Virus record (IMG/VR): IMGVR_UViG_3300032053_000216
Span: 1 to 37,861 of that record
From: a virus
DNA: 37,861 bases
Direction: 5' to 3' (one strand)
Part shown: positions 1 to 37,861 of the stretch, piece by piece
How positions within the stretch are numbered: position 1 is the first letter of the stretch
Layout: the number at the start of each line of letters is the position of its first letter
Notes under the pieces: generated by a model
Told to the model about the DNA's origin: nothing
Seen by the model: the letters and a program-made list of their open reading frames with translations, nothing else
The model's database searches: none
Position numbers and translations under genes: made by a program

Positions 1-45
1 CTGCCGTGTGAAAAAAATTCCCAATGTGGAGAATCCTGCTTAAAA

Positions 46-624
46 ATGCCAGCCAAGAAACCCGCCGGACTGATTGAACGACACGAAACTGCCGCAGAAG
101 CTGCCGAGCGCGCGCAAAAAGAGAATGCGCTGCGCCCTCGGCGCTTATTGCCGGGGGAACCCCCAGCGCGGTTGGATGGCTACCTCATAGCCCGGGCAAC
201 CTGGCGGCGGATGATGCGGCGCTGGAGCGAGCTGGAGGCGGTGATCGTGACCAGCCTGGACTGGGACATGCTGATCGATTACTGCATCCTGATGGAGCAG
301 GTGGTCGAGCTGGACAAGATGCGCCGGTCAGCCTACCAGGTGTGGGAGAAGCTGGATGAGGCCTTGGAAAAGCTCAGCGATGAAACGCCAGCTGAGGATC
401 AGGTCAAAATGTGGATGAAGGTTGGCGGAGCGCTTTCGGATGCGACCAAGCTGGACGGGCGTGTGGACCGCAAGCGTGCGCTGCTTCACCAGTGGCGCCA
501 GTCCCTCTATCTGACGCCGCGTTCACGGGCCGGTACGGCGCCAACCAAGAAAGAGAAAGAGGAGCCTCCAGATGATATGGAGCAGCTCCTCTCTGAAGTG
601 ACGACTTTCATGAATGAACAATGA
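46..624 (+). CDS. Terminase small subunit (putative)
   Basis: 192-aa basic, helix-rich protein placed immediately upstream of, and overlapping by 4 bases (ATGA), the terminase large subunit. Position, length and charge fit a P27-like small terminase subunit, which binds packaging-site DNA and recruits the large subunit to the portal. The N-terminus (residues 1-40) is Lys/Arg/Ala-rich and could contact DNA; residues about 50-155 are predicted helical; the C-terminus is acidic (EEPPDDMEQ). No single catalytic motif is expected in this family. The assignment is by synteny plus general character, not by a diagnostic motif. It is the first gene of the late operon, with only 45 bases of sequence before it in this window. 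Confidence 0.75.
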   Translation: MPAKKPAGLIERHETAAEAAERAQKENALRPRRLLPGEPPARLDGYLIARATWRRMMRRWSELEAVIVTSLDWDMLIDYCILMEQVVELDKMRRSAYQVWEKLDEALEKLSDETPAEDQVKMWMKVGGALSDATKLDGRVDRKRALLHQWRQSLYLTPRSRAGTAPTKKEKEEPPDDMEQLLSEVTTFMNEQ

Positions 625-2276
625 AATTATTCCGAGCAATCATTGCAATCATTTTGGTTCTTATCATTTGCATGGCGGTGGCTATGTTTGATGAAGCGCG
701 TGCTACCCGGGCGGTGAAGTTTTACGAGAGCCTGAGGCACACCAAGGGGCGGTTCTACGGGCAGCCGTTCACGCTGCTGCCCTGGCAGGCCCAGATCGTG
801 CGGGATGTGTACGGCACGGTCAACGAGCGCGGGGTGCGGCAGTATAAATATGTCTATCTCGAGGTGCCCAAGAAAAACGGGAAATCTGAAATGGTCGCCG
901 GTGCAGCGTTGTTTCACACGTTCGCGGATGGCGAGCGCAACGGCGAGGTGTACGGCTGCGCGGCAGATAAGCAGCAGGCCTCGATCGTCTTCGATGTGGC
1001 CGTCGACATGATCGACCAGGTCCCGGCGCTGCAAAAGCGCGCCAGGCTGAACCTGAGCACCAAGAAGATCACCGACCGGAAAACGGGGACGTTCTATAAG
1101 GTGGTCAGCTCGGAGGCTTATAGTAAGCACGGCCTGAACGTGAGCGCGTGCGTTTTCGACGAGCTGCACGCCCAGCCCAACCGCGATCTGTGGGACGTGA
1201 TGACCTTCGGCGCGGGGGATGCGCGCACGCAGCCGATCTGGTGGATCATCACTACGGCGGGCGACGACCCCGATCGGGTATCCATCGCCTGGGAGCAGCA
1301 CGATTACGCCATGAAGATCCTGGCCGGTGACCTCATCGATCCGACCTGGTACCCGGTGATCTACGGCTACGACAAGACCGACCATGACGATGGGAACGAC
1401 ATTTATAACGAGGCCAACTGGTACAAAGCCAATCCATCCCTGGGGCATACCATCGAGATAGAGTCGGTGCGCGAGGCAGCCGAGAAAGCCAAACAGAAGC
1501 CCGCCGACGAGCGCTTGTTCCGCTGGCTGCGCTTGAATCAATGGATTACCACCAAACTGGCCACGTGGCTGCCGCTCGATCTATTCGATGTCACGATCGG
1601 GAACTGGAGCCGGGCTGATTTACTGGATCAGGAGTGCTACCTGGGTCTGGACCTCTCCAGCACCACCGACCTGACCGCCCTGGCGACCGTCTTTCCACCG
1701 CAGGGGAAACAGCTCGATTGGAGAGTGTTCTGGGATTGTTTCATCCCTGCCGAAAATATGGATGAGCGGATAAAAAAAGACCACGTGCCCTACGATCAAT
1801 GGGCGCGGGCAGGCTGGATCACTCCTACCGAGGGCAACGTGGTGGATTACACCAAGATCAAGGATCGCATCCTGGAGATCAAGAAGTTCCACAAGGTGAT
1901 CGAGGTATGCGCCGATCGGGCGTTTGCGACGATGTTGATCCAGGAACTGGAGAAGGAAAACCTGACCTGTGTCGATGTTCCCCAGACATTCATGAGCATG
2001 ACCAACCCGCTCAACGAAACCGAGCGACTGCTGCGCGAGCACAAGATCACCCATGAGGCCAACCAGGTGGCGCGCTGGTGCTTTGGCAACTCCAGCATCG
2101 CCAAGAACGGCAATGCCCAGATCAAGCTGGTGAAGGAGCACAAGGGCAAATCGGTCGTGCGCACCCGCCGGATCGACCTGGTGAGTGCCTGGATTGATGC
2201 GATGGCGCGTGCCGTGAGCTATAAGGGCAGTGTGGATCTGAGTGCGGCCATCCTGGACAAGGATTGGAGCATGTGA
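621..2276 (+). CDS. Terminase large subunit (DNA packaging ATPase/nuclease)
   Basis: 551-aa phage packaging motor. The ATPase half shows a Walker A-like EVPKKNGKSE at residues 81-90 and a Walker B CVFDELH at 177-183. The C-terminal RNase H-like nuclease shows LGLDLSSTTD at 341-350, CADRAF at about 430-435 and RRIDLVSAWIDA at 517-528, giving the expected acidic metal ligands. It translocates DNA into the prohead and cuts the concatemer. The start at 621 overlaps the small subunit stop (ATGA). The first 21 residues are strongly hydrophobic, which is unusual for a cytosolic terminase; Met18 or Met22 (positions 672 or 684), just before FDEARATRAVKF, would give the usual family N-terminus, so the true start is uncertain. 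Function is secure. Confidence 0.95.
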   Translation: MKLFRAIIAIILVLIICMAVAMFDEARATRAVKFYESLRHTKGRFYGQPFTLLPWQAQIVRDVYGTVNERGVRQYKYVYLEVPKKNGKSEMVAGAALFHTFADGERNGEVYGCAADKQQASIVFDVAVDMIDQVPALQKRARLNLSTKKITDRKTGTFYKVVSSEAYSKHGLNVSACVFDELHAQPNRDLWDVMTFGAGDARTQPIWWIITTAGDDPDRVSIAWEQHDYAMKILAGDLIDPTWYPVIYGYDKTDHDDGNDIYNEANWYKANPSLGHTIEIESVREAAEKAKQKPADERLFRWLRLNQWITTKLATWLPLDLFDVTIGNWSRADLLDQECYLGLDLSSTTDLTALATVFPPQGKQLDWRVFWDCFIPAENMDERIKKDHVPYDQWARAGWITPTEGNVVDYTKIKDRILEIKKFHKVIEVCADRAFATMLIQELEKENLTCVDVPQTFMSMTNPLNETERLLREHKITHEANQVARWCFGNSSIAKNGNAQIKLVKEHKGKSVVRTRRIDLVSAWIDAMARAVSYKGSVDLSAAILDKDWSM

Positions 2277-2440
2277 TGAGGAAATATCTGGATGATATCC
2301 TGATCTTCATCGGTTGCGGGTTCATTCTGGTAGCCACCTGCCAACTCAGCCCTATCGCGGCGTTATTTTTTGTGGCAGGATTTATGTTCATTGTATTCGG
2401 CTTCCTTGTGGGCATCGGCAATTGGAGGAACAAATGCTAA
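2276..2440 (+). CDS. Small two-helix membrane protein
   Basis: 54-aa ORF overlapping the terminase stop (TGATG) and the start of the portal gene. It begins MRKYLDDILIF and contains two hydrophobic stretches (about residues 8-21 and 27-47) separated by TCQLSP, then ends NWRNKC. A gene fits because the interval is otherwise empty, both edges overlap neighbouring genes, and the ORF encodes a clean two-transmembrane protein. Function is not recognised. Small membrane proteins occur in this gap in various siphoviruses, but no role can be assigned from sequence. Confidence 0.6.
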   Translation: MRKYLDDILIFIGCGFILVATCQLSPIAALFFVAGFMFIVFGFLVGIGNWRNKC

Positions 2441-3645
2441 TCCAGCGCCTCATCAACACCCTCTCGCCTGTGCCCCAAAAGATGACCCTGCCCGAGCTGG
2501 TCACTGCTCTGACCACGGTATCATCCTCTGGCCAGGCCGTGACCGCGGAGACCTCGAAGAACGTGGCCACCGCGTATCGCTGCATCAACATCCTGTCCGA
2601 TGACCTGGCCAAGATGCCGCTACAAACGTTTCTGAGCCGCTCGCCTGGCCAGATCGAGCGTTTGCGCCCCAATGCCCGCCTGCAGAATACCCCCTGGCTG
2701 CTCGAAGTCACCCCAAACCGCTGGATGACGCCGTTCGTATTCAAGAAAACACTCATGACCTGGCTGCTGACCTATGGCGCCGCCTATGCCTGGCTGCCCC
2801 GCCGCCAGCCTGGCGCACGCCGAGAAATGTTCATCCTGCCGACCAGCAGCGTGCAGCCATACCTGGATAAAAACGGCGACCTCTGGTATCACGTTGCTTT
2901 CACCTCCGGTATCCCAGAATGGATCCCGGATGTGGAAATGTTCTCGATCGTGATCAACTCCACCGACGGGATCACCGGTCGCGGTGTGATCGCCTTCGCC
3001 CGCGAGAGCCTCGGTCGCCAGATGGGCGCCCACGAAACCCAGGCCAAGTTCTACGCCCAGGGCCTCAACCCTGGCGGCTTGATGTGGATGGCCGGAGAGC
3101 TGGATAAAGAAGCGCGTGCGAAAGTCCGCTCCGCCTACGAGGAAGCCATGAGCGGATCCTCCAATGCCTACCGCCTGGCGATCCTGGATAACAAAACCAC
3201 CAAATTCGAGCAGATCACCATGAGCCCGGTGGACGCTCAATTTCTGGAAAGCATCCTGGCGAACGACGCCGAGATCGCCAACTTCTTCGGCGTGCCGCTC
3301 TATAAGCTTAACCAGGGTAAGCAGTCCTACCAGTCAAACGAGCAGCAGAACCTGGATTATCTCAATACCACGCTCGATCCCTACCTGGTGCAGTGGGAGC
3401 AGGCTGGCGCGCTGAAATTTTTGAGCGAAATCGAGCAGAACGATACCTATTTGCGCTTCAACCGCGACGTGCTCCTGCGTACCGATGCCAGTACCCGCGC
3501 CAGCTACCTAGAGAAGAAAATCTTCAGCGGGCAGCTCACCCCCAACGAAGCGCGGGCCATCGACGATCAGAGCGCCTACACAGGCGGAGATCAGCATTAC
3601 ATCCCGGCCAATATGACCGTTATAGGAGGTCCCAATGGAACCTAA
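2434..3645 (+). CDS. Portal protein (HK97-type)
   Basis: 403-aa portal that forms the dodecameric ring at the capsid vertex through which DNA passes. The start at 2434 (MLIQRLIN) is chosen because GGAGG lies 6 bases upstream; the open frame reaches further back to 2314 but overlaps the small membrane gene. Family-typical text includes KNVATAYRCINILSDDLAKM near residue 45, a long mixed alpha/beta core, and a late region with GVPLYKLNQGKQSYQSNE, resembling the HK97-family GVPP...SYSN segment that follows the clip domain. It is followed with an 11-base overlap by the prohead protease, the standard HK97-module order. Confidence 0.92.
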   Translation: MLIQRLINTLSPVPQKMTLPELVTALTTVSSSGQAVTAETSKNVATAYRCINILSDDLAKMPLQTFLSRSPGQIERLRPNARLQNTPWLLEVTPNRWMTPFVFKKTLMTWLLTYGAAYAWLPRRQPGARREMFILPTSSVQPYLDKNGDLWYHVAFTSGIPEWIPDVEMFSIVINSTDGITGRGVIAFARESLGRQMGAHETQAKFYAQGLNPGGLMWMAGELDKEARAKVRSAYEEAMSGSSNAYRLAILDNKTTKFEQITMSPVDAQFLESILANDAEIANFFGVPLYKLNQGKQSYQSNEQQNLDYLNTTLDPYLVQWEQAGALKFLSEIEQNDTYLRFNRDVLLRTDASTRASYLEKKIFSGQLTPNEARAIDDQSAYTGGDQHYIPANMTVIGGPNGT

Positions 3646-4477
3646 ACAACCCATTCGCTGCTTCGAAGGCGTAACCAAGCCCCACGAGCCATTCTGGCGC
3701 TGGAGCAATGCGACCGAACAGGGCGCGGCAGGAAAGACAGGCGTGACCGCCGAGCCGGAGCTGGAGTTCTATGGCTACATCTCCGAGTATTCCTGGTTCG
3801 ATGATGACATCACCCCCAAGAAATTCAAGACCGATTTGTATCGTTTCGGCAATGGCGGACCGATCACCATCCGCATGAATTCGGGCGGCGGCGACATGAT
3901 TGCGGCCAGTGTGATCCGCAGCACCCTGATCGACTATCCAGGCCGGAAAACCGTGCGTATCGACGGCCTGGCGGCCTCGGCTGCCACCGTGGTGGCCCTG
4001 GCTGGCAACGTGATCCAGATGCAGGATACGTCATTTTTCATGATCCACGATCCGATGGCCATGTTCTTCCTGGCCGCGCTCAACATCGAAGAGATGAGCC
4101 GTCTGCTCGAGGAGCTCAAATCGGCCAAAGGCGGCCTGGTGGATGTCTATGAAGCGCGCACCGGGATCAGCCGGGACCGCCTGGCGAAGATGATGGTCAA
4201 TGAGACCTGGATGAACGCCCGCGAGGCGGTGGATCTTGGCTTTGCGGACGAGGTGATCGCCGTTCCCCAACCAAATCCGCCCGCAGGCGCTGCGGCTAAT
4301 GCAGCCGTGGCCAATACAGCGATGGTGAATGCCATCAAAAACTTTCGGAATGTTCCGGCTGCCCTGGCTGCGTTAGCCAGGGTTGGGGACGCCCCCCAGC
4401 CGGTTCAAAACAATCAGCAAGCGGCTAAACTCCGCGCTGAATCTCAACTCTTGTGCAAAAAAAGGAGCACAGAATGA
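3635..4477 (+). CDS. ClpP-like prohead maturation protease (S14 type)
   Basis: 280-aa serine protease expected to cleave the scaffold-like N-terminal domain of the capsid protein during head maturation. Residues 75-90 (GPITIRMNSGGGDMIA) are the ClpP-type glycine-rich strand. The catalytic triad can be read as Ser115 in DGLAASAATVV, His138 in MIHDPM and Asp170 in LVDVYEARTG. The N-terminal 45 residues and the Ala/Pro/Gln-rich C-terminal 60 residues extend the core. The start ATG at 3635 is preceded by AGGAGG (TATAGGAGGTCCCA). It overlaps the portal upstream and the capsid gene downstream (ATGA), so the three are translationally coupled. Confidence 0.92.
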   Translation: MEPKQPIRCFEGVTKPHEPFWRWSNATEQGAAGKTGVTAEPELEFYGYISEYSWFDDDITPKKFKTDLYRFGNGGPITIRMNSGGGDMIAASVIRSTLIDYPGRKTVRIDGLAASAATVVALAGNVIQMQDTSFFMIHDPMAMFFLAALNIEEMSRLLEELKSAKGGLVDVYEARTGISRDRLAKMMVNETWMNAREAVDLGFADEVIAVPQPNPPAGAAANAAVANTAMVNAIKNFRNVPAALAALARVGDAPQPVQNNQQAAKLRAESQLLCKKRSTE

Positions 4478-5715
4478 ACCTGAAACGTTTTTTGGACGCT
4501 GCCTCCGAGGCAGAAGCGCGGGTTCAAGTGATTGCCGCGCAAATCAACGACCTGTTTGAGAAGAACCAGAACGACGAAGCCCTGAAGCTGAAGGAATCTC
4601 TCGACCAGGCCAAAGTCAACGCCACCCAGGCCAACCAGCTCTATCTCTCGATGCGGGCCGCCACTCAGCCCAACGAGAACGATCCTGCTTCGCACTTCGT
4701 GCCGATGGGCGGAGATAAAGAGCCGAAAGAGATCACCGAGCTGCGCGCCAGCCCGGAATATAAGCGGGTATTCTTCGATGCCCTTCGGAATGGCGTTACC
4801 CCCAAGGAGATCTTGTCGGGTAAGTACAGCTCCGAGAAATACGGCGTCCTACTCAACGCCCTGACCGAGACCGGCGACTCGGGCCACGAGGGTGGAAACC
4901 TGCTGCCAAGTGATTTCGACAACGTGATCCGCGAGCTGATGCGCACGTTCATCAATCTCGCCGATCCTGCCTATGTCAACGTCGAGGACGTGACGGCCTA
5001 TTCTGGCTGGCGGGCTATCGAGCAAGCCGGTCCGGCGGCGCCGTTTGCAGCGCACACCGAGAATCAAGCGATAACCGAGGCCGCGGATCCAGAATTCACC
5101 AAGATTGCTTACACCATCGTGGAATATGCCGGGTATATCCCGATCGTGACCAATCTGCTGTCAGATGCTCCGGCCGGTATCATGGCTTACCTGGGGCGCT
5201 GGCTCGCTAAAAAGGCCGCGCTGACCAACAACAGCCTGATCGTCGCCCTGATGCAGGCCCATTCTCATACCGACGTCACCGATTCCACGACCGTGCTGGC
5301 GAAGATCAAGACCTCGCTCAATAAGACCCTGAATCCGGCGATCAGCGTCGTGGCTCAGGTCTACGTCAACCAGTACGGGCTAGACCTGTTGGATCAGCTT
5401 GATGACGGTGTGGGCCGCCCGCTCTTGCAGCCCGATCCGAGCCAGGCGACCGCCTTCCGCGTGAAGGGGCGCCCGGTGGTGGTTGTACCGGATGCGCAAT
5501 GGGCCAACACCGACACCAATGCCAAGATCTATATTGGTATTGGTGACGGGCGGGAGTTCCTGACCTTCTTCCGCCGGATGCCGTATGAAATGAGCGCCAC
5601 CAACATCGGCGGCGATGCCTGGCGTTACAACAACACCGAAGTGCGCGGTATCCTGCGCGCCGATTGCAAGGTGATGGACGCAGACGCCTTTGATTTGCTG
5701 CACATCACGCTGTAA
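4474..5715 (+). CDS. Major capsid protein (HK97 fold)
   Basis: 413-aa HK97-family coat protein. Residues about 1-75 form a charged coiled coil (MNLKRFLDAASEAEARVQV...), the delta domain that acts as an internal scaffold and is normally removed by the neighbouring protease. The body carries the typical GGNLLPSDFDNVIRELMRTF entry into the N-arm and the C-terminal FLTFFRRMPYEMSATN...AFRVKGRPVVVV segments of the P and A domains. The start at 4474 has AAAGGAG 7 bases upstream; an in-frame GTG at 4453 precedes that ribosome site and is rejected. The gene overlaps the protease stop by 4 bases. Confidence 0.93.
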   Translation: MNLKRFLDAASEAEARVQVIAAQINDLFEKNQNDEALKLKESLDQAKVNATQANQLYLSMRAATQPNENDPASHFVPMGGDKEPKEITELRASPEYKRVFFDALRNGVTPKEILSGKYSSEKYGVLLNALTETGDSGHEGGNLLPSDFDNVIRELMRTFINLADPAYVNVEDVTAYSGWRAIEQAGPAAPFAAHTENQAITEAADPEFTKIAYTIVEYAGYIPIVTNLLSDAPAGIMAYLGRWLAKKAALTNNSLIVALMQAHSHTDVTDSTTVLAKIKTSLNKTLNPAISVVAQVYVNQYGLDLLDQLDDGVGRPLLQPDPSQATAFRVKGRPVVVVPDAQWANTDTNAKIYIGIGDGREFLTFFRRMPYEMSATNIGGDAWRYNNTEVRGILRADCKVMDADAFDLLHITL

Positions 5716-5734
5716 GCGTTAACGGAATCTGTAG

Positions 5735-5769
5735 GGGTGGATGATGGCATTGATTGCCATCATCCACCC
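5735..5769. repeat. 15-bp perfect hairpin between capsid and next head gene
   Basis: Perfect inverted repeat with arms 5735-5749 (GGGTGGATGATGGCA) and 5755-5769 around a 5-base loop TTGAT, preceded by CTGTAGG. No T-run follows, so it is not a standard terminator; it may be an mRNA-stabilising or attenuating hairpin below the highly expressed capsid gene. The CTGTAGGGG(T/C)GGATG start is shared with a second palindrome at 23554-23576, suggesting a dispersed element. Confidence 0.75.
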
Positions 5770-5795
5770 ATGAAAAGAAGCAAGGAGTAAATACT

Positions 5796-6611
5796 ATGGC
5801 ACCAGCAGTAACTAAAAACCGAATGCTCGCGGGCGGTAAAACCTGGATAGTTGGGGATACCTTATCCATTCTCGCGGCTGCAACCGTTACCGTCGAAGGA
5901 GGGGCGACAATCACCGGCCTGACCGGCGGGGAAACGACGTATGCCTCGTCTGCTGAAATTCAAACGGGGACTGAGGCGGCCAAGTGTATGGCCCCGGACC
6001 AATGGGCGCTTGCGCGGGCTCTTCTGTCTCTGGTCACAGCAAAAACCATCTCGACTGCCGCTTTGGGAACGGTTCGACAGGTCCACGGAGCGATCACGGC
6101 CAGCCATGCGGCTATCTCTGGCGGTACCATCGCCGGAGTGCGCGGCCTGGTTACGCTCTCCGGAGCGAATAGCGCCGGCGGCGCTTACTTCTACGGCGCG
6201 CAGGGCAAGCTGATCATCACCGGCACCCTGAATCATGCTGACAGCCGCGCCTGCGCCCTGATCGCCCAGCTCGACTGCCTGACCGGCGGTCCTGGGACGA
6301 TCAGCGCCGGCGAGCTTTCCGGTCTCTGGATCGATGTTCTTGGACCGACCGGGATCCCGTTCAATGAGTACAACGCCATTCGTATTTCCGCCAACAAGGA
6401 TAACAAGTTCCAATCGCTCATCTACGCCCAGACCGACGCGGCGTTCTTCTTTGACATCGTGAAACCGACCGGCGGCGCTCAGGCGCTGATTGTCGCGGCG
6501 GGCACTAACTCTGCGTCCGCGGGTAACGCCACAGGCGTGGCTGCCAAGGTTGGGCTGATCCGGATCGATGGCACGACCTACTACATCCCGCTCTTCGCGG
6601 GCAACACATAA
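5796..6611 (+). CDS. Virion structural protein, candidate capsid decoration or head-fibre protein
   Basis: 271-aa beta- and Gly/Ala/Thr-rich protein directly after the capsid gene. The start at 5796 follows AAGGAG 8 bases upstream. The N-terminal 50 residues (GDTLSILAAATVTVEGGATI) resemble an extended, fibre-like or trimerising segment; the body repeats short beta strands (SGANSAGGAYFYGAQGKLII, IIAGVRGLVTLSG-type phrases) and ends VGLIRIDGTTYYIPLFAGNT, a phrase style common in phage structural proteins. Position suggests a protein on the capsid surface or a minor head protein. No enzymatic motif is seen. The structural role is likely; the exact role is inference. Confidence 0.6.
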   Translation: MAPAVTKNRMLAGGKTWIVGDTLSILAAATVTVEGGATITGLTGGETTYASSAEIQTGTEAAKCMAPDQWALARALLSLVTAKTISTAALGTVRQVHGAITASHAAISGGTIAGVRGLVTLSGANSAGGAYFYGAQGKLIITGTLNHADSRACALIAQLDCLTGGPGTISAGELSGLWIDVLGPTGIPFNEYNAIRISANKDNKFQSLIYAQTDAAFFFDIVKPTGGAQALIVAAGTNSASAGNATGVAAKVGLIRIDGTTYYIPLFAGNT

Positions 6612-6620
6612 AGGTGCCCC

Positions 6621-6809
6621 ATGCCTATCACGCGTGCAGACCTTGAAAAGCGTCTGGCCGATCTCCGGGAAGAGCAGACGCAGGTACAGGCCAGCTTTAT
6701 TCAGCTTCAGGCTAACCTGAACGCCTTTGCGGGCGCTATTCAGGACGTCGAATACTGGCTGAGCATCCTGGACCTTGCGCCAGAAGAAACGGACAAGCAG
6801 GAAAAGTGA
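6621..6809 (+). CDS. Small coiled-coil head-region protein
   Basis: 62-aa protein beginning MPITRADLEKRLADLREEQ. Residues 5-50 have heptad-like Leu/Ala/Phe spacing typical of a coiled coil, followed by a charged tail. It starts 9 bases after the upstream stop, with AGGTGCCCC before the ATG, and is followed 3 bases later by the next gene, so it belongs to the head operon. Similar short helical proteins occur between capsid and connector genes in many siphoviruses. Specific function unknown. Confidence 0.6.
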   Translation: MPITRADLEKRLADLREEQTQVQASFIQLQANLNAFAGAIQDVEYWLSILDLAPEETDKQEK

Positions 6810-6812
6810 ACC

Positions 6813-7010
6813 ATGACAAAAATTGTAAAAGTCATGTTCATCCGCGACTTTGAGGGCCACAAAGCGGGCGAAGTGGTAGATGTGGAAGCAAGCCAGCTCC
6901 ACTACCTCCAGTTCCGTGAAAGGGCTTGCATCGAAGTCATGATGTCTTTGGAGCTCCTGTCTGAGTCTGCTGCCCCGAAAAAGCCCAAGAAGGATAAGAA
7001 AACAGCATGA
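6813..7010 (+). CDS. Small head-region protein, SH3-like/FluMu-type fold possible
   Basis: 65-aa protein: a short beta-rich domain (KVMFIRDFEGHKAGEVVDVE, then QFRERACIEVM) followed by a Lys/Pro tail (PKKPKKDKK). The pattern 'GHKAGEVVDVEASQLHYL' resembles small phage proteins in which a glycine-containing beta turn is followed by a residue counting as a domain edge, often seen between capsid and connector genes. It overlaps the downstream connector gene by 4 bases (ATGA). A minor head or connector-associated role is inferred from position only. Confidence 0.55.
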   Translation: MTKIVKVMFIRDFEGHKAGEVVDVEASQLHYLQFRERACIEVMMSLELLSESAAPKKPKKDKKTA

Positions 7011-7612
7011 CCAACATCCTCACTGCGGCAGAAGCCGCCAACGTACTGCGCTGCCTGACCACGGACGCGCTGATGCTGCAGCTCCTGCCGCAGGTGGATG
7101 ATTACATCAAGACCGCCACCGGGCGCGACTGGACCGCCGACACCACCATCTATCCAAAGGCCAAAGCCGCAGCCCAGATGCTGCTGACGATGTGGTACGA
7201 GAACCCGAGCATGACCGGCAATGCCGGAGCGCTGCAAGGCGGTCTATCTGCCTGCCTGACTCAACTCGAGGCCCAGGCGCTCGAGCTGGAATCGTCCGGT
7301 GTGCCAGATGCCGCTCTGACGATTGTTACCAGCCTGCCCAAGGATGGCAATGATGATATCGCCATTACGGCCAACCTGGTGTTGATCTTCAGCCATGCCA
7401 TGGACACGACGGCGACCAGCGCGGTGGTGCTCAAGGATGCTGCGGGCAACACGGTTATAACGGTCAAAAGTCTGGATGTGACCAAGAAGATCCTGACCGT
7501 CAATCCGACCGGCAGTCTGACCGCGGATGCGGCCTATACCCTGGTGATCACTGCGGCCGCTGACAGCTATGGGCGCACGATCACCGATGAAATTGGATTT
7601 ACAACCGCATGA
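7007..7612 (+). CDS. Head-tail connector (gp6-like) fused to an Ig-like domain
   Basis: 201-aa two-domain protein. Residues 1-95 (LTAAEAANVLRCLTTDALM...YIKTATGRDW...ANAAQMLLTMWYENP-like) match the all-helical gp6/gp15 connector adaptor family that stacks under the portal. Residues about 105-201 are a beta-sandwich of bacterial Ig-like/SbsA type (ITANLVLIFSHAMDTT...TADAAYTLVITAAADSYG...GFTTA). Connectors of this family are normally about 90-110 aa, so the C-terminal domain is an addition. A clearly similar domain ends the major tail protein. The gene overlaps its neighbours on both sides by 4 bases. Confidence 0.82.
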   Translation: MTNILTAAEAANVLRCLTTDALMLQLLPQVDDYIKTATGRDWTADTTIYPKAKAAAQMLLTMWYENPSMTGNAGALQGGLSACLTQLEAQALELESSGVPDAALTIVTSLPKDGNDDIAITANLVLIFSHAMDTTATSAVVLKDAAGNTVITVKSLDVTKKILTVNPTGSLTADAAYTLVITAAADSYGRTITDEIGFTTA

Positions 7613-7956
7613 ACCTGAACGGCAAGGTAACCAACCCTGGAGAGCTGCGCACCTCGGTCACGCTGAAAAGTCGCACGGTGACGACCGGAACCGGTGGATT
7701 TCCGATTTCCACCTGGCCCACCACGATCGCTACCGTGTGGGCGAAATGGCAAAATGTGCATGGCCAGGAGGCCTGGATCGCCCAGACGGCCCAGGCTGGC
7801 CAGGCAGCCACGGTCATCATCCGCTACCGATCGGACGTGGATCTGACCTGCGCGGTATTCAAAGGCGCTGACCGGTGGGAGATCGTTTCGATGGATAACA
7901 TCCAGGAAAAAAATGAGTATTTAGAACTTAAGGTTATCCGAAAGCGGGAGGGCTGA
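7609..7956 (+). CDS. Head-tail joining / head closure protein
   Basis: 115-aa protein with the layout of the phage head-tail joining family: PGELRTSVTLKSRTVT at residues 8-23, a Trp-containing strand ATVWAKWQNVHGQEAW at about 41-56, then RYRSDVDLTCAVFKGADRWEIVSMD and a closing strand YLELKVIRKREG. These proteins seal the portal channel and dock the tail. It overlaps the connector gene by 4 bases and shares one base with the next gene (TGATG), consistent with coupled translation. Family and synteny agree. Confidence 0.82.
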   Translation: MNLNGKVTNPGELRTSVTLKSRTVTTGTGGFPISTWPTTIATVWAKWQNVHGQEAWIAQTAQAGQAATVIIRYRSDVDLTCAVFKGADRWEIVSMDNIQEKNEYLELKVIRKREG

Positions 7957-8381
7957 TGGCGCGTGCTACACTTACGTTGGAAGGCTTTGACGAATACCTG
8001 GACGTGCTACAGAAGGCCGGCCAGGATATTGACCTGGTCGCCGAGCAGTGCCTGGACGCCGGCGGCAACGTGCTGGTGGCAGGCATGCAGGCGCGTGCTC
8101 CGTACGGTGTGATCAAGCAAGCCATTCGCAAGACCGTTGTTATGGCGGACGGCAACAAACGCTATTTGTACCTGGGCGTCCTGCGCGGTACGGATGCCGA
8201 AACCGCCCGCATCGCGGCGGTGTGGGAGTTCGGTGGGCGCTCGAGCCCCAGCCCGAAGAATCCCAAGCGCCACCCGCGCCCGGGCATCCGGGCGAAACCC
8301 TACATCCGGCCCACGCTGCGAAATGACAGCAAGAAAGCTCGAGCTGCGATGGAAGAGATTTTCCAGGCCTGGCTGAAATAA
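7956..8381 (+). CDS. HK97 gp10-like tail-completion protein
   Basis: 141-aa protein of the HK97 gp10 type: helical N-terminus (GFDEYLDVLQKAGQDIDL), DAGGNVLVAGMQARAPYG at about 29-46, and a C-terminal half with VWEFGGRSSPSPKNPKRHPRPGI, i.e. the family's 'E-x-G' strand followed by an aromatic/proline loop, then RPTLRNDSKKARAAMEEIF. It is found in the connector complex between the head and the tail terminator. It overlaps both neighbours by one base. Confidence 0.82.
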   Translation: MARATLTLEGFDEYLDVLQKAGQDIDLVAEQCLDAGGNVLVAGMQARAPYGVIKQAIRKTVVMADGNKRYLYLGVLRGTDAETARIAAVWEFGGRSSPSPKNPKRHPRPGIRAKPYIRPTLRNDSKKARAAMEEIFQAWLK

Positions 8382-8731
8382 TGGCTACTATCTGGGAGCT
8401 TACCCAAACCGCATTGACCGCGCTGAGTCTGCCGGTCAGCGCCGGAGACTACCTGGCAGATACGCCAGGCGGCGATCTGCCAGATACCTATCTGGTGCAT
8501 ACGGTTATCGACATCACACCCGAGCAGCATGCCGATGACGCAGAAACGCTGCGCAACTGGCTGGTGCAGGTGAGTGTATATCGCCGGGCAGGCCTGGCTG
8601 GTATGCCCGATGTGATCGGAGCGATGACGGGGGCTGGTTTTCTCTTCGTGGCCGGGCGGCAGCTCGATTACGATATCGAAACCCGGCACCATGGGATCGC
8701 CCTCGATTTCGAATACCTAGAAGAATTGTAA
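8381..8731 (+). CDS. Tail terminator / tail completion protein
   Basis: 116-aa alpha/beta protein between the gp10-like gene and the major tail protein, where the tail terminator (gpU/gp17-like) lies in siphoviruses. It starts MATIWELTQTALTAL and contains DTYLVHTVIDITPEQHADDAETLRNWL, VQVSVYRRAG and a final strand IETRHHGIALDFEYL, matching the mixed sheet with an early helix of this family. It caps the growing tail tube and fixes tail length together with the tape measure. Assigned mainly from order and size. Confidence 0.72.
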   Translation: MATIWELTQTALTALSLPVSAGDYLADTPGGDLPDTYLVHTVIDITPEQHADDAETLRNWLVQVSVYRRAGLAGMPDVIGAMTGAGFLFVAGRQLDYDIETRHHGIALDFEYLEEL

Positions 8732-8742
8732 AGGAGCAAATT

Positions 8743-9660
8743 ATGGCAAACGAAGGTGAGTACAAATCCAAGATCGGCCTCGACAATCTTTACATCGCCG
8801 AGGTCACTGCCGACAGCGCGGCCGCCTATACGGCAGATACCCCCGCCTGGCTGGCGCCCGCGGCTGAAGCCAGCCAGGAGCCGTCCACGGCGTTTCAAAT
8901 CCAATATGCCGACGATCAGCCCTACGATGTGGCCACGAGCGAGGGCGAGACCAAGATCAGCCTAACCATCACCGGGCTGGATCTCGAAACGTTGGCGCTG
9001 ATCACCGGCAAGGTGTTCGACGACACCACCGGGCGCATGTACGATAACGGTGGCATACCGCCGTTCTTCGCCCTGGGCTTCCGCTCGCAGAAGAGCAATG
9101 GCTCTTACCGGTATTACTGGTTCTTGAAGGGCAAGTTCGATATGCCCAAAGAGGCAGTATCTACCCTGGCCGACAAGCCCGATCCCAAGACCTTGCAGCT
9201 CAGCTACACCGCGATCCGCACGGTGTACGAGTTCGTCCTGGGCGGCGGGATTACTGATTCGGTCAAGCGTGTGATCGGTGATGATGACACCGCTGCTTTC
9301 GATGACACCGGCTGGTTCACCCAGGTGCAGGTGCCGGGTGTAGCTACCCCGTCCGCGCTGGCTCTGTCGAGCAGCGTGCCTACGGATCCCGGATCGAACA
9401 TCTCTATCACCGCCAACCAGACGTTGACCTTCAACAACGCCCTGCCAGCGGATGCGGTGAATCACATCATGCTGATCCTGGCATCCGATGCATCGCAAGT
9501 GGCGGGTACGGTTGTGCTGGATGCCACCAAGAAGATCGTTACCATCGATCCGACCGCCAGTCTGACCAACTCGGTGGCCTACATCATCACCTATGCGGTG
9601 ACCGATATCTACGGCAGCACGCTCAAGGGCGCGGTGAATTTCACCACGGTCGCGCTGTAA
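8743..9660 (+). CDS. Major tail (tube) protein with C-terminal Ig-like domain
   Basis: 305-aa tube protein. Residues 1-200 contain the tube domain: KIGLDNLYIAEVTADSA, a long loop, TKISLTITGLDLETLALITG and FFALGFRSQKSNGSYRYYWFLKG, the latter typical of phi13-type/TIGR01603-like major tail proteins. Residues about 205-305 form an Ig-like beta sandwich (SITANQTLTFNNALPADA...DIYGSTLKGAVNFTTVAL), decorating the tail surface. The start at 8743 has AAAGGAG 7 bases upstream. The Ig-like domain is similar to the one on the head-tail connector, and both may bind host-surface or environmental polymers (inference). Confidence 0.88.
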   Translation: MANEGEYKSKIGLDNLYIAEVTADSAAAYTADTPAWLAPAAEASQEPSTAFQIQYADDQPYDVATSEGETKISLTITGLDLETLALITGKVFDDTTGRMYDNGGIPPFFALGFRSQKSNGSYRYYWFLKGKFDMPKEAVSTLADKPDPKTLQLSYTAIRTVYEFVLGGGITDSVKRVIGDDDTAAFDDTGWFTQVQVPGVATPSALALSSSVPTDPGSNISITANQTLTFNNALPADAVNHIMLILASDASQVAGTVVLDATKKIVTIDPTASLTNSVAYIITYAVTDIYGSTLKGAVNFTTVAL

Positions 9661-9682
9661 TCGGAATCAGAATATACAATCG

Positions 9683-9711
9683 GCCTGGCGGGTCCAAAAA
9701 GCCCGCCAGGC
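9683..9711. terminator. Hairpin after the major tail protein gene (attenuator-like)
   Basis: Perfect 10-bp inverted repeat, arms GCCTGGCGGG (9683-9692) and CCCGCCAGGC (9702-9711), with a 9-base loop. Only TAAAAGG follows, so termination would be partial. It lies in the 63-base gap between the abundant tail tube gene and the chaperone gene, where transcript levels usually step down. Confidence 0.55.
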
Positions 9712-9723
9712 TAAAAGGCTACT

Positions 9724-10071
9724 ATGCCCGATCCGATCAAGATCACGTTTTACAACCCCGATGATACGGTCAAGGTTGAATATTCCAAGCTGCGCATTCC
9801 GCTGGGGCTGGTCGATATCGCCCTGGATATGTCCGAGAATCAGGAGCCAAAAAGCGACCGCGAGACGTGGGATTCTATCAAAGCATTCATTGTGGAAATT
9901 TTTGGAGAGCAGTTCACGCTGGATGAGTTGAATAAAGGCGCCGACCTGGGCGACATCATTAGCGTCTTCAATATGATCGTAGCCAAGATCGGCAACGTGT
10001 TGAAGAGTTTCAACCCAAACCCTACCCGGCCGGGGATCCGGCCGATAGCAACCAGCCGCCTTCAAAAGTAA
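9724..10071 (+). CDS. Tail assembly chaperone, short form (gpG-like)
   Basis: 115-aa acidic protein immediately upstream of the tape measure, the position of lambda gpG-type chaperones. It begins MPDPIKITFYNPDDTVK and contains YSKLRIPLGLVDIALDM and FGEQFTLDELNKGADLGDII, similar to the phage tail assembly chaperone family that coats the tape measure before tube polymerisation. A canonical -1 slippery site lies at 10017-10023 near its end, so most ribosomes would make this form and a minority the longer product described separately. Confidence 0.82.
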   Translation: MPDPIKITFYNPDDTVKVEYSKLRIPLGLVDIALDMSENQEPKSDRETWDSIKAFIVEIFGEQFTLDELNKGADLGDIISVFNMIVAKIGNVLKSFNPNPTRPGIRPIATSRLQK

Positions 10072-10253
10072 TGCTGACCGATCTCAAGATTAGCCTGGTC
10101 GAGGTTTTTCATTGGAGCCTGTACGAGATCGACCAGGCGGATTATGCTAGCACTCTCAAATTCATACGCCGCTTTACCGAAACACACGAACAAAAAGTAA
10201 ATCCGGTGTCGGCGCGCAAACAGGCTTTCTGCGATAGTGTTGATTGGCTCTAA
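9724..10253 (+). CDS. Tail assembly chaperone, frameshift fusion (gpGT-like)
   Basis: Predicted 176-aa product: codons 9724-10023 of the gpG-like frame, then a -1 shift and 10023-10253, adding 76 residues starting YPAGDPADSNQPPS and including VFHWSLYEIDQADYASTLKF. The added part is a helical domain that in lambda-like phages links the chaperone to the tail tube protein. The alternative is independent translation from an ATG at 10071 (60 aa, overlapping the gpG stop as TAATG). The slippery heptamer plus hairpin makes the fusion the better reading. Confidence 0.78.
10017..10044 (+). other. Programmed -1 ribosomal frameshift site with downstream hairpin
   Basis: In the frame of the gpG-like gene the sequence reads A AAC CCT (10017-10023), a canonical X XXY YYZ slippery heptamer. 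Three bases downstream a perfect 7-bp GC stem, CGGCCGG (10027-10033) and CCGGCCG (10038-10044) with loop GGAT, can stall ribosomes. Slipping back one base continues into the open frame that ends at 10253. This is the classic arrangement for gpG/gpGT tail chaperones. Confidence 0.85.
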
Positions 10254-10254
10254 T

Positions 10255-10353
10255 ATGGATAACCACTCTCTAGAACAACGTAAAAAGATTTCTGCTGCGC
10301 TAAAAGAATATAACGCCAAAAAGAAAGCGGAGGCTTCTAATGCCATCGGATAA
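10255..10353 (+). CDS. Possible small basic helical peptide
   Basis: 32-aa ORF (MDNHSLEQRKKISAALKEYN...) that starts 1 base after the chaperone stop and overlaps the tape measure start by 14 bases. It is rich in Lys, Ala and Glu and would be a single helix. The sequence before its ATG has no good ribosome site, so it may rely on coupled translation, or it may simply be the leader that carries the tape measure ribosome site. Function unknown. Confidence 0.4.
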   Translation: MDNHSLEQRKKISAALKEYNAKKKAEASNAIG

Positions 10354-13270
10354 TCGTCTCTCTGCTCGCTTCGGAAGCGATACGTCCGATCTAAAAAGTG
10401 GCCTGGCTGAAATTCAGCGTGAGCTCAAAGTTGTTAATAGCGCATTTCAGGCTTCCGCTTCCGTTCTCGGTGACTGGTCGTCCACTTCGGATGGATTAAA
10501 TTTACGCATAAATACATTAAATAAGAGCATCGACTTACAGAAAGAGAAAGTTAATGCCCTACAGGTGGCCTACGAGCAGCAGGTCCAGACGCATGGTGCT
10601 TCATCAGCCGCCGCCCAAAATATGGAAGTGCGATTAAATAACGAAACAGCCACCCTCGGTAAAATGCAGAATGAGCTCAAAGATACCACGGGTGCCTTAA
10701 AGAAGATGGGCGATCAAACGGACCAAGCCGGCAGTCAGGCAAAGGAATCGGGATCGAAATTTCAGGGTTTTGGCCAGATTATCGATAATGTCAAGAACAT
10801 CATCAAGAATGCATCGGTGGTCATCGCCGGCGTAGCGGTGGCCATTAAGAAAGCCCTGGATTTTGGTGAGGAGGGCGCCAAGATTGTTCAGCTCGAGGAA
10901 AGCTACAATTCGCTTATCGAGCGATTGGGAGCATCGACAGACACAATAGATCAGCTCAGCGCGGCCGCACGTGGAACCGTCGATGACAGCGATCTGATGG
11001 CTGCCACACTAAAAATGCTGACTGGCACATCGGAAGAGTTATCGAAAGCGCTGCTCGGAAACGCCCCGGCGCTGATGGAGATTGCCAAAGCCTCGAACAA
11101 GCTCAACCCGACCATGGGGAGCACGCTTGAGCTGTACGAGTCGCTTTCGACCAGCATTAAGAACCTGGCGCCGAAGGGGCTGAAACAGGTCGGCATTGTG
11201 ATCGATAGCACCGCCGCCTATGAAAACTATGCGAGAAGTATTGGCAAGGCAGTTGATGCGTTGACCGAGGAAGAGAAGTCGATGGCGTTGATGAATGCAA
11301 CGCTATTAAAGGGAAAAGACATTCTCGCCCAGGTTGGGGGCAATACTGAATCGGCCACGGATAGATTCGAGCGGGCCAATGTGGCGATCGGGGAGCTCAA
11401 AGAGACGATCCAGGTCGGGTTGATGCCAGTCCTGGGAGATATGGCAACGGGGTTGAATCTCGTTCTTGCGGGCGGTAAAGGCGGCGGCATCGAAGAGACC
11501 ACGTCGAAATGGAAACAATTTATCGATCAGACGAAACAAGGCAGCCAAAGCGCGTTGGACTTCGCGACTGCATACGACCAAAAGATACATGAGGTGTATG
11601 ACAGTATAGACGAGCATGCAAATATTTTTGAAAAGTCTGCTGCCGGGTTGGCGATTTTATTGGGGGGGCAAGAGGGGATGATTAGATCCGATAAGGAGGC
11701 TAAGCAAGTTATCACTCAGCTTGCGTCCTCGTATGACGAATATATCAAGGCGATGGAAAAAGCTGGAATGACCCGGGGGATTGTGAAAAAAGAAGACCAA
11801 TTGCTTACCGAGGCCGAGTTCAATCTCATGAAGGCGATCCAGAATACCGTCACGCAGGTTGAAATCGCCTCGATGTCGTATGATGAGTTCCTGGGAGTGA
11901 TCGAAAAAGCTACAGGGATGAATCTGGATGCATCTGATTCTACCGGTCAGCTGTCAGACACTGTTATCGCGCTGGCTACCCATATATACGATGCGACTCA
12001 TAAACAACAGGATCTCACTACCGCCCAGGCCAATGGCATTAATCCGGCGAATGACTACAACAACGTGATGCGGGACTACGCAAGCATTCTCAATGCCGGT
12101 TCCAACGCCGCTGCTAAATTCCGCGCAGAGCAGGAGAAATTGAATGCAGCCGAAATGATCAATGTCCAGGCCGGGATCTCGGGGCAATTACAGCAGGCAG
12201 TAGGCAGCTACGAGCAGGGCATGGATGAGCTGGTCAAAAAACGCCAGGAGCTGGAAACGAAGATGAGAGGATTGGGGGCTGTCGACTTTCTGCCGGCGTT
12301 GGACGTCAAGAAGATTGCCCAATATCAGTCCCAGTTGACCGGCTTGTGGATTTCTGTCGATGACTTGATTAAGAAAAGGAAAGAACATGAAGATTTCAGC
12401 AAAGCAGAACAGGCCACCTGGGATGAAACGATGGGTAAGGTCGGCGCGCTGCAAAGCAAGATCGAAGATCTAGGCGGCGTACCGTATCTTACCCCCGATC
12501 AACGCAAGGAACTGGAAGATCTGCGCAAGGAATATGGCGAATGTGATGACGAGGCGAGTAAGCTCCAGGATGCGCTCCGCAAAGTCACCAATGAAATGAT
12601 CTTCCAGCAGGCATCTGCAGGCCTGGACGCCAAAGCTACGCTCGAGCTGGGGAGGGCGCTGGGGGTGATCAGCGAGGAAGATTATGCGGTATCCACGGTT
12701 CTGAGCGGCCTGAACAAACAAACGGCCAGCACGGACCCGGGAGCATATGCGGCCCAAGTTAAGGCTATCGCCGATGCGATTGACCGGTTGCACAATAAAA
12801 ACATCGAAGTAACGGTGACGACCATCCAGAAAGAAATAAATTCCGGGGGTGCAAATACATCAGGCGGATCAGGCGCGCCGAATATACCGGGCGGTCCGCA
12901 TGATTATGGATATGCCAAAGGTGGATCCGGCAAGGTGCCGTCTGGATACCCCAACGATTCGTATCCTGTTTGGATGACCAGCGGGGAAGAGTTCACGGTA
13001 ATGCCGTCAGGTTCAAAAGGCCTTGCTAGATCATTGGCCGAGGCGCAACAGGCTATTAATGCGGCCGTAAACGGAATGAACATGACTACCACTGCAAATA
13101 TGACCAGCGCGGGCGGCGCGGGAGCCATGGGCAACACCAATATCACGATTGCGCCGGGCGCCATCGAGGTGTACGCCCTGCCTGGAATGGATGAGGAAAT
13201 GGTAGCTCAGAAAGTGATCGACAAAATGGGCAGTGTGCTGGAAAGATCCCGCTCGAAAGGAGTGCGATGA
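10340..13270 (+). CDS. Tape measure protein
   Basis: 976-aa protein, the longest of the tail module apart from the fibre. GCGGAGG lies 6 bases before the ATG. The N-terminal 130 residues are coiled coil (LNLRINTLNKSIDLQKEKVN, ATLGKMQNELKD). A short hydrophobic stretch, ASVVIAGVAVAIKKALDF, lies at about 160-177, followed by EEGAKIVQLEESYNSLIERL, typical of tape measures near the membrane-interacting part. Further coiled coils at about 600-740 precede a Gly/Pro-rich region (about 830-880) and an Ala-rich end. It sets tail length and is ejected ahead of DNA; at about 0.15 nm per residue the tail would be about 145 nm long. Confidence 0.9.
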   Translation: MPSDNRLSARFGSDTSDLKSGLAEIQRELKVVNSAFQASASVLGDWSSTSDGLNLRINTLNKSIDLQKEKVNALQVAYEQQVQTHGASSAAAQNMEVRLNNETATLGKMQNELKDTTGALKKMGDQTDQAGSQAKESGSKFQGFGQIIDNVKNIIKNASVVIAGVAVAIKKALDFGEEGAKIVQLEESYNSLIERLGASTDTIDQLSAAARGTVDDSDLMAATLKMLTGTSEELSKALLGNAPALMEIAKASNKLNPTMGSTLELYESLSTSIKNLAPKGLKQVGIVIDSTAAYENYARSIGKAVDALTEEEKSMALMNATLLKGKDILAQVGGNTESATDRFERANVAIGELKETIQVGLMPVLGDMATGLNLVLAGGKGGGIEETTSKWKQFIDQTKQGSQSALDFATAYDQKIHEVYDSIDEHANIFEKSAAGLAILLGGQEGMIRSDKEAKQVITQLASSYDEYIKAMEKAGMTRGIVKKEDQLLTEAEFNLMKAIQNTVTQVEIASMSYDEFLGVIEKATGMNLDASDSTGQLSDTVIALATHIYDATHKQQDLTTAQANGINPANDYNNVMRDYASILNAGSNAAAKFRAEQEKLNAAEMINVQAGISGQLQQAVGSYEQGMDELVKKRQELETKMRGLGAVDFLPALDVKKIAQYQSQLTGLWISVDDLIKKRKEHEDFSKAEQATWDETMGKVGALQSKIEDLGGVPYLTPDQRKELEDLRKEYGECDDEASKLQDALRKVTNEMIFQQASAGLDAKATLELGRALGVISEEDYAVSTVLSGLNKQTASTDPGAYAAQVKAIADAIDRLHNKNIEVTVTTIQKEINSGGANTSGGSGAPNIPGGPHDYGYAKGGSGKVPSGYPNDSYPVWMTSGEEFTVMPSGSKGLARSLAEAQQAINAAVNGMNMTTTANMTSAGGAGAMGNTNITIAPGAIEVYALPGMDEEMVAQKVIDKMGSVLERSRSKGVR

Positions 13271-14091
13271 CCTACCGCCTGGTACAGTTCGGATCGACCC
13301 TGTTACCCGACTATAACGAGGAGTTTGACATCGGGCGCGCCGTGACAAAAAAAGCGGCGCTGGACATACCCACCGGCGGGGCGCTGGACCTGTTTGGCGG
13401 GGAGCGCATCCAGCCGGGGGCGCGCACGCTGACCAATACCTGCACCCTGCATAGCACCACCGAATCCGGTTTGATGAATGCTTACCAAACGCTGGCGACG
13501 CTGGTGGGCACGCGGGCGAAGCTCTACCGTAAGCGCATTTCCGACGGGAGCTGGTTTTGGGCCTGGGCGCGCTTTGACAAGCTGACAGCTACGCGTAAGT
13601 ATTCGGGGGGGAGCTCACGTTATTTCCAGGATGTGAGCCTGACTTTCACGGTATTCACGCCGGCCTGGTACAGCATGGACGAGGAGGAGTACTGGATCAG
13701 TGCCGAGGCCGGGGACGAGGACGACCTGACCACCTGCGGGGTCGAGGGCGACTATGTCATGCTAACGCTCGTATTGGGCGGCGATAATCTGCCTCAACCG
13801 AACGTGGTGTTCGAAATCCTGGCAACGTCCATGTTTACCCACGTGGAGGTGGTGAACACCACCAATGGATATATCTGGTTATATGATGGCACGGTACACA
13901 TCGGAGAAACCCTGGTGGTGGACTGCGGCGAGATGAGCGTGCTAAATAACGGCGTGGACGATTACGCCCATTTCTACCCGCCCTCCGATAGGGAGCGCTG
14001 GTTCGAACTACAACCAAACAACAACAGAGTGTCGATCGCCGTCGACGGTGACGCAGACATTTACATTCATTTTCTTGGCGCGCTGGCTTGA
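13267..14091 (+). CDS. Distal tail protein (Dit-like)
   Basis: 274-aa beta-rich protein overlapping the tape measure stop by 4 bases (ATGA). It begins YRLVQFGSTLLPDYNEEFDIG and has a first domain to about residue 130 with ALDLFGGERIQPGARTLTNT and KLYRKRISDGSWFWAWARFD, resembling the N-terminal ring domain of Dit proteins, then a galectin-like C-terminal domain (about 150-274). Dit forms the hexameric hub at the tail tip that joins the tube to the tail-tip protein. The call rests on position and domain layout. Confidence 0.7.
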   Translation: MTYRLVQFGSTLLPDYNEEFDIGRAVTKKAALDIPTGGALDLFGGERIQPGARTLTNTCTLHSTTESGLMNAYQTLATLVGTRAKLYRKRISDGSWFWAWARFDKLTATRKYSGGSSRYFQDVSLTFTVFTPAWYSMDEEEYWISAEAGDEDDLTTCGVEGDYVMLTLVLGGDNLPQPNVVFEILATSMFTHVEVVNTTNGYIWLYDGTVHIGETLVVDCGEMSVLNNGVDDYAHFYPPSDRERWFELQPNNNRVSIAVDGDADIYIHFLGALA

Positions 14092-14112
14092 CCGCCCGCG
14101 TAGGAGGCACAT

Positions 14113-14622
14113 ATGGCATACGGAGAAGCTTTACCCGAGGATGTTGACAGTAAAAAGTTTGTAGGAGCTCTGGATAGTGTGGATGGGACGAATGTGTTTG
14201 TAGCCGTGCGTGGCTTTAATCTGCGCGCACAGAACGGTGAGAATGTCACCGATTTATGTGTCAATGTGACCAATGCAACAATCGCGGCCGGACCCGATCT
14301 GAGCCGATTCGAGGACAACGATGCTGTAACCGATCAGATCATCACGGTTGGCGAAACCCACGTGCATATTGGCTCGCTGGATGGTGATACCACCCACGTG
14401 CTGATCTCGGTCGATAAAGGCGAGATCCGTTACCGCACGGATGGCGTAGATCCAACCTTGTACGTTGGTCACCGGCTGGAGCCGCGTAACTCGGTGGTGT
14501 GGACAAAACTACGCGCCAGCAGCGCCAGTTTCATCCGCGGGTATTACAGTACACTGGATCCTATCATCCACGTGACCGAGCTGATCGAGATCGGCATGCT
14601 AACGTTTACAGCGCCGGCCTGA
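14113..14622 (+). CDS. Minor tail protein of unknown function
   Basis: 169-aa beta-rich protein between the Dit-like and tail-tip genes. AGGAGG (14101-14106) sits 6 bases before the ATG. Noted segments: KKFVGALDSVDGTNVFVAVR, DQIITVGETHVHIGSLDGDT, GEIRYRTDGVDPTLYVGHRL. The repeated short strands and lack of helices or catalytic motifs suggest a structural component of the tail tip, perhaps a carbohydrate-binding or fibre-anchor domain. It ends one base before the next gene's start region. No family recognised. Confidence 0.6.
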   Translation: MAYGEALPEDVDSKKFVGALDSVDGTNVFVAVRGFNLRAQNGENVTDLCVNVTNATIAAGPDLSRFEDNDAVTDQIITVGETHVHIGSLDGDTTHVLISVDKGEIRYRTDGVDPTLYVGHRLEPRNSVVWTKLRASSASFIRGYYSTLDPIIHVTELIEIGMLTFTAPA

Positions 14623-14623
14623 C

Positions 14624-17600
14624 ATGAACTGGTGGATAGACATCGAGCTGCCTGACGGCAGCAAAGCAGGACCCGGCCCGCTGCGCTCAGCCACGGCTTT
14701 CGAGGTCACGCGTCGGTTGGATGCGGCGGGTAAGTTCAAACTGAAGGCCAGCCTGAGTGAGCCACGCGCCTCCATGGTACAGGCCAAGCGAAGGGCGCGC
14801 TGCTGGGGGCTTATAACTGAGGTAGTTACCGACCTGGGAGCGGGAATCATCGATAAGATCGGCGTAGACACCGATCTAACCCTGGATATCTCGGGAGATG
14901 ACCTGCTGCGCGAGCTGACCTATCACCAGGTGGGGCGGCTGCTCGTGGGCGCCAGCGGGGCGCCGTCCACTACCGGACCCGCCCAGATTGCAGCATTGTT
15001 TCCTACTGGTTGGAGTCTGGATGTGGCCAACGGCCACGATGCAACTATCAAGGCCATCCATCACCGATTCGAAGGCGAGAGCTGTCTGGCGGCGTTGTGC
15101 AAATTGGCGGAGATCACCGGCGAGCATTTCCGGCTGGGGATAGGCCGCACGGTGATCTGGATGCAGAACGATCGGCCCATCTCGGGGGTGAGGGCCATCC
15201 AGGGTGGGGAGAGTATTGCTCTGGAGTCGAATCTCAACGTGTGCGTGATCACCGACCTACAAGAGGAGCAAGATAGTTACGATTGCCTGATCGGGCGCCT
15301 ATATGCCTATGGAATCGGAAATGGCGACGCTCGCATTACACTATCGGGTATCACCATCGGCGTGACCGGCTGGACTATCGGCAACGATACCAAGGGGTAT
15401 TACCTCCAACACACGGACACCTGGTCGGCATATGGCATCGAGCGCTACACCTCATTCAAGGACATCTCCGACGGCGAGACGCTGATGGAAGCGGCCTACG
15501 AATGGATGGTGGACCGCCTGGCGCTGCAAGCGGCCTACAAGATATCCATAGCCAAGCTGGACCGGACGATCCCAGTCGGATCGACCCTCCGCGTGATCTA
15601 TCGGCGGATCCTGGATAGGGTTACGGTCCTGGACATCGACGCCGATCTGGTCGTGCTGGAGACCACCACGAAATTAGACGCCGATGGGCTGCGCACCACC
15701 GCGTTGAAGGTAGCCACGGTGGACGTGTGGCCGGATAATGACACGTCGGCCATGGTGGATGGACTTGGGCAATCGCAGAAGTTTTACACCCACGACCAAG
15801 ATTTCGGTAAAGGAACGACCGCTGAGTTCCTTGTGCTCGCGGCTAGCACTTCTCTGCCGAATGAACGCATCTTCACTCCCGACGCGACCCTGACAACTGT
15901 TGATGACGGGGCGGGCGGAGCTTATCACATTGGGGTGAATGCTTCAGGCATAGGTAGTATTATTGCCAGCGCCTTTGGCGATATCATTTTGTTTAATCCC
16001 GGAGACGTTCCTGTATTTTATGACAACACGTCTACCGGCTTTGATGCAGCCCTGACAGCCGCGGCAACCGGCGCCTACATTCATGTTCCAGCGGGTGAGA
16101 TAACCGGAGTCCATTCGATTCCCGCAGATGTCACCGTAGGCGGTCATGGTTTGGCAACTATCTTCAGTGGGGCTTTGACCTGTGCCGGCTTTTTGGTAAA
16201 CGTACAGTGTGAGGCTGATATTATCCTGTCTGGTGATGGCGCGTATTTCATCTTTAATCCGGACGGAGATACCCTGACATCGCACAACTTCTTAGTGGGT
16301 GGAAATGCCGAGACCGTACCGGTCCAAAAAGGCACCATCATTGCTGGTGCAAATGAAGATGCCGCCATACATTATCGCAGCGAGACAGGTGGAGTCACCA
16401 GTGTGGTGCTGACTTATGTCTCCCAAAATTATCTCGTAGTTGATTATGCTAACGTGTATGTTGATGATAATGTGCCTGCACAACCGGCTGCCGATGCAAC
16501 GGGCGCTCCTAGTGCTCCTTTAGTGTGTCGAATTAACCCTGGCCAGTTACCAGCCGGTTTTGTTATCACGGGGTTTGCGGTAAACACTAAAGTCAAATGC
16601 CACACCTCCGGTGCGGACGAATGCAGAGATTATGAGATCCAGTTTGTCAATGGCGTAGATGCAGTTATCTCTGATAATAAGGCTACACTCGTTACATGGC
16701 CGTGGGGTGTGTACGAATACCGTGTGTACGGTAGTGCAGTGGATGACTGGAATATTGTTGGTTTGACAACCGCACTTGTCAACTCAGGCGACCTGGCATT
16801 TTGGCTGACTTTGCATAAAGACCCTCTCGTTGGGGGACTGTGGGTACAAGGTCACGTAGATTACATTGAGATCGAGATATTTGGGGATGCGCCGCTTGAA
16901 TATGTGGCGGGGTTGGATGTGACAGAAACTACATGGGCGGTAGAACCTGGAGATACTCTGACAGGAGCTGGGTTAGAGTTTAACGGTGTAACAGGGACAC
17001 TCAAAATACCGGCAACTGCACCGGAACCACCCTTAACTGTAGCATCAACGGTAATGATCGCAAGTCTCAATGCTGATCTCCTTGATGGTCAACATGCTGC
17101 CGCATTCCAAACCGCTTTGTCATTTCCATTGGCTGCAAGTCTGGGTGGTACTGGGGTAGCGGGAGGTGCAGGTTGTACTCTAACCCTGCCCAACGCTGCT
17201 ACAACAATCACGGTTGGAGGGACGATAGCCCTGGGTGGTTTTACCCTGACCATCCCGGCTACGGGTACGGCAGCTATTGGGGCTGGTACTCTTTCTTCAA
17301 CTTCTACCAACAACGTTACAGGCGCGACACACACTCACGCAATAACTGTTTCACCCACTTTGCTAGGCAACGGGACTGCGCAGTATCAAGTTATCGTGAC
17401 AGGGGCAAATCCATACGTCCCTGTTTATTCTGGTTTCCTGTTGGACGGGACGACGGGCGGCAAGACTGTATTCCTTGTAACCAATGCAAAGGTTCTTACT
17501 TTTACCGCAACGGATACGAGCGGGATCACGTTCACCGGAGCGGCGGTACTGACAGTTCCGGCTACTGGTACAGCAGCACTACTCAACCAGGCCAACAGTT

Positions 17601-18523
17601 TTACTCTTATCAATCCGCTGACCACGATAGCAGAGAGTTGGATTGGGCCGAGTGCTACTGCGGGGATTTACTTCAAGGGCGGCAAGGTCGGCGCTGGGAC
17701 GCCGAATCCTATTGCGAAATTTGATGTGATGCCAAACGCGAGAACTGGTACGCATCCGGCAACTTTGGCAAGTGCTTATTTTACTGGAGATTTGACTATA
17801 AGGGATGGATTTCGCATAGTTCACGATAATGGCACGCAAGGTATAGCGATTGGTTATTCTGGTATCCAGAAATTGGCAAACGACTCATTTACTGGTGCTG
17901 GCAATTTATCTATCGACGCGATGTCAACTGGTGATTTATTGTTGCAAACTATAAGTACAGGCAAGGTCGGTATCGGGACGCCTGATCCAGGGACAGCGCT
18001 GGATATTCTTGGAATTATTCAATCCAGCCAACTAACTAATAATGTAGTCTTACAACACGCAACCAATGGTCGAATGTCACTCCGCACAACAGACAGTAAG
18101 AGTGCCGTGTTATCGTGGTCGACTAACTCATTTAATATGGGCTGGAATAATTGGGAAGATGCGGCGGCGTGGCAGGTTGGAGATGCAGCCGCTCAGTCAG
18201 GCATCTTACGTGTGATGAATACTAGCGCCACTACCGACGTAGCTTTTGATTTTATGACTAGGGCTGCTGCCTCAGCCGCAGCGCCACTGTCTAAGGTGTC
18301 AATATTAAATAATGGCAATGTCGGTATCGGGACGCCGGGGGCACCAGGTTACACTCTGGACGTGAACGGCACAATCAACGCGGCGACCGCATATCGTTGT
18401 GGTGGTACTGCTCCTGTTGCAGATGGCACATATTGCACAGGGCAGAAAATATCGGGTGGAGGCAATAATGGGTCAATCACAACAAAAGGCGGCATCATTA
18501 CCGCGATAACACCGGCGAGTTAA
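14624..18523 (+). CDS. Tail-tip/fibre protein with hub-like N-terminus and beta-rich fibre
   Basis: 1299-aa protein. Residues 1-380 resemble a baseplate hub/tail-associated protein (WWIDIELPDGS, RSATAFEVTRRLDAAGKFKL, DLTLDISGDDLLRELTYHQVG, ISIAKLDRTIPVGSTLRVIY). Residues about 465-560 look like the start of a right-handed beta helix (DAALTAAATGAYIHVPAGEI...IPADVTVGGHGLATIFSG), as in pectate-lyase-like tailspikes. Residues about 830-1020 repeat LTIPATGTAA phrases. Three VGxGTPxP repeats occur at about 1019, 1112 and 1230, the last followed by TLDVNGTINA, as in fibres carrying an intramolecular chaperone, but no S74 peptidase follows. From about base 15950 the DNA is visibly more AT-rich, suggesting the receptor-binding part was acquired separately. 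Confidence 0.82.
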   Translation: MNWWIDIELPDGSKAGPGPLRSATAFEVTRRLDAAGKFKLKASLSEPRASMVQAKRRARCWGLITEVVTDLGAGIIDKIGVDTDLTLDISGDDLLRELTYHQVGRLLVGASGAPSTTGPAQIAALFPTGWSLDVANGHDATIKAIHHRFEGESCLAALCKLAEITGEHFRLGIGRTVIWMQNDRPISGVRAIQGGESIALESNLNVCVITDLQEEQDSYDCLIGRLYAYGIGNGDARITLSGITIGVTGWTIGNDTKGYYLQHTDTWSAYGIERYTSFKDISDGETLMEAAYEWMVDRLALQAAYKISIAKLDRTIPVGSTLRVIYRRILDRVTVLDIDADLVVLETTTKLDADGLRTTALKVATVDVWPDNDTSAMVDGLGQSQKFYTHDQDFGKGTTAEFLVLAASTSLPNERIFTPDATLTTVDDGAGGAYHIGVNASGIGSIIASAFGDIILFNPGDVPVFYDNTSTGFDAALTAAATGAYIHVPAGEITGVHSIPADVTVGGHGLATIFSGALTCAGFLVNVQCEADIILSGDGAYFIFNPDGDTLTSHNFLVGGNAETVPVQKGTIIAGANEDAAIHYRSETGGVTSVVLTYVSQNYLVVDYANVYVDDNVPAQPAADATGAPSAPLVCRINPGQLPAGFVITGFAVNTKVKCHTSGADECRDYEIQFVNGVDAVISDNKATLVTWPWGVYEYRVYGSAVDDWNIVGLTTALVNSGDLAFWLTLHKDPLVGGLWVQGHVDYIEIEIFGDAPLEYVAGLDVTETTWAVEPGDTLTGAGLEFNGVTGTLKIPATAPEPPLTVASTVMIASLNADLLDGQHAAAFQTALSFPLAASLGGTGVAGGAGCTLTLPNAATTITVGGTIALGGFTLTIPATGTAAIGAGTLSSTSTNNVTGATHTHAITVSPTLLGNGTAQYQVIVTGANPYVPVYSGFLLDGTTGGKTVFLVTNAKVLTFTATDTSGITFTGAAVLTVPATGTAALLNQANSFTLINPLTTIAESWIGPSATAGIYFKGGKVGAGTPNPIAKFDVMPNARTGTHPATLASAYFTGDLTIRDGFRIVHDNGTQGIAIGYSGIQKLANDSFTGAGNLSIDAMSTGDLLLQTISTGKVGIGTPDPGTALDILGIIQSSQLTNNVVLQHATNGRMSLRTTDSKSAVLSWSTNSFNMGWNNWEDAAAWQVGDAAAQSGILRVMNTSATTDVAFDFMTRAAASAAAPLSKVSILNNGNVGIGTPGAPGYTLDVNGTINAATAYRCGGTAPVADGTYCTGQKISGGGNNGSITTKGGIITAITPAS

Positions 18524-18550
18524 TAAGACGCTTGTAGCCTAGGAGAAACT

Positions 18551-18961
18551 ATGAAACTAAAATTAACAGTACAACAAATCATCGACGCGGCAGGTGCCTT
18601 ACAGCAATTGTCAAAGATGAATTTCCGAAATACAAAACTTACCTATGCAGTCATCCGAAATGTGCGGGTTACTCACCCTATTGCGGAAGATTTCGAGAAA
18701 GCCAAGCTTGCTCTCATCGCCCAATATCCTGCAGAACAAAATGGCGATTTAATCAATATCAAATTTACCAATTCATCTGAACGTGTCTCATTCCAGACGG
18801 AATACGAAAAACTGTTCCAGACTGAAGAAGAGATCGACATCTGGGAATTATCTATCACGGCTCTTTTAGCCAGTGACGCGGGCGTTACTGCTGAGCAGAT
18901 ACTGATGCTCGGACCGTTCGCGGTTGATGACATGGCGGCGACTTCACCCAGAACCGAATAA
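18551..18961 (+). CDS. Late-operon phage protein, DUF1617-like (tentative)
   Basis: 136-aa protein that starts MKLKLTVQQIIDAAGALQQL and continues KLTYAVIRNVR...FEKAKLALIAQY. Short proteins with this opening (MKLxLxVxxLIDAxxALxxL) occur downstream of tail genes in Gram-positive phages and are filed as DUF1617; the match is from memory of the pattern. AGGAG lies 7 bases upstream of the ATG. It is the last gene before the bidirectional terminator. Possibly a minor tail or regulatory protein; function not known. Confidence 0.55.
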   Translation: MKLKLTVQQIIDAAGALQQLSKMNFRNTKLTYAVIRNVRVTHPIAEDFEKAKLALIAQYPAEQNGDLINIKFTNSSERVSFQTEYEKLFQTEEEIDIWELSITALLASDAGVTAEQILMLGPFAVDDMAATSPRTE

Positions 18962-18991
18962 AGAGTGTATGGTAAGAGTCGGACACTTAAG

Positions 18992-19020
18992 AAAAGCGCC
19001 CCATCAGGGGCGTTTTCTTT
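18992..19020. terminator. Bidirectional rho-independent terminator
   Basis: Stem 18993-19002 (AAAGCGCCCC) pairs with 19007-19016 (GGGGCGTTTT, one G-T pair) around loop ATCA. On the + strand TTTTCTTTTAT follows; on the - strand GCTTTTCTTAAG follows. It therefore can stop both the rightward late operon and the leftward lysogeny operon, which converge here. It overlaps the last codons of the integrase ORF. Confidence 0.82.
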
Positions 19021-20656
19021 TATAGGAACGGATTACGGCGAGAAAAGGAGCGGTAAAACTGTGTCTATGAGGATATGCCCCCAAAGGGAGCGGGGACAAA
19101 GACACAGGGAGAGCATCGTCCGGTGGAGACTTATTCGAGCTGTCTTCTAACGGATAATGATAGAAGATCATGCCGATCGCCTGGCTCTCGTGGCGATCCA
19201 CAACAATTTTACTGACAAAGCCACGCAGGATGCGCTGGGCAGTCTCCAGATCGGCGGTCTCCAGCGTGTTGCTTAGATTGCTGATCATATCGATAATTTG
19301 CTCTGCGGTCAAGTTCGGCGCGGGGCTGGCAGCCTGGCGCTCCAGGCCAGCGAGCTGGGCCAGGAAGCTGGTCTCTTCGTCTTCGAGGGCTGCCAGCTTA
19401 TCGAGCATCGCCCGCGAATGACCACTCTCGGCGATGGCGTTGGTCACATTGGCGATGCGCCTGCGCACGCCCCCCAGCAGACCGTTGATCTCGGCGCGTT
19501 TCTGATCCAGCTCTTCGAGCGCCTGGCCATGCTCGTTTTGCAGGAGCTGCTGGTGCTGCTGCATAACCTCGGGTTGCAGGACGAATTCCCGGATCGTGGT
19601 CAGCACTGCCCCCTCGACGGCTTTTTGCGGCACTGCCATTAGATCGCAGTCACGGCGGCGATAGGCGCGGGAGCAGGCGTAGCGGTCGCAGATCTTGCCG
19701 GAGTGCTGGGGAGCGGTGGCGCCGAACATGGGCGAGCCGCAGCGGGCGCAGTAGAGCAGGCCTGACAGCAGGTAACGGCTGTTGACGCGGCGCGGGTGGT
19801 GGAGGTTACCCGGTTTGGCCTTCAGGTTCAGCCGATTGGCGAAAACTTGGATGATGAGCTGCACGGCCTTCCACGTGGGTTGGTCGATGACCGGCTCGCA
19901 GTAATTCTCGATCACCAGGTCGCCGAATTCCAGGATGCCGATATACAGTTTGTTGGTGAAAAAGGTCTGGTAAGAATTCAGGCTGCCGTAGAGGTGAGTC
20001 GTGGCGTGGATCTCCGCCAGAGTCTTACCAGCCGCGCGCATAGCAAAGGCCTGGCGGATGCGGGGCAGCTCGTCGGGATTGGGCACCCAGCGGTGAGCGA
20101 TGCGATCCTGGCCATTGCGGCGCTTGCCGATGGTTGTCGGCTCACGCTTGAAACCCCTGGGTGGGGTGCCAGGCACTGCCCCGTGGTTCTTGACCAGGTC
20201 ATGCAGCCCGCGGCGCGTGTCACGCGAGAGATCTTCCAGGAAGTTTTCGTTCTTCCAGTCGATCACCGCCTCGAAGAGTCTGCCGATCGAGCCTTCGGGG
20301 ATATCGTCATTGAGCGAATAGAAAATGTACCCGCGCCTCCGCAAGTCAGCCCGGTAGAACTGGGCATCATCAAAATCACGTGCAAAACGGGAATACGACC
20401 AGATCACCAGGCCGGTTTCCTTCGCCTGGCCTGAGCGGAAATGATGGATCATGTCGTGGAAGCCGGCGCGGCTGACGACCGATGAGCCAGGCCTGGCCAC
20501 ATCCTTGAAGATGGCTCCAGGAATCAACCCGTTCTGGGCGCACCAGGCGTGGAAGGCGCTTTCCTGCTGCGGGACGGAGAGCTCCTGGGTGTCTCCGCCC
20601 GAATCTCGAAAGTAGGCCGCTACCAGGCTGCCAGGGGAAAAGGAGTGAACGTTCAT
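19004..20656 (-). CDS. Large serine integrase (site-specific recombinase)
   Basis: 550-aa large serine recombinase that would integrate the phage at attB. The N-terminal catalytic domain begins LVAAYFRDSGGDTQELSVPQQ-like text, with nucleophile Ser19 in the YxRxS motif, and carries WSYSRFARD at about 86-94. The recombinase domain (about 160-270) has the PRGFKRE and YQTFFTNKLYIGILEFG phrases. A zinc ribbon follows (LLYCARCGSP...ICDRYACSRAYRRRDCD), then a coiled coil (about 380-450) typical of this class. The last about 45 residues (SLSPLPLGAYPHRHSF...RKRP) look non-conserved and overlap the terminator. It is the final gene of the leftward operon, 7 bases after the exonuclease gene. Confidence 0.92.
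   Translation of the reverse strand: MNVHSFSPGSLVAAYFRDSGGDTQELSVPQQESAFHAWCAQNGLIPGAIFKDVARPGSSVVSRAGFHDMIHHFRSGQAKETGLVIWSYSRFARDFDDAQFYRADLRRRGYIFYSLNDDIPEGSIGRLFEAVIDWKNENFLEDLSRDTRRGLHDLVKNHGAVPGTPPRGFKREPTTIGKRRNGQDRIAHRWVPNPDELPRIRQAFAMRAAGKTLAEIHATTHLYGSLNSYQTFFTNKLYIGILEFGDLVIENYCEPVIDQPTWKAVQLIIQVFANRLNLKAKPGNLHHPRRVNSRYLLSGLLYCARCGSPMFGATAPQHSGKICDRYACSRAYRRRDCDLMAVPQKAVEGAVLTTIREFVLQPEVMQQHQQLLQNEHGQALEELDQKRAEINGLLGGVRRRIANVTNAIAESGHSRAMLDKLAALEDEETSFLAQLAGLERQAASPAPNLTAEQIIDMISNLSNTLETADLETAQRILRGFVSKIVVDRHESQAIGMIFYHYPLEDSSNKSPPDDALPVSLSPLPLGAYPHRHSFTAPFLAVIRSYKRKRP
19059..19107. other. Candidate attP-like imperfect inverted repeat
   Basis: A 49-base segment bounded by CTGTGTCT (19059-19066) and AGACACAG (19100-19107); the arms match at 10 of 11 positions. 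Serine integrase attP sites are about 50 bp imperfect dyads next to the integrase gene, so size and location fit. It lies inside the poorly conserved 3' end of the integrase ORF. Purely a candidate. Confidence 0.25.
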
Positions 20657-20663
20657 CTTGGAT

Positions 20664-21521
20664 TTATTCTTCAGTAATCAGACGCAAAAAATCGCTTTCT
20701 TTAAGAATACGTATCGCCTGGCCAGATTTAATCAAGGTTTCGGCTTTGCGATGTTTTGAGCTTTTATCATGGCCAGCTAATTTGCGTATATCCTGATCAC
20801 CAACGACAAGCAAAGTAGTCCCTTTTGTAACGCCTACGCCAACATCACATCCGGCTTGAGCAGCCATTTCAGCGGCTTGATGGCGAGGTATATTTATTGC
20901 GCCAGTAAATACTATAACTTCTCCGGCTAACGATCCGTTTGGATTGCCTTGACGGGAAATTGATAAAAGCGATGATGGAAATATAGGTTGCTCAATTCGC
21001 TTAAGCCAGTCCGATATATTCAATCCTGTCTCGGCAATTGCATGTAATAAAACTTCACCGGTTACACGTGCATCTTCAATAGCAATATGGTGAGTGAATT
21101 TTATATCAAGGTGTTGTGCAAGGTTAGCTATTCCATATCCTTTTTGTGCGAATTGAACCCAAGCGCGGCGCGCAACTCTAGCGGTATCTAACCAAGTACA
21201 CTTAATAATGGGAAGACCGTAACGTAAAAGCGATCGATTTATAGATGCTTTATCGAAAGCGGTGTGCGTAGCGACAATTTGACCATAAAGTAGTCTGCGA
21301 AGATTCTCATCGATTTTGGGGAAGGTTGGTGCACCTATTACTTTTTCTTCGTCAATCCCATGTATGCTGATGTTCAAAGGGTCAAAATAATCTTCTGGAT
21401 CAATGAATGACTGCCATTTATGTACAACTTGGCCATTGGCATAAGCGATAATCCCGATCTGACAGATACTAGCCAGATCGGGATTGGCGGTTTCGACGTC
21501 CAGAGCGATGAAATCTATCAT
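20664..21521 (-). CDS. DEDDh 3'-5' exonuclease with C-terminal BRCT domain
   Basis: 285-aa protein like the DNA polymerase III epsilon family. Asp8 and Glu10 in FIALDVETAN, the ATHTAFDKA segment at about 104-112 and HHIAIEDARVTG at about 153-164 supply the DEDDh active site. Residues about 208-285 are a BRCT domain (GEVIVFTGAINIPRHQAAEMA...GVTKGTTLLVVGDQD). Similar exonuclease-BRCT proteins are widespread in bacteria. It would degrade single-stranded DNA or RNA ends. Located in the repressor-integrase operon, it may be expressed in the lysogen and could act in recombination or in defence against other DNA (inference). Confidence 0.85.
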   Translation of the reverse strand: MIDFIALDVETANPDLASICQIGIIAYANGQVVHKWQSFIDPEDYFDPLNISIHGIDEEKVIGAPTFPKIDENLRRLLYGQIVATHTAFDKASINRSLLRYGLPIIKCTWLDTARVARRAWVQFAQKGYGIANLAQHLDIKFTHHIAIEDARVTGEVLLHAIAETGLNISDWLKRIEQPIFPSSLLSISRQGNPNGSLAGEVIVFTGAINIPRHQAAEMAAQAGCDVGVGVTKGTTLLVVGDQDIRKLAGHDKSSKHRKAETLIKSGQAIRILKESDFLRLITEE

Positions 21522-21528
21522 GTGTTAT

Positions 21529-21909
21529 TTATTCGTCATTTGAAAATGTAACTTTTACTCCGGTTTTAGAACATATAATCGTGACAGATGCTTCTGTGTC
21601 GATATCTAAATCTTTTCCAGCGAGGCCCTGCCATTGAGCTAAATAATTCAGTGTTCCTTTCCTCTTCTTACCTTTGAAACCCAAAGGAACTCCTCCCCTC
21701 CAAATTAATATCATTAATTCACCATTCTTTGCTTGAATTGCTAAATCAGGGGATTCTTGGCTTTTCTGACGCCCTCGCTCCCAGCACCATATCAAACCTT
21801 TATCAGATGCTCTCCATCTATGCTCCATATCAACAAATTCCCCGATCGGTTCATCAATTGAGCGATAGATTTTCATATTACAATAACTGCCGAATATATG
21901 CTCGTGCAT
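21529..21909 (-). CDS. Hypothetical lysogeny-operon protein
   Basis: 126-aa soluble protein in the leftward operon, overlapping the upstream membrane gene by 32 bases. Alternatively it starts at Met12 (position 21876, MKIYRSIDEP), 1 base after that gene's stop. Visible segments: HRWRASDKGLIWCWERGRQ, ELMILIWRGGVPLGFKGKKRKG and SVTIICSKTGVKVTFSNDE. It is beta-rich with a basic middle. No family recognised. Its AT-richer sequence matches its two neighbours and differs from the late operon, suggesting a separate origin. Confidence 0.6.
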   Translation of the reverse strand: MHEHIFGSYCNMKIYRSIDEPIGEFVDMEHRWRASDKGLIWCWERGRQKSQESPDLAIQAKNGELMILIWRGGVPLGFKGKKRKGTLNYLAQWQGLAGKDLDIDTEASVTIICSKTGVKVTFSNDE

Positions 21910-22207
21910 TCTGGATCCGCTGATCGTATTCGTCGATTTTAGCTTCTCGTTTCTGTACGATGAAATAATCAGGAATGCCGCCTATTGCGCAAATTGGTAT
22001 CAAAATGATACTGCATCCCCACCAACCAATCAAGAAAAAGAAAATACCTGCTAGTATACCTAGACCCGCCAACCAATAGGAAAGACGGTAAATGTTTAGA
22101 TTCCTTTCAAGTTTCTTACGCTCTTCTTCATATTCGGCGAGGTAAAGTTCTGCTTTTTTAATTTCAATTTGCTTTTCAATTACAGTTAATTCTTTCATCT
22201 GTTCCAT
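21878..22207 (-). CDS. Membrane protein with coiled coils flanking two helices
   Basis: 109-aa protein: a charged coiled coil (residues about 4-38, VIEKQIEIKKAELYLAEYEE), two closely spaced transmembrane helices (about 45-62 and 65-82, AGLGILAGIFFFLIGWWGCS) and a second charged helix (about 85-108). This is the shape of a hairpin membrane anchor with both ends cytosolic. Lysogeny-operon membrane proteins often alter the host envelope or block superinfection, but no family is recognised. It overlaps both neighbours in the operon. Confidence 0.6.
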   Translation of the reverse strand: MEQMKELTVIEKQIEIKKAELYLAEYEEERKKLERNLNIYRLSYWLAGLGILAGIFFFLIGWWGCSIILIPICAIGGIPDYFIVQKREAKIDEYDQRIQNARAYIRQLL

Positions 22208-22494
22208 TTTGCCCTCACTCCCTCGAAACAGACTCTGACAATCGCCAGGTTGACCGCCAGCACGTACCCGGCGCCGATCGCCAGCATGGCGGAGCGCAGG
22301 CTAAAGGGGAAGAATAGCATCAGCGCCAGCGCCAGGACCAGCGTGGCCTGCACCAGGCGCGCCGGTCCTGCAGCCGTCTGCTTGCCGCCTATAACCCGCG
22401 CCAGGCGCAGCCAGGAATTACGATCATTAATTGTTAATAATTGCCAGATATGGACAAGCTCAAATGTTCGCCGGTCTGGCCTGTGGTGTTTCAC
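22195..22494 (-). CDS. Small membrane protein in lysogeny operon
   Basis: 99-aa protein starting at GTG (22494) with GAGGGG 7 bases upstream. Residues 1-45 are soluble and basic (KHHRPDRRTFELVHIWQLL); residues about 48-90 hold two hydrophobic helices (LVQATLVLALALMLFFPFSL, SAMLAIGAGYVLAVNLAIV); the end is basic (EGVRAKWNR). It overlaps the end of the repressor gene by 35 bases and the next gene by 13. Function unknown; an envelope or superinfection-exclusion role is only suggested by location. Confidence 0.55.
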   Translation of the reverse strand: MKHHRPDRRTFELVHIWQLLTINDRNSWLRLARVIGGKQTAAGPARLVQATLVLALALMLFFPFSLRSAMLAIGAGYVLAVNLAIVRVCFEGVRAKWNR

Positions 22495-22852
22495 GTTTTT
22501 CCCCTCGCTTATTGCGTAACTCGATTTTAACCCTTCCTATGGCCAGAAATTCCAGCTGCTCCTCGTCGGTCATCTGGCTGAATAGGTGTTTCAGCTCTTC
22601 GAAGTCTTCATCCGTGCCCGGGTGGTTGGGCAGAATGCCGGCTGCCCGAAAGACGGTTTCGGGGGGGATATTAAAGGCTCGTGCAATAGCACGACAGGTC
22701 TCTTCACCTATGCCTTTAGACCCACTTGTTATATTGCTTAATGTGCCTCGGGATAATCCTGCTCGCCGAGCCAGTTCACTTTGAGTCCAGCTCTGTTCAT
22801 CTAATTCTTTATTTAGCCAACTGGCGAAACTATTGTTTTCCACAGAAAACAT
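22460..22852 (-). CDS. Phage repressor, XRE/HTH_3 family
   Basis: 130-aa protein with an N-terminal lambda-repressor-like helix-turn-helix at about residues 22-60 (WTQSELARRAGLSRGTLSNITSGSKGI), then FNIPPETVFRAAGILP and an acidic C-terminal half (DEDFEELKHLFSQMTDEEQLEF). It lacks a LexA-type autoprotease domain, so induction would not be by RecA-driven self-cleavage. As first gene of the leftward operon, divergent from a ribbon-helix-helix gene, it is the likely lysogeny repressor acting at 22869-22963. The start ATG at 22852 has no clear ribosome site. Confidence 0.85.
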   Translation of the reverse strand: MFSVENNSFASWLNKELDEQSWTQSELARRAGLSRGTLSNITSGSKGIGEETCRAIARAFNIPPETVFRAAGILPNHPGTDEDFEELKHLFSQMTDEEQLEFLAIGRVKIELRNKRGEKRETPQARPANI

Positions 22853-22868
22853 TATTGCACACTTTTAG

Positions 22869-22963
22869 CTTTCTTAGGAAAGTGATAATCTTTCTATATT
22901 GACATCTAATAGAATATATGATAATATCTTTCTTGAGACAACAAATATAAGCAATAAAGAAAG
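22869..22963 (+). promoter_or_regulatory. Divergent lysogeny-switch region: early promoter and operator repeats
   Basis: On the + strand TTGACA (22899-22904), a 17-base spacer and TAATAT (22922-22927) form a strong sigma70-like promoter for the rightward early genes. Repeats around it look like operators: GATAATCTTTCT (22884-22895), GATAATATCTTTCT (22920-22933, covering the -10), CTTTC/GAAAG dyad at 22869-22882, and an inverted AAGAAAG at 22957-22963. Binding there would block the early promoter. The leftward repressor promoter is not clear. Confidence 0.72.
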
Positions 22964-22974
22964 CAGGATTGTCC

Positions 22975-23190
22975 ATGCCAACTGTTTCAATTTACCTTGA
23001 AGATGAAACCCAAAAGCGGGCTGAGCAAATGACCCGCATCGAAGAGCGCAGCCTGAGCAACTTCATTTCATTACTTCTCAACCGCGAATGGCGGCGCAAT
23101 TTCCAGGCTGCCGAGCGAAAAAGCATACTTCCCGACAGCTCACTCAATACTTCCATCTCGGCCGAATCAATTCCCGTGGAGCAGCCGTGA
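22975..23190 (+). CDS. Ribbon-helix-helix DNA-binding protein (Cro-like role)
   Basis: 71-aa protein with an Arc/CopG-type fold: N-terminal strand TVSIYLED, helix ETQKRAEQMTRIEER, turn and helix SLSNFISLLLNREWRRNF, then a disordered tail. Such dimers insert the strand into the major groove of operators. As first gene of the rightward transcript and divergent from the repressor, it is the candidate Cro counterpart. The ATG at 22975 is preferred to TTG at 22969 because AGGA lies 8 bases before it. Confidence 0.75.
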   Translation: MPTVSIYLEDETQKRAEQMTRIEERSLSNFISLLLNREWRRNFQAAERKSILPDSSLNTSISAESIPVEQP

Positions 23191-23372
23191 AAATCCTTAT
23201 CTTGTTCGTGACGGCCTACCTGGTGATGGGTTTGTCTGCTGCCCTCTTTGCTCTCATGGGAGCATTCCTGGCGCTCTTCCATGTCATCCTATGGTCTACT
23301 GTAGGGACGTTCGCTATCACAGGAGCTGTAGCCGGGGCATTGATAGTAATCGCAGCTCTACTGGTGCGGTGA
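23187..23372 (+). CDS. Small two-helix membrane protein
   Basis: 61-aa protein starting at GTG 23187, overlapping the upstream stop (GTGA) with GGAG 6 bases upstream. It is nearly all hydrophobic: helix 1 at about 2-22 (ILILFVTAYLVMGLSAALFA), helix 2 at about 36-58 (TVGTFAITGAVAGALIVIAA). The open frame extends upstream to 23088 but that part overlaps the ribbon-helix-helix gene out of frame. Function unknown. Confidence 0.55.
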   Translation: MKILILFVTAYLVMGLSAALFALMGAFLALFHVILWSTVGTFAITGAVAGALIVIAALLVR

Positions 23373-23374
23373 TC

Positions 23375-23695
23375 ATGACCAAGCAAATCACCGTGCACTT
23401 CGATATTTGCTACGTGCCGCTGCCTCCGGAGAAACGCTTCGAATACAACGAAGCGCACCGGCTGCTGCACGAGCTGATGCTAAAAGCATGGTTGGCGCGC
23501 AAACCTGATGAAGCCAATCCTGGCTCGTCGCCCCCGGCCCAGGCCGGATCTCCTGTAGGGGCGGATGGCATCCGCCTTCTCCCCGAGGTCCTGCCTGGGG
23601 CGGGAATGACAGACCCGCCGATTCTCCTTGAAAAGCCTGCAGGGGGATCCTCCCCTTCCCTGCAGGCCCAAACCACAACCGGCAAAGCCGGATAA
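23375..23695 (+). CDS. Hypothetical early protein with palindromic insertions in its 3' half
   Basis: 106-aa protein: a plausible folded first part (TKQITVHFDICYVPLPPEKR, EAHRLLHELMLKAW), then a Pro/Gly/Ala-rich low-complexity part from about residue 48. The low-complexity part is encoded by DNA carrying two palindromes (23560-23576 and 23635-23667), so it looks like a coding sequence extended by inserted repeat elements. The start at ATG 23375 lies 2 bases after the previous stop. No family recognised. Confidence 0.5.
   Translation: MTKQITVHFDICYVPLPPEKRFEYNEAHRLLHELMLKAWLARKPDEANPGSSPPAQAGSPVGADGIRLLPEVLPGAGMTDPPILLEKPAGGSSPSLQAQTTTGKAG
23560..23576. repeat. Palindrome GGCGGATG/CATCCGCC preceded by CTGTAGG
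   Basis: Perfect 8-bp arms around a single central base. The left flank CTGTAGGGG and the GGATG/CATCC arms match the larger hairpin at 5735-5769. Two copies of a similar element, one intergenic and one inside an ORF, suggest a mobile or host-derived dispersed palindrome. Confidence 0.6.
23635..23667. repeat. 10-bp perfect inverted repeat
   Basis: Arms GCCTGCAGGG (23635-23644) and CCCTGCAGGC (23658-23667) around a 13-base loop, inside the 3' end of the preceding ORF. It shares the CCTGCAGG core with the palindrome at 25752-25787. Confidence 0.6.
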
Positions 23696-23700
23696 AACAT

Positions 23701-23738
23701 CACCCGCCGGCGAATGCTTGGCAGCGCGCCGGCGGGTG
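23701..23738. repeat. 12-bp GC-rich hairpin between early genes
   Basis: Perfect arms CACCCGCCGGCG (23701-23712) and CGCCGGCGGGTG (23727-23738), 14-base loop, lying 5 bases after one stop and immediately before an AAGGAG ribosome site. No T-run follows. It could attenuate or pace transcription into the next gene, or be another palindromic element. Confidence 0.65.
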
Positions 23739-23750
23739 AAGGAGCTGAAT

Positions 23751-24038
23751 ATGTCCAATTTTACCATAAATTCAAAGCAATTATGTTTCGTAGGCCGGCT
23801 GGGCCCGGCCTTCAGCCTGGACGAGATCCCTGCAGCGCATGCCGTCCTTGACCGCTGTGGTGTGCCGCGCCGGTTGAAAGGCGAGCACATGACCCTTCCG
23901 GCGCGCATCTCGTACTTGAACGACATGCTGGCCACCGCCCGCATCGCAGTCACGCGCCGGCAGATCATCGTTATCAGTAAGCAGGAACATGATGCACTCA
24001 CATCTCAACAATACCAGGAAATCGAGGTGGCGCCATGA
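23751..24038 (+). CDS. Hypothetical early protein
   Basis: 95-aa soluble protein starting at ATG 23751 with AAGGAG 7 bases upstream. Segments: SKQLCFVGRLGPAFSLDEIP, AHAVLDRCGVPRRLKGEHMT, LPARISYLNDMLATARIAV, RRQIIVISKQEHDAL. The central RRLKGEHMTLPARI could be a basic helix of a DNA-binding fold, but no family is recognised. It overlaps the next gene by 4 bases (ATGA). Confidence 0.55.
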   Translation: MSNFTINSKQLCFVGRLGPAFSLDEIPAAHAVLDRCGVPRRLKGEHMTLPARISYLNDMLATARIAVTRRQIIVISKQEHDALTSQQYQEIEVAP

Positions 24039-24406
24039 TCGGGGCAGGATGCGGGTCTTATGTGGGAATCACCATCAGCTTGCCGGTCCTGGCAGCCGTC
24101 TACCTGGCGCTTCTGCTATTCGGCGTCGGATACAACTGGCTTACCTCCCAGGCGGAGAAGACCGGCTTCATCCGTGGCTACACCAGCCTGTTCGTGGTGG
24201 GCGGGGTAGTTGTCACGCTGGCGGCCTCGGCGGTGATCAGCCTTGCCTTCGCATTGGTCACCGCCGGGGCCTTCGTCTTTTCCGGCGCCCCGATGATCGT
24301 CGGCAGCATGATCCGGCACAAGCGCGAGGAAATGCGCCAGCTCCAGCAAGCCAGAGAGGAAGCACGCCATGGCAACCCCAGCGAAGAAATGGCCGCAAAA
24401 CTGTGA
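24035..24406 (+). CDS. Three-helix membrane protein
   Basis: 123-aa protein with hydrophobic helices at about 8-33 (GITISLPVLAAVYLALLLFG), 51-66 (SLFVVGGVVVTLAASA) and 66-92 (VISLAFALVTAGAFVFSGAP), then a charged helical tail (RHKREEMRQLQQAREEARHG). It overlaps both neighbours (4 and 38 bases). In an early phage operon such a protein may act on the host membrane, but no family or motif identifies it. Confidence 0.55.
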   Translation: MIGAGCGSYVGITISLPVLAAVYLALLLFGVGYNWLTSQAEKTGFIRGYTSLFVVGGVVVTLAASAVISLAFALVTAGAFVFSGAPMIVGSMIRHKREEMRQLQQAREEARHGNPSEEMAAKL

Positions 24407-24614
24407 ATACGCCCGGCTGGACTCGATTGCTTTGGCAGAGCAAGGCTACCGCATCCTGGATGCCCTGCTCGACGGGCTGGACAGCGCCCACCAGGTGCGC
24501 CAGGTCGGGCGCGCCATGGCCCACCTGAAAGAAATCCGTTTTAAATTGACCGTATGTAAAGACGGTCAAACACTCACCATCTATAAGGATGGCGAATCAT
24601 TCACCACAAAATGA
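24369..24614 (+). CDS. Hypothetical early protein
   Basis: 81-aa protein overlapping the membrane gene by 38 bases, starting ATG 24369 with GAGAGGA upstream. Residues 15-55 are helical (ARLDSIALAEQGYRILDALL, VRQVGRAMAHLKEI); the end (RFKLTVCKDGQTLTIYKDGE) forms two repeated strands, KDGQTLTIYKDGESFT. No family recognised. Confidence 0.5.
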   Translation: MATPAKKWPQNCEYARLDSIALAEQGYRILDALLDGLDSAHQVRQVGRAMAHLKEIRFKLTVCKDGQTLTIYKDGESFTTK

Positions 24615-24673
24615 TCAGGTTTTATATCCTGAATATCCTGTTCATCCCTGTTTCATCAGATAAGGAGATAAAA

Positions 24674-25339
24674 ATGAATACACCCACCAATCCAACCATT
24701 CGAACCGTTTTGATTTTCCTGCTGTTTGCCTTGTTGCTTACGTCCTGCAAGCCGGTGAAAAATCCCGATTACCAGACAGTTCGAAGTCAGGCCGCAACCC
24801 TGGCCGCCGATCAACAGGCCGCAATGGATCTTGTTGGCGACAAGACCCTGCAAGAGGCTGCGCCTGCACTATGGGCGATCGAACAAGCCTCAATGCTGGC
24901 GCCAGGCGCGTTTATGGTCGTCAATCGAGTAAAAGATGTAGCCATCTTCGTGGCGCAGGGTGGAATGGCGGCCAACGGATCGCCTTACACGTTCATTGGA
25001 TTTATCGATACTGCGCATAATTGCATTGTCGATGCCACCCGTCAAAGCGCCTTGCTAAAAATAGATTATTCCCAAATCAAGACCCTGACCGAGCTCAAAG
25101 ACCTGCTCCGTTCGAAGGGTTTTGTCGAGCTGACTGAAGAGACTGCCCCCTCCCTGCTGATGGCCATTCGGCTGGCGTTAGGCTATCTAAAAACTGTCGG
25201 GTCAGGCATAGTGCAAGGTGTCCAAGGCGTGGGAGCTACGATTTCCGATGTCCTGGTTGTGCCGGCAATGATATTAACGCCTGAGTACTACTTCCCCTGG
25301 TGCGATCACGGTAAAGGGTGTCAATATATCGAGCAATAA
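24674..25339 (+). CDS. Phage-encoded lipoprotein
   Basis: 221-aa protein with a signal peptide and lipobox: MNTPTNPTIRTVLIFLLFAL then LLTSC, Cys26 being the acylation site. The mature part is alpha/beta (QAATLAADQQAAMDLVGDKT; GGMAANGSPYTFIGFID; IKTLTELKDLLRSKGFVELT) and ends with Gly/Val-rich VGSGIVQGVQGVGATISDV and CDHGKGC. AAGGAG precedes the ATG at 24674; an upstream in-frame ATG at 24611 would bury the signal peptide and is rejected. Phage lipoproteins often mediate superinfection exclusion, which is an inference here. Confidence 0.72.
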   Translation: MNTPTNPTIRTVLIFLLFALLLTSCKPVKNPDYQTVRSQAATLAADQQAAMDLVGDKTLQEAAPALWAIEQASMLAPGAFMVVNRVKDVAIFVAQGGMAANGSPYTFIGFIDTAHNCIVDATRQSALLKIDYSQIKTLTELKDLLRSKGFVELTEETAPSLLMAIRLALGYLKTVGSGIVQGVQGVGATISDVLVVPAMILTPEYYFPWCDHGKGCQYIEQ

Positions 25340-25340
25340 G

Positions 25341-25733
25341 ATGATCTCCCTTAAGCTCCGCTTTCAAAAATGGTTCTGGATCAAGCTGACTGAGCGTCTC
25401 CTGTTCCTCCAAAATAAGGGATGGAAAAAGCCCCGTCAGATGGTTCGCACCCCGCTGATCGTTCTCATACTCGAAGATGAACGTAAATCAGACCGCAGTC
25501 GCGATCTACTAACAGATCGAGTAAGTAAACAGAAGGCCCATATGTTCGGATTCTGGTTTCGATTGAAGGTTAAGTTCTGGCTGCTCGCCGTCCATTTCTC
25601 GTTCTGGCTGAAGCGAGCTATCGAAAAGCGGGCGGCGCAATCCGTCGGCCTGATCGGTGGTGGAGCGATGCTCGTCGACCGGAAGGGCGCGATGCTCAGC
25701 ATCTATGAGCATTCTCGACGGTTCAACTGCTGA
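25341..25733 (+). CDS. Hypothetical basic aromatic-rich protein
   Basis: 130-aa protein starting 1 base after the lipoprotein stop, without a strong ribosome site. It is rich in Lys, Arg, Trp and Phe with two similar amphipathic stretches: LRFQKWFWIKLTERLLF (about 5-21) and FRLKVKFWLLAVHFSFWLKR (about 72-91). This could mark a duplicated membrane-associating helix. Antisense ORFs exist over the same stretch, so the coding call is moderate only. No family recognised. Confidence 0.45.
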   Translation: MISLKLRFQKWFWIKLTERLLFLQNKGWKKPRQMVRTPLIVLILEDERKSDRSRDLLTDRVSKQKAHMFGFWFRLKVKFWLLAVHFSFWLKRAIEKRAAQSVGLIGGGAMLVDRKGAMLSIYEHSRRFNC

Positions 25734-25751
25734 ATAAATAATAATCTTACC

Positions 25752-25787
25752 CCTGCCTGCAGGCGCGTAACCTCGCCTGCAGGCAGG
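25752..25787. repeat. 14-bp perfect palindrome with CCTGCAGG core
   Basis: Arms CCTGCCTGCAGGCG (25752-25765) and CGCCTGCAGGCAGG (25774-25787) around CGTAACCT. Located in the 67-base gap between two early genes and followed by a GGAGA ribosome site, not by a T-run. It shares its core with 23635-23667. Confidence 0.7.
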
Positions 25788-25800
25788 CGGAGACAACCTG

Positions 25801-26199
25801 ATGACTGATGATGCTGTCAATAAGCCTGGATCCAGGAATAGATCTGAGAGAAGCCAACTGTATGGGCGCCACAGGAGGGAGACCATCAATGTGCCCAATG
25901 CCTATGTCGACCAGGATAATCCACCGCTTGAGGAGGGGGAACTGCGCACGCTGAAGGCCACCGACCTGGTGGAGTTCAACCGCATGGCGGAGAGTGAGTT
26001 CGTATATATCGTCCGCAATCTTTTGGCTGCCCCTGGCGCCATGCGAGCGCGGGAAGTATGCATCGAGTCTGCCGCTCGGCTCGATATTTCCATCGAAACC
26101 GCCAAGCGGTATCTATTGAAACACTCCGCGAGTATTTCCGAATTCGAGATCGAAAAAGGGTGGGTAAGAGAGCGGAAGAAACATAAACCGGCGAAATGA
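25801..26199 (+). CDS. Putative helix-turn-helix protein
   Basis: 132-aa protein. The N-terminal 55 residues are polar and likely disordered (NKPGSRNRSERSQLYGRHRR). The C-terminal half reads as a helical DNA-binding domain: VEFNRMAESEFVYIVRNLL, then MRAREVCIESAARLDISIET and AKRYLLKHS, where ARLDISIETAKRYL has the spacing of a recognition helix after a turn. It ends in a basic tail. Probably an early transcription regulator; no family recognised with certainty. Confidence 0.55.
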   Translation: MTDDAVNKPGSRNRSERSQLYGRHRRETINVPNAYVDQDNPPLEEGELRTLKATDLVEFNRMAESEFVYIVRNLLAAPGAMRAREVCIESAARLDISIETAKRYLLKHSASISEFEIEKGWVRERKKHKPAK

Positions 26200-26215
26200 G
26201 CGCTTTTCGAAGCGC
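26200..26215. terminator. Small TTCG-tetraloop hairpin
   Basis: GCGCTT (26200-26205), loop TTCG, AAGCGC (26210-26215), directly after the stop of the preceding gene. The cUUCGg-like loop is stable, but no T-tract follows, so it is at best a weak terminator or a transcript-end stabiliser. Confidence 0.4.
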
Positions 26216-26234
26216 CTTCTATTAAAGAGAGAAA

Positions 26235-26261
26235 GTGTGTGTGCGTGTGTGTGTGTGTGTG
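26235..26261. repeat. (GT)n dinucleotide microsatellite
   Basis: 27 bases of alternating GT with one C at 26244, ending 17 bases before a start codon and just upstream of its GGAAGG ribosome site. Slippage here would change leader length and spacing from upstream elements. It is one of three simple repeats in this 1-kb stretch. Confidence 0.9.
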
Positions 26262-26277
26262 ATTTCGGAAGGTCAAA

Positions 26278-26493
26278 ATGATCAACGATGAAGAACTTAA
26301 GAAAATCCAGAGTCGGGCAAAGAGGGCCGTAGATGATGGACACAAAGGGTTGACGATCGTGCTGGCCATGGAGCCGGTGATTGTATTCGCCCTCGCTGGA
26401 GAGCTGCTGCGGTTACGTGTATTGCAGAGAGCTTTCGAGAATGCCGTGGATGCTGGCCTGAAACGATCGAAGGATGCAGGCGATGAGCGATAA
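26278..26493 (+). CDS. Hypothetical small helical protein
   Basis: 71-aa protein with GGAAGG 7 bases before the ATG. It is almost entirely helical: INDEELKKIQSRAKRAVDDG, then a hydrophobic helix LTIVLAMEPVIVFALAGELL, then ALQRAFENAVDAGLKR-like. No transmembrane claim is made because the hydrophobic stretch is short and contains Glu and Pro. It overlaps the next gene by 11 bases. Function unknown. Confidence 0.5.
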   Translation: MINDEELKKIQSRAKRAVDDGHKGLTIVLAMEPVIVFALAGELLRLRVLQRAFENAVDAGLKRSKDAGDER

Positions 26494-27022
26494 CGAGATT
26501 GAAACCAAAGTCTATACCATCCGCTGGAATGACCTGGGCAAGTACCTGAAGCGCGGCATGCAGGTGATCTCGATCACGCCCGGATCGGGAGCCGAAACCA
26601 GCATGCTGGCGGTGCTGCCCGCTGAGCTGGTCGCCGATCTGGAGAAGAACCACAAGGGCAAGGGCAAGCGCAAGCCCAGCCTGCGGGATATCCTGGTGGA
26701 CCTGGCCGGATGGGCGAGCTTCAAGCCTGGGGACGTGCGGCGTGCGGTGCTATCCAGAGGGCTGGGGATCGACGTGATCTGTGGAATAGACGGCATGTGG
26801 CGGCTGCAGATCTGGCGGGAGGGCATCGAGCCGTCTCTCAAGGAATGGGAAACCGTGCTGAAGTCATGGCCCACACAGCTGCCGGAAGTGCCTAATAAGC
26901 GCTTTACTCACGACCAACGAAAGTATGTCCGTGGAGAATGGAAGGTTATCGATGAACAAACAGATATATCTGGTCAGCCTGCTGCCGGAGAAACCCCATT
27001 GGACGGCCATGCACAATCCTGA
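26483..27022 (+). CDS. Hypothetical early protein, mixed alpha/beta
   Basis: 179-aa protein. ATG 26483 is preferred to 26474 because AAGGA then sits about 9 bases upstream instead of adjacent. Segments: YTIRWNDLGKYLKRGMQVIS, LLAVLPAELVADLEKNHKGK-like, a Lys-rich loop, SLRDILVDLAGWASFKPGDV, GIDGMWRLQIWREGIEPSL and a polar tail. The GWASFKPGDVRRAVLSRGLG part could contact nucleic acid. No family recognised; it lies in the early operon and overlaps both neighbours. Confidence 0.5.
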   Translation: MSDNEIETKVYTIRWNDLGKYLKRGMQVISITPGSGAETSMLAVLPAELVADLEKNHKGKGKRKPSLRDILVDLAGWASFKPGDVRRAVLSRGLGIDVICGIDGMWRLQIWREGIEPSLKEWETVLKSWPTQLPEVPNKRFTHDQRKYVRGEWKVIDEQTDISGQPAAGETPLDGHAQS

Positions 27023-27170
27023 CGAGTCCGAGGACAAGATCGCAATATTTCGCAAGCTGCCGGGCGAGTTTACTAATCCCAGGTTGTACCGGTCCTACAA
27101 ATACCGGTCCGGCTTGCGATACGAGCGGTTGCTGCGCATCATTGGGCGGCACGGAGGCAGCCATGACTAG
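26952..27170 (+). CDS. Hypothetical small early protein
   Basis: 72-aa protein starting ATG 26952 with GGAAGG 7 bases upstream; the frame is open further upstream to 26925 but without a ribosome site. It reads NKQIYLVSLLPEKPHWTAMH, EDKIAIFRKLPGEFTNPRLY, RSYKYRSGLRYERLLRIIGR. The basic, aromatic C-terminal half could bind nucleic acid. It overlaps the upstream gene by 71 bases, which is large, so translation of both full lengths is uncertain. Confidence 0.45.
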   Translation: MNKQIYLVSLLPEKPHWTAMHNPDESEDKIAIFRKLPGEFTNPRLYRSYKYRSGLRYERLLRIIGRHGGSHD

Positions 27171-27271
27171 CTGCACTGGCGCAACCGACTTGAAGAAGAA
27201 GAAGAAGAAGAAGTCACATATATATTATATATATAGGGAAAAGTCCTATCCGGCACGGAGGCAGCCATGAC
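27147..27271. repeat. 21-bp direct repeat carrying ribosome site and start codon, with simple repeats between copies
   Basis: The 21-base string starting CGGCACGGAGGCAGCC and ending ATGAC occurs at 27147-27167 and again at 27251-27271. The bases after it also align (AGCTGCA-CTGGCGC versus AGATGTAACTGGTGC) with a 1-base gap. Between the copies lie (GAA)7 at 27192-27213 and an AT run at 27218-27235. It looks like a partial tandem duplication of the start of the gene at 27267. Confidence 0.8.
27163..27270 (+). CDS. Possible 35-aa ORF over the duplicated start (or degenerate copy)
   Basis: ORF starting in the first copy of the repeat: MTSCTGATDL, a run of seven Lys from the (GAA)7 repeat, then SHIYYIYREK and a stop overlapping the next start (ATGA). 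It has a GGAGG ribosome site, the same as the next gene. It could be a real coupled small ORF, but the alignment of its first bases to the next gene with a frameshift suggests a degenerate duplicate. Confidence 0.3.
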   Translation: MTSCTGATDLKKKKKKKSHIYYIYREKSYPARRQP

Positions 27272-27494
27272 GAGATGTAACTGGTGCGGATGTGAAGTCG
27301 ACAGCCGCAAAATCGACATAGACGGCAATCATCTGAACTTCACCGATTGCATTGGTGCGCTGAAGATCAAAGTCAAGGCGCTTACCCAGGAGCTGATCGA
27401 CGAGCGGGTGCTGACCGCCTCGCTGACCGAACACCTGGAAATCTGCAATATCATCTGCCCCCTGGCAGACGAAGAAGAAAAACAAACAAGTTAG
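27267..27494 (+). CDS. Small cysteine-rich (zinc-binding) protein
   Basis: 75-aa protein beginning MTRCNWCGCEVDSRKIDIDG: Cys4-x2-Cys7 and Cys9, with Cys28 in FTDCIGAL and two more in EICNIICPL. The first part resembles a short zinc ribbon; the middle is a coiled coil (IKVKALTQELIDERVLTASL). GGAGG lies 6 bases upstream of the ATG. Likely a small regulatory or nucleic-acid-binding early protein; exact role unknown. Confidence 0.55.
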   Translation: MTRCNWCGCEVDSRKIDIDGNHLNFTDCIGALKIKVKALTQELIDERVLTASLTEHLEICNIICPLADEEEKQTS

Positions 27495-27520
27495 CTAAGT
27501 GACGAGATAAGGAGTGAACG

Positions 27521-28066
27521 ATGTTAATCAAATTCAATTTCCCACTGGAACCCAACATTGCAGTAAAGACGGTGCTCGAGGGCCTGGCCCTGTCTGATAG
27601 GCTGAAACTCGTGGCGCTGATGCAAGTCGAGACCGAAGATGAAACCGTGGCGGCGCTGCTGCGGACTCTGCCGGAAGCGAAAGAAGTATTCCCACCTGGC
27701 ACAGTCGTGGGTTTTCTCGCCTCGCCTCCTGCCGACCACGTGGTGGTGACCAAGCCGAAGCGCGAGAGAGCCAAGCGCACCTACACTTCCGGGCCACTGG
27801 TGGAATGTAAGGCCTGTCACAAGCAAAAACCAGCCGCGCAGATGTGCAAAACCGGCGAGTGTAAAACCTGCCGAATGCAAGGATTGAAGCAGGAGAAACT
27901 TGCGGAAAAGTCGCAGCCGGCTAAAAAGTCGCAAGTGGAGAAGCACCCGGAAACCTGGACCAACCGGCGGCCAGAATTTGGAAAAGAAGAGGCGGTATCG
28001 CAAATCCGGGATAAGCCACAAGTACAAGTCGATCTGCATAAATTAGCGGGTCGAAGGGTTGGGTGA
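27521..28066 (+). CDS. Zinc-finger early protein
   Basis: 181-aa protein, ribosome site AAGGAG before ATG 27521. Residues 1-70 are a helical/alpha-beta domain (LSDRLKLVALMQVETEDETV). A basic linker (KPKRERAKRTY) leads to a Cys cluster, Cys96, Cys99, Cys109, Cys114 and Cys117 (VECKACHKQK...CKTGECKTC), which would bind zinc. The last 60 residues are Lys/Gln-rich and likely disordered. Probably nucleic-acid binding; no family recognised. Confidence 0.55.
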   Translation: MLIKFNFPLEPNIAVKTVLEGLALSDRLKLVALMQVETEDETVAALLRTLPEAKEVFPPGTVVGFLASPPADHVVVTKPKRERAKRTYTSGPLVECKACHKQKPAAQMCKTGECKTCRMQGLKQEKLAEKSQPAKKSQVEKHPETWTNRRPEFGKEEAVSQIRDKPQVQVDLHKLAGRRVG

Positions 28067-28069
28067 ACT

Positions 28070-28501
28070 TTGAAAGCGATCACCCTGACACAACCCTGGG
28101 CGACATTCGTGGCTCACGGGATCAAGACCATCGAAACCAGAAGCTGGTCAACGGCCTATCGGGGCTGGCTGGCGATCCACGCGGCCAAGGGTTTCCCAGA
28201 ATGGGCGAAAAATCTTTGCGTCGAAAAGCCTTTCGACTTCTTTCTTAAAAGATTGGGATATACCGTCGAAACGCTTCCGACAGGCTGTGTGCTCGCGAAA
28301 GCCAATCTGATCGATTGTATTCGGTTTACCGTCGGGTACGAGCCTCCTGGACACGAGTCGGAATTCGGCGATTTCACGATCGGCCGTTATGGGTTTATAT
28401 TCGCTGCGATCAAGCGTTTTGAGAAACCCATCCCAGCTACCGGTGCATTGAACCTTTGGGACTGGAATATTCCAGACGAACAATTCCGGTTTCATAAATA
28501 G
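28070..28501 (+). CDS. ASCH/PUA-like domain protein
   Basis: 143-aa protein that opens KAITLTQPWATFVAHGIKTI followed by ETRSW and RGWLAIHAAKG, the hallmark start of ASCH domains (small PUA-like beta barrels that bind RNA or modified nucleotides), and closes with GRYGFIFAAIKRFEKPIPATG. Proteins of this type are frequent in phages and are thought to act in RNA binding or processing. No ATG is available; TTG at 28070, 3 bases after the previous stop, is the best start. Confidence 0.8.
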   Translation: MKAITLTQPWATFVAHGIKTIETRSWSTAYRGWLAIHAAKGFPEWAKNLCVEKPFDFFLKRLGYTVETLPTGCVLAKANLIDCIRFTVGYEPPGHESEFGDFTIGRYGFIFAAIKRFEKPIPATGALNLWDWNIPDEQFRFHK

Positions 28502-28504
28502 ATT

Positions 28505-28546
28505 CTTTCGCGTGCGAAAGTCTCAAAACCGAAAAAGTCTCAAAAC
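28505..28546. promoter_or_regulatory. Quasi-palindrome and direct repeats upstream of the parB-like gene
   Basis: CTTTCGC-GT-GCGAAAG (28505-28520) is a 16-base quasi-palindrome, the size of ParB binding sites. It is followed by two copies of AAAGTCTCAAAAC at 28517-28529 and 28534-28546, 17 bases apart. The block fills the 61-base gap before the parB-like gene and may be its own operator or a parS-like site (inference). Confidence 0.45.
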
Positions 28547-28562
28547 GAACAGGAGATGAAAC

Positions 28563-30215
28563 ATGGAAACCATGAACCAAACCATCCGCCAAATTCCATT
28601 AGACTACATCAAGCCGAATCCCTGGCAAACCAGACGGGGAGATCCGGACCCGGCCTATATTGAAGAGCTTGCCAACGACATCGCCGCCAACGGCCTGCTG
28701 CAGATCCCCATCGGCCGTATGCTCGACGATAAAGGGGCGCCGGTCGGCTTCGTAAAAATCGAAGCGCACGGCGGGGCATTTGCTTACCTGAAAGACAACC
28801 CAGGTGCGGTGGTCCAGCTCGCCTTCGGCCATAATCGCCTAGCTGCTTATCACCGGCTACATGTGCGGCTCGACGAGCCGGATATTCCCGCCGATTGGTC
28901 CGTCATGCCTGTGGATGTGCGCGTGCTCACTGATATACAGATGGCGGATTTTGCCTGGGCGGAGAACGATAAACGTCAGGACTTCACACCATTGGAACGA
29001 GCCATGGCGATCCGCAAGCGGATGGATGATTTCAGCTGGAGTCAGAAAGATATCGCCGAGCATTTGAGAGTATCGGCGCCGAGAGTAAGCAATGCCTTGC
29101 GATTGCTCGATTTACCTGAGGATATTCTGCAACTCATGGCGAAAGGGGAGTTAAGTGAACGTGTGGCATTGTCGTTGTCAACCTTATTCGACCTGCCTGA
29201 ATCACTGCGAAAAGAAGCGGAGACCCAATATTCCCCCAGTATCAAACCATCCTACATTGTGACACAGGCGATAGAAGGATTATCGTCGGATGGCATTCGG
29301 GAGCATATTGAGAGACTTGTGAAAAATTATTCCAAAGATTTACACCAGGCAATTTGGGATCTCGATTACATTTTCATCACCAGCGAGGCCATCTATTGGC
29401 CAGAATGCCGGACATGCGAGCTGCGACATAAACCGTTAAATATCTGCATTAAGCCAGACTGTTATGAGGCCAAGACCAGGGCCTGGAAAGCGGATTATCT
29501 CAAGTCAGCCAGCCAGGTCAGTGGGATTTTGCCGTTGGAAACCGAGATCGGCATTTACGAAGTCACCCATTTAAGTTACCGGCCATCGGCCGAAACTATT
29601 TTGAACTCCGGCTGCGAGAATTTACGGTTGGCATACATTTCCAATGGCGAGGGTCGCTTCACGTTGGAGGAGAGAGGATTTTCTAAGGCGACGATCGTCT
29701 GCCGGCAAAAGAATAGTCATTGCCAATGCCTTAGAGGTCTGGAGATATTAGAAGCCCAGCGGCGAAGAGCAGAGATCCAGGCGATCCAAGATACACCCAA
29801 GGCAGCAGATGATGCATCCCCTGAGGAAACCGAGGAAGTCGTTCAACCCCTTGCCCTGGAATCGCAACCGCCGGAGCCAGAGCAGCCCACGGCGGCCGAT
29901 CTGCAGGATCTGGTCAAACAGGATATGCGGAATGAAAAGGAATATAAAAAACTGGCGAAGGAAGCTCAGGACCGGGCAGCCCAGCTCATCGTGGATGGAT
30001 TAGCTGCTGACGATCTCGGCGCCTGGCGGCTCGTATATGACCGGGTGGCAGCTGGTGAAAACTGGAAGAATAGACCGATTGATGTCCTCGAGCTGCGCCA
30101 GGGGATTGCGAAGAAAATTATTAACCATCATGTATCCTATATTGAGCCGCAGGACATTCCGGAGAGATTGAAGAAGGTGCTGATCGATGCCGGTCTTCAG
30201 ATGCCGGTATTTTGA
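28563..30215 (+). CDS. ParB-like nuclease-domain/HTH protein
   Basis: 550-aa protein of the ParB/RepB/KorB type. N-terminal ParB domain: IPLDYIKPNPWQTRR at 11-25, EELANDIAANGLLQIP at about 34-49, and the box II-like GHNRLAAYHRL at 89-99. A helix-turn-helix lies at about 158-185 (WSQKDIAEHLRVSAPRVSNA). Cys282, Cys285, Cys295 and Cys300 (CRTCELRHKPLNICIKPDC) form a putative zinc site, with further Cys at about 380-395. The C-terminal part is acidic then helical. AGGAG lies 7 bases before ATG 28563. No ParA partner is seen nearby, so it may be a regulator or replication-associated factor rather than a partition protein. Confidence 0.85.
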   Translation: METMNQTIRQIPLDYIKPNPWQTRRGDPDPAYIEELANDIAANGLLQIPIGRMLDDKGAPVGFVKIEAHGGAFAYLKDNPGAVVQLAFGHNRLAAYHRLHVRLDEPDIPADWSVMPVDVRVLTDIQMADFAWAENDKRQDFTPLERAMAIRKRMDDFSWSQKDIAEHLRVSAPRVSNALRLLDLPEDILQLMAKGELSERVALSLSTLFDLPESLRKEAETQYSPSIKPSYIVTQAIEGLSSDGIREHIERLVKNYSKDLHQAIWDLDYIFITSEAIYWPECRTCELRHKPLNICIKPDCYEAKTRAWKADYLKSASQVSGILPLETEIGIYEVTHLSYRPSAETILNSGCENLRLAYISNGEGRFTLEERGFSKATIVCRQKNSHCQCLRGLEILEAQRRRAEIQAIQDTPKAADDASPEETEEVVQPLALESQPPEPEQPTAADLQDLVKQDMRNEKEYKKLAKEAQDRAAQLIVDGLAADDLGAWRLVYDRVAAGENWKNRPIDVLELRQGIAKKIINHHVSYIEPQDIPERLKKVLIDAGLQMPVF

Positions 30216-30227
30216 GGAAGAAATGAC

Positions 30228-30320
30228 ATGCCCCCCCAACTAACGCACGATAATAGGCTGGATTGGGAAGGGGATGAGGGGGGTGATGATGACGGAGATG
30301 ATGACCGTGATGACGTATGA
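30228..30320 (+). CDS. 30-aa highly acidic peptide
   Basis: ORF starting ATG 30228 with GAGGAAG upstream, reading MPPQLTHDNRLDWEGDEGGD then a run rich in Asp, and ending in an ATGA overlap with the next gene. Nearly every residue after position 14 is Asp, Glu or Gly. DNA-mimic proteins can be this acidic, but the size and low complexity make a firm role impossible to assign. The coupling to both neighbours supports translation. Confidence 0.45.
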   Translation: MPPQLTHDNRLDWEGDEGGDDDGDDDRDDV

Positions 30321-30559
30321 CCGCCCGGAGTACACCTGTGGCCGATGCAAAGAATGATCCCTCATTGATAGCCAGGCAGCGCGCGGAAGCCGTAAAAGAT
30401 GCCGTGGGCCGTTTATTATTATTGCTGGGGCCGGAGCGTATTTTGCAGCTCGCCCAGATGCTGGATGATGTAGCGACCGATACACGCTTTGGTGATGTGA
30501 AAATCATCATTACGGATGGGCGCGTGCGGCTGCTAAAGGTGGAGAAGAGTTATGAATAA
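30317..30559 (+). CDS. Hypothetical small protein upstream of the type IV cassette
   Basis: 80-aa protein starting at ATG 30317 (ATGA overlap) and ending inside the start of the csf1-like gene (8-base overlap). Residues 20-55 are helical (RQRAEAVKDAVGRLLLLLGP, ERILQLAQMLDDVA); the end is beta-like (GDVKIIITDGRVRLLKVEKS). The overlap couples it to the Cas cassette, so it may be cotranscribed with it. No family recognised. Confidence 0.55.
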   Translation: MTARSTPVADAKNDPSLIARQRAEAVKDAVGRLLLLLGPERILQLAQMLDDVATDTRFGDVKIIITDGRVRLLKVEKSYE

Positions 30560-31358
30560 TGTGCAAGGTAAGTGCAGGTTTTGTGGACAACGGTCCGATG
30601 GGGTGACCTTTACTGACTGGGTAAAGTCTACATTCACAGATTTCGATAAATTGCAGGCAGGCGAGATAGTTTGTAATGCCTGCCTGTTTTTCTTTGAGGA
30701 AGCGTCGCTGGAGCTTGCGGCGCGGATGGAAAAAGACAAGCCGCAAAAGATGCGCAACTATTCCCATTTCGTCCTGGGGGGCCAGTGGACACCTTTAAGC
30801 AAGGGCAATAAGGCTAAAATGCAAGCATTACTCATGGGGGAAACATTTCCTGAGTTGGCAGCCATCGCTGACAGCGGGCAGAAACATATCGTTTTCAGGG
30901 CAATGCGCAATCCCGCAGGCAGCAAAGCTGGATGGGTGCAATTCGAAGAACAGCGGATTTATCTTGTCCCCGCGGAATTACAGGCCTTGCTCGCGCGCGT
31001 CGAAAGCCTGTACGCTCGGTTTTCTAAAGGCGAAATCGAGAGCGGGAATTATTATGGGCATCGCATTTTACAATTCGGCATGGCGCGCTGGCAAGAGTTG
31101 GAAGACCAAATCAAGCCCATGCGCGGCAAGCCTATCTTTTCACTGGCGCTTTTTTTAGCGCGAAGGAGCGACGATGGAGAATCAGGAACTCAGGAATCAA
31201 GCGGCAATTCTGCTAACCTCAATCTGGCGCGGGACGCCAGCCGAATACAAGAGCAAGTATCGGATGACCATCTGGACGCAGTACGAGAACCAGGTGAGGA
31301 GCGCGGCCTACACCAACAATCTGGCAAAGTTCATCAACTCACTTTGTTCAAAATTTAG
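30552..31358 (+). CDS. csf1: Csf1-like protein of a type IV-B CRISPR-Cas cassette
   Basis: 268-aa ORF, ribosome site GGAGAAG before ATG 30552. A four-cysteine zinc finger, Cys8-x2-Cys11 and Cys41-x2-Cys44 (KCRFCGQR ... VCNACLFF), opens the protein as in Csf1, the Cas8-like subunit of type IV effectors. Further text: NYSHFVLGGQWTPLSKGNKA, GWVQFEEQRIYLVPAEL, MARWQELEDQIKPMRGKPIF. From about residue 203 the sequence (RRSDDGESGTQESSGNSANL) looks like out-of-frame translation of the next gene, which it overlaps by 185 bases. A run of seven T at 31150-31156 precedes it; one T fewer would give a stop TAG just before the next gene's ribosome site. The family call relies on the finger and the order of the following genes. 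Confidence 0.75.
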   Translation: MNNVQGKCRFCGQRSDGVTFTDWVKSTFTDFDKLQAGEIVCNACLFFFEEASLELAARMEKDKPQKMRNYSHFVLGGQWTPLSKGNKAKMQALLMGETFPELAAIADSGQKHIVFRAMRNPAGSKAGWVQFEEQRIYLVPAELQALLARVESLYARFSKGEIESGNYYGHRILQFGMARWQELEDQIKPMRGKPIFSLALFLARRSDDGESGTQESSGNSANLNLARDASRIQEQVSDDHLDAVREPGEERGLHQQSGKVHQLTLFKI

Positions 31359-31560
31359 CGCCGAAGCTGGTAAGGATGCAGGTGACCGCGCCGAGGTTGA
31401 ACGTATTGTCAATTCTGGCAACGACCGCGCAATTCTTAAGATGTTGCGCGACGAAACAACCTTGATTGTACTCATGGTGCGCGTTGCCAATCAGGAAAAG
31501 CGCGAAGAATGGGAACGTTTACACCAGGAAGAAACGGAGAATTTTAAATGCAAACATTAG
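31174..31560 (+). CDS. cas11: Cas11-like small subunit of the type IV-B effector
   Basis: 128-aa all-helical protein with a strong ribosome site (AAGGAG, 6 bases before the ATG). Segments: ELRNQAAILLTSIWRGTPAE, MTIWTQYENQVRSAAYTNNL, AKFINSLCSKFSAEAGKD, RAILKMLRDETTLIVLMVRV. Size, helicity and position between Csf1- and Cas7-like genes match the Cas11 small subunit that in type IV-B complexes lines the inner face of the RNP. Small subunits diverge strongly, so identification rests on context. It overlaps the Cas7-like gene by 13 bases. Confidence 0.72.
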   Translation: MENQELRNQAAILLTSIWRGTPAEYKSKYRMTIWTQYENQVRSAAYTNNLAKFINSLCSKFSAEAGKDAGDRAEVERIVNSGNDRAILKMLRDETTLIVLMVRVANQEKREEWERLHQEETENFKCKH

Positions 31561-32522
31561 TTTTCGAAGGTACGATGACTGCCCTTACATCCATTAGCCA
31601 TATTGGTGATTCTCACGGCGTTAATTCCAAGTTGCGCCGCGAGAAGGTGATCCAACCAGACGGCTCGGTGGAGGAGGTGCCAATTATTTCCGGTAATGCT
31701 CTGCGGGGCATCCTACGAGATCGAGGCATGCTGCACATGCTCAAATGCCTGGGCTACGGTGTCAACGAGCAAACAGGCGAGGTCAGGGGTCTTTCTCTTG
31801 CTGCGTTCTATTTCCTCTTTAGCGGCGGGGCATTGACCAAGATGGATGGGCGCGGCCTGGATGTAGATGAGGCGAGGAAGTGGCGCAATCTGATCCCGCT
31901 GGTAGCATTGTTTGGTGGGGCGATGGGCAATCAAATCATGCCCGGAAAATGCAAGATTGGGAAGGCGATCCCGATTTGCGCCGAAACCGCCCATATCATC
32001 CCCGAGCGATACCTGGAAAACAGCGCTGAAAGTGTTTGGGAGTTGTGCCAGGAAGAAGCCTACACACGCCGCGATGATGAAAAAAACGAGAACCTGCGCC
32101 AATTGATAGCCCCGGAAGTGCGCGGGTTACTGGAAGCATCCGCCACCGCCAGGCGCGAAAAGGCACACGCTGGCGATGAAGTGGTGGTAGAGACCGGGCA
32201 GAAACAGCAGATGCGCTATTATGTCGAAACATTGGCTGCCGGTACGCGGTTATATTGGGAAATCACGCTGGACGATGTAACCGACCTGGAGCGTGAGGCA
32301 TTCTGTGTTACGCTGGCAGAATTTTCCCGCCTCCCCTATATCGGGGGCAAAAGCGGCGTGGGACACGGCAAGGTATCCATCAAATTCGACAAATGGATCG
32401 ATATCGATCCTCGTATTGCTCCAACCGGCAAGGCGATTACATTCGCCCTGGGCAATCTCTACCAACAGCACCTGCAGGAGCGCGGAGACGATATTCGCGA
32501 GCTTATTAATGGCATCACGTGA
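31548..32522 (+). CDS. csf2: Cas7/Csf2-like RAMP backbone protein
   Basis: 324-aa RAMP-family protein. The N-terminus FEGTMTALTSISHIGDSHGV and residues 46-58 (IISGNALRGILRD) are the Cas7 signature in which a loop with Ser-x-Leu-Arg-Gly packs against crRNA. The C-terminal glycine-rich loop GGKSGVGHGK lies at about 266-275. Cas7 subunits polymerise along the guide RNA. Both motif types occur in Csf2, Csm3 and Cmr4, but pairing with a Csf1-like finger protein, Cas11 and a Cas5-like gene with CysH points to subtype IV-B. GGAGAATTTTAA precedes the ATG. Confidence 0.9.
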   Translation: MQTLVFEGTMTALTSISHIGDSHGVNSKLRREKVIQPDGSVEEVPIISGNALRGILRDRGMLHMLKCLGYGVNEQTGEVRGLSLAAFYFLFSGGALTKMDGRGLDVDEARKWRNLIPLVALFGGAMGNQIMPGKCKIGKAIPICAETAHIIPERYLENSAESVWELCQEEAYTRRDDEKNENLRQLIAPEVRGLLEASATARREKAHAGDEVVVETGQKQQMRYYVETLAAGTRLYWEITLDDVTDLEREAFCVTLAEFSRLPYIGGKSGVGHGKVSIKFDKWIDIDPRIAPTGKAITFALGNLYQQHLQERGDDIRELINGIT

Positions 32523-33213
32523 GGATTTGCACTTCGAACCCTTGCAAATTACCGCCACTTTACGCACCGCGGTAGTTTCCGATCCCTGGCTGCCGCTGGA
32601 TGGTCTGCTGCTCTACCAGCAAACGCGGGAAGGACTGGGCGCGCCCGCGATGAGCACACCGGGTTTATCCAACCTTGCGCGGCCCAAAGGACAGGAAATG
32701 AGAGGCGGGAAACTGCCGATCAAGACCGTCCACGGTAAAGAGTGGTATTATCGCTGCTCCTGGGCGCAGTGGGGGCCAAACGTCGAAGGCAAGGATTATT
32801 GGAACAAACGCTTCGACACGTCCCTTGCCAGCCTAGTCGAGTTTGGAGACCGGCGCGGGACGGTCAACAACCTGGCCGGGCGGTATAAGGCCTATCACCA
32901 GCCTGTGTTTTACCGTTCGGCTTTGTGGGTGCGCTGGTATTGCATGGGGGACAAGGTTGAGATCGAGCGGTTGTTATCTGCGCTTACGCACGTGGGCAAA
33001 AAATACGCACAGGGTTGGGGCCGGGTGGCGCGCTGGGAAGTCCAGCCAATCAGTGATGACTGGTCGATTTGGAGATATGGGAAACTCATGCGCGGCATAC
33101 CATCTTTCGATAAACCGCCTGACTACCCGGGCAATCTTGCTCTTTACGGCATCCGCCCATCTTATTGGGATAAACGCAATCAGATAATGGTGGTGGTGCC
33201 ATGCGAGATCTGA
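32509..33213 (+). CDS. csf3: Cas5/Csf3-like RAMP protein
   Basis: 234-aa RAMP-family protein. The start ATG 32509 overlaps the Cas7-like gene by 14 bases; the frame is open further upstream to 32293, but that is inside cas7. The N-terminus reads FEPLQITATLRTAVVSDPWL (ferredoxin-like first strand) and residues 163-173 give the Gly-rich loop GKKYAQGWGRV, as in Csf3 and other Cas5 proteins. It would cap the 5' handle end of the guide. Trp/Tyr-rich surface text (EWYYRCSWAQWGP) is also seen. Good match by motif and order. Confidence 0.88.
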   Translation: MASREDLHFEPLQITATLRTAVVSDPWLPLDGLLLYQQTREGLGAPAMSTPGLSNLARPKGQEMRGGKLPIKTVHGKEWYYRCSWAQWGPNVEGKDYWNKRFDTSLASLVEFGDRRGTVNNLAGRYKAYHQPVFYRSALWVRWYCMGDKVEIERLLSALTHVGKKYAQGWGRVARWEVQPISDDWSIWRYGKLMRGIPSFDKPPDYPGNLALYGIRPSYWDKRNQIMVVVPCEI

Positions 33214-33521
33214 GATATGAGATTATCCAGAGACTGCCCTATACCCGTATGGTCAGGATCTGTGAGGATCGATATCCAGGAATGCACCCGGCGGACGTAG
33301 TGAGTTATTTGAGACTGGGCGAACAAATGACCCAAGAGCAAGCCGCAAAATACCTTGGGGTATCGTTAAGCTGTATCCGCCGATGGCAAAAACCAGAAGC
33401 TGGGGTGCATATCTTGACAGAACGGGAACTCGAAAGCAAACGGAGAAGTGCTCAGGCATTGAATGGAAAAATAAGAAACGGCGAAATTGTATCGGGTAGA
33501 AGGTGGCGTAATGCAAGATGA
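33201..33521 (+). CDS. Small helix-turn-helix protein inside the type IV-B cassette
   Basis: 106-aa basic protein overlapping the Cas5-like stop by 13 bases and the CysH-like start by 11. Residues 43-63 (MTQEQAAKYLGVSLSCIRRW) are a MerR/excisionase-type helix-turn-helix. Upstream, RDLRYEIIQRLPYTRMVRIC and GMHPADVVSYLRLGE add helices; the tail is Lys/Arg-rich. A DNA-binding regulator or an ancillary subunit is likely; the palindromic operator at 34273-34292, just after the cassette, is a possible target. Its fixed position between cas5 and cysH suggests function with the cassette (inference). Confidence 0.65.
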   Translation: MRDLRYEIIQRLPYTRMVRICEDRYPGMHPADVVSYLRLGEQMTQEQAAKYLGVSLSCIRRWQKPEAGVHILTERELESKRRSAQALNGKIRNGEIVSGRRWRNAR

Positions 33522-34242
33522 ACTTGCACTTCTGGGTAGACTAAAAACATACCAATTCCGAATCGAAAAGAGCCGTAGAATTATCAATGCTGCACTTGAA
33601 ATTCCAGCAAGGTGGGGTGTGTCTTTTTCTGGCGGGAAGGATAGTACCGTATTGCTTGATTTGGTTTTGAAAGAAAAGCCAGAACTGGAGATAGTTTGGT
33701 TCGATGATGGATGGGATTACCCGGAGACAATCCAATTCCTGGCATCCACTGAAAATCGATTACGTAAACATATTATCCGCGTGCCTTATCCGTTACAGTC
33801 GCAATTCTGGAAAAAAGAAGCAAACTACGGAGGCGACGATCCAACTTATTCCCACAATTTCGATATGACGTACAAGGACTGGCGAGGAGCTTTCATGGGC
33901 TCTTTCATGGGGATGCGTCGGGACGAATCCAGCCGGCGCGATTTTGTTCTGAAGAAATCGCCGCTTTATTTTCAAAAAACTTTGGGGCACTGGCATTGCT
34001 CGCCCCTTGCCGAATGGACAGCAAAAGATATCTGGGGGTATATCGCTGCGAACGACCTCCCGTTCAATCCGGTGTATCGAAAACTATATTCCCTTGGGGT
34101 GGCGCTAGACGAAATGAGAGTTGGCCCGTTGACGGCCTGGATGGTTTGGCAATACGGCGCTTTGGTTTACATCAAGAGAGGTTGGCCCGACCTATTCAAT
34201 CGCTTCGCGGCCCAATTTCCTGAGGCGCGGTCGTATGTGTAG
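33511..34242 (+). CDS. cysH: CysH-like PP-loop ATP pyrophosphatase associated with type IV-B
   Basis: 243-aa protein with the PP-loop VSFSGGKDSTV (SGGKDS at residues 40-45), ELEIVWFDDGWDYPET at about 59-74 and GMRRDESSRRDF at about 134-145, typical of the PAPS reductase/ATP pyrophosphatase superfamily. LGHWHCSPLAEWTAKDIWGY at about 158-177 is also family-typical. The C-terminal ECG(L)H catalytic motif of true PAPS reductases is absent: the only Cys, Cys163, is in HWHCSPL. Such cysH-like genes mark subtype IV-B cassettes, where they may activate or modify a substrate rather than reduce sulfur. GAAGG precedes the ATG at 33511. Confidence 0.88.
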   Translation: MQDELALLGRLKTYQFRIEKSRRIINAALEIPARWGVSFSGGKDSTVLLDLVLKEKPELEIVWFDDGWDYPETIQFLASTENRLRKHIIRVPYPLQSQFWKKEANYGGDDPTYSHNFDMTYKDWRGAFMGSFMGMRRDESSRRDFVLKKSPLYFQKTLGHWHCSPLAEWTAKDIWGYIAANDLPFNPVYRKLYSLGVALDEMRVGPLTAWMVWQYGALVYIKRGWPDLFNRFAAQFPEARSYV

Positions 34243-34266
34243 GCTTATAGGGGTGAGAACTCCCTA

Positions 34267-34295
34267 TTGACAATAACCTAACGATAGGTTATACT
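34267..34295 (+). promoter_or_regulatory. Strong promoter with palindromic operator filling the spacer
   Basis: TTGACA (34267-34272), 17 bases, TATACT (34290-34295). The spacer begins with ATAACCTA (34273-34280), then ACGA, and TAGGTTAT (34285-34292) completes a perfect 8-bp dyad that reaches into the -10. A dimeric regulator binding there would exclude RNA polymerase. It drives the two genes after the type IV-B cassette, with AAGGAG before the next ATG. Confidence 0.85.
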
Positions 34296-34320
34296 TAATC
34301 AAGATAAGGAGATAACAGTC

Positions 34321-34803
34321 ATGGCAACCCTGGCAAAAACCATCCAAACCAAAAACGGTACAATCGCAATAACACGGACGCGCGAGACCCAGGATAAAAT
34401 CTGGTACGCTGATGGAGCTAATCTCAGGACGGGCCGCGAGAATGTCGATATCACCGAGATCGTTGTACGCAATAAAGACGGCAAACAACTTACCAAAAGT
34501 TTGCATGTCCCCCAAGAACTCACCCCCCAATTTTACAAGAATTATCAAGAATTGGTCAGCAAAGGCGCTTACGCACGACTTGGTGATGCCTACATCGGGC
34601 AGGAGTCGTTCCAAAAAGTTATGGCTGCGCTCGCGGAACTTGACGCAGAATTGGGTCAGTCGGATGAGTTTGCCGCAATTACAAAAGCGGAAGCCGCAGC
34701 AGAAGCAGCCGAAACAGCCGCTTATATTCCCGAACCCAAGCACGGTGAAAATGGCTACTGCCGCAAGTGCCACTCTTATTGTTATGGAGATTGCGAGGCA
34801 TAA
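34321..34803 (+). CDS. Hypothetical protein under the palindromic-operator promoter
   Basis: 160-aa protein with AAGGAG 9 bases before the ATG. A beta-rich first half (TKNGTIAITRTRETQDKIWY, VDITEIVVRNKDGKQLTK) is followed by a helical part (LTPQFYKNYQELVSKGAYAR, FQKVMAALAELDAELGQ), an Ala/Glu-rich linker and a final cysteine cluster, Cys147, Cys150, Cys154 and Cys158 (GYCRKCHSYCYGDC), probably zinc-binding. No family recognised. Its own strong promoter separates it from the Cas cassette, so it may be expressed at a different time. Confidence 0.6.
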   Translation: MATLAKTIQTKNGTIAITRTRETQDKIWYADGANLRTGRENVDITEIVVRNKDGKQLTKSLHVPQELTPQFYKNYQELVSKGAYARLGDAYIGQESFQKVMAALAELDAELGQSDEFAAITKAEAAAEAAETAAYIPEPKHGENGYCRKCHSYCYGDCEA

Positions 34804-35255
34804 TGACAGTGCACAAGTATACCTACAAGGTCGTCGAGGACAACGGAGGCGGATTGTCCTTGTACGTGTTTGATGGGGCAAAAGCCATCTTTGCCAATTC
34901 CGCATACGAGTACAGCCGGGGGCATCTCAAGCAAGACATGGATGCACTCGACTCGGGCTCCGATACCTCGGACTGGGAGGGTTGCGAGGATGATCCACAG
35001 GCTTCTTGGGACAGCATCACATCCCAGGAATATGGCTGGCATATCGTTGCCAGTGGAGGAGGAGGTAAGCACAGACTCCACAAGGCCGTCATGGGAGCAG
35101 CGGCTCAACTTGAGTTTGCGGTATCCGATGACAATCGGGACGCTGCCTGGGCCGCAAGTCAACTTGGCTCTATCAAGTCTCCTCGCAAAGCCGCATCCAG
35201 CGCGGCAAACGGGCGAAAGGGAGGCCGTCCTCGCAAACCCAAAAAAGGTGTATAA
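34803..35255 (+). CDS. Hypothetical protein with AT-hook-like C-terminal tail
   Basis: 150-aa protein starting at ATG 34803, overlapping the upstream stop (TAATG). The main part is alpha/beta with acidic patches (HKYTYKVVEDNGGGLSLYVF; ALDSGSDTSDWEGCEDDPQA) and a helix (LHKAVMGAAAQLEFAVSDDN). The tail after residue 125 is Lys/Ser/Ala-rich and ends GRKGGRPRKPKKGV, where GRPRKP matches an AT-hook core, so binding to AT-rich DNA is plausible. The order with the preceding gene and terminator makes a two-gene transcription unit. Confidence 0.6.
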   Translation: MTVHKYTYKVVEDNGGGLSLYVFDGAKAIFANSAYEYSRGHLKQDMDALDSGSDTSDWEGCEDDPQASWDSITSQEYGWHIVASGGGGKHRLHKAVMGAAAQLEFAVSDDNRDAAWAASQLGSIKSPRKAASSAANGRKGGRPRKPKKGV

Positions 35256-35256
35256 T
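35251..35256 (+). promoter_or_regulatory. TATAAT-like -10 before the lysis module leader
   Basis: Consensus TATAAT at 35251-35256, overlapping the stop of the preceding gene. No good -35 is found at the right distance (about 35228-35233 reads TCCTCG), so an activator or different sigma factor would be needed. A transcript from here would meet the terminator at 35286-35334 after about 20 bases. Confidence 0.35.
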
Positions 35257-35285
35257 TGAATCAGCCCTAGACTAGCAGGTATCTG

Positions 35286-35334
35286 CCGGGGCCGCATTTT
35301 TGCCATTTATGGCAAGTTGCGGCCCCGGTTTTTT
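35286..35334 (+). terminator. Strong rho-independent terminator
   Basis: Perfect 11-bp stem CCGGGGCCGCA (35286-35296) with TGCGGCCCCGG (35318-35328), then TTTTTT (35329-35334). A second small stem TTGCCAT/ATGGCAA (35300-35306 and 35309-35315) nests inside the loop. It ends the transcription unit that follows the type IV-B cassette and stands in front of the lysis genes. Confidence 0.9.
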
Positions 35335-35350
35335 GTTTAAGGAGGCTCTC

Positions 35351-35719
35351 ATGACACTCGGAACAATTGCGATCTTAATTGCGGTGGCGTTTGCCCTGGC
35401 TTTCCTGACCGAGAGCCTGGTTGAATATCTAATGGGCACGCCTATGGAGCATGTGGCCGTGCTCAAGCCCTGGAAGTGGTCGCTGATGTATATTGCGGCC
35501 GCGGTGGGGGTTGGGTTGGCGCTGTACTGGAAGATTGATTTGATTGCGGTGGTAGCTAACGGCGTGGCAACATTATCCAAGATTGAATTATCTTGGTCAG
35601 TCTCGCCGGTGGGGCAAATATTATCTGGTCTGATCATCGGGAGGGGCAGTAATTTCCTGCATGACTTCCTGGGTAAAGTGCTGGTAAAACCTGAATTGCC
35701 ATTCAAGGCGCAGCCGTGA
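35351..35719 (+). CDS. Holin-like membrane protein
   Basis: 122-aa protein with GGAGG 6 bases before ATG 35351. Predicted membrane helices at about 3-21 (LGTIAILIAVAFALAFLTES), 42-60 (WSLMYIAAAVGVGLALYWKI) and a weaker one at about 90-105 (VGQILSGLIIGRGSNFLHDF). Followed by another membrane protein and an endolysin, the usual lysis cassette, so it is probably the holin that permeabilises the membrane. The frame is open upstream to 35300 through the terminator, which is rejected as coding. Confidence 0.72.
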   Translation: MTLGTIAILIAVAFALAFLTESLVEYLMGTPMEHVAVLKPWKWSLMYIAAAVGVGLALYWKIDLIAVVANGVATLSKIELSWSVSPVGQILSGLIIGRGSNFLHDFLGKVLVKPELPFKAQP

Positions 35720-35979
35720 CCGGCACAGGCTGGGAATCACTCGCAGCCCAAGCCCCCATCGTTCTGATATTCGCGGGGGCTGTGTTCTTTCTCATGCGCG
35801 AACAAGCTAAAAACACGAAAGTCATGCTGGATACCTTCATGTTGTTCATGGAGCGGCGAGACGAGGCAATCTACCAAGCCATGCGGCACGTCGCCGCGTC
35901 TCTCGATGCACACGATGACCGCTCACGCTCACACGATCAGTTCGTGCGCGAACAACTCAAGGAACGGAAAAAAGCATGA
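35716..35979 (+). CDS. Second small lysis-module membrane protein
   Basis: 87-aa protein, GTG start overlapping the holin-like stop (GTGA). One N-terminal membrane helix (residues about 12-27, QAPIVLIFAGAVFFLMREQA) followed by a charged helical domain (TFMLFMERRDEAIYQAMRHV, DDRSRSHDQFVREQLKERKK). This shape fits BhlA/XhlA-like proteins that accompany holins, or an antiholin. It overlaps the endolysin gene by 4 bases. Confidence 0.65.
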   Translation: MTGTGWESLAAQAPIVLIFAGAVFFLMREQAKNTKVMLDTFMLFMERRDEAIYQAMRHVAASLDAHDDRSRSHDQFVREQLKERKKA

Positions 35980-36719
35980 ACTTTATTCTTGGCATAGATG
36001 TGTGGGAAGGTAATCCTAATCTGGACGAGGCAATATTAAAGGCCGCCGGCGTTCAATTTCTAATCATCCGGTTGAACGATATGAACGGCGAGAACCACCT
36101 GGATGCCAACTTCGCCGCTCAGTGGGCGCAAGCTCAGCCGTTTATCCACTGGCCTTACTATGTCTACTCGCCCTGGTATTCCGGCGAAACCAATTTCGCT
36201 TGGGTTGCCGCTCACGTGCCCGCTGATGCCACCGCTCTGATGGTGGACATCGAGGTACGCAAGGATGGGTATTCACCCGCGGAATATTCCAAGCAGGTTG
36301 ACAGTTTCTTGGCGCTCGCCACGCGGCGATGGAAGGACATGATCTACACCGGCAAGTGGTTCGAAACCTGCCTCGCCACATGGCCCAAGAATAAAGAATA
36401 TGTCTATGCCCGCTATCCATTTATCGTTTATCCAGACGCACGCCAGCATTGGACTTGGGAGAAGCTCAAGCATGTTATGTATAACATGACCTGGCAGCCT
36501 GGCAGCGCCCCGGGTCCATGCCGCATGTGGCAGATCACAGGCGACAGGTTGATCCTGCCTGGATGCGGCGAGACATGCGTGGACGTCCTGGCGTGGAATG
36601 GGACAGTTGAAACACTGGCTGCATTCGTGGGCGCGCCTGTTCCATCTCCCGTTGATTGGGAACATTCGATTACCACCTGGGCGCGGTCGCTCGGGTACAC
36701 CGGGCCGGAGCCAGAATGA
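35976..36719 (+). CDS. Endolysin, GH25 lysozyme-like
   Basis: 247-aa protein matching the glycoside hydrolase 25 fold: the first strand is FILGIDVWEG (GIDVS-like), a loop FLIIRLNDMNGENHLD, then PYYVYSPWYSG and the catalytic pair Asp91/Glu93 in LMVDIEVRKDGYS. Later strands MIYTGKWFETCLA and RMWQITGDRLILPGCGETCV complete the barrel. GH25 enzymes cleave beta-1,4 bonds in peptidoglycan, releasing phage. It sits after two membrane proteins and overlaps the HNH gene (ATGA). The C-terminal 35 residues could be a wall-binding extension. Confidence 0.85.
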   Translation: MNFILGIDVWEGNPNLDEAILKAAGVQFLIIRLNDMNGENHLDANFAAQWAQAQPFIHWPYYVYSPWYSGETNFAWVAAHVPADATALMVDIEVRKDGYSPAEYSKQVDSFLALATRRWKDMIYTGKWFETCLATWPKNKEYVYARYPFIVYPDARQHWTWEKLKHVMYNMTWQPGSAPGPCRMWQITGDRLILPGCGETCVDVLAWNGTVETLAAFVGAPVPSPVDWEHSITTWARSLGYTGPEPE

Positions 36720-37069
36720 TGCCATACGCAGCACCAAAACCATGTTCTTACCCCGGATGCAACACTCTCGTGCGCTTCGGTCGCTGCGATCAGCACAAGA
36801 GTATGCTCACCTATGCACGAGATCCAGAGCGACAGGCCCTATATAACACAGCCGCCTGGCATCGCATTCGCCTGGCACAACTGGCTGCGGAACCATGGTG
36901 CGCCGAGTGTTTGCGTGCCAACATCTACATACCGGCGACTGATGTCGATCATGAAGAGCCTCACAGGGGTGACCCTGTCAAGTTCTACACAGGCAAATTG
37001 CAATCATTATGTCATCCCTGCCACAGCAGCAAGACTGCGGCAGAAGTATTGAATAAGAAGGTTCATTAA
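36716..37069 (+). CDS. HNH endonuclease (packaging-associated type)
   Basis: 117-aa protein starting at ATG 36716 (overlap ATGA) with a cysteine-rich start (PCSYPGCNTLVRFGRCDQH), then RDPERQALYNTAAWHRIRL, PWCAECLRANIYIPA and an HNH core: TDVDHEEPHRGDP and LQSLCHPCHSSKTA. This is the small HNH protein found next to terminase genes in many HK97-type phages, where it supports cleavage by the terminase. The terminase small subunit lies just past the window edge if the genome is circular. Confidence 0.85.
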   Translation: MMPYAAPKPCSYPGCNTLVRFGRCDQHKSMLTYARDPERQALYNTAAWHRIRLAQLAAEPWCAECLRANIYIPATDVDHEEPHRGDPVKFYTGKLQSLCHPCHSSKTAAEVLNKKVH

Positions 37070-37813
37070 ATGACATATTGCACTTGGTGTGGAGAATGGT
37101 TCACTCCTGATAATGAACATCCTTATCAGAAGTTTTGCCGTACTGAACACCGTAAGAAATATGATCATAAGCAAGAGAATATTAGGCGATCGCAGAAGAG
37201 GAGAGAGAAGTTCACACCTTGCCCATTTTGCGGAACGCCATTCTCGCCATCTAAAGAGCATCTGAAATATTGCTCTGATATGTGCAGTTCTATAGCATAT
37301 GTTCTGAATATTCAGGAGCGCCATAAAACAATAGTAACTGAAAATAAAGGTCGGATACGAAATTGCAAATATTGTGGCCGCGAATTCAACACTAAAGTAA
37401 CAGGCCGTTCTAAATATGATACAGACAAATGCTATTTTCTTGATGTTTATGGCCACGAAGAACCCCGTGAAATAGTAAAGAATTGTGAGTATTGTGGTAA
37501 AGAATATCCGACCAGGATATCTAAATCAATTGCTTGTTGCCACGGTCATACACGTAGGTTGAATAAGATCAGACGTAAAGCGAGAATGCGTAGCACTGAA
37601 CAAGTGCATTATTCAAGGTTCGGAATCTTTCAACGTGATAACTTCATCTGCTATATATGCGGCAGGCCTTTGAATATGGATGCGGTTGCCCCTCAATGGG
37701 ATAGTCCCTCTATAGATCATGTTGTGGCATTGTCTAATGGTGGAAATGATACGCCAAGTAATGTGAAGGCTGCTCACTTCCTATGTAACACGATCAAGAG
37801 TAATAGACAATGA
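37070..37813 (+). CDS. Multi-zinc-finger HNH homing endonuclease-like protein
   Basis: 247-aa protein directly after the HNH stop. It has four Cys-rich ribbons: CTWCGEWF...FCRTEH, CPFCGTPFS...CSDMC, CKYCGREFN...DKCYF and CEYCGKEYP...CCHGH, followed by a C-terminal HNH: FQRDNFICYICGRPLNM, SIDHVVALSNGGND, HFLCNTIKSNRQ. These zinc ribbons are probably DNA-binding, as in GIY/HNH homing endonucleases. The gene is visibly more AT-rich than its neighbours, pointing to independent acquisition. Confidence 0.8.
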   Translation: MTYCTWCGEWFTPDNEHPYQKFCRTEHRKKYDHKQENIRRSQKRREKFTPCPFCGTPFSPSKEHLKYCSDMCSSIAYVLNIQERHKTIVTENKGRIRNCKYCGREFNTKVTGRSKYDTDKCYFLDVYGHEEPREIVKNCEYCGKEYPTRISKSIACCHGHTRRLNKIRRKARMRSTEQVHYSRFGIFQRDNFICYICGRPLNMDAVAPQWDSPSIDHVVALSNGGNDTPSNVKAAHFLCNTIKSNRQ

Positions 37814-37861
37814 TGCAAATGGGTATGCCGGCAATAATGTTTGCAACTTTTTTCGTACTAG
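37810..37861 (+). CDS. Small hydrophobic ORF, cut by the window edge
   Basis: ATG at 37810 overlaps the stop of the HNH gene (ATGA) and reads MMQMGMPAIMFATFFVL to the edge. If base 37861 is joined to base 1, the frame continues for three codons and stops at TGA (9-11), giving a 20-aa hydrophobic peptide ending 34 bases before the terminase start. This supports, but does not prove, that the window is a linearised circle. Confidence 0.3.
   Translation, partial: MMQMGMPAIMFATFFVL

Follow-up and report, generated by a model that had tools for sequence, protein, structure and literature searches.

A conserved small protein linked to BRCT proteins and a possible anti-phage module in a prophage lysogeny operon

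Introduction

What do the genes lying between the repressor and the integrase of a prophage do for the lysogen? The question is raised by the window, i.e., the whole stretch of 37,861 nucleotides analysed here, which comprises positions 1 to 37,861 of the IMG/VR virus record IMGVR_UViG_3300032053_000216. A sequence-only reading had placed four genes in this position, a DEDDh exonuclease with BRCT, two membrane proteins and an unknown protein, and had guessed that they form a superinfection-immunity or defence unit. All four genes are present, and the span it assigned to them (19004-22494) takes in the integrase as well.

Results

The lysogeny operon and its AT-rich block

The leftward operon, whose position suggests transcription in the lysogen, has the following features:

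22460..22852, minus strand: helix-turn-helix repressor of the Cro/C1 type, first gene of the leftward operon (HTH_3, E=2.3e-12; phage repressor PHROGs)
22195..22494, minus strand: memA, GC-rich protein of 99 amino acids with two transmembrane segments (hydropathy and GC content)
21878..22207, minus strand: memB, AT-rich small membrane protein of 109 amino acids, directly 5' of X (hydropathy and GC content)
21529..21876, minus strand: protein X, 115 amino acids counted from a start at codon 12 (28-member alignment; AF2 model)
20664..21521, minus strand: DEDDh 3'-5' exonuclease with C-terminal BRCT, 285 amino acids (Pfam, PHROG, PDB profile, Foldseek and residue alignment)
20664..22207, minus strand: AT-rich cargo block of memB, X and the exonuclease (GC3)
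19004..20656, minus strand: large serine integrase, which closes the operon and lies outside the module (Resolvase, E=1.8e-14; phrog_95, E=3.5e-63)
18993..19016, reads on both strands: terminator-like hairpin at the end of the leftward operon (consensus scan)
22913..22941, minus strand: weak promoter-like site that precedes the repressor gene and faces a rightward site at 22899-22927

Both signals are weak, since the consensus scan found 8 terminator-like sites versus 5.7 expected by shuffling, and 8 promoter-like sites versus 5.5. The memA gene has a GTG start and overlaps the end of the repressor gene by 35 bases. The open reading frame of X is listed as 21529-21909 on the minus strand; its true start is most likely codon 12 of this frame, the ATG at 21876, since this is where homology sets in and such a start removes the overlap with memB. 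Seven bases separate X from the exonuclease gene.

Base composition divides the operon. The GC content is 0.379 in memB, 0.397 in X and 0.423 in the exonuclease versus 0.587 in memA, and at third codon positions the cargo block lies at 0.32-0.36 versus 0.69 in memA and 0.74 in the integrase. The genes memB, X and the exonuclease form a foreign-looking AT-rich block bounded by memB on one side and the exonuclease on the other, while memA, which shares neither the composition of the block nor any detected linkage with it, is probably not part of the import. The AT-richness attributed earlier to the unknown and membrane genes thus holds for X and memB, fails for memA, and extends to the exonuclease, which had been left off that list.

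The exonuclease

The exonuclease carries an RNase_T domain (PF00929, E=1.7e-13) with the DEDDh catalytic residues D8, E10, D90, H145 and D150, which are kept in 14 of 14 aligned rows. Foldseek matched it to ExoX (E=2.4e-10), its nearest solved relatives are ExoX, PolC, DinG and Pol III epsilon, its PHROG label is DNA polymerase exonuclease subunit, and it is probably a DNA exonuclease, as predicted from these comparisons. The BRCT domain reached E=0.0037 and 17.9 bits in Pfam, under the cut-off of 21.3; the family profile, used in a PDB profile search, matched the BRCT chains of LigA and RFC1 with E from 4e-6 to 5e-4. Residues T206, R213, K256 and K259 are invariant in all 13 BRCT-bearing rows and presumably serve in binding DNA ends. 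The isolated BRCT of RFC1 is described in a passage of PMC9293004 as binding recessed 5'-phosphate DNA with a Kd of about 10 nM. As a query on its own, the exonuclease found no match in viral contigs.

Protein X and its BRCT partners

On the comparisons made here, protein X is a conserved and so far undescribed family. The alignment of 28 members has 15 invariant columns, the AF2 model reaches a pLDDT of 91.9 and a pTM of 0.86, and hydropathy shows no hydrophobic segments. None of the 28 members had a meaningful match among the family models of NCBIfam, Pfam, PHROGs and PADLOC, where single members touched 1, 1, 2 and 3 unrelated families, respectively, with E from 0.015 to 0.075. A fold search gave no match at E<=0.001 in the PDB and viral libraries and VIA-align gave a best Z of 2.9, results that neither show nor exclude a relation. 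With no fold match for X, its role is read solely from its genomic company. The X search of plasmids gave no match, and X is present in 105 of the 298 genomes sampled from one Pseudomonas genus group.

That company is consistent in most of the family. All 24 viral records found with X-only queries, some of them near-copies (the first 20 contain 16 distinct X), have a partner: 23 adjoin a BRCT protein and the remaining one is a fusion with a DEDDh exonuclease. In the window X adjoins the DEDDh-BRCT protein. Of the 38 tree rows that lie outside one Pseudomonas clade, 35 have an adjacent BRCT gene and the other 3 are fusions, L027 being a fusion without BRCT in this tally and an exonuclease-BRCT locus in another. 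The linkage is seen again in several bacterial phyla, where the catalytic residues are conserved, and the unit occurs also in chromosomal contigs, where no integrase was noticed alongside. Within the Pseudomonas clade, 40 X genes of 53 rows have no BRCT neighbour, so the notion that X always stands beside a BRCT gene was rejected. By eye, many X genes of this clade share what seems a fixed position, close to a GH15-like gene and an alpha/beta-hydrolase, which gives the impression of a housekeeping or domesticated role, and 22 full or nearly full helical-BRCT genes were seen in Pseudomonas away from X. L112 has X and no BRCT gene nearby, and L103 retains a BRCT gene together with what looks by eye like a mere remnant of X.

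The tree is built on few columns and has many long branches, the group of the window included. Duplicates (L001, L011, L043, L044, L045, L046, L095, L097, L109, L113-L116) and rows with fewer than 90 matched residues (L042, L083 and L112, all without a BRCT neighbour) were removed before it was built; L126-L129, found later, stand outside it, and phage PG1 (L003) is in A3 and was left out of the folded alignment.

In most loci the small X gene lies directly 5' of its effector, the order being reversed in L010 and convergent in L035. The domain preceding BRCT is interchangeable around a constant X, and the BRCT of the partners lies above the Pfam cut-off in L018, L041 and L035 and just below it in L002, L036 and L003. 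Three domain readings were made by eye, and Pfam gave none of them: WYL for the beta domain of L018 and L031 (Pfam was run on L018), TerB for the helical partner domain, and ADP-ribosyltransferase for the C-terminal domain fused to X in L072. A GIY-YIG reading of the tail of L117 and a NADAR reading in L030 were likewise made by eye.

The membrane genes

By hydropathy, memA has two hydrophobic segments and memB a pair that overlap. Pfam, PHROG and PADLOC scans gave no match above cut-off for memA; no relatives of memB were found in phage records or in viral contigs, where the search sees close relatives only; and neither gene has homologues among the open reading frames of the fetched loci or other adjacent membrane reading frames. 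The memA/memB pair was therefore rejected as a conserved unit, and the conserved linkage proposed as a check holds for two of the four genes, X and the BRCT protein. An adjacent small membrane reading frame occurs in 4 of 4 members of the X subclade of the window versus 11 of 144 controls, and in 3 of 40 internal controls from the same four records, at a threshold set after the first list had been seen. By phmmer these reading frames show no homology to memB or to each other, which suggests a membrane partner of X solely as a class of protein.

Ties to known defence systems

In the Pseudomonas genome G231, X forms the C-terminus of a GajB (E=1.3e-213) that lies downstream of GajA (E=1.1e-234) and near the Wadjet gene JetA (E=1.6e-114). 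In L119, X and the exonuclease-BRCT gene directly follow SngC, between Shango (SngA, SngB and SngC, E=6.9e-92, 1.3e-182 and 1.4e-284) and an OLD-type ATPase matching AriA (E=1.7e-52) and Old (E=1.2e-51). Two other copies have, within about 5 kb, a type II methyltransferase with Vsr or the candidate pair PDC-M19A/B. The PADLOC neighbour scans covered a small set of loci chosen by eye, and defence genes often occur close to accessory genes.

The lysogeny region of the window is of different make-up. The six of its proteins that were scanned gave no PADLOC match to Gabija or Shango, and among them are neither the GajA nor the GajB of the G231 locus and no Sng gene like those preceding X in L119. 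Shango, composed of the TerB-like SngA, the ATPase SngB and the helicase SngC, is reported in the part of PMC10250203 consulted to include a TerB-like protein and to block phages. The exonuclease matches PDC-S48, a single-gene PADLOC candidate of DEDDh and BRCT, with E=6e-31 in two stretches, and joins both domains in one protein (Pfam and PDB profile search). The profile has 411 positions versus 285 amino acids in the window protein, which lacks the middle region (about 174-320), and the match is not full-length, its best stretch covering profile positions 6-173. Other partners of X, the helical-BRCT protein of L002 and the BRCT proteins of L018 and L041, match the middle and C-terminal part of the profile. 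The match of the window exonuclease is not very specific, because a DEDDh protein of other make-up (L028:9179-10339) matches too (E=1.2e-8). None of 28 X proteins matched PDC-S48, giving no sign that X belongs to it, and no paper naming this candidate was found in open-licence PMC text.

In a passage of Makarova et al. (2014, PMC4012209), BRCT, TerB and a 3'-5' exoRNase appear as fusion partners of WYL in a defence context, and that passage mentions neither X nor an X-BRCT pairing. The diDNases, DEDD nucleases on mobile elements for which the portion of PMC11706625 consulted proposes an immunity role, are described there as a separate DEDD subfamily; BRCT, present in the make-up read for the window exonuclease, has 0 occurrences in the text of that paper. 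We found no description of the X-BRCT pairing in open-licence PMC text, covered mostly as titles, abstract starts and term counts.

Discussion

We tentatively favour, at somewhat less than even confidence, the reading that memB, X and the DEDDh-BRCT protein are a prophage-borne conflict module, most likely an anti-phage one serving superinfection defence, with its transcription in the lysogen driven by the repressor promoter. The BRCT would bind exposed 5'-phosphorylated DNA ends or nicks, such as a linear phage genome has right after injection or during its processing, and the DEDDh domain would then degrade the 3' ends. X may be the constant element, an adaptor or regulator by which the end-binding effector is licensed or directed; this would explain why effector domains are swapped around it. 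The small membrane protein could keep the unit close to the point at which DNA enters. In favour of this reading we count the linkage of X with BRCT proteins, the defence genes found with X, the PDC-S48 match, the position of exonuclease-BRCT genes just before integrases, the conserved DEDDh and BRCT residues, the edges of the AT-rich block and the membrane reading frames adjacent to X; against it we count the X genes of Pseudomonas and L112 that have no BRCT neighbour, the helical-BRCT genes away from X, the exonuclease loci lacking X and the low specificity of the PDC-S48 match. The defence unit guessed earlier is partly supported, in that X and BRCT proteins are linked and X has genomic ties to known defence systems; memB is a plausible member, and memA is unsupported.

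A role in DNA repair or recombination for prophage or host, in which the exonuclease, recruited to nicks by X/BRCT, would trim ends during excision, integration or replication, is possible but doubtful. It would account for the place in the lysogeny operon by co-regulation with the integrase, and it fits the nearest solved relatives and the PHROG label of the exonuclease, the closeness of its gene to the integrase in the window as in several Gram-positive phages and satellites, and the seemingly fixed chromosomal locus of solo X in Pseudomonas, which suggests housekeeping. The chromosomal X/BRCT units with no integrase noticed alongside, the swapping of DEDDh for other domains around a constant X, the GajB fusion and the Shango neighbourhood speak against it, and to our knowledge serine integrases need no exonuclease, which we likewise count against it. 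We consider unlikely a toxin-like or abortive-infection unit, in which the exonuclease, once triggered, would turn on the host chromosome, with X as its inhibitor or sensor. The small conserved gene directly 5' of the effector in most loci, the exchange of effectors around a constant partner and the fusion in L072, with its ADP-ribosyltransferase-like appearance, are what such a unit would lead one to expect, but X without a BRCT neighbour in many Pseudomonas genomes, the BRCT gene with an X remnant in L103 and the reversed and convergent orders do not suit it. Very unlikely, finally, is neutral hitch-hiking of unrelated small genes in an AT-rich insertion with no joint function: memB has no relatives found, neither membrane gene matches reading frames of other loci, and the grouping was originally reported by position only, but the X/BRCT linkage recurs across phyla with catalytic residues intact.

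Our preferred reading of a conflict module can be extended, with considerable doubt, to X as the adaptor domain founding a modular anti-phage family, in which a constant X is combined with interchangeable effectors (DEDDh-BRCT, helical TerB-like-BRCT, beta-BRCT) and occurs also in the Gabija helicase; in the lineage of the window this would be a three-part, membrane-placed, DNA-end-directed nuclease protecting the lysogen. X is widespread in one Pseudomonas genus group and has no family model or fold match, yet it is tied to BRCT proteins and to one GajB. If it is a defence adaptor, it could serve as a new means of searching for defence systems, both prophage-borne and chromosomal, and BRCT, a repair domain best known from eukaryotes, would enter phage-phage conflict.

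The same condition would hint at a function for the DEDDh-BRCT genes close to the integrases of Gram-positive phages. The phrog_192 genes found in temperate phages and satellites of staphylococci, streptococci and Moraxella have the same two domains as the window exonuclease and share about 28-42% identity with it across most of the protein; their annotations range from ligase and DinG to exonuclease and epsilon subunit. Unlike the window, the 8 phage loci inspected, and 2 plasmid loci, have no X beside the exonuclease. Javan175, a former candidate carrier, gave no BRCT match and was removed from the count. In 5 of the 8 inspected phages and satellites the exonuclease-BRCT gene stands just before the integrase, and in 4 of these 5 it follows an annotated regulator or DNA-binding protein.

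Gene order and composition

The window is a virus record of 37,861 bases. From 22852 down to 19004 the minus strand carries an HTH repressor, memA, memB, X, a DEDDh-BRCT exonuclease (exo-BRCT) and a large serine integrase, and this leftward gene row ends at a two-way terminator-like hairpin (18993-19016), a type of site nearly as frequent in shuffled sequence as in the window. The start of X is probably the 12th listed codon (21876), because homology begins there and the overlap with memB is then gone.

Composition of the genes in the leftward row
Minus strand, HTH repressor, first gene of the row: GC 0.491, GC3 0.473
22195..22494, minus strand, membrane protein memA: GC 0.587, GC3 0.690
21878..22207, minus strand, membrane protein memB: GC 0.379, GC3 0.364
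21529..21876, minus strand, conserved protein X (115 aa): GC 0.397, GC3 0.328
20664..21521, minus strand, exo-BRCT (285 aa): GC 0.423, GC3 0.322
Minus strand, large serine integrase, last gene of the row: GC 0.598, GC3 0.739

The sequence-only reading had taken X and both membrane genes to be AT-rich, which is borne out for X and memB but not for memA, while the exonuclease proves AT-rich as well. The AT-rich block has sharp edges at ~20,660 and ~22,200, and the contrast in GC and GC3 therefore delimits a foreign-looking block of memB, X and the exonuclease, with memA outside. A further ORF (37070-37813; GC 0.403, GC3 0.355), AT-rich like this cargo block, lies at the record's right end.

Protein X and its BRCT partners

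Searches that used X as the sole query turned up relatives in GTDB genomes, in viral contigs and in a single phage, PG1. Across the 28 aligned rows, 15 columns are invariant; these and the almost invariant positions cluster around D-x-GLI-x-x-WE-x-GR, EL and G-x-L-x-YLA-x-WQ. None of the 28 members is covered by a curated family in NCBIfam, Pfam, PHROGs or PADLOC. The AF2 model of X is confident (pLDDT 91.9, pTM 0.86) but has no structural neighbour: the PDB and viral fold libraries yielded nothing at E<=0.001, and VIA-align reached Z 2.9 at most. In G374 a divergent X forms the N-terminus of a 381-aa protein without a Pfam match (L072:1255-2400), whose C-terminal 241 residues, without a PDB sequence match, look ADP-ribosyltransferase-like by eye. 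In locus L112 (G550), which the tree leaves out, a 331-aa protein contains an X that carries an insertion, and the locus has no BRCT gene.

A BRCT protein adjoins X in 23 of 24 viral records (the window, PG1 and 22 from IMG/VR), a set with some near-copies, the first 20 records containing 16 distinct X; in the remaining record, L027, X is fused behind a DEDDh exonuclease without BRCT. The partners vary at the N-terminus, which is DEDDh in the window and in L010 (where gene order is reversed), a helical domain, TerB-like by eye, in most, and a small beta domain in L018 and also in Pseudomonas L031. Four helical-BRCT viral X loci came from an additional search and are absent from the tree. In G1326 the exo-BRCT partner of X has a long extra C-terminal part (L117:3-1523); in the wider locus (L121:2910-4616) it is 568 aa long and its extension includes a GIY-YIG-like stretch by eye. 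With the window excluded, 18 of the 23 viral loci have, at most 500 bases upstream of the X start, an ORF whose own start looks by eye like an HTH regulator; the script found none within that distance in L010, L022, L025, L026 and L027.

Among 94 dereplicated X loci, later finds left out, 49 are BRCT/exo-linked and 45 are not. In the X tree (91 rows, 87 different), which carries tool warnings about few columns and long branches, a single Pseudomonas clade of 53 rows (97/89) takes in all 40 solo X genes along with 13 helical-BRCT pairs; the remaining 38 rows comprise 35 BRCT-adjacent genes and 3 fusions. One Pseudomonas genus group, sampled at 298 genomes, has X in 105 and a helical-BRCT protein in 52. 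Comparison of the two tables by eye showed that 23 of the best 24 helical-BRCT matches adjoin X and that the 24th (G467, L103) has an apparent X remnant; a second set of 22, judged by eye, is not near X (G479, G504, G473, G306 and 18 other genomes), and the other six matches are partial. X is rare in other genome samples (1/198, 3/369, 2/296 and 2/297, including 1, 1, 2 and 1 previously known carriers). In many Pseudomonas genomes, among them those of L047, L048, L051, L053 and L082, X occurs with or without helical-BRCT at a fixed-looking chromosomal site near a GH15-like gene and an alpha/beta-hydrolase (names by eye).

Possible membrane partner

In the tree the window X groups with L010, L027 and L002 (100/96), at a point where, by the tool's warning, long branches come together; scanning with an alignment of this subclade alone brought up the three viral members already known and nothing else. 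Next to X, each of the four carries on the same strand at least one ORF of 45-130 aa whose hydrophobic segment score reaches 2.0 or more (memB in the window, two in L010, one each in L002 and L027), a result from a four-member group with a threshold set after a first look and with short ORFs that need not be genes. The same criterion picks out 11 of 144 control ORFs (7.6%), 3 of 40 within the same four records, and only L036 among 25 other X loci. The adjacent ORFs are unrelated in sequence to one another. By eye, the N-terminus of the long tail-like protein in the window (14624-18523) resembles a tail-like protein of L027 (L027:7887-9881), so the two viruses may be related outside the module.

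The exonuclease in other phages

The window exonuclease contains an RNase_T domain (E=1.7e-13). Among solved structures, PolC, DinG, Pol III epsilon and ExoX stand closest to it, and LigA and RFC1 to its BRCT end. D8, E10, D90, H145 and D150 are conserved in 14/14 aligned rows, and T206, R213, K256 and K259 in all 13 BRCT-bearing rows (AF2 model: mean pLDDT 82.3, pTM 0.62). Matches occur in 49 of 50,697 phage records, 28 covering at least 80% of the query. Among eight phage or satellite loci inspected for gene order, five have exo-BRCT immediately before the integrase; in IPP44, staphylococcal phage 47, phi30c and Javan310 it is preceded by a gene annotated as a regulator, a DNA-binding protein or an S24 protein, in some cases with one to a few intervening genes, and in Javan542 by a hypothetical gene. 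Javan175 has an exonuclease without BRCT match at the pre-integrase place, and Pmp8 and Mcat9 do not clearly show the order. X is absent from all eight. The best plasmid-borne match (L008, Desulforapulum plasmid pHRM2a; 51% identity over 99% of the query) adjoins a predicted lincosamide nucleotidyltransferase gene.

Proposed role

We think that memB, X and the exonuclease form a conflict module expressed in the lysogen. Judging from the conserved residues and from RFC1, the BRCT domain would bind exposed DNA ends; the isolated RFC1 BRCT is reported to bind recessed 5'-phosphate DNA, with a binding mode that, according to the same source, differs within the full complex (PMC9293004). An entering linear phage genome has free ends, which the resident prophage and chromosome do not have; a membrane partner would hold the enzyme where the DNA comes in, and X would act as adaptor or regulator. 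The chief alternative is a role in repair or recombination, favoured by the relatives of the exonuclease and by the solo X genes at the fixed-looking Pseudomonas locus.

Defence nucleases carried by prophages are a known kind of gene. The literature searched, seen in part, yielded no description of X as a family, of a pairing between it and swappable BRCT effectors, or of its fusion to GajB.

Ties to known defence systems

The GajB of a Gabija operon in G231 (810 aa, L118:4353-6785; E=1.3e-213) has X as its C-terminus and directly follows GajA (E=1.1e-234); JetA and a WYL protein are close by. It is the only such fusion among that sample's X loci examined. Within G003 (contig C204) the X/exo-BRCT pair has SngA (E=6.9e-92), SngB (E=1.3e-182) and SngC (E=1.4e-284) on one side and an ATPase with matches to AriA and Old on the other. 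Near X, L028 has a type II methyltransferase and Vsr, and L030 has PDC-M19A/B, a candidate pair, together with a retron-type PRTase match that is weak (E=6.6e-5); the one L029 neighbour scanned with PADLOC gave no match. Because the scanned proteins were picked by eye and the neighbours of L032-L036, L041, L111 and L117 were left out, this defence neighbourhood is suggestive and does not amount to an enrichment test.

The window exonuclease itself matches PDC-S48, a PADLOC single-gene defence candidate (E=6e-31), whose profile appears to comprise DEDDh and BRCT with, between them, a stretch that the L002 helical-BRCT protein matches; a DEDDh protein of different make-up also matches it weakly. 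Two genes past the X/exo-BRCT pair of L030, a protein without a PADLOC match (L030:7315-7884) looks NADAR-like by eye.

Follow-up and report, generated by a model that had tools for sequence, protein, structure and literature searches.

The DNA analyzed here is a virus record of 37,861 nucleotides (IMG/VR IMGVR_UViG_3300032053_000216), referred to below as the window. On its + strand it carries a type IV-B-like cassette (30552..34242) and, directly downstream, a two-gene operon that forms the subject of this report. The cassette consists of a csf1-like gene (30552-31358), a cas11-like gene (31174-31560), csf2 (31548-32522), a csf3-like gene ending at 33213, a gene encoding an HTH protein (33201-33521, weak HTH match) and a cysH-like gene (33511-34242; Pfam PAPS_reduct, E 2e-25), which closes it. 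The csf2 assignment comes from NCBIfam TIGR03115 (E 4e-23, 82 of 130 bits and thus below the curated cut-off) and that of csf1 from a sub-cut-off Csf1 hint (E 0.019); the csf2 and csf3 positions also match PHROG families of unknown function. Eighteen related viral loci were retrieved via csf2, and the cassette gene order is kept across them. The HTH protein, encoded between csf3 and cysH, is weakly similar to the Xer-activation factor and to excisionase-type HTHs, and among related cassettes it has a homologue only in the sister phage L002 (58%). The - strand encodes a CI-like phage repressor (22460-22852; HTH_3, E 2e-12) and a large serine-recombinase-like protein, recognized by eye (19004-20656), which adjoins the repressor region and fits a temperate phage.

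Promoter, dyad and operon structure

The promoter of the operon reads TTGACA-N17-TATACT on the + strand (34267..34295), with the -35 element at 34267-34272, which starts 24 bases past the stop of the cysH-like gene, a 17-base spacer at 34273-34289 and the -10 element at 34290-34295. Matching the consensus at 11 of 12 positions, it is the best sigma-70-type match within 22000-37861, a region with 17 promoter-like sites, a total not above chance (14.5 expected). The second-best promoter, TTGACA-N17-TAATAT at 22899-22927, lies in the gap beside the CI-like repressor gene, and the AACCTA operator is absent from it.

The 17-base spacer is filled completely by a dyad of 20 bases (34273..34292, no strand assigned), ATAACCTA-ACGA-TAGGTTAT, a predicted operator that also reaches three bases into the -10 element. 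The two 8-base arms are perfect; in the ACGA center the C and G pair while the outer A and A do not, giving 18 symmetric positions out of 20. The core AACCTA-N4-TAGGTT spans 34275-34290 and matches both half sites in full (12/12), and the site occurs only once in the 37.9-kb record. Perfect 8+8 dyads with a center of 0-6 bases number 7 in the window against a mean of 5.25 in shuffled versions, and because such dyads are no rarer than chance, symmetry alone proves nothing. This is, however, the sole one of them that lies within a strong promoter, and many unrelated genomes have the same site at the same promoter position. The meaning of the dyad rests on this position and recurrence and not on its symmetry. 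The promoter and repressor-type dyad that an earlier note had described right after the type IV-B cassette can thus be read directly in the sequence.

Downstream of the promoter, a ribosome-binding site (AAGGAG, 34306..34311) precedes by 9 bases the ATG of ORF1 (34321..34803, + strand, 160 aa), the first gene of the operon, whose C-terminal end, CRKCHSYCYGDCEA, is possibly metal-binding. The second gene, ORF2 (34803..35255, + strand, 150 aa), begins with an ATG that overlaps the ORF1 stop by one base (TAATG), and is followed by a strong Rho-independent terminator (35285..35335, + strand), in which the stretch 35285-35329 (-36.6 kcal/mol, z -6.75) precedes a TTTTTT run. One promoter, two overlapping genes and a terminator ending at about 35335 make this a complete, closed operon, and its place after cysH is kept in related phages, in line with the earlier proposal that the two genes form a separately controlled unit. 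Two short overlapping genes on a single promoter is also the layout of type II toxin-antitoxin genes.

ORF1 gave no recognizable relative by sequence or fold outside the sister phages in Pfam, PHROG, NCBIfam and structure searches. We read no function from its AlphaFold model because of low confidence (pLDDT 65) and weak structural matches, the best being at E 0.27 in the PDB and at E 0.024, with low TM, among viral structures. When ORF1 and ORF2 were each searched as single sequences against viral contigs and phages, no matches came back, and relatives were reached only via the neighboring csf2. Neither ORF1 nor the N-terminal part of ORF2 is a DUF4160 or DUF2442 protein (Pfam), and ORF2 has no HTH match in Pfam, PHROG or NCBIfam. 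ORF2 does carry a basic C-terminal tail, KAASSAANGRKGGRPRK (the protein ends in LGSIKSPRKAASSAANGRKGGRPRKPKKGV); its residues 121-145 fit the motif [A]-S/T-x-x-[AE]-N-G-[KR]-x-G-G-R-P. The DNA for this proposed operator-reading segment, LGSIKSPRKAASSAANGRKGGRPRK, lies at 35163..35237 on the + strand.

Association of the operator with the C-terminal tail

Genes encoding this tail were gathered from viral contigs, genome contigs, plasmids and phages by the protein motif alone, with promoters disregarded. The carriers include HicB antitoxins, DUF2442 proteins encoded beside DUF4160, 50-residue zinc-ribbon proteins, 42-residue tail-only proteins and many phage orphans. We then scored 600 bp upstream of each gene by a 12-point match to AACCTA-N2..7-TAGGTT, with a cut-off of at least 11. 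Such sites were present upstream of 32 of the 84 tail genes and downstream of none of 80 (Fisher p=1.6e-11), and the controls were close to empty: 0/84 for reversed sequences, 1/84 for shuffled sequences and 0/84 for a mock motif. The site of most scoring genes, patterned as AACCTA-N4..6-TAGGTT, lies in the spacer between -35 and -10.

The association holds within a single protein family. Four genome samples supplied 88 DUF2442 genes; the operator was found with 7 of the 11 that carry the tail and with 1 of the 77 that do not (p=4e-7). Of the 11 tail-positive genes, 8 had already been in the discovery set, and each of the 3 others reached a score of 11 or more. When only DUF2442 genes with a DUF4160-like gene upstream were considered, the counts were 4/6 with the tail and 0/19 without it (p=0.001). 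In the reverse direction, a search of viral contigs for the promoter-embedded operator pattern returned 15 matches in 12 distinct contexts by our own grouping, of which six had a tail gene within 2 kb and six had the operator without one. A pattern of the dyad plus the -10 element gave 10 matches in viral contigs, mostly with no -35 in place, and only L028, a HicAB locus, was informative: its site, AACCTAGCGATAGGTTATACT, is one base apart from that of the window, AACCTAACGATAGGTTATACT.

The association is incomplete: at the strict score, no clear site precedes about 40-50% of tail genes. Alphaproteobacterial DUF4160-DUF2442 pairs below the cut-off have a related site, CCAAAGCGCTTGGG or CCTAACCGCTTGGG, in the same place. 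A clade of small acidobacterial zinc proteins (L089, L123, L247, L248 and L249) has the tail and no upstream operator. Its members are 50-65 aa long and follow the pattern MxKCPxHRIDLV...CPACRG...KAASSRANGRLGGRPRK; their close relatives L101, L104, L250 and L252 have the operator. A prospective search of about 770 genomes for the tail yielded only five new genes, two with the operator and three from the operator-less clade.

No solved structure with the tail was found, and the tail is absent from Pfam and NCBIfam as a named family. The AlphaFold model of a tailed DUF2442 protein shows it as a helix followed by an extended arm at low confidence (pLDDT about 55), which we did not count as evidence. 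AT-hooks and the GRPR arm of Hin-type recombinases combine a G-R-P core with basic flanks and lie beside A+T-rich DNA, recalling the GGRPRK end. Unlike these, the ORF2-type tail follows a conserved KAASSxxNG segment and is tied to a sequence-specific dyad containing G and C, with which its contact is putative.

Related phages and exchange of the second gene's end

Related phages have the module at the same position, past cysH. In L002 it lies past cysH on the opposite strand, with an ORF1 homologue (L002:7533-7988) that is 45% identical to ORF1 of the window and a second gene that ends in ASSAENGKLGGRPRKETQ and so retains the tail. The promoter, TTGACA-ACCTAAACGATTAGGTA-TATACT, contains the dyad ACCTAA-ACGA-TTAGGT; compared with the window, the spacing of the half sites differs and the dyad is kept about the same ACGA center. 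Just upstream of this promoter, on the cassette strand, L002:8053-8121 is a 69-base copy, 100% identical, of an internal csf1 piece (L002:3437-3505), which could be a recombination scar or something functional.

In two further relatives, L011 and L016, the second genes match that of L002 or each other at 46-49% identity, and carry an excisionase-like end instead of the tail (L011 by a weak Pfam HTH_17 match, E 0.026; L016 by eye). A third locus, L192, is a phage contig in which csf2 was looked for and none was found; the N-domain of its second gene belongs to the same family as those of L011 and L016, and the contig stops before the C-terminus. In the first genes, a C-terminal CxxCHSYCYGDC is common to ORF1 and the L011 protein, and a CxxCHTYCYGDC version is found in L192. 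In all three loci the spacer element differs from that of the window and is of the type TGCCG...GGTA, the operators being TTGACTAATGTGCCGTATGCGGTATTATAT in L011, TTGACAATTATTGCCGCTTGTGGTAATATA in L016 and TTGACAATTAGTGCCGCATACGGTATTATAT in L192. Past cysH and on the same strand, L005 has a promoter with a dyad together with two genes, one small and one excisionase-like. In the window, the N-terminal part of ORF2 shows no significant similarity to the N-domain of L002 and L011.

Judged from these sequences, the place behind cysH is taken again and again by an operon with a dyad in its promoter. The second gene of such an operon either ends in a DNA-binding-like segment or consists of one, and this segment and the operator appear to change together. 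Another promoter of a related cassette phage, L006, is filled by a perfect 24-base palindrome, TTGACATTATATATAACGTTATATATAATAT, about 1.87 kb past cysH on the - strand (near 14768-14796).

Proposed control of the operon and competing explanations

Taking the operator-tail recurrence together with the operator change upon tail exchange, we consider it probable that this two-gene phage operon represses itself, with the site serving as its operator and the C-terminal tail of ORF2 as the part that reads it. Sigma-70 RNA polymerase would read the promoter and transcribe ORF1 and ORF2 strongly as long as no repressor sits on the phage DNA. ORF2, presumably dimeric, would then bind AACCTA-N4-TAGGTT via its tail, cover the spacer and the -10 element and shut the promoter. 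The expected output is an initial burst that settles to a low, set level, the behavior known from type II toxin-antitoxin and acr-aca operons. ORF1 would most likely be an accessory early protein that needs dosage, either antitoxin-controlled or anti-defence. No link of the operon to the type IV-B complex was found beyond position, and most likely the operon is independent of the neighboring cassette yet travels beside it.

We lean modestly toward a broader reading, in which KAASSxxNGxxGGRPRK is a short module that reads DNA without an HTH and can be exchanged. It would make unrelated carriers (HicB, DUF2442, zinc-ribbon mini-proteins and phage early proteins) repressors of their own promoters via AACCYA-N4..6-TRGGTT, would fill in phages the place of the HTH Aca in anti-defence operons, and could be swapped, together with its operator, for an excisionase-like domain.

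What ORF1 does may be narrowed further in two ways. In the first, ORF1 would act against defence or in early host takeover, and ORF2 would be an Aca-like repressor limiting it after the first burst, an option that is possible but less likely than not. The earlier note had likewise put forward an anti-defence role for the gene pair, next to candidate roles as effectors or cassette regulators. The acr-aca architecture consists of variable small gene(s) ahead of a DNA-binding gene, under a core promoter that contains an inverted repeat (PMC9410906), and the operon shares with it the phage setting, a variable small first gene, a second gene proposed to encode the repressor and the inverted repeat inside the core promoter. 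The first genes of such phage operons vary and the second genes have common DNA-binding ends, and the operon adjoins a type IV-B cassette. On the other hand, known bacterial Aca proteins are defined by an HTH, and the downstream gene here encodes a basic tail with no HTH match; searches of general protein-family libraries (Pfam, PHROG and NCBIfam) brought up no resemblance to known anti-defence proteins either.

The second narrowing makes the operon a toxin-antitoxin pair with ORF1 as toxin and ORF2 as antitoxin and autorepressor, serving addiction or anti-phage use; we regard it as tentative and somewhat doubtful. Gene order, the one-base overlap and the place of the operator are as in DUF4160-DUF2442 and HicA-HicB pairs bearing the same tail. 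In the tail-bearing DUF4160-DUF2442 pairs, which are of the DhiT-DhiA type, the first gene is followed by an overlapping second gene with a GGRPRK tail and the promoter contains AACC[T/C/A]A-N-T[A/T/G]GGTT, whereas ORF1 and the N-terminal part of ORF2 belong to neither family. DhiTA, a pair of these two families, is a working module with published autorepression, in which DhiA alone halves the activity of its own promoter and the DhiTA complex lowers it by 70-99% (PMC8198452). HicAB loci with a GGRP-tailed HicB (L028, L046 and L088) likewise agree in promoter position, in the tailed second gene and in a near-identical operator (1 base of 21 differs in L028), but HicA and HicB domains are absent from ORF1 and ORF2. 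Against a toxin, ORF1 is unlike any by sequence or fold, the first genes of phage tail operons are very varied, unlike a single toxin family, and the tail gene is the first or sole gene in L052, L079 and L104.

Binding by another phage regulator, either the CI-like repressor or the HTH protein 33201-33521, would couple the operon to lysogeny or cassette function, and is unlikely. Both genes encode an HTH, clearly in the repressor and weakly in the cassette protein, and among related cassettes the latter occurs only in L002, the one other phage of this operator type; we ascribe this sharing to co-inheritance, these being the most similar cassettes. The operator is single-copy in the record, and the same operator precedes tail genes in bacteria and plasmids, with no such phage or cassette HTH gene noted nearby. 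These two regulators, along with a ribbon-helix-helix protein, were the binders put forward earlier, and we do not favor them: the operator tracks the GGRPRK tail across HicB, DUF2442 and orphan phage proteins, and it changes when the tail of ORF2 gives way to an excisionase-like end.

A chance dyad within an ordinary constitutive promoter is very improbable. About five dyads of such size are indeed expected per shuffled window, but chance does not account for recurrence in the promoters of tail genes (32/84 against 0/80), nor for the sister phage L002, where the sequence is altered and still symmetric. MqsA is a Zn/HTH antitoxin, unlike ORF2. That the site is meant for a host MqsA-like antitoxin is scarcely credible. 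The half sites AACCT and AGGTT are identical to those of the published MqsA palindrome AACCT(N)3AGGTT (PMC4894380) but are separated by six bases at 34275-34290 instead of two or three (AACCT(N)2-4AGGTT at the widest), 6-8 being usual in the tail family, and the operator tracks the tail and no MqsA gene.

Autorepressed two-gene operons are already known as a kind. What appears to be new in the preferred reading, autorepression through the ORF2 tail, is a shared tail that would read the operator without an HTH; nothing relevant on GGRPRK-type strings was found in a literature search with subscription journals mostly outside its coverage, where an earlier description is possible. If the tail does read the operator, a motif of roughly 25 residues would predict both a repressor and its DNA site and would provide a simple finder for autoregulated operons, toxin-antitoxin and possibly anti-defence, among the orphan genes of phages and plasmids. 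Type IV-B cassettes are poorly understood, and the pair of genes next to this one would become a testable inducible unit; the natural domain-and-operator swaps would serve the study of how autorepressors change specificity.

Tail-like sequences were also seen in other settings. Four 55-aa proteins (L030, L033, L047 and L067), encoded downstream of a small gene, have two GKKGG-type repeats and an ATAKANGKKGGRPKK tail and no recognizable operator; their tail possibly has a different specificity. An ENGKKGGRP-like sequence is also present in DUF1376 and primosomal phage proteins of Vibrio, Acinetobacter and Pseudomonas phages, and the motif may help replication proteins to bind DNA as well.
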